A stretch of 37,350 nt of DNA from a virus: IMG/VR virus record IMGVR_UViG_3300030061_001060, positions 1 through 37,350 of that record; one strand, 5' to 3'. Of this stretch, positions 1-37,350 are shown one piece after another. The translations under genes were made by a program, and so were the position numbers. Positions within the stretch are counted from its first letter, which is position 1. Every line of letters begins with the position of its first letter. The notes beneath the pieces are model-generated. The model ran no database searches. It saw only the letters and a list, made by a program, of their open reading frames with translations, and was not told the DNA's origin.

Positions 1-24
1 TTTGATGACGAGATTCCTTTTTAA
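1..24 (+). CDS. C-terminal tail of an SSB-like protein (partial)
   Basis: The first eight codons of the window read FDDEIPF and then stop (TAA at 22-24). An acidic run ending in Ile-Pro-Phe is the hallmark C-terminal tip of bacterial single-stranded DNA-binding proteins (E. coli SSB ends DFDDDIPF), which binds partner replication and repair enzymes. The stop is followed at once by the ATG of the nuclease gene, so the two are co-transcribed and an SSB would fit this replication module. Only seven residues are visible; the OB fold lies outside the window, so the identity is inferred from the tail alone. Confidence 0.55.
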   Translation, partial: FDDEIPF

Positions 25-810
25 ATGATAGATCTTAATCCACCTACAAACAAAGGAGATGTTAGTGATTTGGTTATGCCATTCATTGACGAAGCTTTGG
101 TTCTTGAAAACCAAAACGAACCAAAGAGAACTTATCTTGGGGCTTCGTCTCTTGGAGAGCCATGTAAGAGAAAATTACAGTATCGTTACATGCAAACTCC
201 TCCAGACGAAGGTAAAGATTTTGATGGTAGAACATTAAGAATATTTCAGGTTGGTCATGATTTTGAAGACTTGGCTATTGCATGGTTAGTAAAAGCAAAA
301 TTTAATTTACTTACACAAGATAAACAAGGTCGTCAGTTTGGTTTTGATACTGCTGACGGAGAGATAAAAGGTCATGTCGATGGAATTATAACGGATGGCC
401 CTGTTGATTGGTCTTACCCGTTTTTATGGGAATGTAAATCAGCTAACGATAAAAAATGGAACGAGTTTAAAAGAAAGGGTACAAAAGAAACGAATCAAGT
501 TTATTACGCACAGGTAGTTTTATACCAAGCTTACATGGGTTTAATGGATAATCCTGCCTTGTTTACTGTTGTAAATAAAAACACGCAAGAGATATATTTT
601 GAAAAAATACCTTTTGATGCTAAGGTTGCACAAAGGGTGTCAGATGCGGCGGTTAATATTTTAAAAGCAACAAGCAGTGATGAGATGATGCCTAGAGTAG
701 CAGCGAAGGCAGATAGTTTTTTGTGTAGGTTTTGTGAATTTAAAAATAGATGTTGGGAAATAAAAAATGATAAAGAGCAATCATCTGGACTTCAACCAAG
801 TTGGAAATGA
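25..810 (+). CDS. Cas4-like PD-(D/E)XK exonuclease with Fe-S cluster cysteines
   Basis: A 261-residue nuclease of the PD-(D/E)XK superfamily, Cas4/RecB-nuclease type. Visible motifs in order: GHDFE near residue 77 (motif I), GHVDG with D119, ECK with E136 and K138, and QVVLY with Q163 and Y167. Four cysteines are placed as in Cas4 and AddB proteins: C47 before the core and C234, C237 and C243 at the end, which would hold a 4Fe-4S cluster. Such enzymes cut DNA ends with Mg2+ or Mn2+. It starts right after the SSB-like stop and its last 44 bases overlap the primase-helicase gene, so it probably acts in phage replication, recombination or host DNA breakdown. No CRISPR array or cas1 is near, so it is not an adaptation protein here. 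The family call is strong; the exact role is inferred. Confidence 0.85.
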   Translation: MIDLNPPTNKGDVSDLVMPFIDEALVLENQNEPKRTYLGASSLGEPCKRKLQYRYMQTPPDEGKDFDGRTLRIFQVGHDFEDLAIAWLVKAKFNLLTQDKQGRQFGFDTADGEIKGHVDGIITDGPVDWSYPFLWECKSANDKKWNEFKRKGTKETNQVYYAQVVLYQAYMGLMDNPALFTVVNKNTQEIYFEKIPFDAKVAQRVSDAAVNILKATSSDEMMPRVAAKADSFLCRFCEFKNRCWEIKNDKEQSSGLQPSWK

Positions 811-2851
811 TATTCCAGCACAGTTTGATGTTACAGATTTTAAAATAAGAGCGAAGGGGTCATTAAAAAGCATATTTAGTTATATGTTTCCAAATGGTCG
901 TATACGGGGAAATGAATTTGTTATTGGTGACTTACAAGGTGCACCTGGGGACTCATGTTCATTTAATTTAGATAAAGACGGACTTGGTAGTGAATTTAAT
1001 GGTGGTAATTCATTTAGTGATTTTATTGATGTATGGTCATACTCACAAAACACTTCCTTTCAAGACTCAGTAAAAGAAATATCAGAAAAATTTGGTATAC
1101 CTTTACAGCATACATATGTTGAACCTGCTCAACCAACATATAAACAAGAACCAAAACAAGAAAGAGTTATAGAGCATAAGTATTTAGACAAAGATAATAA
1201 ATTATTATGCACTGTTCTTCGTATTGAAATGGACAACGGAGAAAAAACTTTTAGACCTAGACTAGCATCAGGCGAATACAAAATGCCTGTCATTAGACCT
1301 TTATACAACATTCCAAACATATCTAACGCAAGTACAATCGTGTTTGTTGAGGGAGAGAAGTGCGTAGACGCACTTATGTCTAAAAATATACCCGCAGCAA
1401 GTGCCATGGGAGGGTCTAACACTAACCTTGAGAAAACGGATTGGAGCGTCTTAGAGGGCAAGAATTTAATCATATGGCCAGATAATGATGAAGCGGGAAA
1501 AAAGTTCGCTAACAAGCTCTCTCATCATTTAAACAATATATGTGCATCAGTTAAGGTTGTAGATGTTCCTGATTATAAACCAAAAGGTTGGGACGTAGCT
1601 GATGCAATAGAAGAAAATTTTGACATTGATGAAGTATTAAACACACAAGGTACAGCACCTATTAATTTGTTAAATAACTCTTTATCTGTTAAAAATTTAG
1701 TTCAAGGCAAAGCCCCAGCTTATGAATATTTGTTGGAGTCTACTTTACCTAAAGGAGTTGCAGGAATACTAGCTGCATCTGGTGACACAGGTAAAGGTAT
1801 ATTAACTCTAGACTTGGGCATGAAGATAGCATACGGCAAGGTAGGAATAGATACTGCTTTCGATGCTACATTACTTGATAACGGCAATGTCGTTATCTTA
1901 ACAGCAGAGGATGAAAAAGATGAAATACATAGACGTATTGAAAAGTTGGATACAAACGGGCATAGGTTTAGGGAAACAGGCTGTGACTTACACATTATCC
2001 CGTTCCCAGACCATGGTGGCGTTGTACCTATCGTTGCAATCCAAAATGGTCGCCCTGTTATCACGGATGAGTGGAAACAGATTGAGCGACAGATTATGCA
2101 AATGGATAATTTGGCTCTCGTTGTCATTGATCCTCTTGCTAGTTTTATTCTAGCAGACATCAATGCAGATCCATCGCATGGTGCATTTGTAACAGGATAC
2201 TTTGCAAGCTTAGCAACAAGAACAAATGCTACGTTTCTCATGGTACATCACATGACTAAGATAGACATGAAGTATCCTGTTCGCACCCCAGAACATGCTC
2301 GTAACTTAATTAGAGGTACATCAGCTCTTGTAGACGGAAGTAGATTTGCCATGGCTTTATGGCCTGCTCCTGAGTCAGAAGCTAAAACAGTATGTTTAAA
2401 AGTAGAAGAAACATTTAAAAGAAATAAAGTTATATACGGAGCCGTTGTTAAATCAAATGGTCCTGTTAACCGAGAGGTTAGAATATTTGTTCGTAACGAC
2501 GAGTCGGGATTACTAGAAGGTACGTCACAAGATATATCTGTTGTAGACGAACAAGATAAAGTGCTAAGACTACGAAGTGTAGTTTATGTCATAAAAGAAG
2601 CAGCTAGGAACGGTAATCCATTTACTGTTACAGGCGAAGACGGGTTTATAGCTCGTGAGGGTGAGTTACCACCAGAATTGAAAGGAGTATCACAAAGTAC
2701 ATTCAGAAGATATGTATCAGAACTTATTGACGACAGAAAAATAGTCCGTGCAAGACTTAAAGAAAATACAGGTCAAGCTAAGTATTTAGATGTGCCTGAT
2801 GGACCATTTGCTCATGGTTTTGGTGAGTTAAGAGCAGGTAAAGTTACCTAG
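767..2851 (+). CDS. DNA primase-helicase (TOPRIM plus RecA-like/RepA-type ATPase)
   Basis: A 694-residue fusion. Residues about 20-110 resemble a primase zinc-binding domain in layout but lack the Cys/His ligands. A TOPRIM domain covers about 190-275, with VEGEK at 194-198 and PDNDEAGKK at 238-246. A RecA-like ATPase follows: a P-loop written SGDTGKG near 338-344, a Walker B strand LVVIDP with D455, and VHHMTK about 45 residues later. The last ~100 residues look like a winged helix. Such proteins unwind the fork and lay down primers. It starts at the ATG inside the nuclease gene (44-base overlap), implying translational coupling. Its 3' end overlaps the first convergent late gene by 8 bases. 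The P-loop differs from the canonical GxxxxGK[ST] by having Gly after the Lys. Helicase polarity cannot be read from the sequence. Confidence 0.85.
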   Translation: MIKSNHLDFNQVGNDIPAQFDVTDFKIRAKGSLKSIFSYMFPNGRIRGNEFVIGDLQGAPGDSCSFNLDKDGLGSEFNGGNSFSDFIDVWSYSQNTSFQDSVKEISEKFGIPLQHTYVEPAQPTYKQEPKQERVIEHKYLDKDNKLLCTVLRIEMDNGEKTFRPRLASGEYKMPVIRPLYNIPNISNASTIVFVEGEKCVDALMSKNIPAASAMGGSNTNLEKTDWSVLEGKNLIIWPDNDEAGKKFANKLSHHLNNICASVKVVDVPDYKPKGWDVADAIEENFDIDEVLNTQGTAPINLLNNSLSVKNLVQGKAPAYEYLLESTLPKGVAGILAASGDTGKGILTLDLGMKIAYGKVGIDTAFDATLLDNGNVVILTAEDEKDEIHRRIEKLDTNGHRFRETGCDLHIIPFPDHGGVVPIVAIQNGRPVITDEWKQIERQIMQMDNLALVVIDPLASFILADINADPSHGAFVTGYFASLATRTNATFLMVHHMTKIDMKYPVRTPEHARNLIRGTSALVDGSRFAMALWPAPESEAKTVCLKVEETFKRNKVIYGAVVKSNGPVNREVRIFVRNDESGLLEGTSQDISVVDEQDKVLRLRSVVYVIKEAARNGNPFTVTGEDGFIAREGELPPELKGVSQSTFRRYVSELIDDRKIVRARLKENTGQAKYLDVPDGPFAHGFGELRAGKVT

Positions 2852-3110
2852 CTAAAGGGTTGTCATTATCACCAAGCTTATCAATCCTGTCCTCTGTTCT
2901 ATCTAATCTTTTTTCTAAGTTGTCGACTTTTGTTGTTAGCTCAGCGATAGACTCTTGTAAGGGGGCAATGTTTACAGTCTTAATTTTCTTTTTCTCAATG
3001 TTGTCAAGACGTAAATTAAACTGTCCCCAAGTGTAAAAACCGCCTCCAATGGCCGTGATCACCCCTACTATGGTAATGTACTGTTGAAGTTTTCCAAGTA
3101 TATTTTTCAT
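2844..3110 (-). CDS. Small membrane-anchored coiled-coil protein (holin- or spanin-like)
   Basis: This 88-residue protein has one hydrophobic segment at about residues 11-31 and then a charged region. Heptad-like spacing from about 46 to 80 (LQESIAELTTKVDNLEKRL) predicts a coiled coil. One N-terminal membrane anchor plus a helical tail is seen in some holins and in inner-membrane spanins, but no specific family is recognised. It is the last gene of the leftward late array, next to a two-TM protein, the usual site of lysis genes in podoviruses. A GAGG sequence lies about 7 bases before the ATG. The stop lies inside the 3' end of the convergent primase-helicase gene. Lysis is inferred from position and topology only. 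Confidence 0.7.
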   Translation of the reverse strand: MKNILGKLQQYITIVGVITAIGGGFYTWGQFNLRLDNIEKKKIKTVNIAPLQESIAELTTKVDNLEKRLDRTEDRIDKLGDNDNPLAR

Positions 3111-3135
3111 TTTATTTTCCTCATTGCTATTGACA

Positions 3136-3375
3136 TTATTTCTTTCCTATATAGAGACCGAACCAAGCTGCACCCGCACCTACAATAACAGATACAAACG
3201 CAGATTGAGAGTTAGTAGGGTCTGGCAATGTCATAAACCAGTCGCAAGTTTTGTAAAACATGATGCCATACAATGTTATTAGTATGCGTGGAAAAACTCT
3301 CCACTTATCAAAACCTTCTGGGTTGTTATACCAAGACCTTCTTTCTACTTCGACTACCTTTACTTCTTCGGTCAT
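3136..3375 (-). CDS. Putative holin with two transmembrane segments
   Basis: A 79-residue protein with a charged N-terminus, a hydrophobic stretch at about 28-50 (ILITLYGIMFYKTCDWFMTL), a short polar turn (PDPTNSQ), a second hydrophobic helix at about 58-76 and a Lys-Lys end. Short two-helix proteins with a basic tail fit class II holins, which perforate the inner membrane at lysis. Its ATG overlaps the stop of the upstream secreted protein gene (ATGA at 3372-3375), so expression is probably coupled. No endolysin is recognisable nearby, so the partner enzyme is unknown. The membrane topology is well supported; holin function is inferred. Confidence 0.65.
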   Translation of the reverse strand: MTEEVKVVEVERRSWYNNPEGFDKWRVFPRILITLYGIMFYKTCDWFMTLPDPTNSQSAFVSVIVGAGAAWFGLYIGKK

Positions 3376-5264
3376 CTAAAAAACTCCATGTTTTGTGTGC
3401 CTATTATATTAGATTGTTGATCTAAGTTTGTGTTAACTAGGCCATTATAGTTATTTATATTATCATCTAAACTTACATTTGCATATATAGTTCTAGGCTC
3501 GTACCAATTAGCTCCGTCAGGTATGTTCATGTTTTGATAATCATTAAAGCCAGGAGAGTAACCCATAAATGCAAGTAAGTTAGCCTGTCCTTGTACATTA
3601 TATTCACCAGACTCACTTTGGCTTCGTTGGTTTTCTTCCTGTTGAGCCTGTATATTTTGACTTACAATATCCTCTGCAATTTGATCAGCTTCTGATGAAG
3701 TCATCACAGACGAGGTAACACTTTGTATTTGGTTCTCCATCGTCGTTACTTGCACCTCAGCCATCGCTACAGACGGTGTATTATCCATAGAAGGCATAGG
3801 AAGTATCTCAATAGATTGCAGCACATTATTAGTCTCTACCTGCGCACTAGCAATTTGATTAGAAACAGTAGGTGAACTAACGTTCCCTACGTTTACATTA
3901 GAGGCATCAACAGTTGAGTTAGATCCGTTATTAGAACTAGAATAACTATTAGCTACGATAGATGATACAACATCATTTATATTAGCGTTAACTGTTCTAA
4001 CGTTACGTCTTACATTTCTTCTCTCAAGTGTTTCTTCTGTTTCTTCGTTTATTTCTTCAGGAGTTATATCGTCAATAGATTCGTCTAAGGCTTCTTCCTC
4101 TTCCTCTATTGCCTCCTCCTCATCAAACAACTCTTCTTCAACTACCTCTTCTACAAATACTAAAAAATCTTCTTCCATTCTTTCTTCAAAAACATCAAAT
4201 TCTTCAATTATTTCAATATCTTGAGTTACTTCTATTATTTCTATTTCTTCCAAGTCCGGGAGAGCATCCACAAGCTCAACATCAAACTCACTATCAATAT
4301 ATATAGATAATGGGTCATTCTCTAATTCGTACTCTTGATCAAGTTCAGTATCGTAAATGACAATAGTGCTATCATAATAATAATCATCGTCACTCCAAAC
4401 ACCATCATCGTCAAGACCAGACGTAGTGGCGAAAGTAAACTGATCTTCTTGGTCGTCAAATCCATAATATGTTTCGTCTTGGTCATATCCAAATATTATA
4501 TCTTCATCTACACCATAAAGAAAGTCATCGTCTTCAAAATCATTCGTTAAATCATAGACATCACAAAGTTCTGAGTAAGAAGAGTCGACTAAACATTCAG
4601 AGGAAAGGTTACTAAACGATTCATCTACAACTTCTGCTGTAGTAACACTAAAATCATCTGTCTCAATGTATGTGGTACTATTGTTGTCTTCATATCTTAA
4701 ATACGTCACGGCCTCGTTGTTGCCTTGAACTCCGATGGAAATATCGTGTGTCTTTATCTGAATTTTATCGTATCTGAACTGAATTTCATTTGTACCTTCA
4801 TATAAAATAGCTTCAAAGGTATTTTGTAATTGATTGCTATATTCTTTTGCGTTGTACCATCCAATAACAAAGTATTGGTCTGTATCAGATGTGTTGCCAA
4901 ATGTCTGAATATAAGGATTTCGAGTACCGTTTCTATTAATTAAATCCGTCCACATTGGAAATACGCTGTAATTGAACGAACTTGCTGGTAACGTTTCGGA
5001 TAAGTAATTTCTTTGTCTTGATACATTAAAGTTTGACTGAAATGTAAAGAACCCGTTCATAGATATATTTACTTGGTCAAATGTTTGGTCATAAAAAGTA
5101 AAATCAAAACCAATATCTCTCATGCCACTCATTGAATCGTCTCCGAGATTAAGAGCTGTGCCTGAGTTTTGTATATTTATTATGCTTTCTGTACCAACAG
5201 TAAAAACTGGGTCGGTTGCCCAAACAGATGTCGTTAAAAATAATAGTGTGATTAGCCTGAACAT
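3372..5264 (-). CDS. Secreted protein with NIDO-like domain, acidic middle and Ser/Asn/Gln-rich C-terminus
   Basis: A 630-residue protein that starts with a clear Sec signal peptide (MFRLITLLFLTTSVWA, cut near residue 16). Residues about 18-200 read like an extracellular beta domain of the nidogen/NIDO type (IGFDFTFYDQTFDQVNISMNGFFTF, later FEAILYEGTNEIQFRY). From about 235 to 410 the chain is very rich in Asp and Glu, including EEEEE runs, then has ERRNVRRNV followed by a Ser/Asn/Thr/Gln-rich stretch. The last ~60 residues look folded again. Signal peptides are uncommon in phage proteins, so this one is probably exported by the host before lysis. It overlaps the 308-aa secreted protein gene by 13 bases and the holin-like gene by 4. 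Possible roles are cell-surface modification, superinfection exclusion or lysis of the outer envelope; none is shown. Confidence 0.75.
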   Translation of the reverse strand: MFRLITLLFLTTSVWATDPVFTVGTESIINIQNSGTALNLGDDSMSGMRDIGFDFTFYDQTFDQVNISMNGFFTFQSNFNVSRQRNYLSETLPASSFNYSVFPMWTDLINRNGTRNPYIQTFGNTSDTDQYFVIGWYNAKEYSNQLQNTFEAILYEGTNEIQFRYDKIQIKTHDISIGVQGNNEAVTYLRYEDNNSTTYIETDDFSVTTAEVVDESFSNLSSECLVDSSYSELCDVYDLTNDFEDDDFLYGVDEDIIFGYDQDETYYGFDDQEDQFTFATTSGLDDDGVWSDDDYYYDSTIVIYDTELDQEYELENDPLSIYIDSEFDVELVDALPDLEEIEIIEVTQDIEIIEEFDVFEERMEEDFLVFVEEVVEEELFDEEEAIEEEEEALDESIDDITPEEINEETEETLERRNVRRNVRTVNANINDVVSSIVANSYSSSNNGSNSTVDASNVNVGNVSSPTVSNQIASAQVETNNVLQSIEILPMPSMDNTPSVAMAEVQVTTMENQIQSVTSSVMTSSEADQIAEDIVSQNIQAQQEENQRSQSESGEYNVQGQANLLAFMGYSPGFNDYQNMNIPDGANWYEPRTIYANVSLDDNINNYNGLVNTNLDQQSNIIGTQNMEFFR

Positions 5265-6178
5265 ATCTTGTGTTTAGGATATTTATTACAGAAGTCGCCT
5301 TTACGATATGCTTTTATTTCATACCCGGTAAGTTCTTTTTTAATGTCTTCCCAATCAGGTCTGTCTTCTGGATTTTGTTCCCATGCTATACGAGCTTCTT
5401 CACCTATCTTACCTTTATACGGGCAGGGACTACCGGCTTGCATCATCGAACGCCATACTCGAGCGTCCTCACAAAGTAATGCAACAGCTGCTACCTTCAT
5501 CCCCATGTCGTAAAGACCTTTGCTAAGTTTCAAACGTTCGCAGTTATCGTCTCGTACACTTCTACCAGATGATATACCAAAGAACTGAGTTTGGACTGCT
5601 GAACTAGCTCCCGTGGTGCATAGGTCCTGACTATATGACATTATGGACGGAGCCACGGCACTCGGAGGAGGAGATTTAACTCTTTGTGTTACCTTTTGTG
5701 AACTATTACTTGTTGAGTTATTTGTATTCACATTTTGTGAAGTGTTGTTATTGGTGTTAAAATTTTGATTATTTGTTGTAACGTCAGAACTTGATGTCGA
5801 AATATTGTTGTTATTATTCGTGTTAGAAGTTGTTGAAGTGTTAACATTAGTGTTGTTATTTTGATTTGTAGAGTTGTTAGTTATCAATGAAGTGTTGTTA
5901 ACATTTTGTGTTTGATTAACGGTACTTGTTACAACAGAAGTATTGTTGTTGGTATTTGTTGCAGTCGAATTAGTTGTTGAATTAATTGTCGTATTATTAG
6001 TATTGGTGTTATTTGAAACATTAGTGTTTTGATTGTAATTCGTATTGGTATTATTACTAGTAACAGTCGATGTAGTCGTAGTTGTATTTGTTATGTTGCT
6101 GTCCTCAGCTAATAGAAGACTGCTAACAGATATAACTGAAACAAATATTATAAAGAGATCTCGTAAAGTATCTTTCAT
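5252..6178 (-). CDS. Secreted Asn/Thr-rich protein with a cysteine-containing C-terminal domain
   Basis: This 308-residue protein has an N-terminal hydrophobic segment (LFIIFVSVISVSSLLLA) ending in a plausible signal-peptidase site. Residues about 26-165 are almost only Asn, Thr, Ser and Val. Then comes a Pro-rich hinge (VKSPPPSAVAPS) and a folded-looking domain of about 135 residues with five cysteines (DLCTTG, DNCERL, LLCEDA, SPCPYK, DFCNKY) and a final one in KICSG, giving six and hence up to three disulfides if exported. An AAAGGA Shine-Dalgarno sequence lies about 9 bases before the ATG. The start codon overlaps the stop of a 40-codon cysteine-rich frame, and the gene overlaps the next secreted gene. 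The low-complexity part looks like a flexible stalk or surface linker. No known family is recognised; the function is unknown. Confidence 0.75.
   Translation of the reverse strand: MKDTLRDLFIIFVSVISVSSLLLAEDSNITNTTTTTSTVTSNNTNTNYNQNTNVSNNTNTNNTTINSTTNSTATNTNNNTSVVTSTVNQTQNVNNTSLITNNSTNQNNNTNVNTSTTSNTNNNNNISTSSSDVTTNNQNFNTNNNTSQNVNTNNSTSNSSQKVTQRVKSPPPSAVAPSIMSYSQDLCTTGASSAVQTQFFGISSGRSVRDDNCERLKLSKGLYDMGMKVAAVALLCEDARVWRSMMQAGSPCPYKGKIGEEARIAWEQNPEDRPDWEDIKKELTGYEIKAYRKGDFCNKYPKHKICSG
5684..6103 (-). repeat. Low-complexity Asn/Thr-coding tract
   Basis: About 420 bases made of short AAT/AAC/ACT/ACA codon runs encode the Asn/Thr-rich stalk of the secreted 308-aa protein. The units are irregular (NTNN, NTST, NNTS) and not an exact tandem repeat. 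Such tracts change length easily by slippage. Confidence 0.8.
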
Positions 6179-6297
6179 TGTTCATTTCCTTTACTCTCCT
6201 CTCGCTCTGATTTACACACGCCCTGACACTTATAGTCAACAGATTTCTGTTCTACAGGCACTTCCTTGCAACATTTTTTTTCCTTTAATTTAAGCAT
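6175..6297 (-). CDS. 40-residue cysteine-rich peptide (hypothetical)
   Basis: A complete short frame runs from ATG at 6297 to TGA at 6175. The peptide is strongly charged and has four cysteines (KKCCKE, then YKCQGVCKS). It fills the only sizeable space between the 496-aa virion gene and the secreted 308-aa gene: its start overlaps the first by 8 bases and its stop overlaps the next start (ATGA). That coupling pattern matches the rest of the array. CC and CxxxC pairs suggest metal or disulfide binding. No clear Shine-Dalgarno sequence precedes it, so it might only be a leader that feeds ribosomes to the next gene. No family is recognised. Confidence 0.5.
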   Translation of the reverse strand: MLKLKEKKCCKEVPVEQKSVDYKCQGVCKSEREESKGNEQ

Positions 6298-7780
6298 AAG
6301 CTATAAAAGGATTAGATGCTAGTTGTTGTGATGTAGTATTTATATTAGCTAACCCAGGTAAACCTGACATAGATGTTGGTGTTCTTTGCACGCCTCTGTA
6401 ATTTGCAAGATCTATAATACCACCACCTTCAGCTTGTTTTTGTCTAGCTAAAGCCTCTAAATCACCTAAGAGAGATGTGTAAAAATCTTTACCCGCATTT
6501 TCACCTTTAAATGTTTTTCTATAAATAGAACCACCATCTCTTGTAGACTGATCTCTGCCATCAAAATAATCTAATCTGTTTCTAAATCCTGTAACATCTC
6601 TGTTACCTATATTGTATGCAAGTCCATCTCTACCACCATAGTTAACTTGAATATCTCCTTTTAAATCAACACCATACATTTCTTCTAGTTGTTGTATTGC
6701 TGGAATAATTGGTTCCATTATTTGCATAGTTTGATCTACATTTTCTTGACTATATTTTTTACCTTCCATACCAAAACTTACAGGCTTAAACTCATCTAAG
6801 TCAATTGATGTATAACCAGTTTTATTAGAAGGTTTTTTGTTGCCTAATAAACTAGCAACTAAAGCAGCACCAGCTAACCACGGTGCAGCAGTCGCAAGAC
6901 CTGAGAAAGCTCCAATACCTGACGCTCCAGCTCCTGCTAAAGTTCCAAGACCTGATGCTAAAGACGGATCATCTAAAAACTCATTAAGAGAAAACAAACC
7001 ACCAACAGTTCCAAGAACATTACCTATACTTGATATACCAGAGCCAGCAACATTAGGATTACCAAATAAACCAACCCCATCAGCACCAGTTAAAAATTCT
7101 CTTGGCGTGTTAAAAAAGTTTCCTACTTTATCAAAAAAACCTGTTTCTCCAGCAGGAACTACTTTTCCATCAACAACTATTTCTCCAGATTTTGGATAAG
7201 GTGCGGTAGTTGATCCTATTTTATTTACATCAGTAGCAGGTATAAGATTTCCTGCACTATCAAATGTAGGATAAGGGTTGCTTGATGTTCCAAACTTACT
7301 TAACTCCGCAGCAGATACTTTTGGCCCTGTTTTAAATAAACTACCAAGACCAGAACTAGCTTTATCTAAATCTTTTATTACTGGCATTCCAAAGGTTGGT
7401 AATCCTAATGCATTTAAACCTGTCCCTACACCAGAAGTAATAGCACCAAGTTTTACAATATCTCCTATCATTGCTCCAGTTGAAGGTTGTTTTGATGCAC
7501 CGCCTACATCATAACTTTGCTGCCCTATAGTATAGTTGCTAGGGTTTCCTGGAGTTCCTACAAAAGATATACCACCAGATGGTGTCATTGTAGCAGGTAA
7601 AGCACTTGGTCTTTTAGAGCCACTTCCAACTTTATAACTAACAACAGGTGAAGCATACCCATAAGAAGGTATACCACTTAAACGACGACTACCCCCACCG
7701 TATCTTGGTAAAGAAGCAGACTGATAACCAAAATCCTCTATGGTCCTTCCTGTTCTTGGTGGTTGAATTAATCTAGCCAT
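6290..7780 (-). CDS. Virion structural protein, Gly/Ser-rich (putative internal protein)
   Basis: A 496-residue protein. Its first ~250 residues are rich in Gly, Ser, Pro and Tyr with little predicted helix. A small hydrophobic Gly/Ala segment at roughly 270-315 (GLGTLAGAGASGIGAFSGLATAAPWLAGAALVASLLG) follows, then a charged region ending in a helical part (TSLLGDLEALARQKQAEGG). It is the last of five large genes that follow the tail hub, the position of internal or ejection proteins in P22-like and T7-like podoviruses, and its start shares TAATG with the end of the 1319-aa gene. The hydrophobic segment would suit membrane insertion during DNA delivery. The function is inferred from place and composition; no family is recognised. 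Confidence 0.65.
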   Translation of the reverse strand: MARLIQPPRTGRTIEDFGYQSASLPRYGGGSRRLSGIPSYGYASPVVSYKVGSGSKRPSALPATMTPSGGISFVGTPGNPSNYTIGQQSYDVGGASKQPSTGAMIGDIVKLGAITSGVGTGLNALGLPTFGMPVIKDLDKASSGLGSLFKTGPKVSAAELSKFGTSSNPYPTFDSAGNLIPATDVNKIGSTTAPYPKSGEIVVDGKVVPAGETGFFDKVGNFFNTPREFLTGADGVGLFGNPNVAGSGISSIGNVLGTVGGLFSLNEFLDDPSLASGLGTLAGAGASGIGAFSGLATAAPWLAGAALVASLLGNKKPSNKTGYTSIDLDEFKPVSFGMEGKKYSQENVDQTMQIMEPIIPAIQQLEEMYGVDLKGDIQVNYGGRDGLAYNIGNRDVTGFRNRLDYFDGRDQSTRDGGSIYRKTFKGENAGKDFYTSLLGDLEALARQKQAEGGGIIDLANYRGVQRTPTSMSGLPGLANINTTSQQLASNPFIAYA

Positions 7781-10700
7781 TATCTTTGTCCTTTTTCTGC
7801 TATTGCTTGTGTATCTGGATTGTTACCAGCTAAAGCTTTTCTTCTGTTTAATTCACTAAACACATCAACATCTTGTCTAAAGTCTTGTACTTTTGGTAAA
7901 GGTGTTGAACTTCTTACAGCTCCAGGTATAGCTGTAATAGTTTCTGATAAAACTCCTCCTAAATCAGAGATACGATCAGATATATTTTCACGACTAGGTA
8001 TAAAAAGAGATTCAGGTTTTGCAATTCTTTTTAATCTATCTGTTGTTTTTTGATTAGACATTGCACTATATTCTTCTGGCTCATCACCTTGTTCTCTAAT
8101 CATATTTCTAGCAGTGTTTGCTAAACCTACATTATACATAGTTAATAATTCAGATAAATTAGCTTTATTAGGATTAAAGTAATCTGCCGGATTTGTTTTA
8201 GTTGCCCATCTTGGATCCGCTAATGCTTTTAAAAACCACTCTGAATTTAACATCTTAGCATAGGCCCTTATAGTCTGATATTGTGCTGCTAAACCAGCTC
8301 CAACTGCTAAAGGTATACTGCCTGTTAAAATACCTACTGGTAATGCAGCAAAAGCTGCGGCTAAAGTTTGAGCTATTAAAGCTCCGTTATTTCCAATTTC
8401 CCATTTTCTTACTTTATCAAAAGTGTTTCCTAAACCTTGAATAATTTTATATGGATTTTTAAATTTAGACTCACCAAACAACATGTTAAATCTTTTTGGA
8501 TCATCGCCAAATTGTTTTACAAATCCACCAGAAAGAGTATTGTTTAAATCTCTACTATTAATAACTTCGTCAACTTCATCTGCATTTTTTCCGAGAGCTC
8601 TTGTTAAACTTCTTTCTAAAATGTTTTGTTGTAAATTTGCTTTTTGATTTTTTGTTAATTTTTCTAATACTCTTTCTACATTCTGTGTGCTTGTTGTTGG
8701 ATTTAAAAATTGAGTTACAAATTCATCAATATCTGGACCATCGTTTAATTTAAATCCATTTTGTTTAATTCTATTGAAAAAAGCATCACTTGTTAAAGCT
8801 ACCTGTTCTTCCATGTTTTTATTAAATAATTTAACATTATCTCTTACTTCTTTAAGACTAGCAGTTCCTGAAGTATTGGGATCGGCTAAAAATTTAAGAT
8901 TTTGATCAAATAAACTTTTAATTGCTTGTTCAGTTCCTACTTCAAAATCACCAGCTCTCATTGCTGAATCTGTTATAGTGTCAAGATATTGTTTTAAATC
9001 TAATAATTCTTTTGCTCCGTCTTTTCCAAAAATAACTTGTAACGTAGAATCAGCTGTTCCTTGACCATTGTAACCATATTTTGCAATAACATCTGAAACT
9101 TGACGAATAGTCGTTTGTCCTTGATCCACACCCATTTCTTTTACTATCTCTTTACCAAATTGCTCTTTTATACCTTGTTTTAACTCTTTAGGATTTGCTT
9201 GTGCTAATTTATTTAACAATATTTCATCTTGCTTTCGTAATGAAGTTCTTCCTTTAGTTACTTCAGTTTGAGCAGTCTTACTTACATCAACTGTTTCTTC
9301 TAATACATCTTGAGCAATTTTTTGTTGGCCTTTAGCTAAAGAAATAGGTTGTTCGATAACATCTTTAATTATTTCATCTTGTCCAAGAGCTGCTGTTTCT
9401 GGAGATGTTTTTAACATTGACCTATCTCCTCTTCTTATTACATCTCCTGTATAGTCTATAAAACTTTCAACAACTTGAGGACTGTCAGCTTGTTCTTTTA
9501 AAACATATTTAAACAAATTTTCAATTGGCATTTTACCTTCGGCAACTTTTTGTGAAGCAACTCCTAGACCAAACTCTTCAAAAGCTTCAAATGCTTTTCT
9601 ATTATCAATAGTAATATCTAAAGTTTTAGCAACGTAATCATCTAAAAGATTTAAACCATCCATATAATCTTTAGGTTTATATGTTTTCCCTATTTTTCTC
9701 TTTGCAGGCACTGCTTCTATTCTTTTTCCTCCACGAGTTATTTTTGCTGGTGTTCCAGGAGTAACAATATCAGGTTCTTTTTTTGTAATAACTTTTCCTT
9801 TTTTAGCTAAATCAACAGCAGAAGCTAAAGCAGCATTTGCTACATCAAAATCTTGAACAGCTGAGTCCCATAAATTTTTTACAGGAAAATTTATACCATC
9901 ATTAGCTGCTAATGTTATTTTTCTCATTTCCTGTATAACTTCATTAACTTGTAATGGAGATAAAAGAATTTGTTGATCTGCCATAAATTTATTATTTATA
10001 AACTCACCTTCAGTGTTGTAAAGTTTTGCAAAAGTTCCTTCTCCTACATTTCTTAATGGAGTTGTTTTTTTAAATTTTTGAATTTCTGTTAAAAGACTAT
10101 CTGGTGATATATATCTAATTCCTTTTTCTTTATCAAACATCATTGCAAAAACAGGAACTTTTCTTTTTCCAACTTGAGCTGAAATAACATTTATGTTTTC
10201 ATTAGCGGTGCTTTTAAATGTGTTATTTAAGTAAGTAGCAAGAAGTTTATCTGTTGGAGTTAAACCTCTTTTCATTACTGGCATTTTATTAGGGCCAACA
10301 AAATCAAAAAATTTACTAGCTTGATTTTGTAAGTCTTGTGGAGTTATTTCATCAAATAAAGGCATAATTTTTTCAAAACCTTTTCTTGCTGCTCTTTCTC
10401 CGACAGTAATAGCTTCTGTTGAACCAATTGCTACATTATCTTGTAGTGTTTTAAATATAACACCAGCATCCTCATCAAGTTTTATCGTACCTTTTTCTAA
10501 ACCCTTTAAAGTATTATCTAATATACCTGCTACATTAGTTACAACATTGTGACGAAAACCTTTACTTGCATCTCTAAGTTCGTTTGCTTTTAAACCTAAA
10601 GCATCTTGCATAGATTCTACTATGTCTTTATCAGTAATTTTTGCATATTCTTCAGGCGTTAAGGTTTCTTCAAATTCCTTTCTTAATGCTTTTGCATTTA

Positions 10701-11739
10701 TTTCTGATCTTTTTGTTTGTAAACCTGCAATTTGTTCAGCAATTCTTCCCATTCTTGCTCTTAAATTTTTATTATAAAAAGGTTCTGAGTATGGATTTGG
10801 TCTATATCCTCTTGATACAAAGTCTTTGTAACTATCTTTAGCAGGAGTTGGTTCTACTCCTTTTGATACTCCCTTAGACCAATCTTTATAAGCATCTTCT
10901 CCATAAATAACTTTTGCTTGTTTTTTGGGACTAGCTTTTAAAATTCTTCCAACACCCTTTAACAAACCAAGAGTTGCAAGATCGCCTCCAGCAGCCCAAG
11001 CCGCTTCTTTTAATCCTCTTCTGTTTACTTCAGCAGCTGATTCTTTTTGTATTCCTCTCATCCATTGTTGTGCTTCATTTAATGCATTACCAGCATAAGC
11101 ACCAGCTCCAGAACCTGCTACAGCTAAACCTATAGTAGCTAATCCAGCAATAGGAGCGGAGACAGGTAATGTAGCTATAGCAGCAGCTCCTAAAGCTAAA
11201 CCACCAGCAAATCCAGCAATTGAACCTCCAGTAGTATAACCATACTCACCTAAGAAATCTAAAAAGTCTTCAGCTTCAAATTTATCTGAATCTATTGCAA
11301 GTAAATCATTTGTAGCTGTAATACCTAAATTTTTTTGACCTTCGGGAGTTAATAAAAAATTACCTAACTTATCAACAACATAACCTTTATCACCTGTCAT
11401 TTTATTTAAGTAAGCTACTTTTTCATCAAAATTATCTGTTTGACCAAAAAATGTTCTTAATCTTTTTCCTTGTATGTAACCTATTGGATCTTCTGTGATA
11501 GTTGCTGTATTACCCACACCTGTTTTGTAATCAGCTCCTCTAAAACGACCTGTTCTTGTAAAAACACTTAAAGGTTGATCCGCTTCTTTTTTTAAAGTTT
11601 CAGCACGTTTAGTTGACTCTATAAAATCACCACCAATTTTATTTCTTAATGCACTTTCTTCAGCAGGTGTCAGTTGTTCACCAGCTTGTTTAACTTGAAA
11701 AGTTTTGCCATCAAATGATTTATAAAATTTTACTACCAT
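7780..11739 (-). CDS. Very large internal/ejection-type virion protein
   Basis: At 1319 residues this is the longest protein in the window. It is mostly charged and helical, with two hydrophobic Gly/Ala stretches: about residues 170-217 (GGSIAGFAGGLALGAAAIAT, then further Ala/Gly helices) and about 1120-1155 (LAAAFAALPVGILTGSIPLA). Long helical proteins with a few membrane-like segments are typical of podovirus internal core or ejection proteins such as T7 gp15/gp16, which leave the capsid and build a channel across the host envelope. I saw no lysozyme or transglycosylase motif. It is followed directly (TAATG) by the 496-aa gene and preceded by one base after the 634-aa gene. The ejection role is inferred. 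Confidence 0.65.
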   Translation of the reverse strand: MVVKFYKSFDGKTFQVKQAGEQLTPAEESALRNKIGGDFIESTKRAETLKKEADQPLSVFTRTGRFRGADYKTGVGNTATITEDPIGYIQGKRLRTFFGQTDNFDEKVAYLNKMTGDKGYVVDKLGNFLLTPEGQKNLGITATNDLLAIDSDKFEAEDFLDFLGEYGYTTGGSIAGFAGGLALGAAAIATLPVSAPIAGLATIGLAVAGSGAGAYAGNALNEAQQWMRGIQKESAAEVNRRGLKEAAWAAGGDLATLGLLKGVGRILKASPKKQAKVIYGEDAYKDWSKGVSKGVEPTPAKDSYKDFVSRGYRPNPYSEPFYNKNLRARMGRIAEQIAGLQTKRSEINAKALRKEFEETLTPEEYAKITDKDIVESMQDALGLKANELRDASKGFRHNVVTNVAGILDNTLKGLEKGTIKLDEDAGVIFKTLQDNVAIGSTEAITVGERAARKGFEKIMPLFDEITPQDLQNQASKFFDFVGPNKMPVMKRGLTPTDKLLATYLNNTFKSTANENINVISAQVGKRKVPVFAMMFDKEKGIRYISPDSLLTEIQKFKKTTPLRNVGEGTFAKLYNTEGEFINNKFMADQQILLSPLQVNEVIQEMRKITLAANDGINFPVKNLWDSAVQDFDVANAALASAVDLAKKGKVITKKEPDIVTPGTPAKITRGGKRIEAVPAKRKIGKTYKPKDYMDGLNLLDDYVAKTLDITIDNRKAFEAFEEFGLGVASQKVAEGKMPIENLFKYVLKEQADSPQVVESFIDYTGDVIRRGDRSMLKTSPETAALGQDEIIKDVIEQPISLAKGQQKIAQDVLEETVDVSKTAQTEVTKGRTSLRKQDEILLNKLAQANPKELKQGIKEQFGKEIVKEMGVDQGQTTIRQVSDVIAKYGYNGQGTADSTLQVIFGKDGAKELLDLKQYLDTITDSAMRAGDFEVGTEQAIKSLFDQNLKFLADPNTSGTASLKEVRDNVKLFNKNMEEQVALTSDAFFNRIKQNGFKLNDGPDIDEFVTQFLNPTTSTQNVERVLEKLTKNQKANLQQNILERSLTRALGKNADEVDEVINSRDLNNTLSGGFVKQFGDDPKRFNMLFGESKFKNPYKIIQGLGNTFDKVRKWEIGNNGALIAQTLAAAFAALPVGILTGSIPLAVGAGLAAQYQTIRAYAKMLNSEWFLKALADPRWATKTNPADYFNPNKANLSELLTMYNVGLANTARNMIREQGDEPEEYSAMSNQKTTDRLKRIAKPESLFIPSRENISDRISDLGGVLSETITAIPGAVRSSTPLPKVQDFRQDVDVFSELNRRKALAGNNPDTQAIAEKGQR

Positions 11740-11740
11740 T

Positions 11741-13645
11741 TTAACCTTGCGTTAAATCAATACTTTCATATATGTTTTCAGTTTCATCTGTTTCTTCAAA
11801 TTGTAAAGCACTTGATTTTGGAATTGAAAAGGCTCCCCCACCTTTTTGTAATTGATTTAAAACAGAACGCTCTATATCTTTTATGTCTTCAAGATACCCT
11901 GATGATTCTCCTTGGGCATATAAACTTTGTAACGCAGAGTTAGCATTTCTAGAAGGAGCTTCAAAAATATTTATTAACTGCTCTAACGCTAATTTTGCTC
12001 CAGCTACATCTGTAAATGTTCCTAAAACATTTACAATGTCATCAGCTCTTTTTCTGTCAGCGTCGGATATTGTTCTGTTAGATTCTCCGAGAATAGTTGT
12101 AATATTTTGAGCCGTAAATCTTTTTGCCCACCTTGCAATAATTTCAGGTGTAGGCATTATTTGATTTCCATTTTCGTCAAAAGCTATTCTTTCAACACCA
12201 GCAATAGCTGCAATTGATCTTGATAAATCATTTACTCTTTGAGCCAAACCAATGTTATCTGCACTAACTAAATCTTTTATCATGCCAATTTCTTCTTTAG
12301 ATTCTTGAGAATAATTTTCAGCTTGATATATCTCTGTTATAATAGGGGCTAAATTAACATCAGGAACATATTTAACTTCTCCTGTGTTTTTATCTTCTAA
12401 CATTCTAACTCTAAATTTTAAATTATCTTTACTTCCTCTTGAGTAAAGACCGCTAATTTCTACAGGAACAAAAGTTTTATGTCTAAAGTTATTAGGAACT
12501 TGTTCTTCTGTTTCTATTAAAACTTTTTCTTGCACTGGTTTAGATTCAGCTACCTGCTGTTGTGTTCCTGGCATAGGAACTCGACCAGCAAGAATAGCTT
12601 TTCTCATAAACTCTTCTTCTCTGTCTATATCATCGCCTCTTATTTCTTTTGCAAGCTCAGCTGGGCCTATTTCGTAATCACCAGTTCTTGTTAACTCAAG
12701 AACTTCTCTTTGAGTTAATCCAGTGGGCGTTAAAACAAAATCATTTTGTCCTTTATCACCAAAACCAAATCTTGATTTATCTTTTCTTCTGTAAGAATAG
12801 AAATCTCTTTTATCTGCCTCTGGTAATTGTGATCTTAATTGTTCTGCTCTTGTTGCCATTACAGATGCATTTCTTCTTGCTTCTTCACCTAAAAAACTTC
12901 CATCTCTAGGAGAGGCCATTCCACGAGCAGCTTGCAGTTCTAATTCTTGTATTCTATCCCTCATATCTTGTTCTTCATTTCTTCCAAAAAATCCTGAACT
13001 TTTTGGTGTACCTATAGTATCTCTTGCTTTTTCAAGATCTTTATTAAATCTGTCATCAAAAGGATTTTTGTCAGAAAACTTTGCACTAGCTGGAGCTTGT
13101 TGAAATTGTTGAATATTTAAATCTTTAATAGTTTCTAAAGCTTCTCCACCACGACCTACGTCTTGTTTAAATAATTCGTACAACAAGACATTAGTTTCAG
13201 GAGAATCTTCTAAAGGAATTTTTTCTCCTTTTACTGATACATAAAATAAATCACCTGTAGTAGCATCAGTAGCTGTATTTTCTTTTATCCATGATTTAAA
13301 ATCATCAACATCATCAAATTCTTTAATTTCTTTTTCATTAACTAATTCTTGTTTTTTTGGTTTTTGTGATTTTACATTTTTCAAATCAGATGTTAATGCG
13401 TTTAAATCTTTTTGAATGCTGTCAGGAGATAATACAGGGTCTTCTGGGATAAAAGGATTATTTAATCCTTTAGCTCTAGCTGTTCCTAAAGCAATGTTAT
13501 TTTTTGCTTTATCACTTGTTAAACTTTGATTTAGTGCAAGCAACCCTAATCCACCAATACTAGAAGGAGTAGGTAAAATAGGACCAGAACCTTGCAACAT
13601 TCTTAGCATAGAATTTTTTGGTTTTATAATTGGTGGGTTGTTCAT
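11741..13645 (-). CDS. Virion protein, charged and largely helical (unknown family)
   Basis: This 634-residue protein is rich in Lys, Glu, Asp and Gln, with several probable helical blocks (for example MRDRIQELELQAARGMASPR and EQLRSQLPEADKRDFYSYR) and no signal peptide or membrane segment. It lies between the 404-aa and 1319-aa putative internal proteins with only 1 and 3 bases between genes, so it most likely belongs to the same core or ejection set. No catalytic motif or named family is visible. Its size and charge would fit a soluble component of an ejected channel, but this is only a suggestion from context. Confidence 0.6.
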   Translation of the reverse strand: MNNPPIIKPKNSMLRMLQGSGPILPTPSSIGGLGLLALNQSLTSDKAKNNIALGTARAKGLNNPFIPEDPVLSPDSIQKDLNALTSDLKNVKSQKPKKQELVNEKEIKEFDDVDDFKSWIKENTATDATTGDLFYVSVKGEKIPLEDSPETNVLLYELFKQDVGRGGEALETIKDLNIQQFQQAPASAKFSDKNPFDDRFNKDLEKARDTIGTPKSSGFFGRNEEQDMRDRIQELELQAARGMASPRDGSFLGEEARRNASVMATRAEQLRSQLPEADKRDFYSYRRKDKSRFGFGDKGQNDFVLTPTGLTQREVLELTRTGDYEIGPAELAKEIRGDDIDREEEFMRKAILAGRVPMPGTQQQVAESKPVQEKVLIETEEQVPNNFRHKTFVPVEISGLYSRGSKDNLKFRVRMLEDKNTGEVKYVPDVNLAPIITEIYQAENYSQESKEEIGMIKDLVSADNIGLAQRVNDLSRSIAAIAGVERIAFDENGNQIMPTPEIIARWAKRFTAQNITTILGESNRTISDADRKRADDIVNVLGTFTDVAGAKLALEQLINIFEAPSRNANSALQSLYAQGESSGYLEDIKDIERSVLNQLQKGGGAFSIPKSSALQFEETDETENIYESIDLTQG

Positions 13646-13648
13646 TTA

Positions 13649-14863
13649 TTAACCTCCAAACCAACTTAATGGATTAAAATTAAAACCTCCAATACTATTG
13701 CCCGCTGGAACGGCACCAAGAGTTGATCGGAAAGGACTTGGCATAGCTGCTTGTTGTTGTGACAATCTCATTGATTGACCAGAGCCCATATAATTTGGAC
13801 TAGCAAACTCAGATAGATAACTTAATCTATTGTATGGTTCCATAGCTAAATTGTAAGCATTTTGTGTTTGAGCATCTAATACTGCTTGCTCATAACCTCT
13901 AGCTGTTTGACCCATACCCATTAATTGTGAGACATCATTACCTCTAAAAGCTTGTTCTATACCACCAAGATTTGTCATTGCACCACCAAGGCTTTGAATA
14001 CCACTTGGAACACCCATTAATGCTGTTCCTGTTCTTAAATAATTTCCACCAACATTACCAACATTGGAAGATAAATCATTGAGTAAACCAGCAAGTCCAG
14101 AACGAGCTTGACCAAAACCTTGACCTAAACTAGCCATAACAGGAGCTGCACCTCTTAAAGCTTGTTGTTCTAAATTAAATTGTCTTTGTGCTTGATCATA
14201 TGCAGAAGCTAAACCTTGGTTTAATAATTTACTTCTTTGTTCTTGTTTTGCTTTCTCTAACTCTAAACCTAAAAGACCTGCCCTAGCAGATCCTCTTAGA
14301 CCACTTTGAGCTGCTCTAGTATTTAAATCTGTAACTTGTTGATCGTAAAATTCGTCAATATCTGTTAATTGATCTTGAATTACATTTTGCATGTAAGGGT
14401 TCATATAATAATTTGCAGCATTATTATTAAAAGAACCAAGACCAGCTTGTAGCATATTCATACCTTCGTATATGCCACGTTCTGTTGGAGCTAAACCACT
14501 ACGAGCTAAATTAGCTGCATCTCTGTAACCACCTACTGCTTCATTATAATAAGGAACAGATTCTCTTATTAAAGCTCCTGACTCTGGATAATAGTCAGCA
14601 GCACTTTCAAACATTTCTGCACCCCTCCTTAAATATGGAAAGTACGATCCAACTCCCCCAGCAGCAATGTCAATTGCACTTTGCTCTAGTGGATTAAAAG
14701 GTGCTATTTGACTTACAATAGCTTCTATAGGAAGCGGTTGTCCTGCAAAACCCATAGCAGTGTTAAAAATGTATTCTCTTAAAGCTTTAAGATATGGGTC
14801 GTCTAAAGTTTGAACAACTTGACCTGCTGTTTGTCCTGTAGTAGCGGATGGAGGTGTAGACAT
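13649..14863 (-). CDS. Virion protein with long helical Ala/Gln-rich core (putative internal protein)
   Basis: A 404-residue protein. The middle (about residues 165-235) reads as a long amphipathic helix: DIDEFYDQQVTDLNTRAAQS, then GLRGSARAGLLGLELEKAKQ, then repeated Gln/Ala/Leu. The ends are Gly/Ser/Asn/Met-rich. A helix carrying the pattern AAQSGLRGSARAGL is common in phage internal or DNA-injection proteins of tailed phages. The start shares TAATG with the stop of the 303-aa gene. Place (after hub and fibre) and composition support an internal virion role. No enzyme motif is seen. Confidence 0.6.
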   Translation of the reverse strand: MSTPPSATTGQTAGQVVQTLDDPYLKALREYIFNTAMGFAGQPLPIEAIVSQIAPFNPLEQSAIDIAAGGVGSYFPYLRRGAEMFESAADYYPESGALIRESVPYYNEAVGGYRDAANLARSGLAPTERGIYEGMNMLQAGLGSFNNNAANYYMNPYMQNVIQDQLTDIDEFYDQQVTDLNTRAAQSGLRGSARAGLLGLELEKAKQEQRSKLLNQGLASAYDQAQRQFNLEQQALRGAAPVMASLGQGFGQARSGLAGLLNDLSSNVGNVGGNYLRTGTALMGVPSGIQSLGGAMTNLGGIEQAFRGNDVSQLMGMGQTARGYEQAVLDAQTQNAYNLAMEPYNRLSYLSEFASPNYMGSGQSMRLSQQQAAMPSPFRSTLGAVPAGNSIGGFNFNPLSWFGG

Positions 14864-15774
14864 TAACCTTCTCCTTGTAGTTCGTTCATTAATGCGTACA
14901 TTTTTCTTACGCCCTCAGCTCTATCTCCGTCGCCCATACCTCTTACAGCTTTAGCTGTCATTACAAATTCACCATCGGATAATCTTGCTGGTATTGAATC
15001 ACTTGTTCCTGTTCCTGGTCCACTAGCTTCTCCACCATCTCTTAAATCAACACCTCTACCTTTTAAAATATCTGCATATGTTAACTTGCCATCGTTATTT
15101 AAATCTGGAAAACTTTCGCCACCTTTAGCAAAGCCAGCTATACCTCCTTTAGCATAACCTTTTCTTGGAGCATATTGCGGATATATAGAACCTGTATCAT
15201 ATGTTTGAAAACGACCACCAAACTGTTTTTGAACATCCGCTCTTGCTTGGTCTTCTCTTCTTTGATAATCACTTTTACTTCCTCTTATAATATCTTTAGG
15301 CATTGCTAGTGCTTCAATAAGCATCATAAGATTTACATCTTCTGGTTTTAACTTCTTTTTTCTTTCAAAAATACCAGAACCTTTAGTTGTTTTTAAGGTT
15401 CCATCGTCATTGTAAAGTTTTTTATATTTTTTTATTAATTCAACATCATCAACACCACCAAAACCATAAGATTTTTTAATTGATTCTTTATTTGGGTTTG
15501 ATGCTAATGCATCAAATGTTCTACCTGCTCTTTGATCTATTGGACTTGCTCCAGCTAAAGAACCAATACCTCCTCCTAAAAATTGATCAGATATATAGTT
15601 TCTCATCATTCTATCTTGCATTGCAGCTTGTTGATCCATTCCTAAACCACCCATAATCTTGCTTTGGATATACATATTACCCAAATTTCCTAAATTAGAT
15701 GGATTAGTTAAATTTTGAATACCTGATGTTACTGGACTTAGAGCTGAGCCAATCACTTGTTCAAAAAAATTCAT
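14863..15774 (-). CDS. Virion protein with EF-hand-type loop and phage C-terminal GEFVMTAKAV motif
   Basis: This is 303 residues when read from the ATG at 15774; a longer frame begins only at a TTG inside the upstream gene. The C-terminal third has KGYAKGG and GFAKGG motifs. A 12-residue loop, DLNNDGKLTYAD (224-235), matches the EF-hand/dockerin calcium loop at positions 1, 3, 5, 6, 8 and 12. Then comes SDSIPARLSDGEFVMTAKAV, a tail seen in many phage virion proteins. The ATG overlaps the stop of the 107-aa gene (TAATG). The protein probably sits in the tail or ejection apparatus; calcium binding is a prediction from the loop alone. The N-terminal half is Gly/Met-rich with no known domain. Confidence 0.65.
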   Translation of the reverse strand: MNFFEQVIGSALSPVTSGIQNLTNPSNLGNLGNMYIQSKIMGGLGMDQQAAMQDRMMRNYISDQFLGGGIGSLAGASPIDQRAGRTFDALASNPNKESIKKSYGFGGVDDVELIKKYKKLYNDDGTLKTTKGSGIFERKKKLKPEDVNLMMLIEALAMPKDIIRGSKSDYQRREDQARADVQKQFGGRFQTYDTGSIYPQYAPRKGYAKGGIAGFAKGGESFPDLNNDGKLTYADILKGRGVDLRDGGEASGPGTGTSDSIPARLSDGEFVMTAKAVRGMGDGDRAEGVRKMYALMNELQGEG

Positions 15775-16097
15775 TACGATGTCACCACTGTTACTGTTCC
15801 TACGGAACTTGTTAAACTCAAACCTGTTGGATAAACCACAGGTAAATATAAATTTCTCCAAGCATTGCCGTCGTACGCTTGGTGTACTTCCATCGTTGTA
15901 TTAAATATTAGACCACCTGGACTAAATTTTCTACCATTTCTTTCGGTAGTTGTGTAAGAAGGTACCACATTTAAATCCAATTGAAAAAGGTTTTGTTCTA
16001 ATGTACGCACCATTCTGTTTAATTGTTCAGCATCTATGTTGCCTTGTGTAAAACGAGGCAATGATGAGAAGGCCTGTCTAATGTCATATCGTGGCAT
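15774..16097 (-). CDS. Small virion-associated protein with GTVTVVT C-terminus
   Basis: A 107-residue protein with a helical first half (IRQAFSSLPRF, EQLNRMVRTLEQNLFQLDLN) and a beta-rich second half containing VHQAYDGNAWRNLYLP, a pattern often seen in short phage fibre or spike proteins. It ends SSVGTVTVVTS. Nearly the same ending is found on the zinc-ribbon protein encoded at 26924-27259. It lies between the gp10-like hub and the 303-aa virion protein, with TAATG overlaps on both sides. The family is not recognised; a role in the tail tip or neck is inferred from its neighbours. Confidence 0.6.
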   Translation of the reverse strand: MPRYDIRQAFSSLPRFTQGNIDAEQLNRMVRTLEQNLFQLDLNVVPSYTTTERNGRKFSPGGLIFNTTMEVHQAYDGNAWRNLYLPVVYPTGLSLTSSVGTVTVVTS

Positions 16098-17953
16098 TAT
16101 TGTCTCCCATCTGGCTTAACATCGAGTCGTGTAGAGCCCAATCTCCAACCAACTCCGAGACGATTAGCATTATTATTACTTCCGTCATTAAAACTAGAAA
16201 CATTCAAAGAAAATTGTCTTCCTCTTCCTCTTATGTTTTTAACTTGTGTTTCTGCATCTACAGGAATAGTAGCATCAGCTACTAATGTTCCACCCGGTGC
16301 ATCACGCATTTTTACAATTAAATCAACAGTTTGCGGACCAGCACCGTCTGTTCCTATAAACTTAAAGTCTGGTATAACTCGACTAACAAAAGAAAATTGT
16401 TCGCCGTCACCTATATCAATATCACCTGATTGTATAGATACATTATCCATAGGAGCTCCGTCATCATCATAACCCACCTCGTGAGCATAAACATAACCTG
16501 GTGAACTACCACCAGCTGCTCTTGGTTTTTGATAAATGCCGTAGTCAATCCAAGCTGTTCTTTCCATTTTACCTATAGCCCATGTTCTTTGCACATAGTT
16601 ATATGTAACATACCTATCAATCTCATTAGAACCAGCAGAAGGATAATACCATCCTACTTCGTCAAAAGTTTGATTAGAAAAACCAAAAATCTTATATCTT
16701 TCATCATAGTTAATATCATTAAAGACATATTCTTTTACAGTACAAGGCAATGCTTGAACAGAACCTGTGTAAACATAGAAATTAGATTTATCCATCCAAA
16801 ATGTTGCATCGGCTCCATTGACCGCTGCATTTGGACCTAGTATCGAGGGACCCCTTGCGAGGAGAGAAGTGGTAAAGGGCAGGGGTCCCCCTACGAATCG
16901 CAATGAAAACAATGCGATATCGGTCCATACTAATATTTCCTGACGAGTCTGTAGCCCGCCAATAATCTCAGAACCTAGATTTAACTCAATCTGATCAGCT
17001 GTAGATGTTCCGTCTGTTCGTATCTGCCAATCAACTGCACTGTTTTGGTTAGAAATTGCTATTATCATTGGGTCTATTGTTCCTGTTCTAGAAGCACCAG
17101 AAATAGGATCAACGCCTAATGCAATAACATGGCCGTCTCTTTCCGAGACAATAACTTGATTTGCTTTTGTTGGAGCTAAGATTGCTCCTGCATCAGCAGT
17201 AATATTTGTAGCACGAGTATTTGTGCCTGCACTCTCGTCCCACTTGTAAATACCACCGCCTCTATAATTCATAATAAGGTCTTCACCGTAATTATCTTGA
17301 TTCCATAATCTAAATGAGTCGCCTGTTGCACCAAAACCCCAAGAACCAGCATTCCAAGTACCAGAGCCCCATCCACCTAAAAGGTTTTGTAAATCTTCTC
17401 CAACAGGTATTTCAAAAGCAAATGTTAAACTACCGCCTGTATTAGAAGTAGAACCATTAGCTTGAGTAGTAACTGTTATATTAAAGTTATTAGCATCAAC
17501 AACAGCTACAGCATGATTGGCATTAATTTCTGCTATTGGAATACCATTAACAGGAGCTGACAAACCAGAGATAGTTACAAAATCTCCTGTAGCACAACCA
17601 TGACCTGTAACAGTAAATTTTACAGTAGTTGTTCCATTTGTAGTCATAACGTCTGTAGCTGATACTGTGGATCGTAATGGTGTAATATCATAGAACACAG
17701 CTTGATTTAATACATAAAATTTACGATTAGTTCCTACACCTACGTATTGATTGCCGTCAAAGTCAGACCATTCAAACAATGTACGACAACTACCTAAAAA
17801 AGAATTTTGCGAATACTTTTCCCATCCACCTATCTTTTGTGGAAGACCTGATTGAAAACGAACAAGGTTGCCGTCTGTCCAACCACCTTCGTCTGTATAA
17901 TCTGTTGTCTCTTTGTTTATTCCAGGTCTGAAATTAAATTTCGCTAACGGCAT
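16097..17953 (-). CDS. P22 gp10-like tail hub/nozzle (packaged-DNA stabilisation) protein
   Basis: A 618-residue beta-rich protein. The N-terminus (NFRPGINKETTDYTDEGGW, then RFQSGLPQKIGGW) and the repeated Trp/Gly/Tyr beta strands match the P22 gp10 and podovirus nozzle type, a beta-propeller ring beneath the adaptor that closes the channel and carries the tip. Residues about 108-182 look inserted: VTGHGCATGDFVTISGL followed by VVDANNFNITV resembles the FCCH-like beta barrel that recurs in phage tail proteins. It overlaps the S74 fibre gene by 20 bases and the 107-aa gene by TAATG. At 618 residues it is longer than P22 gp10 (about 470), which the insert could partly explain. A GC-rich patch near 16830-16990 codes the LPFTTSLLARGPSILGP part. 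Confidence 0.75.
   Translation of the reverse strand: MPLAKFNFRPGINKETTDYTDEGGWTDGNLVRFQSGLPQKIGGWEKYSQNSFLGSCRTLFEWSDFDGNQYVGVGTNRKFYVLNQAVFYDITPLRSTVSATDVMTTNGTTTVKFTVTGHGCATGDFVTISGLSAPVNGIPIAEINANHAVAVVDANNFNITVTTQANGSTSNTGGSLTFAFEIPVGEDLQNLLGGWGSGTWNAGSWGFGATGDSFRLWNQDNYGEDLIMNYRGGGIYKWDESAGTNTRATNITADAGAILAPTKANQVIVSERDGHVIALGVDPISGASRTGTIDPMIIAISNQNSAVDWQIRTDGTSTADQIELNLGSEIIGGLQTRQEILVWTDIALFSLRFVGGPLPFTTSLLARGPSILGPNAAVNGADATFWMDKSNFYVYTGSVQALPCTVKEYVFNDINYDERYKIFGFSNQTFDEVGWYYPSAGSNEIDRYVTYNYVQRTWAIGKMERTAWIDYGIYQKPRAAGGSSPGYVYAHEVGYDDDGAPMDNVSIQSGDIDIGDGEQFSFVSRVIPDFKFIGTDGAGPQTVDLIVKMRDAPGGTLVADATIPVDAETQVKNIRGRGRQFSLNVSSFNDGSNNNANRLGVGWRLGSTRLDVKPDGRQ
16847..16889. repeat. GC-rich inverted repeat inside the hub gene
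   Basis: Eight bases gggacccc (16847-16854) are matched by ggggtccc (16882-16889) with 27 bases between, in a stretch much richer in G and C than its neighbours. It could form a stem-loop in the late mRNA. No U run follows, so it is not a typical terminator. It may be only a conserved coding patch. Confidence 0.5.
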
Positions 17954-19145
17954 CTTGTAATTCTTCCACTTTCTCTTGCAAATCGTCTATTTTCCAAATT
18001 GCTTCTTTCAAAGCTTGAGTAAGTAAAGGAACCAGCTTAGATAAATCTAATTGCTGTAAGATTGGTGCGTCTGTTATTGGATCAACAGCGTCCTTGTCAC
18101 CGGTAACTGCATTAGGTACTACAGCGTCAACTTCGTGAGCTATAAAACCTTCGTGAACATCATCTTTACCTATAAAAGAATAAAGAAGTGGATCTAACTC
18201 TAAAACTCTTTCAACAGCATCTTCTATTGTACCAAGTTTGTTTTTAACTCGATAATCAGAGGTTGTATTAAAAGAAGCGTTAGCTCCGTTGTTACTAATA
18301 GAGCCTACAGTTGTAGCCCCATTTAAAAATGTAATATGTTGTATACCTGAACCTTGATAACTTTTTAAGGTAGTATTTGTGTCTATGTAAGCACTAGCAT
18401 TTGCATTTTGTGATGTACTTGTTATGCCACCAAAAAATATATTACCAGAAGCATCTATTCTAACTCTTTCTGCTGTACCGCCTGTTACAAATGCTAATTG
18501 ATTAGTTGTTGACTTAATATTATTGCCGTCAATATTAACATTATCTACTTGTAAATTGGTTATAGGTGAATTAGCTCCTAAATTTACACCATCAATAACT
18601 CCTGAATCAATATCTACTTGATCTAAATAAGCAATTCCATCAATATATAAATCTCTAAATTTTTTAGAAGATGTTCCTATGTTAGCTGTATTTGTTACTT
18701 CCGGAATAAGACCATCTACTAATAAAGTTCCAATACCGTTTTCAATAGATCCGTTAGTAGCTCCTTGACCAGTAGCGTAAATCATAGCTGTAGCACCATT
18801 TGGAAGTGTAATGGTATTACCTGCTGAACCTTGTTTAAAAGTAAGAGTGTGACCTCCTGAAGTAGCGTTTTTTACATACCAAGTTTTTTCTAAATCAGAA
18901 GGAGAAAAGGTAATAGTCCTTCCAGAAGTTAAGGTTCCTGTAAAATTAATAAATTTATTTCTAGCATCAGAAGAGCTTCCGTCAGATATACTAAAAGTAA
19001 AATCTGCATCAGACATTGCATGGCTAACATAACCTGCAATTGCTTGATCTATAAGATCAAAATTAGTATTAGTTGTTGTACCCCATGTACCAGATTCTTC
19101 ACCTGTTTGAATTAACTTTATTCCTAAATTACTATATGTAGCCAT
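17934..19145 (-). CDS. Tail fibre with C-terminal S74 intramolecular chaperone
   Basis: 403 residues from the ATG at 19145 (a longer frame starts only at a TTG inside the upstream gene). The N-terminus (ATYSNLGIKLIQTGEESGTW) and the following beta-rich region match fibre heads of marine podoviruses. The middle repeats short Asn/Ser/Thr beta strands typical of a trimeric shaft. The last 108 residues are an S74/endosialidase-type chaperone: SDYRVK gives the autocleavage pair S296 and K301, followed by EDAVERVLELDPLLYSF, then GFIAHEV, and a C-terminal coiled coil (IWKIDDLQEKVEELQDAV). Such domains trimerise the fibre and then cut themselves off. The gene follows the cupredoxin-like protein (TAATG) and overlaps the hub gene. 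It is the best candidate for a main host-binding fibre. Confidence 0.9.
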   Translation of the reverse strand: MATYSNLGIKLIQTGEESGTWGTTTNTNFDLIDQAIAGYVSHAMSDADFTFSISDGSSSDARNKFINFTGTLTSGRTITFSPSDLEKTWYVKNATSGGHTLTFKQGSAGNTITLPNGATAMIYATGQGATNGSIENGIGTLLVDGLIPEVTNTANIGTSSKKFRDLYIDGIAYLDQVDIDSGVIDGVNLGANSPITNLQVDNVNIDGNNIKSTTNQLAFVTGGTAERVRIDASGNIFFGGITSTSQNANASAYIDTNTTLKSYQGSGIQHITFLNGATTVGSISNNGANASFNTTSDYRVKNKLGTIEDAVERVLELDPLLYSFIGKDDVHEGFIAHEVDAVVPNAVTGDKDAVDPITDAPILQQLDLSKLVPLLTQALKEAIWKIDDLQEKVEELQDAVSEI

Positions 19146-20125
19146 TATGCAGCAACCCTTGTCCAATTAGGTGTTTGACTTGTATCTACTTCTTGCCATA
19201 ACACCAACTTACCAACTTCACCAGTGGCAGTAACACTTGTTGGGAAAACAGTAGAACCTTCTTGTATCAACACAGTTCCAATTTGACCTAATGTTGAAAC
19301 GCCAGCAGGAAACGCTGTTGCTCCCATGGATAAACTAACATCTCCTTCGCTCAATGTCATTAAAAGATTTACATTAGCTTCAACAGATAAGGCAAAACCC
19401 ATTCCGCTATGGTTAGAACATTTTACATACAGTGTTGATGGTGCATTATTAGCTACTACAATTTGTGTATAAGCTCCAGCTTGCCCTGGTGTTCCTACTA
19501 CTGTAACCCCATCAGTGTAATCAGAACCATCTTGTGAGGTACTAAATCTTAATGGATGTGTTGCATTACTTGAATCTGACTGATCAAACCTATAAGTAAA
19601 ACCTTTGTGTAAAGCCGTGTAAAGACTTTGTTTTTGACCATTAGCATAATACTTATTACCACCACCATCATTGTATACGGTAATAGCAAAGTTTTCATCT
19701 TGACGAGGATAAGCAAGAACATTAGCAATAATAGTTGGATTGCCTAATGTAGCTGTACCAGTAACTCCCGTTGGGAAACAAGTTACACCAAAATTAACAG
19801 TTTCATTACCTACAGACATAGTAGCTGTTATAGGTGTTTCTATAATAATATTTACATTGCCTTCAGTAGCAATCGAATATGGCCCTAATGAAACTGTAGA
19901 GGCTACACCAGTTACACCATGTATACCTCCTACTGATATCGCAGGACTTCCAAGTGTTGTATTAATAGCAATTCCGTTTGGAATTACAGTTACAAATTGC
20001 CCAGCAGAAGCTTGTCCTACTTGAGCAGTAGCTGATACAGATGTAACGGAAACTGTAACGCTGAGTGTAAACTCACCTGATCCTCCATAGGTATCTTCTG
20101 AATATGTAGTTGCACCGAAAGCCAT
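19145..20125 (-). CDS. Tail/virion protein with cupredoxin-like domain between beta repeats
   Basis: A 326-residue protein. Residues 25-135 and 255-320 carry short degenerate repeats of about 20-25 residues (FPTGVTGTATLGNPTI, FPAGVSTLGQIGTVLI, FPTSVTATGEVGKLVL). Between them, residues about 147-245 resemble a small beta-sandwich known in cyanophage and marine phage virion proteins: FTYRFDQSDSSN, HPLRFS, then YVKCSNHSGMGF. H190, C236, H239 and M242 are spaced like the copper ligands of cupredoxins (His in an HPL strand, then CxxHxxM). Metal binding is not shown. The start is preceded by a perfect hairpin with the Shine-Dalgarno bases in its loop. The stop shares TAATG with the tail-fibre gene, so it is likely a fibre-associated or baseplate protein. 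Confidence 0.7.
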   Translation of the reverse strand: MAFGATTYSEDTYGGSGEFTLSVTVSVTSVSATAQVGQASAGQFVTVIPNGIAINTTLGSPAISVGGIHGVTGVASTVSLGPYSIATEGNVNIIIETPITATMSVGNETVNFGVTCFPTGVTGTATLGNPTIIANVLAYPRQDENFAITVYNDGGGNKYYANGQKQSLYTALHKGFTYRFDQSDSSNATHPLRFSTSQDGSDYTDGVTVVGTPGQAGAYTQIVVANNAPSTLYVKCSNHSGMGFALSVEANVNLLMTLSEGDVSLSMGATAFPAGVSTLGQIGTVLIQEGSTVFPTSVTATGEVGKLVLWQEVDTSQTPNWTRVAA

Positions 20126-20127
20126 GC

Positions 20128-20151
20128 TTTATATTACTCCTGTAATATAAA
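20128..20151 (-). promoter_or_regulatory. RNA hairpin presenting the Shine-Dalgarno sequence
   Basis: Perfect 10-bp inverted repeat: tttatattac at 20128-20137 and gtaatataaa at 20142-20151, separated by tcct. Read as late mRNA, the loop is AGGA and, with the first G of the right arm, forms AGGAG, ending about 10 bases before the AUG of the 326-aa tail protein. No U run follows, so it is not a terminator. It may tune or gate translation, or be a binding site for a regulatory protein. Confidence 0.65.
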
Positions 20152-20160
20152 CAACTTACA

Positions 20161-20376
20161 CTACTCTACTGTGAATTGTCTATCTTCAGATTCTATTAAT
20201 TGCTTAATTTGATTACCTAACTCGGTCGAGTCAATTTCTAGTAGAGCGTCTAAGAAGTCTTTTTTATCGCTAATAACAGAAAAATTCACATCATAATTAT
20301 GTTCTATTCTCATAGTATGAAGTGCTTCAATTTCTTTTTGTTGTGGGACCCACTCGTCCTTTTTTTCTTCACTCAT
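20161..20376 (-). CDS. Small acidic protein, unknown (next to tail-assembly chaperone-like gene)
   Basis: 71 residues from the first ATG at 20376; a longer frame begins only at a TTG inside the upstream gene. The protein is acidic and mostly helical (DDEWVPQQ-like start, then KKDFLDALLEIDSTELGNQI, ending EDRQFTVE). It follows the tail-assembly-chaperone-like gene by two bases, so the two are probably translated together and may act together in tail assembly. I looked for a slippery sequence that could fuse it to the upstream frame and saw none that was convincing. The family is not recognised. Confidence 0.6.
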   Translation of the reverse strand: MSEEKKDEWVPQQKEIEALHTMRIEHNYDVNFSVISDKKDFLDALLEIDSTELGNQIKQLIESEDRQFTVE

Positions 20377-20378
20377 TA

Positions 20379-20759
20379 TTATACTGATGGTTGAATAACA
20401 GTTATACCTAATGAGGCAACAGGACAATTTGGAACAGTAATATCATCAGGATCTGTTTTAGATGCTGGCAAATCTCTAAGAGTTGTTCTCCATGTTGTTA
20501 ATGCTTCTTTTTCAGAATTACTTAAAGGTGAATCAGAATGCATAGCCCAATCAGAATCAGATAATAACTTATTTCTGTATGATCTAATTGCTGCAAATAA
20601 ATTAGCATCATAATTATCTATTATTTCTTGTGCACTAGCTTTAGCTTCATCCCATTCTGCATCTGTATAATCTTCAACAACTCTTACGCCTTCAGCATTA
20701 CGAATTGCTTTTTTAGGTCTTACTGTAAAGATTTCAAAATCTGCTTGTGTATACGCCAT
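20379..20759 (-). CDS. Phage tail assembly chaperone-like protein
   Basis: This 126-residue protein has the block RNKLLSDSDWAMHSDSPLSN followed by ALTTWRTTLRDLP. That matches the R-x-x-LL-x-x-SDW ... W-x-x-x-R-x-x-LRD(I/L)P pattern of phage tail-assembly chaperone (APC) proteins, which help tail fibre genes fold and attach. The N-terminal half is charged and helical. It sits between four fibre-like genes upstream and the tail fibre and tail genes downstream, where such an assembly factor is expected. A 61-base AT-rich gap precedes it on the coding strand's downstream side. The family call rests on the motif. Confidence 0.7.
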   Translation of the reverse strand: MAYTQADFEIFTVRPKKAIRNAEGVRVVEDYTDAEWDEAKASAQEIIDNYDANLFAAIRSYRNKLLSDSDWAMHSDSPLSNSEKEALTTWRTTLRDLPASKTDPDDITVPNCPVASLGITVIQPSV

Positions 20760-20820
20760 TTTAATACTCCTAATTTTTAAAACTTATATTATTTAATACT
20801 TTTAATCAACTTAAATTATC
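20760..20820 (-). promoter_or_regulatory. AT-rich gap before the tail-chaperone gene; weak promoter candidate
   Basis: One of only two non-coding gaps over 50 bases in the late array. On the coding strand it holds TTGATT and TATAAG separated by 15 bases, or TTAAGT and TAATAT separated by 17, as imperfect sigma70-like boxes, and TTAGGAG, a good Shine-Dalgarno sequence, close to the ATG. AT richness makes chance matches likely, so a promoter is only possible. Confidence 0.25.
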
Positions 20821-21924
20821 TTAATAACTTGCAGGTACAATATTTATCCAAAACTCAAATCTTCCACCTGATATTCCCCAATGACTAGCAGTAACTTGTC
20901 CACTACTTCCACTGCTACCATTATTAGCAGTGGTAAATTGATGAGGTAACATACTTAATTTTACACCTGCCGCATAATTACTATTCATAAAATAATAGTT
21001 ACTTGTTGAATTATCAGCATCTTGACCCATTTGATTAGTACCCATAGCAGGATAACCATTGTTGTACCAACTATTTGCTCCTTGATAATTAAAATTAGTA
21101 GTTGCTCTCCAAGAACTTTGTCTGTTATGAATAATACATTCTCCACTAAAATTAGCTTGATGATTGTTGTTTCTTGTACTTGTTACACTCCATGGATTGT
21201 TAATTTGATTAAGAATCATAGTATTTTGACTGCTAGTGCTAGGAACAATACCTATTTGAGTATTATCGCCTCTTATTATTCTATAACCTACATCCTCTAC
21301 TGTATAGTATGCAGGATTACCACCTGACCTAGTCCACTGACCATTTTTTCCATTACTAGTGTTATCATAATTAGAATTCCAACTACTGCTACCATTTACA
21401 AAAGTAGTGCCACTTCTTATTCTAAAATTTGTATTATTGTGTACTAAAGAATTTCCTTCATAATCTAATGGTTTTACAAAAGTATGAGCCCATACAGTAT
21501 TTTGACTATTGATTCCATTTTTAAAAGAAAAGTTTACATTGTACCATTTTATAATAAAAGAACTTATTCGATTGTATGGTATAAAATCATTTGGAACAAG
21601 CATATCTATTTGTTGCAAATTTTCAGATGGAGGATGTTTATCATAATCCCAAACTCTAAGCAAGATAGGTCCTTGCATAGTTTGATTATCAAATTGATAT
21701 TTAGCAGTTGCTGACTGAACTTCAGAATTTACTGTAGCAAAACCTAAATTACCATTGCCATCTGTTTGCATAAATTGATTAGCAGTACCATCGGCAGAAG
21801 GAAGACTCATTTCTGGTCCTGATGCACCAACTTTAAATTTTACTTTTTTTCCTGTGCTAGCTTGAAGAGTTAAGTCTGTTGAAGTTGCTGATACAATAGA
21901 GCTAGTAACTAATTTAGATACCAT
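20821..21924 (-). CDS. Fibre-like virion protein, paralogue 4 of a tandem array
   Basis: A 367-residue beta-rich protein, Asn/Ser/Thr/Trp-rich. Its N-terminal region has the array signature PSADGTANQFMQTDGNGNLG (residues 42-61). The rest differs strongly from the other three paralogues: Asn-rich loops such as NGQWTRSGGNPAYYT and a C-terminus AAGVKLSMLPHQFTTANN ending in GRFEFWINIVPASY instead of the KDGVVS ending. It is the last and longest of four similar genes read from 24824 down to 20821. A shared assembly or attachment N-terminus with a divergent body fits proteins that bind the virion and vary at the outside, such as receptor-binding or decoration fibres. The exact role is unknown. Confidence 0.65.
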   Translation of the reverse strand: MVSKLVTSSIVSATSTDLTLQASTGKKVKFKVGASGPEMSLPSADGTANQFMQTDGNGNLGFATVNSEVQSATAKYQFDNQTMQGPILLRVWDYDKHPPSENLQQIDMLVPNDFIPYNRISSFIIKWYNVNFSFKNGINSQNTVWAHTFVKPLDYEGNSLVHNNTNFRIRSGTTFVNGSSSWNSNYDNTSNGKNGQWTRSGGNPAYYTVEDVGYRIIRGDNTQIGIVPSTSSQNTMILNQINNPWSVTSTRNNNHQANFSGECIIHNRQSSWRATTNFNYQGANSWYNNGYPAMGTNQMGQDADNSTSNYYFMNSNYAAGVKLSMLPHQFTTANNGSSGSSGQVTASHWGISGGRFEFWINIVPASY

Positions 21925-21933
21925 TTAAATCTC

Positions 21934-22908
21934 CTAAGATACTACGCCATCTTTAAATCTAGCGAACAACATAAAGACACCATCTTTCATTGTAACACCA
22001 GATTTCCATTCTATTTTCATTCCTAAAGAATGTTTTAAAGTGCTTGGAGTTGTTTTATGAAATCCATTTGATGTAGAATAATTAGCAACCTTTGTGTAAA
22101 TTCTCTGACCTGGTAATTCATTAGTACGATTACCAGTTCTTCCCATTGATCCTTGTGCCATCCAAATAGGATAAGTAGCAGCATTCCACCAAGTTGCCAT
22201 TAATTGACCAACAGGATGTTCATCAAAAGTATCTCCTGCGTTTCCATCCCATCTAGTTCTATTGGAATAAGAATTATAATTATGTCCAACATTGAAATAA
22301 ACATCATCACCTTGTGTTGGATCAGTTCCCCAATTTCTTTCTACATTCCAGTCTTTGTATTGATTACCATACCCACTAGTCATAGTAATAAGATTAACTG
22401 ATTTTCTAGAAGTAGTAGTTCCGTCTTGACCCATCATAGTAATTCTAAAATTATCATCATAATTTGCATTTGTTTGAGCCATTGTCATTCCACTTAAATA
22501 AAGTTCTAAAGTTAAAACATTTGAAGGATCAGTTGTGTAAGAAGAAGGAACAGTTAAAGTAACAGAACTAACATTAGCTGCATCATTTAAACCACAAAAA
22601 TATTTGTCGCAAAGTCTTATACCTTGATGATTTCCATCGGGGGTTGATAATGGATTAGCGGAAGGAGTTACAAATTCTAAAACGCCACCCGTTCCGTTTG
22701 TTTGTAATATTTGACCAGCAGTTCCATCAGAAGGAGGCATTGTATAATCTATACCAGCACTTCCTATTTTTGATGATTTATCTGTCCAGCCTAAATTAGC
22801 AGAACCATCTGTCTTTAAAACTTGTCCTGTAGTACCATCAGCAGAAGGTATAGTAAAAGCAGTAGTGCCAGCTTGTGATTGTATTTTTTTTACGACTATT
22901 TTACCCAT
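21934..22908 (-). CDS. Fibre-like virion protein, paralogue 3 of a tandem array
   Basis: A 324-residue protein that carries the array signature twice: PSADGTTGQVLKTDGSANLG near residues 21-40 and PSDGTAGQILQTNGTGG near 58-74, an internal duplication. The body aligns with the next upstream paralogue at TPDGNHQGIRLCDKY and NVSSVTLTVPSSYT, so these two are the closest pair. The C-terminus HSLGMKIEWKSGVTMKDG ends in ARFKDGVVS. Asn, Thr, Tyr and Trp are common and no enzyme motif is visible. It starts at the TAATG shared with paralogue 2. It is probably a trimeric or monomeric outer virion protein. Confidence 0.65.
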   Translation of the reverse strand: MGKIVVKKIQSQAGTTAFTIPSADGTTGQVLKTDGSANLGWTDKSSKIGSAGIDYTMPPSDGTAGQILQTNGTGGVLEFVTPSANPLSTPDGNHQGIRLCDKYFCGLNDAANVSSVTLTVPSSYTTDPSNVLTLELYLSGMTMAQTNANYDDNFRITMMGQDGTTTSRKSVNLITMTSGYGNQYKDWNVERNWGTDPTQGDDVYFNVGHNYNSYSNRTRWDGNAGDTFDEHPVGQLMATWWNAATYPIWMAQGSMGRTGNRTNELPGQRIYTKVANYSTSNGFHKTTPSTLKHSLGMKIEWKSGVTMKDGVFMLFARFKDGVVS

Positions 22909-23867
22909 TAGCTTACTACTCCATCTTTAAATACTCCATATAACTCAACAACACCTGAAACCCAATTATTATTTGCGTTATTTCTAATTGAAACGCCCAT
23001 TGGATGGTGTCCTTTATCATTAGCAGGTTGTATTGAACTAGCCAAATTACCAAGATATACTTGTTCATTATAATAATTTGAATTATTTTGATTATCAATA
23101 TAATCAATTTTTGCAATCATGCTCGGAGAGGTAGCAGGATTAATATAAACTACACCATTCCAACAAGAATTACTATTATATGATTCATTTCCATTTATAG
23201 TAGTTTGACTAAAATAATCTGAATTACTAGCTCCACTAGAAGTTCTGTATACATTATATCTAGTCATATACTTCTCTTGATTGGCATTGTTTATGTTAGT
23301 TGTAGTAGAATTATAACTTTTACCTTCTACTCCAAACCTAGCGTAAGTAGCACTAGGGTTGTTTCCAGCACCAGTACCGAAATAATCTGATCCATCTTGT
23401 TCTAACAGTCTTATTGTAGGTCTATAAGTACCACCTTGACCTGTCTGCATACCTCTCATAACAACTTTCATAGTTCTTATAGTATTTAAATCAGTATTTG
23501 TGTAACCTGTTGGTACAGTTAAAGTAATTGAACTAACATTACCGGCAGAACCTGATATTACATATCTATCTAAAAGTCTTTCTCCTTGATGTGCATTATC
23601 AGGAGTATTCATTGGATTACCTCCAGCTTGAGTTGCTGTTAAATTACCATTTGCATCTGTAACAAAAGTTGAATCATCAGCTGCACTTGCAGGAAAAGTT
23701 ATATTAGTTCCGTTTTGTGCTTCTAATTGAGCTCCTCCAAAAATAAGATTACCTGCATTGTTTGATGATTGTAAAACTTGTCCGTCAGTACCATCTGTAG
23801 TTGGCCATGTTAAAGTTGGAGAGCCACCAGATGAATTTTTTAAACTATTTACTACTAAAATACTCAT
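22908..23867 (-). CDS. Fibre-like virion protein, paralogue 2 of a tandem array
   Basis: A 319-residue protein with the signature WPTTDGTDGQVLQSSNNAGN near residues 21-40 and a second, more decayed copy ending DANGNLTATQ. The middle matches paralogue 3 (TPDNAHQGERLLDRY, NVSSITLTVPTGY). The C-terminus (HHPMGVSIRNNANN, then GVFKDGVVS) is also close to that of paralogue 3. The region 170-270 is extremely Asn/Ser/Tyr-rich, suggesting loop-heavy surface exposure. Its stop and the next start share TAATG. Function is inferred only as part of the array. Confidence 0.65.
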   Translation of the reverse strand: MSILVVNSLKNSSGGSPTLTWPTTDGTDGQVLQSSNNAGNLIFGGAQLEAQNGTNITFPASAADDSTFVTDANGNLTATQAGGNPMNTPDNAHQGERLLDRYVISGSAGNVSSITLTVPTGYTNTDLNTIRTMKVVMRGMQTGQGGTYRPTIRLLEQDGSDYFGTGAGNNPSATYARFGVEGKSYNSTTTNINNANQEKYMTRYNVYRTSSGASNSDYFSQTTINGNESYNSNSCWNGVVYINPATSPSMIAKIDYIDNQNNSNYYNEQVYLGNLASSIQPANDKGHHPMGVSIRNNANNNWVSGVVELYGVFKDGVVS

Positions 23868-23876
23868 ATTTTTCTC

Positions 23877-24824
23877 CTATGCACCATCGTTAAGACAATA
23901 ATACAGACAAACAGTTCCTTTTTTAAAACTGCCACCGTTTAGCATTTCTAATTTAAAACCTGCCGTATAATCTGTGGACATCACAAAATTACCTTGATTG
24001 CCTCTTCCTTGATAAACGATTGAAGATGCAAAATTATAATTACTATTGCCAGTGTGAAATCCATTTACCTCTACAACACCATCAAAATCGTATTTAGCAT
24101 TATAATGTTGTAATTGAAAATTAAGGTCTCTAAATGACATACTACTATTCTGAGTTTGTAATGCATTCCAATCACCATAAGTAGTGTTAACAGAGCCATT
24201 TTGCTGTACTGTACCACTAGGGCCATTATTTAGTCTAATTTTATTACGAGTTGATGTGTCATAATTAGCACCGTAATTATTACTTAGAGTTTGATTAAGA
24301 GTACCAATCTGACTATTTGCAATATTATTACCACTTGAATTTATAGCTTCAACATTCATATACCAACTTCCATTTTGTGCTGCAAGACCATAAGCCTCCA
24401 TATAATAACTAGAAACATCTGAAGCATTTACACCACTAGGTAACAATAAATCTATATATCCAACTCCAGTATTAGCACCATTTGATTCACTGCCACCAAA
24501 ACTACTAATAATAGAATTAAAATCTGCTTTATCTGCAAGTCTCCAACCAGTATGAGAACCTATTTGCATTGGATCACCGCCCGCAGAATACCAGCCTAAA
24601 GTATTTCCTCCAGCGGTTCCTAATGCTTTTCCAGCTTGAATGTTAGCAGGAACTGTGTAAGTAACTGTTCCTGCCGCATTTGTTACTTTTTGAAGTCTAT
24701 CTCTCCATGAAAGAACGCCTGAACCATTTGTTTGCAACATATCACCAGCAGCAGGTGTTGTTGTTGGCAAGGTAAGAGCTGTTCCTCCATTATATTGTAT
24801 TTGATCTACTGTTAATAATGACAT
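23877..24824 (-). CDS. Fibre-like virion protein, paralogue 1 of a tandem array
   Basis: This 315-residue protein is the first of the four in transcription order. The N-terminus has LPTTTPAAGDMLQTNGSGVL near residues 19-38 and a second weak copy before GGNTLGWYSAGG. The body is Asn/Ser/Gly/Tyr-rich. The C-terminus TAGFKLEMLNGGSFKKGTV, ending YYCLNDGA, corresponds to the GMKIEW...KDGVVS ends of paralogues 2 and 3. It is separated from the next gene by 9 bases. It is likely an exposed tail or head fibre; the receptor or partner is unknown. Confidence 0.65.
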   Translation of the reverse strand: MSLLTVDQIQYNGGTALTLPTTTPAAGDMLQTNGSGVLSWRDRLQKVTNAAGTVTYTVPANIQAGKALGTAGGNTLGWYSAGGDPMQIGSHTGWRLADKADFNSIISSFGGSESNGANTGVGYIDLLLPSGVNASDVSSYYMEAYGLAAQNGSWYMNVEAINSSGNNIANSQIGTLNQTLSNNYGANYDTSTRNKIRLNNGPSGTVQQNGSVNTTYGDWNALQTQNSSMSFRDLNFQLQHYNAKYDFDGVVEVNGFHTGNSNYNFASSIVYQGRGNQGNFVMSTDYTAGFKLEMLNGGSFKKGTVCLYYCLNDGA

Positions 24825-24833
24825 TTTTTTATC

Positions 24834-25511
24834 CTATGCGTTTAATGTAACCGTGTCACCTAAATTTAATACAGCATGAGAAGTTGCGTCAATAACTTCA
24901 ACACTTCCTGAACCAGTAATTGCTACTGAGCCTACCACATTAAATTGTCCTAAAGCAACTGTAATTTCTGTAATCGTTCCAGCAGACCAGAAGGGAGAAA
25001 CTTCGTTAGCGTATGCTGTATCTGCAATATAGTATACTGCATCATCAAAAACAGTTACTGAACCATTTGCACCTATTGTTGTACCATCTTTTGCTGTAAA
25101 TACTGCACCTAGTGTAAATCCACCTGTTGTTTCTGGTATAACACTTTGTGCTCCACTAATAGTTCCTGAAGCAGAAGCAATATCAACAGCAGATAAAACA
25201 CCCGCTCTTTCAGCTGGTAATGTTACAAAAACATCTTTTTCTGCTGCACTAAAATTAACTAATCCATTTGAATTAGAAGATTCAAAAACAAAATCACGGC
25301 TAAGCGTAGTACCGCTTGCGGTATATGTTCCTATGCCTGTTTCAAAGTCTCCAGCTGCGTTAGTAATACCGTACTGTGTTCGAGCACCATCTCCTAAAAC
25401 AGAAAAAGCTTGAAACCCTAAAGTAGCACCAGACAAAGTAAGAGTTCCAGTTCCACTTGTCGTACTTGTTTCTTTAATCCTATCAGCTATTTTCAAGCTA
25501 AAATGAGGCAT
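24834..25511 (-). CDS. Tail/fibre-associated protein with DRIKETSTTSG N-terminal domain
   Basis: A 225-residue beta-rich protein. The first ~110 residues follow a pattern widespread in phage tail proteins: DRIKETSTTSGTGTLTLSGA, then a Tyr-Gly segment (DGARTQYGI), ETGIGTYTASGTTLSRDFVF, SSNSNGLVNFSAAEKDVFV and LPAERA. This N-terminal domain often anchors fibres or spikes. The C-terminal half is Ser/Thr/Gly/Val-rich beta sheet without known motifs. It lies directly between a 150-aa tail protein and the fibre paralogue array, so it may be a baseplate or fibre-connecting piece. Confidence 0.65.
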   Translation of the reverse strand: MPHFSLKIADRIKETSTTSGTGTLTLSGATLGFQAFSVLGDGARTQYGITNAAGDFETGIGTYTASGTTLSRDFVFESSNSNGLVNFSAAEKDVFVTLPAERAGVLSAVDIASASGTISGAQSVIPETTGGFTLGAVFTAKDGTTIGANGSVTVFDDAVYYIADTAYANEVSPFWSAGTITEITVALGQFNVVGSVAITGSGSVEVIDATSHAVLNLGDTVTLNA

Positions 25512-25964
25512 TTATACTATCCGAATAATAGCGTTTGTTGCATCAGGTGTAGGAAATTGAACTGTAAAATCACCAGAACTTGATGATTTATCTGAACCAA
25601 AATCAAGAATTGCTACTGATTTATTAGATTGTGTAGAATTATAAATCATTGCACCACGAGCTGTAATAGTCGAAGTACTCCAAGTTATATCTCCAAAATC
25701 TGTAATAGCAGTAGTTCCAGATGGATTTGATGGTGTTACGTTAGTAAGGTTTTTACCTCCTGATACATAACCAGTTCCAGAAGCTTCATTAGTTGCTGTA
25801 AATGCGGTAGTTGCTGCACCTAAAGTTGCAGATGATGTATATAGAGCAATTTTAAATGTTGCTCCTGTATTAGCAGATCCACCGCCACTACCATTAGTAA
25901 AATTATGAACACCTTGAAGCATCTCAACTTTAAAGCTGGTGGTCATTGCTTGAGTTATTGCCAT
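25512..25964 (-). CDS. Small beta-rich virion protein
   Basis: This 150-residue protein opens with AMTTSFKVEMLQGVHNF and continues as Ser/Thr/Gly-rich beta strands (ATFKIALYTSSATLGAATTA, YVSGGKNLTNVTPSNPSGTT). Proteins with the start FKxELLxGxHxF and a KIALYTSxA segment are common in phage tail regions and usually annotated only as structural. It has neither signal peptide nor membrane segment. It abuts the 225-aa gene directly. A tail or decoration role is inferred from context and composition. Confidence 0.6.
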   Translation of the reverse strand: MAITQAMTTSFKVEMLQGVHNFTNGSGGGSANTGATFKIALYTSSATLGAATTAFTATNEASGTGYVSGGKNLTNVTPSNPSGTTAITDFGDITWSTSTITARGAMIYNSTQSNKSVAILDFGSDKSSSSGDFTVQFPTPDATNAIIRIV

Positions 25965-25965
25965 T

Positions 25966-26256
25966 TTATATTCTCCTTATAATTTCGGCTATATCATTGT
26001 GTCCTTGTGAGGACAATGTACCACATATAGTTGTACGTTCAGACAAGATAGCTTGTTTTATGTAATAAGTCATTACACTTCTTACATTTTCTTTAAATGC
26101 TTCTGCCTGCTCTCTAATTGCAGGAGGAGCGTCAGCGGATACAGAGATAATATGATCAGTAGCTCTATCAGCCCAATGATCAACCCCTAACCCGGTATTG
26201 TTTGTAGTTACCACTTCTACTTGACCTAATTTAGGTCCTAGTTCTTCTGTAAACAT
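25966..26256 (-). CDS. Small helical protein of unknown function in tail gene cluster
   Basis: A 96-residue protein: a beta-like start (LGQVEVVTTNNTG), HWADRATDHIISVSADAPPA, and a long helix (IREQAEAFKENVRSVMTYYI) ending ICGTLSSQGHNDIAEIIRRI. Its helical C-terminus and the Gly-His-Asn turn recall small phage proteins of tail clusters, but no named family is recognised. The start shares TAATG with the 223-aa adaptor-like gene; the next gene follows after one base. It is probably virion-associated or an assembly factor. Confidence 0.55.
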   Translation of the reverse strand: MFTEELGPKLGQVEVVTTNNTGLGVDHWADRATDHIISVSADAPPAIREQAEAFKENVRSVMTYYIKQAILSERTTICGTLSSQGHNDIAEIIRRI

Positions 26257-26927
26257 TAAGTCACCTCTATTCTTAAACTATCAAAACGATACTCATCTCG
26301 TCTGTCTCTACCTTCAAATAGGTTTTTCTGACGAGATATTTCTTCCATGAACCTTTTTTCATATTCTGCTAAAAGGGTAGGTTCACCCTTCATAAATATA
26401 TAAGCCTCAATTAAAGAACCATACAATAGTGCATTTCTTGAATTTTCAGACAAGTAAGTACCATTTGTGTTTACTGTTAAGCTTGGAGGCCTATATAAAT
26501 AATTTAATTCCATTGTGTAATTTGCATCAGGAGTAGGAGCAACTAAAAATGTATTGTCCTCACCCGCTGTATTACTACCAGCATCAAAATCTGCGTAATA
26601 TTTTGGTAATCCATTTAAATTAGCTTGAGCTGGGTCTATGTCATATTCTTGAATAAAAGATGGGTGTTTTTTATCTAAATAATGATAATCACCATTTGCA
26701 TCAATTGCTGCTAAAGAAAAAGACGCTAAATAATCTGTAGGACCTTTTAAAAATCTATTTCCTTGCGTTACATTACCTGTCGCTGTTTTTCTAAAAACAT
26801 TAACTTGCACAAGCTCTAACATTCTTTCTTCAGCAGATATAATAAAATCATTTAAACTACTTACAAAAGTAGCTTCGTTATTTTGTGTGTAATTTTGTAT
26901 AAGTGTTTTTAATTCTTCTAATGTCAT
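26256..26927 (-). CDS. Adaptor-like (gp11/gp4-type) head-tail connection protein
   Basis: A 223-residue protein. An N-terminal helix pair (LEELKTLIQNYTQNNEATFV, FIISAEERMLELVQVNVFRK) is followed by beta segments (YLASFSLAAIDANGDYHYL, MELNYLYRPPSL) and a C-terminal helix (NALLYGSLIEAYIFMKGEPT, YEKRFMEEISRQK). This layout resembles the podovirus adaptor or tail tubular A proteins that ring the portal. A second, different adaptor-like protein is encoded two genes upstream. The start overlaps the stop of the zinc-ribbon gene (ATGA at 26924-26927). The assignment is to fold type, not proven by a diagnostic motif. Confidence 0.6.
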   Translation of the reverse strand: MTLEELKTLIQNYTQNNEATFVSSLNDFIISAEERMLELVQVNVFRKTATGNVTQGNRFLKGPTDYLASFSLAAIDANGDYHYLDKKHPSFIQEYDIDPAQANLNGLPKYYADFDAGSNTAGEDNTFLVAPTPDANYTMELNYLYRPPSLTVNTNGTYLSENSRNALLYGSLIEAYIFMKGEPTLLAEYEKRFMEEISRQKNLFEGRDRRDEYRFDSLRIEVT

Positions 26928-27259
26928 GTCGTTACTACCGTTACTGTTCCTACACTACCATTAATAGAGGAAAATGTAAGTGCTGTACCAATTGGATCTA
27001 CTACTAAAGAATTAAAAGCATTTACTTTTGTTGTTCTAACTAAACCTTCACCCGCTGGTACATCTTTATCAGGTCTTGGTTCATACAATGCTTGTGGATC
27101 AGCAAAATTTAATCTTACTTCAAGTTGAGGTTGCTTAGGTTCCCAACATTCTGAGCATGTTTTAAAACCATTCCACTCATTGTGTAATTCTTTTAATAGA
27201 TATCTTTGTCCGCATCTATCACATTGTCCTAGAGCTCTTTTTCCGTTTGCATAAGCCAT
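26924..27259 (-). CDS. Zinc-ribbon virion-associated protein with GTVTVVT C-terminus
   Basis: A 111-residue protein. C13, C16, C35 and C38 form two CxxC pairs (QCDRCGQRY and KTCSECWEPK), a four-cysteine zinc ribbon. The NEWNGFKTCSECWEPKQPQ segment is a widespread phage signature. The second half is beta-rich and ends SSINGSVGTVTVVTT, nearly the same ending as the 107-aa protein at 15774-16097. It lies between the two adaptor-like genes and overlaps both (TAATG and ATGA), so a role in the neck or head-to-tail joint is likely. No enzyme activity is indicated. Confidence 0.7.
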   Translation of the reverse strand: MAYANGKRALGQCDRCGQRYLLKELHNEWNGFKTCSECWEPKQPQLEVRLNFADPQALYEPRPDKDVPAGEGLVRTTKVNAFNSLVVDPIGTALTFSSINGSVGTVTVVTT

Positions 27260-27942
27260 TAACTAAGTCTCCTATAACTTCGCATAGAAGGTCTAACTTG
27301 ATAACTTTGACGAACTTCGTCTTGATCAGCAGCTCTTTTAAATTCTTCTTCATAACTTTGTTTTAACAACATAGTTCTCTCTGGTGCTCTTTTGATAGAA
27401 AGATAATAAGCAAGACCAGCAGCTAAACATGGGTAAAACCTAAACGGAACTTGCATTGTGTTTGGACCGTAGTCCGCATCTTCTATTCTTCTAAGGTAAT
27501 TAAATACTAAACTATCAGAATTATTGTTTGATGTAGGCCATATTTGTATTTTTGGAGATATTTGTTTATCTACAAAATATTGACTTGGTTGACCTTGTGT
27601 TGATTTATCAGGAATCTGTAAATATTCATTTCTTCCAATAGGTTGAATAATTATGTCAGAAGTGTTTCCGTTATTTAAAGTTCTGTAAGCAACACCTAAA
27701 ACATCAATAGCACCTTCTGGTAAACTATAATCTGTTTGACCTTGAACTAAAGTCTCTGTGTGTTGAACAACTGTCCATTGATTTAGACCTCTGTTAGCCC
27801 AATCAGCTAACATAAGATTTAAACTTCTTTGAGCAGTTTTTAAATCATAACCAGTTCTTAATTGTAGACCGCATCTTTCAAATGCTTCTTCAACGTATTC
27901 TGCTACGTCTAATTCAAAATCTCTACTATTACTGGTCGCCAT
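27259..27942 (-). CDS. P22 gp4-like head-to-tail adaptor (tail accessory factor)
   Basis: 227 residues. The segment RTGYDLKTAQRSLNLMLADW followed by ANRGLNQWTV (about residues 29-58) is the diagnostic pattern of P22 gp4-type tail accessory factors, which bind the portal ring and start the tail. A beta domain follows (TDYSLPEGAIDVLGVAY, IIIQPIGRNEY, IQIWPT), then a C-terminal helix (AGLAYYLSIKRAPERTMLLK). It is longer than P22 gp4 (166 residues), mostly through the added beta domain. It sits before the zinc-ribbon gene (TAATG), and 4 bases after a 58-residue gene. Confidence 0.8.
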   Translation of the reverse strand: MATSNSRDFELDVAEYVEEAFERCGLQLRTGYDLKTAQRSLNLMLADWANRGLNQWTVVQHTETLVQGQTDYSLPEGAIDVLGVAYRTLNNGNTSDIIIQPIGRNEYLQIPDKSTQGQPSQYFVDKQISPKIQIWPTSNNNSDSLVFNYLRRIEDADYGPNTMQVPFRFYPCLAAGLAYYLSIKRAPERTMLLKQSYEEEFKRAADQDEVRQSYQVRPSMRSYRRLS

Positions 27943-27946
27943 GTCA

Positions 27947-28123
27947 TTATCCTATCTTGGTAAATTTTCGTCTTCCTGGAGCTATTGCACCACAACCTAT
28001 ATTACCAGTTCTTTCCCCTGGTTTCAAAGGTTGTCCATTATAACTCACTAAACCACCAGAGCGATACTTTTTTATTCCACCAGTAGAAATTTCTTTATTC
28101 ATTTGAGCTCTTGATATAGGCAT
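27947..28123 (-). CDS. 58-residue protein with capsid-like ISRAQ N-terminus
   Basis: Found by translating the space between two genes: ATG at 28123, TAA at 27947. The peptide begins MPISRAQMNKEISTGG and continues with Lys, Gly and Arg (KKYRSGGLVSYNG, APGRRKFTKIG). The major capsid protein begins MAISRAQLAKEL; the two genes share 17 identical bases over this part (28103-28119 and 32002-32018). The start is joined to the upstream stop by TAATG. Basic KYRSGG-type small proteins are common in marine phages without known function. A virion or assembly role is plausible, possibly through the shared N-terminal peptide. Confidence 0.6.
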   Translation of the reverse strand: MPISRAQMNKEISTGGIKKYRSGGLVSYNGQPLKPGERTGNIGCGAIAPGRRKFTKIG

Positions 28124-28584
28124 TATAACGAATCCTCAAAAACATCTACGTTATCAATAACTTGAGGTTTACCATACAATGCTTCATTTCTTTCCTTAAT
28201 ATATTGCATAGCGGCTAAAGTGTTTTCTATACCACCACCAGCTAATCTATCGGCTTCTTGTCCGTAATAAATTCTTGACATAAATTCAGGGTCTTGACCA
28301 ATCATCATTTGCGTAATGTCATAACCAGAATACCCTGGGTGTCTTACTCTACTAGGTCCATAATCAAATCTGTTTTGAACATCGTTAAGTGTTCTCGAAG
28401 AATCATTATTCATACCTAACGCTTCACCTACATTTTGTGCTGTCATGTTTCTTGGATTTACTTTAGGTACATCCGTAATAGGAGCAGCTCTTCCATATGG
28501 AGTTGTCATACCTGATAGTGCAAAACTAGGAGCTGCATTATTAAAAAAAGAACCAAGTCCACTTAAAATTGCTTGTCCTATCAT
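28123..28584 (-). CDS. Small virion-associated protein, unknown
   Basis: A 153-residue protein with a Gly/Ala/Phe-rich start (MIGQAILSGLGSFFNNAAPS), a polar middle (RNMTAQNVGEALGMNNDSSR), Tyr/Gly turns (HPGYSGYDITQMMIGQDPEF) and a helical tail (AAMQYIKERNEALYGKP). Its start has the look of the N-termini of some phage internal proteins, but no family is recognised. The start is two bases after the stop of the XhlA-like gene and its stop forms TAATG with the 58-residue gene. Probably part of the head-tail cluster. Confidence 0.55.
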   Translation of the reverse strand: MIGQAILSGLGSFFNNAAPSFALSGMTTPYGRAAPITDVPKVNPRNMTAQNVGEALGMNNDSSRTLNDVQNRFDYGPSRVRHPGYSGYDITQMMIGQDPEFMSRIYYGQEADRLAGGGIENTLAAMQYIKERNEALYGKPQVIDNVDVFEDSL

Positions 28585-28586
28585 AT

Positions 28587-28754
28587 CTACTCCATCACTA
28601 ACTTTAATAGCAAGCCTATTACACTTGCTGAAGCACCAATCAATATAAACTCTATTCTATAAAGTCTTTTATCTATTGCATCGTATCGTTCGCTACAAGC
28701 ATCAACATGTGAATCAATTTTAGTTTCTACTGATGCTACTGTAGACTTAGCCAT
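28587..28754 (-). CDS. 55-residue XhlA-like protein: helix plus C-terminal membrane segment
   Basis: Found by translating the space between two genes: ATG at 28754, TAG at 28587. The first ~33 residues form a polar helix with heptad spacing (VASVETKIDSHVDACSERYD, then RLYRIE), and residues 34-52 are a membrane segment (FILIGASASVIGLLLKL). A short coiled coil followed by one C-terminal TM is the layout of XhlA/haemolysin-type phage membrane proteins, which can assist lysis. It starts at TAATG with the upstream repeat-protein gene. Its place among virion genes is unusual for a lysis gene, so an internal or membrane-contact role is also possible. Confidence 0.6.
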   Translation of the reverse strand: MAKSTVASVETKIDSHVDACSERYDAIDKRLYRIEFILIGASASVIGLLLKLVME

Positions 28755-30160
28755 TAGACAGCTCCACCGAACAGATTAGTGTATACTCCTGGGTTGTTTT
28801 GTTGAAGATAATCTTGATATCCTTGAGAGTATCTATCTCCCTCGAATGGAGTATTTAAATAAGAACTGTACTCAGGTGTGTAAACATCACCAGAATAACC
28901 ATATGTCTGAGGGTTGCTTAGTTGATTATATAATGATGAATAAGGGTTGTAGGCCATTTGATTATAGTTATTACCACCAAAACCACCATAGAACATATTA
29001 TTCATACCATAACCTGAGCCATATCCTGTACTATAACCAGAAGGCGAGAATCCTAGTCCTGTGTTACCATAAAAAGAACCAATTCCACCTGCATATGGAT
29101 TCATTCCATATCCATAACCATACCCTGAGTTAAATGGACTGCCATAACCCATACCACCACCATACATAGTGCCGTACATGTTATTGTAACGACCCGCACC
29201 TTGTAGTGAATTACGACTTTGCATAAATTGATTTAGTAACCCCATAAGACCGCTGTAGTCTGTTTGTGGTTGGTTTTGTTGAGCTAATAAATCATTGTAA
29301 AGTTGCTCATAGTTAATAGATTCAGTTGTATTATCAGTAGTTGTATCTTCAATAGTTGTATCTTCAATAGGATCAAATAAAGTTGGATCGGGATTTGCAG
29401 CACTAAATGCATCTATCCCAGCAAATGTTTCAATTCCCGGATAAAGAGCATTTACTTCTGATGCAAGACCCATAGCAGCCTTACCTGTTGTAGGATCTAT
29501 ATAATAAACTTGATTTCTTCCAGTTCCAGCACCGAAACCTTGATTGTATGGATTGTAAGTATAATTGCCTGTAAATTCAGGCATTGTTGTTGGATCATAA
29601 CGATTAACTAAATCCATAAAAGATTCATCACCACCATATCTTGCAATTATATCATCAAGATTTGTACTTCCTTGTAAGAAAAAATCAGCAGTGCTACCTA
29701 GACCTCTATCAACTAAAGCATTAGCAATTTCTTGAGCAGTTGAACCTGGTAAGGTAATAGAATTAGAGTCTAAATCTAAATCTGAGTCTAAATCTGAGTC
29801 TAGGTCTAGATCTGAGTCTAAGTTTGAATCTAAATTTGAATCTAAATTTAAGTCTAAGTTTGAATCTAAATTTGAGTCTAAGTTTGAGTCTAAGTCTAGG
29901 TCAGGTTCAGGTGGAAGACCATAACTTTTTGTTGCTGGATTATAAACATAACCAAGACTTTCTAAATAAGTATTATCTCCAGAAAGTGTATCTGCTATAG
30001 TATCTGCACCACTATCTAAATATTCTTGTGCATCACTTACCGCACCATAATTTTCTATAATACCGCTACCATCGGAGGCATAAGTAACACCTCCGACTGT
30101 AACAGTTCCGTCAGGATTAGTAGTTACTAGATTATTAAGATAATCAAATTCAGTAGCCAT
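28754..30160 (-). CDS. Virion-associated protein with LDSN repeat tract and Gly/Tyr/Asn-rich C-terminus
   Basis: This 468-residue protein begins with a small beta-like region (about 1-80), then an acidic repeat (residues about 87-134) made of alternating Leu-Asp-Ser-Asn/Asp. A possibly folded region (about 135-255) follows, then Thr/Asp/Glu-rich sequence, and finally about 150 residues dominated by Gly, Tyr, Asn and Met (GYGSGYGMNNMFYGGFGG), which resembles low-complexity, phase-separating or adhesive segments. No enzyme or known domain is visible. It lies just after two small putative head proteins and before a membrane peptide gene. It could be a head fibre, internal disordered protein or surface protein; the function is unknown. 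Confidence 0.6.
   Translation of the reverse strand: MATEFDYLNNLVTTNPDGTVTVGGVTYASDGSGIIENYGAVSDAQEYLDSGADTIADTLSGDNTYLESLGYVYNPATKSYGLPPEPDLDLDSNLDSNLDSNLDLNLDSNLDSNLDSDLDLDSDLDSDLDLDSNSITLPGSTAQEIANALVDRGLGSTADFFLQGSTNLDDIIARYGGDESFMDLVNRYDPTTMPEFTGNYTYNPYNQGFGAGTGRNQVYYIDPTTGKAAMGLASEVNALYPGIETFAGIDAFSAANPDPTLFDPIEDTTIEDTTTDNTTESINYEQLYNDLLAQQNQPQTDYSGLMGLLNQFMQSRNSLQGAGRYNNMYGTMYGGGMGYGSPFNSGYGYGYGMNPYAGGIGSFYGNTGLGFSPSGYSTGYGSGYGMNNMFYGGFGGNNYNQMAYNPYSSLYNQLSNPQTYGYSGDVYTPEYSSYLNTPFEGDRYSQGYQDYLQQNNPGVYTNLFGGAV
29759..29902 (-). repeat. Hexanucleotide-based repeat coding (LDS[ND]) units
   Basis: About 144 bases of imperfect 6-base units (forward gagtct / aaatct / aagttt types) encode Leu-Asp-Ser-Asn and Leu-Asp-Leu-Asp runs, with local 12- to 18-base repetition. 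Slippage could change its length. No spacers or palindromic repeats occur, so it is not a CRISPR array. Confidence 0.85.
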
Positions 30161-30163
30161 GTT

Positions 30164-30493
30164 TTACGCCGTATAGGTTATGACGCAATTTGAAATACCT
30201 GCGTTCGATACTACCCTCATGCCTCTTTGTAATCTTATGCCGCTATCAACATAAAAACTATCACTTTGACCAGAGTTAACTTTAAATAAAGCTTTGCTTG
30301 TCCAAGTACCTGCTTTGTTTTTAGTTTGAATGTCTATAGTTCCGTCAGCTGAATCAGCTTCTAGATAAACACCTCTAAAATAAACAGAACGATTAGTTCC
30401 TTTGTTTTTTGTGTACGCATTGTTAGTGTCCCCTGCAACTACTTCCGTAGTTGCGTTGGAACCCTGTTGATGACTTTTATAGTGTCCAGCCAT
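30164..30493 (-). CDS. Small beta-rich virion protein (putative decoration/neck)
   Basis: This 109-residue protein has a polar N-terminus (HYKSHQQGSNATTEVV) and then regular beta strands (RSVYFRGVYLEADSADGTID, KAGTWTSKALFKVNSG, RGMRVVSNAGISNCVITYTA). It lies after the 156-aa gene and before the LDSN-repeat gene, in the stretch following the capsid terminator. The pattern fits a beta-sandwich decoration or fibre-base protein, and similar ones occur in marine phages without assigned function. No enzyme motif is present. Confidence 0.6.
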   Translation of the reverse strand: MAGHYKSHQQGSNATTEVVAGDTNNAYTKNKGTNRSVYFRGVYLEADSADGTIDIQTKNKAGTWTSKALFKVNSGQSDSFYVDSGIRLQRGMRVVSNAGISNCVITYTA

Positions 30494-30505
30494 TATAACC
30501 TCCTA

Positions 30506-30976
30506 TTAAAGTGTGTTATTATTTTGGACGTAATCTACTGTTAATACACCTACACCATTACCAGCATTAGCACTTAACAATCTAATTCTTTTCTTGTCTG
30601 TTCCACTATCTAGCCAATTTTCAGTTCTTACTTTATTTGCACCAGGCGCTACATTGACAATGCCAAGTGTACCACCGGCAACGCCAGCTGCTGTAGTTAG
30701 TGATGTTGCATCCACAACAGCACCGTTATCCCATCCTAGTCCAGCGGTAGAAGCTCCACCACTCCAAGCCACAGTTACATATAATTTAATTGATATGATT
30801 TGGCTATTAGCAGGAATAATAATAGTTGTTGCAGGAGCATTAGTATTTTGTGTTACGCTCACTGATTGTGAAATCACAGAAGAACCTACGTCCTTCATGT
30901 TTGTTTGTACGTTTGTACCTGTTGTTTTAGATACGGGACCCGCTTTAATTGGCCCTGAAAAAGTTGTTTGACCCAT
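30506..30976 (-). CDS. Virion protein, FSGPIKAG family (putative head decoration)
   Basis: A 156-residue protein starting MGQTTFSGPIKAGPVSKTTG. The FSGPIKAGxxxxTTG start and a later ATTIIIPANSQIISIKLYVT strand recur in marine phage virion proteins. The rest is Thr/Ala/Gly/Val-rich beta sheet ending VLTVDYVQNNNTL. It is the first gene after the terminator that follows the capsid gene, so its expression needs either read-through or a promoter in the 137-base gap upstream. A GGAG-type ribosome site (AAGGAGAATATT) precedes the ATG. A decoration role is a guess from context. Confidence 0.6.
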   Translation of the reverse strand: MGQTTFSGPIKAGPVSKTTGTNVQTNMKDVGSSVISQSVSVTQNTNAPATTIIIPANSQIISIKLYVTVAWSGGASTAGLGWDNGAVVDATSLTTAAGVAGGTLGIVNVAPGANKVRTENWLDSGTDKKRIRLLSANAGNGVGVLTVDYVQNNNTL

Positions 30977-31061
30977 AATATTCTCCTTAGTCTGGTTAAG
31001 TCGACCTCAATGGTCGTCTAAAGATATCTTAGGGTACATAATTAATTAAACAAATGCAAAC

Positions 31062-31090
31062 AAAAAAAGGGAGCCGAAGCTCCCTTTTCT
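31062..31090 (-). terminator. Rho-independent terminator after the capsid gene
   Basis: On the late-gene strand, GGGAGC-TTCG-GCTCCC forms a perfect stem with a UUCG tetraloop, extended by AAAA/UUUU pairs and followed by a run of seven U. It lies 24 bases past the capsid stop, in the 137-base gap (30977-31113). The rest of the gap holds a weak 5-bp hairpin (cgacc/ggtcg at about 31012-31026) and no convincing promoter boxes. The position matches that of T-phi after the capsid gene in T7. It would make capsid-proximal genes more abundant than tail genes. Confidence 0.9.
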
Positions 31091-31113
31091 GAATTCATAA
31101 TACTTAAAATTAA

Positions 31114-32022
31114 TTAAGCACCATTTGAACCAAAGATAGCACGAGGATCTGACCACCCGTAGCTGTAACGCTCACGAGCTTTAAATCTCATATTACCTGT
31201 GTTGAATTCACCTTCCATTGCTGTTCTTAGAGGCGAACGGTTAAAGTGTTTTAAACCGTTAGGTGCATCTGTAAGAATAAACCAAGCATCTGGATCTGTT
31301 AAGAAATTATTAACAGTGTATCCTTGTGGTACTGCACCTGAAGATTTAAGTGCATTGATGTCGTTATCAGCAGTTCCTACACGACCAGCAGATTCCATAA
31401 GTCTTTCTGCTACGAATTGTAGTTCAGCTGGGACAACAAGTTTTTGTCCACGAAGGGCAACGATAAGACCTCTTTCATCAGTAAACTGACTAATTGAAAT
31501 TAGTGCGTTTTCTATTGATGTTTCGTTCAAATCTGTTGCGACAGCTGGTGTATTAGCGAATGTGCCACCTACAGCAAGTGGGTGATCTGTTGCAAGTAAA
31601 GTCTTGCCGTCACCACCAGTAAAGCCAGCTGTATATGCGTTATTTAAAACGGAAGCTGCTTTTACTTGTTTACTGTGTGCCATTGACCTAGCTAGTGCTT
31701 TGGTATAGCGGTTTGACAAACGATCATACAGGTTGTCTTCGACTGCTTCTTCAGTTAAGGCAAATGCCATTGCTACAGTTTCGTGTGTGTAACGAGCTGT
31801 ATAAACTTCTGAAGCACTGTCGTATTCAACTCCTGCACCTTCTGACTTTGTTGGTGCAGCACCAAATCCGGAAAGCATCACTTCTTCTTCGAAAGCTCTG
31901 TCTGAAGACTCTGTTTCGAAAATTTCAGCTGCTTGATCACCGTATTTAGCATATTCTAAGCCAAAGAGAGCATTTAAGCCAGGCTCTAGTTCTTTAGCAA
32001 GTTGAGCTCTTGATATAGCCAT
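31114..32022 (-). CDS. Major capsid protein (HK97-fold type)
   Basis: A 302-residue protein that forms the head shell. The start MAISRAQLAKELEPGLNALFG is typical of marine phage capsid proteins. The E-loop and spine region read FEEEVMLSGFGAAPTKSEGA and AFALTEEAVEDNLYDRLSNR. Later come KTLLATDHPLAVGGTFANTP and, near the C-terminus, RFKARERYSYGWSDPRAIFG, matching the P-domain end common in Mu gpT-like/HK97-type capsids. No cleavable prodomain is apparent, and a separate scaffold gene lies upstream. It is followed by the UUCG terminator, which suits a highly expressed gene. Fold is inferred from pattern; no structure was compared. Confidence 0.85.
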   Translation of the reverse strand: MAISRAQLAKELEPGLNALFGLEYAKYGDQAAEIFETESSDRAFEEEVMLSGFGAAPTKSEGAGVEYDSASEVYTARYTHETVAMAFALTEEAVEDNLYDRLSNRYTKALARSMAHSKQVKAASVLNNAYTAGFTGGDGKTLLATDHPLAVGGTFANTPAVATDLNETSIENALISISQFTDERGLIVALRGQKLVVPAELQFVAERLMESAGRVGTADNDINALKSSGAVPQGYTVNNFLTDPDAWFILTDAPNGLKHFNRSPLRTAMEGEFNTGNMRFKARERYSYGWSDPRAIFGSNGA

Positions 32023-32033
32023 TTTTTATCTCC

Positions 32034-32627
32034 CTATACGCCAGTAGTACCAGCACTAAATGTGTGGTTATTTATCATAACGATTACACCTGTGTTAGTA
32101 ACTGTTGTTAGATCATTAGTTGGATTAGTTGTCACTCCTAAAGCTTTTAGAGGAAGGGAAGCAGTTGTGTTTCCTGTTCCTACATCTAGCTCAGCGTGAG
32201 AAATTCCAGCTGTTGTACTTCCTACCGGGTTGTTATCCACGATATCATAGTTAGCGAAAACGCCAGCTATAGTAAATGCAGCATCAGCTTGCACTTCACA
32301 TACGATATTTGGATCATCTACGATATAAGCTTTCACTGTACTTGTGACATTTGCGTCACCAGTCCAATGGTTTGACCATCTTGGTGTTCCTGTTGAAGAA
32401 TCTGTGAATTGGCATCCGTTAAACACGCCCAGCACAAGTCCCCCATCACCAGCTGCCATTCTTTGTACATATCCAGTGTTTAAACCTTTTACAATATCAC
32501 CTTGATAAATCTTAGTGGTATTTGCATTTGATATTTCGTACCTTGATTGACCGCCAGTATACGCACCACCGCCTAATAGACGAGCAGGACGTAAACCAAA
32601 TGGAGCATCTAAGTTTGTTAAAGCCAT
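32034..32627 (-). CDS. Head decoration-type virion protein (LDAPFGLRPAR family)
   Basis: A 197-residue beta-rich protein. The start MALTNLDAPFGLRPARLLGG and the following YEISNANTTKIYQGDIVKGL match a common marine and environmental phage family found next to capsid genes and usually called a structural or decoration protein. The centre has WSNHWTGDANVTSTVKAYIV and a DDPNIVCEVQADAAFTIAGV strand. It lies between the 176-aa protein gene and the capsid gene, 11 bases before the latter. It probably coats or cements the capsid; the exact site is not known. Confidence 0.7.
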   Translation of the reverse strand: MALTNLDAPFGLRPARLLGGGAYTGGQSRYEISNANTTKIYQGDIVKGLNTGYVQRMAAGDGGLVLGVFNGCQFTDSSTGTPRWSNHWTGDANVTSTVKAYIVDDPNIVCEVQADAAFTIAGVFANYDIVDNNPVGSTTAGISHAELDVGTGNTTASLPLKALGVTTNPTNDLTTVTNTGVIVMINNHTFSAGTTGV

Positions 32628-32659
32628 TTATTACTCCTAATATAAGGTTTGATTCAGTC

Positions 32660-33190
32660 TTAATCTGAACCAAAGGTTACTTTTGAACTTCGCTCTGCCT
32701 GTAATTTAGGCATAGCGGGATTATTGTCACGCATCCAATCATTGTCGACCGCTTGCATTTGCTGTGAAGCACGCTTAGCGTAGTATTGTTTGCGTTGTTC
32801 AATGAATTCTTCTGGTATTCTAGCCAGAAGTAAACCGCCTACACCAATGACTCCAGCATATTTGCCTTCCTCGACACTTGGGTAAACGAAATCCTCATAC
32901 TCGTCCGCACGAACAAGCTCATAGCCTTCAGTCATTCTTGAGTGAACATTATTTTTGTCCTCATAACCTAAAACTTCAGCTCGAATCCATCTATGGACAT
33001 AACCAGACGGAGCATTTGGGGCGTGCAATTTACTAGGTGGTCGCCATTGCACAGGGCGTTCGGCAGAAGCTCTTGTGTCTGTTGCACGAGTTCTTCTGTT
33101 AATTTCTGTATCAGTCTTAGCAGTAGCTTCAGCGGTAGCTTTTTGTTCTGCTTCTATATATTCCATTTCATTATCTTTTTTAGACATCAT
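32660..33190 (-). CDS. Head-cluster protein, unknown (between scaffold and decoration genes)
   Basis: A 176-residue, charged protein. An N-terminal disordered part rich in Lys, Thr, Glu, Ala and Arg is followed by RPPSKLHAPNAPSGYVHRWI, a mixed segment (RMTEGYELVRADEYEDFVYP), a short Gly/Leu hydrophobic stretch (GVIGVGGLLLARIPEEFIEQ) and a charged C-terminus. The pattern recurs between scaffold and capsid genes in marine podoviruses, suggesting an assembly or internal head protein, but no function is established. Two adjacent ATGs (33190, 33187) are possible starts; GAGGT sits close upstream and fits the second better. Confidence 0.6.
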   Translation of the reverse strand: MMSKKDNEMEYIEAEQKATAEATAKTDTEINRRTRATDTRASAERPVQWRPPSKLHAPNAPSGYVHRWIRAEVLGYEDKNNVHSRMTEGYELVRADEYEDFVYPSVEEGKYAGVIGVGGLLLARIPEEFIEQRKQYYAKRASQQMQAVDNDWMRDNNPAMPKLQAERSSKVTFGSD

Positions 33191-33196
33191 ATACCT

Positions 33197-34129
33197 CTAT
33201 GAATTTCTTGCCGCAAGTTTCGCAACTTCTTTAGCGTACGCATCTAGCGGTACACCAAGTTTTTTAGCTACAGAAATCTGGGCTGGGGTTAGTTTAACAC
33301 TCTTTTTACTCTTTTGGCTAGTTCTTCCTTGAGAAACTGACGCTACCTTCTGAGCAGGAGCAGATTGTTCTTCAAATTTATGAGGAAAATCTTGTCTCAT
33401 TCGTGTATCTATTTCATTATAATACTCATCAGATTGAGGATCTAATCCTTCTTCCTCAACTAATTGTTGATGAAGAGTAAAAGCCGAAGCAGTCATAGCT
33501 CTATCTTTACCAAACCATTCATTTTTTTCAGCCCACTCTACAGCTTTTGCGTCTGGTTGTGGTTGTTGTTGCTGTGGTTGTTGAACAGGTTGTTGATATT
33601 GATTTAAAGGTGTTTGTTCAGGTTGTTGAGTTTGCATTTGCTCTGCACGTTGCTTTTGTTTTTCTTGATTTTCTTTAAAAATCCTTAATCTTTCTTTTTC
33701 AATAGCAATCTTAGCCATAACTTGCTGAGCATCAGCCATTTTATCAACTTCGCCAGCTTCATAGGCTTCTTTAAAAGCAGCTTTTGCTTGAATTTCTTGA
33801 GAATCAATACGGCTAGAGGCTTCTGAACTATAACCTGTGTTTAAACTAGAAAGTTGCCCTCTTAAAGCGTCTACTTCAGCTTTTTGCTGTTGAGCAAATT
33901 GCAAAGCAGCGGCTTCTCGTTCTTCTGACTCTTTTCTTTGAGCAACAAGTTTATTAATTCTTTTTTGAGTTTTCTCTCTTCTTTTATCAAGATCTTCCTC
34001 ACTTAAACCTTGTGGTTCAGTCTTTTCTTCAGCAGTTTCTAATGATATTTCTGCTGGTTGATTTTCATCTAGCGGTGTTTCTTGCTCCACTTCGATGATT
34101 TGGGCTTCTTCTGTTTCGTCATTTGTCAT
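33197..34129 (-). CDS. Capsid scaffolding protein
   Basis: A 310-residue acidic to neutral protein that is almost wholly helical and low in hydrophobic residues. An acidic N-terminus (TNDETEEAQIIEVEQETPLD) leads to coiled-coil blocks (KTQKRINKLVAQRKESEERE) and a Gln-rich linker (QQPEQTPLNQYQQPVQQPQQ). The C-terminus is a basic, Lys/Ser-rich helix (KKSVKLTPAQISVAKKLGVP), the usual capsid-binding end of scaffolds. It lies just upstream of the head genes, after the co-chaperonin, as expected. It guides shell assembly and leaves before DNA packaging. Confidence 0.8.
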   Translation of the reverse strand: MTNDETEEAQIIEVEQETPLDENQPAEISLETAEEKTEPQGLSEEDLDKRREKTQKRINKLVAQRKESEEREAAALQFAQQQKAEVDALRGQLSSLNTGYSSEASSRIDSQEIQAKAAFKEAYEAGEVDKMADAQQVMAKIAIEKERLRIFKENQEKQKQRAEQMQTQQPEQTPLNQYQQPVQQPQQQQPQPDAKAVEWAEKNEWFGKDRAMTASAFTLHQQLVEEEGLDPQSDEYYNEIDTRMRQDFPHKFEEQSAPAQKVASVSQGRTSQKSKKSVKLTPAQISVAKKLGVPLDAYAKEVAKLAARNS

Positions 34130-34138
34130 AAGACACTC

Positions 34139-34624
34139 CTATATAGTATAGACATCAGTCGGTTCTAAAATAGTTCCGAGAATTTCATCGTCATTTAATA
34201 TTCTAATCTCACCATCTTCTAGTTTGATCCTTGTTCCTGCATATTTTCCAATAATAGCCCAATCACCTTGCTTGCAATATGGCCCGCTAGGAAATTTGGA
34301 TTTATCTTTGTAAGCATCAGGTCCAAGTTGGACGATGTAAGCTACGACCGTAGCTAATGATTCTCGCTCTCGTGTCTCATCTGATAAAAGAATACCACCT
34401 TTTGATTTTGCAAACCCTTGGAACGGCATTACGACAATACGATATCCAGTAGGTTGAGGCATTCTTTGTTTAGTTGATTTTTTTAAAAGATTTGGGTCTA
34501 AAACCCTATTTTCTTCTTTAACGTAGGCATCGGATACTTGTAGTTCAGATTTTTTGTCCTCTACTTTTTCCTCTACCTTTTCTTTTTTGGCGTACTTCTT
34601 AGGTACTATCAGGTTTTTAACCAT
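34139..34624 (-). CDS. GroES-like co-chaperonin (Cpn10) with charged N-terminal extension
   Basis: 161 residues from the ATG at 34624, chosen because GGAG lies 8-9 bases before it; the longer frame starts only at a TTG. About 50 charged residues precede the core. The core (residues ~55-155) matches GroES: PTGYRIVVMP, a mobile-loop-like part KSKGGILLSDETRERES, LGPDAYKDKSKFPSGPYCKQ, DWAIIGKYAGTRIKLEDGEI and LNDDEILG. GroES caps the host GroEL; T4 gp31 and other phage versions help fold their capsid proteins. Placement just before scaffold and capsid genes supports that. The extension has no known function. Confidence 0.85.
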   Translation of the reverse strand: MVKNLIVPKKYAKKEKVEEKVEDKKSELQVSDAYVKEENRVLDPNLLKKSTKQRMPQPTGYRIVVMPFQGFAKSKGGILLSDETRERESLATVVAYIVQLGPDAYKDKSKFPSGPYCKQGDWAIIGKYAGTRIKLEDGEIRILNDDEILGTILEPTDVYTI

Positions 34625-34817
34625 CTTCACGTTCTCCTCGTGACACCAGAGCAATTATCTCTTGCTCCACATAGGACAGGCTCTGTAGTTGTCCGATGCA
34701 GGCCCGGTATGATTCCCAATCTTTGCAGTTCCCTGAAGTTATCTTTGTGTGAACATCTTCTCTCTGTTCACGAACAATATGTAGTATTTCTTGAATTAAT
34801 TCAACCCCATCTTTCAT
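34617..34817 (-). CDS. Small helical protein, unknown
   Basis: A 66-residue helical protein: MKDGVELIQEILHIVREQRE, then SGNCKDWESYRACIGQLQSL, then VEQEIIALVSRGEREDG. Proteins with CKDWExYRxxxGQLxxL are small phage proteins often placed next to structural genes, but no function is known. The start overlaps the upstream stop (ATGA at 34814-34817) and the stop overlaps the co-chaperonin start by 8 bases, so it is part of the same coupled unit. GGAG sits before the ATG. Confidence 0.6.
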   Translation of the reverse strand: MKDGVELIQEILHIVREQREDVHTKITSGNCKDWESYRACIGQLQSLSYVEQEIIALVSRGEREDG

Positions 34818-35488
34818 TTTTTTTCTCCATCGCTGTATAAATTGTTAAAAGTTATGTTTGGATCTGTGTAACTTTCGTGCTCTTCACTACTATGAAGCCA
34901 CTGACTTGGAGCAAAATCAGGTGCTCCTTCTCCTGTTGACCATAATGCAGGGTTCGTTACCCTAACTCTATTATTAGGTAGAGCAACAACATTTCCTTTC
35001 CATTTACCTTCTGTTAAATACAGCACATGGCTTTGTTTATGTTGATCAGGACTATCAGCTATCTCATGTTCCGTGTAATCAACAGTAAAAATATATTTAG
35101 CTAAATAAAATTCACCATCTATTTTAGCATACCAAGGTGATGACGAAGTTCTATCTATACTGATAACAGTATGATGATGAGACATACAATCCCAAGGTTG
35201 ACATAAATGATTTTCCATTCTGTCAGGCCATTCTTCTACAGGTATATCAGCTACTAAAGCTTGTATAGGCATACGAGCCCACATAGCTCCGCCGTGAACA
35301 TTAGGTTCATCGTCTTCTGCTTCACAACCTGTAAATATAATTTGAAATGATAGTGATCTATCAGGAATACAATTAACTGCTACAGCTAATCCGTGTAAAA
35401 ATTCACCGTGGTAATTTTGATGACCAGCTGTAAATTCTTTTCTTACCCATACTTTAAAGTAAGGGACATTAGATATTAAATAAGACAT
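34814..35488 (-). CDS. Conserved phage protein, His-rich, unknown
   Basis: A 224-residue protein with a mixed alpha/beta appearance. The start SYLISNVPYFKVWVRKEFTA leads to GHQNYHGEFLHGLAVAVNCI. The middle has NVHGGAMWARMPIQALVADI and HLCQPWDCMSHHHTVISIDR, with HHH at residues 104-106 and two nearby Cys, which could bind metal. The end has NPALWSTGEGAPDFAPSQWL. It lies before the 66-aa and co-chaperonin genes. I recognise no named family or catalytic set. Its compact block of conserved-looking Trp, His and Cys suggests an ordered, possibly enzymatic protein, but no function is supported. Confidence 0.6.
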   Translation of the reverse strand: MSYLISNVPYFKVWVRKEFTAGHQNYHGEFLHGLAVAVNCIPDRSLSFQIIFTGCEAEDDEPNVHGGAMWARMPIQALVADIPVEEWPDRMENHLCQPWDCMSHHHTVISIDRTSSSPWYAKIDGEFYLAKYIFTVDYTEHEIADSPDQHKQSHVLYLTEGKWKGNVVALPNNRVRVTNPALWSTGEGAPDFAPSQWLHSSEEHESYTDPNITFNNLYSDGEKK

Positions 35489-35510
35489 CTCTCCTCCTTA
35501 TCTTATTTTA

Positions 35511-35648
35511 TTATACTTTACCGCCTTTTTTATAACCTTTGACTTTACCGCCTGCTTTGTAACCTTTTACTTTGCCACCCATTTTATAACCTTTAGCTCT
35601 TTTATTGACGGGACCGCCCATAAAATAACCTTTTGTTTTTTTAAACAT
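35511..35648 (-). CDS. 45-residue basic protein of KGYxxGG repeats
   Basis: Found by translation of an unassigned stretch: ATG at 35648, TAA at 35511. The protein is mostly a fourfold KGY-xx-GG unit (KGYFMGGPV, KGYKMGGKV, KGYKAGGKV, KGYKKGGKV), rich in Lys and Gly. AAGGAG precedes the start and its ATG overlaps the upstream stop (TAATG). KGYAKGG and GFAKGG also occur in the 303-aa virion protein. The positive charge suggests DNA or capsid-interior binding. No function is known. Confidence 0.65.
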   Translation of the reverse strand: MFKKTKGYFMGGPVNKRAKGYKMGGKVKGYKAGGKVKGYKKGGKV

Positions 35649-35818
35649 TACTTTCTCCTTTTCTTAGTAGGTCTTTTTTTAGCTGTTTTTGCAGCTTTTT
35701 TAAATTGTTTGTCAGTAGGTGCTCCTTTAGCACCTTTTTTTCTCATTTTCTCACCAGAGCCAGCTGCTATTCTCTTTCTCTTAGCGTGAATATTTGCGTA
35801 TAAGCCTCTTTTAGCCAT
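35648..35818 (-). CDS. 56-residue basic protein, RGLYANIHAKRKR family
   Basis: Found by translation: ATG at 35818, TAA at 35648. MAKRGLYANIHAKRKRIAAG, SGEKMRKKGAKGAPTD and a Lys-rich C-terminus (KTAKKRPTKKRRK) match a short protein seen very widely in tailed-phage genomes near portal and capsid genes. It is strongly basic and probably nucleic-acid binding or packaged with DNA; its role is not established. Both ends form TAATG junctions. Confidence 0.75.
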   Translation of the reverse strand: MAKRGLYANIHAKRKRIAAGSGEKMRKKGAKGAPTDKQFKKAAKTAKKRPTKKRRK

Positions 35819-35997
35819 TAGTTACTCCTACTTATCAAATGTTCTACACCTCTATAAGAACCCGGTCTATAACTAACTTTAGTTCGAGTTCTATTGAGTT
35901 TGTAATCGTTACCCCTATATCTTTTTTGAAGACCTTTTCTTATATTAATCAAAGGATACTTAATAACTTTCATGTTTGTTTTATGTATTCTTTCCAT
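35818..35997 (-). CDS. 59-residue basic protein, unknown
   Basis: 59 residues from the ATG at 35997; the longer reading begins at a GTG inside the preceding gene. It is rich in Lys, Arg, Tyr and Asn (MERIHKTNMKVIKYPLINIR, RYRGNDYKLNRTRTKVSYRP). The start and stop share TAATG with neighbours on both sides. No domain is recognised. It belongs to a run of four small basic proteins after the portal gene. Confidence 0.6.
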   Translation of the reverse strand: MERIHKTNMKVIKYPLINIRKGLQKRYRGNDYKLNRTRTKVSYRPGSYRGVEHLISRSN

Positions 35998-36296
35998 TAG
36001 CATTTCCACCTTCTTCTTGCTTGCCTAATTCTTGAATTAGGATCATTTCTAGTTTTAGCACTACTTCTTTTTAACTGACCAGCAGAACGAGCACAATAAC
36101 TTTTTCGTCTTTTTGCAGCAGCACTACCTTTTTTAACTTTTCCCGTTACAGCTGTTTTTAATTTAGAACCAGGATTTTTACGACGATAAGCAGCAACGCC
36201 TTTTTTTGTCATACCCGCACCAGATTTAGTTGGTCGGTAGTTACCACCTTTGCCAGTAGTTCGTCGTATAGGTTTAGCTCTTTTTCTTTCTGCCAT
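35997..36296 (-). CDS. 99-residue basic protein of the KKGVAAYRRKNPGSKL type
   Basis: A 99-residue, strongly basic protein with the core GMTKKGVAAYRRKNPGSKLK, then RRKSYCARSAGQLKRSS and the end DPNSRIRQARRRWKC. This combination (KGV-YRR-NPGSKL, RRKS-CARSAG, DPNSR-x-x-x-ARRRW-C) recurs in many marine phage genomes; a DUF-type family is likely, but I cannot confirm its name. The charge suggests DNA or RNA binding. Two conserved Cys may be structural. It begins at the stop of the portal gene (TAATG). Confidence 0.7.
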   Translation of the reverse strand: MAERKRAKPIRRTTGKGGNYRPTKSGAGMTKKGVAAYRRKNPGSKLKTAVTGKVKKGSAAAKRRKSYCARSAGQLKRSSAKTRNDPNSRIRQARRRWKC

Positions 36297-37350
36297 TAAT
36301 TTCTTTCAGATAAATTTCTTAATCGTTCAACATCAATTTTCTCCATTTCTTTATCTTTTTGGAGTTTTTGTAGCTCAAGGGCAATACGACCTGCTGCTAT
36401 TTCTTCTTGAGCATCAATTCTTTCACGAGCAATAGCTGATTTGTCTAACGCTTGCATTTCACTAAATTGTTGTTTTTGTTCACCCATTAAGTTTTTATAA
36501 TTTTCTTGTTGAACTTGTAATGCTGTTTTCGTTTCAAACTCTTTAGCATCTTGTTGTAGCTTAGCACCTTGTAAAGCTAATTCTTGTTGACGAATTTCCA
36601 CTAACGGATCTTCGCTAGGAGGAGGTGCAAGCACTTCAGACATTTGTGCAGACATCTCGGCAATACGTTGAGCAACTTCGTTTTCTATTTCCATTTGAAT
36701 TTGTTGCATAGCTTCTGGTGGAATTTGACCTTGATATTGTTCTTGTAGTTGTTGTAGTTGAGGTCCAAACTCTGCTTCTACTAACTCTCTAGCTTGTAAA
36801 CTAACATGTTCATAGATGTGAGCTGTAAGAATACCAATAATATTTATATTTGCCATAACAGCAGGTGTACGCATAAATGTTAAGTGTGCTTCGATATGAG
36901 CTTGATGGTCTTGTTTTGGAAAAGCTTGTAACCCTCTACCTTGTAATGCACTTGCATTTTCTATACCAGGGTCTACAGGTTGTGGTTGTGGAGGTGGTGG
37001 TAATATTTTCTCAATACTACGAACACCTAAAGCTTGGTACATTCTTTTGTAAGCTTCATACATACCAGCAGGCCCATGTACTTGAGGATTAGACTGAATA
37101 AGTTGTAAGCTTGTTTGTGCAATAGCAATTCTTTGTGCTGTAGAAAAAATGTTAGGATCTGATACAGGCATAACATCTATTCTGTCATCAAAGTCAGCTT
37201 GTTTAATATTTGGGTCTCCACCACTTACTTCATAAGGATATACAGGTGGCAGATAATCTTTAAATAAATCTGCTAAAAGATTAAATTCTATTTTTTGTGC
37301 ATAGTGTAATCTTTTATGTATTGCAGACATAATTTTTGTACCACGCTCTA
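36296..37350 (-). CDS. Portal protein, C-terminal part (5' end beyond the window)
   Basis: The frame is open to the right edge (ERGTKIMSAIHKRLHYAQKI across the first ATG at 37330), so this is the 3' part of a longer gene. Residues after the ATG include FNLLADLFKDYLPPVYPYEV and IDVMPVSDPNIFSTAQRIAI, typical of the portal clip/wing C-terminus in marine podovirus portals. Then come Pro-rich linkers and about 170 residues of long Gln/Glu/Lys helices (EIRQQELALQGAKLQQDAKE and similar) as in a portal barrel or tail. The portal ring passes DNA in and binds adaptor proteins, which fits the adaptor genes downstream. Its stop is shared with the next start (TAATG). Confidence 0.8.
   Translation of the reverse strand, partial: ERGTKIMSAIHKRLHYAQKIEFNLLADLFKDYLPPVYPYEVSGGDPNIKQADFDDRIDVMPVSDPNIFSTAQRIAIAQTSLQLIQSNPQVHGPAGMYEAYKRMYQALGVRSIEKILPPPPQPQPVDPGIENASALQGRGLQAFPKQDHQAHIEAHLTFMRTPAVMANINIIGILTAHIYEHVSLQARELVEAEFGPQLQQLQEQYQGQIPPEAMQQIQMEIENEVAQRIAEMSAQMSEVLAPPPSEDPLVEIRQQELALQGAKLQQDAKEFETKTALQVQQENYKNLMGEQKQQFSEMQALDKSAIARERIDAQEEIAAGRIALELQKLQKDKEMEKIDVERLRNLSERN

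Follow-up and report, generated by a model that had tools for sequence, protein, structure and literature searches.

Tandem fibre-like genes in the putative tail module of a marine podovirus-like phage: a co-inherited trio beside an exchangeable fibre

Four tandem fibre-like genes, named F4, F3, F2 and F1 in the order of transcription, were analysed in the window, a single linear record from a virus, 37,350 bases long. As judged from gene trees and divergence among relatives, F4, F3 and F2 are an ancient, position-locked trio with one shared history, and the history of the adjacent F1 is unrelated to theirs. With moderate confidence, we favor a reading in which the trio is a co-assembling, lectin-like fibre unit anchored by an adaptor and F1 is an exchangeable receptor-binding fibre, rather than a set of four alternatives. 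The interval 20379-25511 is best read as encoding the tail-fibre (adhesion) module, and the phage as a marine, podovirus-like relative of the HTVC023P-type pelagiphages.

RESULTS

Layout of the locus

The four genes are adjoining open reading frames on the minus strand (20821-24824), arranged head to tail, with the adaptor-like gene (adap) upstream and the chaperone gene (chap) downstream (Table 1). The stop codon of F3 and the start codon of F2 share one base (TAATG), and this overlap is kept in all loci but two. The downstream neighbor had been described in the initial annotation as tail-assembly-chaperone-like, which was borne out by its match to PF16778 (Phage_tail_APC; E 1e-13, 51.3 bits compared to a Pfam gathering cut-off of 26.6). 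A small open reading frame on the minus strand (20161-20427) overlaps the chaperone gene; it is 88-94% conserved in the loci L008 and L014, has shorter relatives elsewhere, and is probably a real gene with function unassigned.

Table 1. Coordinates of the features of the putative tail-fibre module in the window
Feature	Position	Strand	Description
adap	24834-25511	-	225-aa adaptor-like protein
adap N-domain	25203-25511	-	residues 1-103; widespread fibre N-domain
adap C-domain	24834-25202	-	residues 104-225; co-inherited with the trio
F4	23877-24824	-	trio member, 315 aa; head about residues 1-84, body 85-315; head signature MSLLTVDQIQYNGG
F4 signature, degenerate	24705-24770	-	residues 19-40; LPTTTPAAGDMLQTNGSGVL
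F3	22908-23867	-	trio member, 319 aa; head signature MSxLVVNSLKNSxG
F3 signature, clear variant	23739-23807	-	residues 21-43; WPTTDGTDGQVLQSSNNAGNL
F2	21934-22908	-	trio member, 324 aa; head signature MGKIVVKKIQSQ; body predicted lectin-like beta-sandwich
F2 first signature, literal	22786-22851	-	residues 20-41; IPSADGTTGQVLKTDGSANL
F2 second signature, literal	22672-22740	-	residues 57-79; MPPSDGTAGQILQTNGTGGV
F1	20821-21924	-	367 aa; exchangeable fibre with a class-A body, distantly paralogous to the trio
F1 signature, literal	21739-21804	-	residues 41-62; LPSADGTANQFMQTDGNGNL / LPSADGTANQFMQTDGNGNLGF
chap	20379-20759	-	126-aa tail-assembly chaperone, APC family; in all relatives

Portal-, head- and adaptor-like genes lie near the module. 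For the capsid, the best-placed relatives with a known host were the Pelagibacter phages HTVC023P (70%) and HTVC027P (67%), and 023Pt_psg01 and DSL-LC04 scored similarly. Elsewhere in the window, positions 767-2851 (plus strand) encode a 694-aa DNA primase/helicase-like protein, for which the best matches in phage records were from Wolbachia phage WO (about 36% identity over 97-99%); such a neighbor was not expected in a pelagiphage-like virus. The minus-strand genes at 7780-11739, 11741-13645, 3372-5264 and 6290-7780 (1319, 634, 630 and 496 aa, respectively) gave no PHROG match at E 0.001 and, by position, probably encode internal virion or ejection proteins. Two further minus-strand genes follow the module, one for an S74-type fibre (17934-19166) and one for a fibre-like protein (19145-20125).

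Copy number and orthology among relatives

To collect relatives, viral contigs were scanned twice with proteins and once with a profile, which gave about 30 loci that carry the genes, of which about 18 are independent; all are metagenomic contigs. Every locus with a readable adap-to-chaperone interval contained exactly four genes in the order F4, F3, F2, F1, always one of each, and the sole variation within the interval was an additional small chaperone in some loci. A tree of 51 proteins placed F2, F3 and F4 in one orthologue clade each (supports of 100, 100, and 91, respectively), and F1 also formed one group in a head-only tree. The clades of F2, F3 and F4 indicate that the duplications are older than all sampled phages and that the positions keep their identity. 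The N-terminal residues were specific to each position and near-invariant (F2, MGKIVVK[KN]; F4, M..L.V[DN][QE][IV]Q; F3, MS..[VI]VN.L). The heads of F4, F3 and F2 were 83-89 residues long in all cases with an identifiable head-body boundary motif, and DNA identity between the window and L010 was 0.9-0.97 in the heads and 0.5-0.7 in the bodies.

The initial annotation had envisaged repeated duplication and divergence, giving alternative or mixed receptor-binding proteins on one virion. Duplicated fibre-like genes are indeed present, but the duplications are old, having occurred before these phages diverged, and what has happened recently is horizontal swapping of bodies, confined to F1. The word "alternative" does not suit F4, F3 and F2, which were never lost, duplicated or singly exchanged in the loci seen. 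That the four-gene set would be carried together is supported indirectly, by the presence of all four genes in the same order in every relative.

The trio and the adaptor C-domain as an evolutionary unit

The gene trees of F4, F3 and F2 differed from one another at 0-2 of the 20 splits, none of them in strong conflict, whereas the F1 tree differed from any trio tree at all 20 splits, with 20 strong conflicts, although F1 adjoins the trio. The chaperone gene, which lies beyond F1, showed no strongly supported conflict with the trio trees. Pairwise identities were correlated among F4, F3 and F2 at r 0.95-0.98, compared to 0.45 for F1 with the trio, and neither the tail gene TTA nor the S74 fibre showed a correlation with the trio (r between about 0 and 0.13). 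When only the bodies were considered, divergence was correlated within the trio at r 0.94-0.98, or 0.84-0.94 once the effect of the adaptor was removed; for the F1 body against the trio, the values after this removal were 0.11-0.17.

The tree of the S74 fibre cleanly split the relatives into two genomic backgrounds, between which S74 identity was 28%. The background changed at least four times on the trio tree and the trio was never split, indicating that the trio moved as a block. The C-terminal part of adap tracked F4, F3 and F2 (r 0.85-0.87) and its neighbor e150 at only 0.18, while the N-terminal part tracked backbone and tail genes (r 0.49 with e150). Between the window and L005, identity was 81% in the N-terminal part, 96% in the C-terminal part, and 69% in e150. 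The joint of the moving block is therefore located inside the adaptor gene. Named phages matched adap only at residues 4-117 or thereabouts, and most of what a neighbor-anchored survey with an adaptor profile found was the N-domain, carried by single long fibres that are unrelated; the survey shows this domain to be widespread but is uninformative on the trio.

Exchange of the F1 body

Three classes of F1 body were distinguished, A (331-388 aa, the class of the window), B (254-275 aa) and C (287-288 aa), with no similarity between classes detected by BLAST, and the class changed at least six times on the trio tree. The trios of L022 and L023 were 93-98% identical and their F1 proteins 42%; likewise, L118 and L120 were 90% identical in F3 and 97% in F2, compared to 40% in F1. 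The F1 heads of L118 and L120 remained similar as far as the PxxDGTxG.. motif, beyond which they diverged, so the head signature pointed out in the initial annotation sits at the joint; in related loci, F1 bodies switched at or near this signature (residues 41-62). An extra APC gene of 94-96 aa was present in 5/5 readable class-B loci and 0/12 others (Fisher p 1.6e-4, the loci being partly non-independent, with L120 and L122 near-identical). This second gene occurred in L013, L120, L122, L123, L124 and L125, only with the short class-B F1, and both of the two small class-B chaperones that were checked matched PF16778. On this sequence evidence, F1 is likely the host-range determinant.

The trio pattern could also be produced by physical linkage together with selection on F1, as linkage by itself can keep adjacent genes together in inheritance. 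The four proteins would then be independent homotrimeric fibres with separate attachment points and receptors, the trio being co-inherited only through adjacency and the F1 swaps being selected. Phage fibres are generally homotrimers, which speaks for this possibility. Tandem spikes that act individually are also known, such as TSP1-4 of phage CBA120 (PMC8825819, PMC11414711). However, the conserved heads offer crossover sites for the exchange of single bodies in the trio as well, yet all of the at least six class swaps hit F1 and none fell in the trio, which argues against pure linkage. Were each of the four genes to have the same chance of a swap, the probability of finding all six in F1 would be about 2e-4, or (1/4)^6. 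We regard independent fibres as a serious possibility, though not a probable one, and continue to favor the co-assembling trio with an exchangeable F1.

Predicted fold of the trio bodies

AlphaFold2 modeling of F2 with 10 orthologues gave a pLDDT of 57. With paralogues added (44 homologues), the model reached a pLDDT of 74 and a pTM of 0.66, and consisted of a beta-sandwich following an extended head. Foldseek matched this model to predicted viral side tail fibre and collagen-repeat proteins with a probability of 1.0 and low TM-scores, and, in the PDB, to the L-type lectin domain of ERGIC-53 (E 1.6e-4; a weak match, with a TM of 0.25-0.36, for a model of pLDDT 74). As the L-type lectin match is weak, the predicted lectin-like nature of the trio bodies is a lead, not a result.

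The trio might instead consist of structural tail proteins, for example a collar or decoration around the adaptor, with F1 and the S74 fibre (gene at 17934) as the only points of host contact. Such a role would fit the shared inheritance with the adaptor C-domain and the lack of exchange among trio bodies. We consider it improbable, as few proteins of the locus diverge as fast as the trio bodies (mean identity across relatives 0.28-0.37, compared to 0.56-0.59 for the heads), which is a host-facing pattern, and the fold matches are fibre proteins and lectins.

Homology of the four proteins

The head signature had been assigned to all four genes. F1 carries it in literal form, as does F2 at two places, but F3 has a clear variant and F4 a degenerate form, and the statement is therefore true only loosely. 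When the heads were compared, 6/6 pairs among F1-F4 scored above all 300 shuffles, whereas among the bodies only F2-F3 (z 15) and F1-F4 (z 4.5) did so. By BLASTP, F2 and F3 matched over their full length (E 7e-20), and the matches of F4 and F1 were mainly in the heads. Profile-profile comparison with hhalign, using profiles built from the relatives, gave E 5e-43 for F2-F4, 2e-36 for F3-F4, 1e-14 for F1-F2, and 1e-16 for F1-F4. The earlier description of some bodies as barely related is thus limited to single-sequence comparison; the head shuffles and the full-length profile matches confirm four tandem fibre-like paralogues and indicate that all four proteins are homologous across their full length. 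That the likeness arose by chance or from the composition of Asn/Ser/Gly-rich proteins is hardly credible: the bodies are rich in N, S, G and T, and single-sequence body scores lie near the shuffles for 4/6 pairs, but the head scores exceed every shuffle, the full-length profile E values range from 1e-14 to 5e-43, and the heads are position-specific and invariant. A low-complexity artefact was likewise ruled out by the shuffles and profile comparisons.

Neither F1-F4 nor their relatives had a significant match in PHROG, Pfam or the PDB when searched by sequence. The F1-F4 region had no DNA match, and F2 no protein match, in phage records, and F1-F4 had no match in the bacterial genomes searched.

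DISCUSSION

In the mechanism that we propose, the adaptor N-domain would sit on the tail, and the adaptor C-domain would dock the three position-specific heads of F4, F3 and F2 side by side. Three lectin-like beta-sandwich bodies of equal reach would project from near residue 85 and may bind cell-surface glycans. F1 would be attached separately through its own head, while its exchangeable body would bind the receptor. This body would fold with chaperone help and would be swapped between phages near the PxxDGTxGQxLxTDGSGxL linker, in one class together with its own APC chaperone. The one-base overlap of F3 and F2 would couple the translation of both. We infer the virion location, head docking, glycan binding and oligomeric state of F1-F4 from their sequences.

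A more specific form of the unit would be a heterotrimeric tail fibre of F4, F3 and F2, with one chain of each, parallel and in register, instead of a homotrimer. Such a fibre would give the best account of the data, including the equal length, the equal head length, the F3-F2 coupling and the unbroken joint inheritance; we put it forward tentatively and hold it to be rather unlikely. No description of a heterotrimeric phage tail fibre or of tandem pelagiphage fibres was found in the open-access literature searched.

Several receptor-binding proteins in one phage are usually taken as independent, swappable tools. At this locus, natural variation separates the co-evolving parts (the adaptor C-domain, F4, F3 and F2) from the swapped F1, joined in one class by its chaperone. 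The module can be viewed as a natural experiment in changing the host without breaking fibre assembly, and the trio offers a concrete case in which to test for heteromeric fibres in phages.

The slot itself is prone to tandem fibre sets. At the corresponding slot, HTVC023P has four tandem Gly-rich fibre paralogues (gp59-62; L037:11242-16938) and 023Pt_psg01 has three (L038:6472-10679), annotated merely as hypothetical or structural. As these numbers differ, in paralogues of another kind, the tandem number is not generally fixed at this slot. Both phages share with the window the position after the tail adaptor, an e150 homologue and the adap N-domain, and their paralogues resemble F1-F4 in near-equal lengths and in the head style M-S-x-I/V-x-V-x-x-I. 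However, their bodies are of the glycine-rich PF21722 type, with no homology to F1-F4 detected; PF21722 is present in HTVC023P gp59 and in psg01 and absent from F1-F4. Being 43-65% identical to each other, these paralogues look recently amplified.

F1 resembles cassettes of a fibre and its cognate chaperone (APC PF16778; Tfa-like) in pairing an exchangeable body with a small chaperone gene. It differs from them in that the constant APC gene stays with the trio and the second APC gene occurs only with F1 class B. The S74 C-terminal domain (PF13884) was found only in the separate S74-type gene and not in F1-F4. A hetero-oligomeric receptor-binding complex is known from a podovirus, gp54-gp55-gp56 of phage DEV, in which a monomer each of two proteins sits on a homotrimer, compared to three tandem paralogues here (PMC12892993).

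The nearest known arrangement is the branched tailspike complex of Ackermannviridae (PMC8825819, PMC11414711). Like CBA120 TSP1-4, F1-F4 are tandem, with conserved, position-specific N-terminal parts and divergent bodies, and each set is proposed to occur jointly on a single virion. In Ackermannviridae, exchange affects one receptor domain or one entire tsp gene at a time (PMC11414711), whereas here single exchange is seen in F1 only, and F4, F3 and F2 are congruent. No gp10-like XD or TD domains were found in F1-F4 (Pfam, 44 members; PDB sequence search), and the F2 body is predicted to be a beta-sandwich, unlike the catalytic beta-helix of the tailspikes. The module is a variant of the multi-fibre arrangement and gives a hint of heteromeric assembly.
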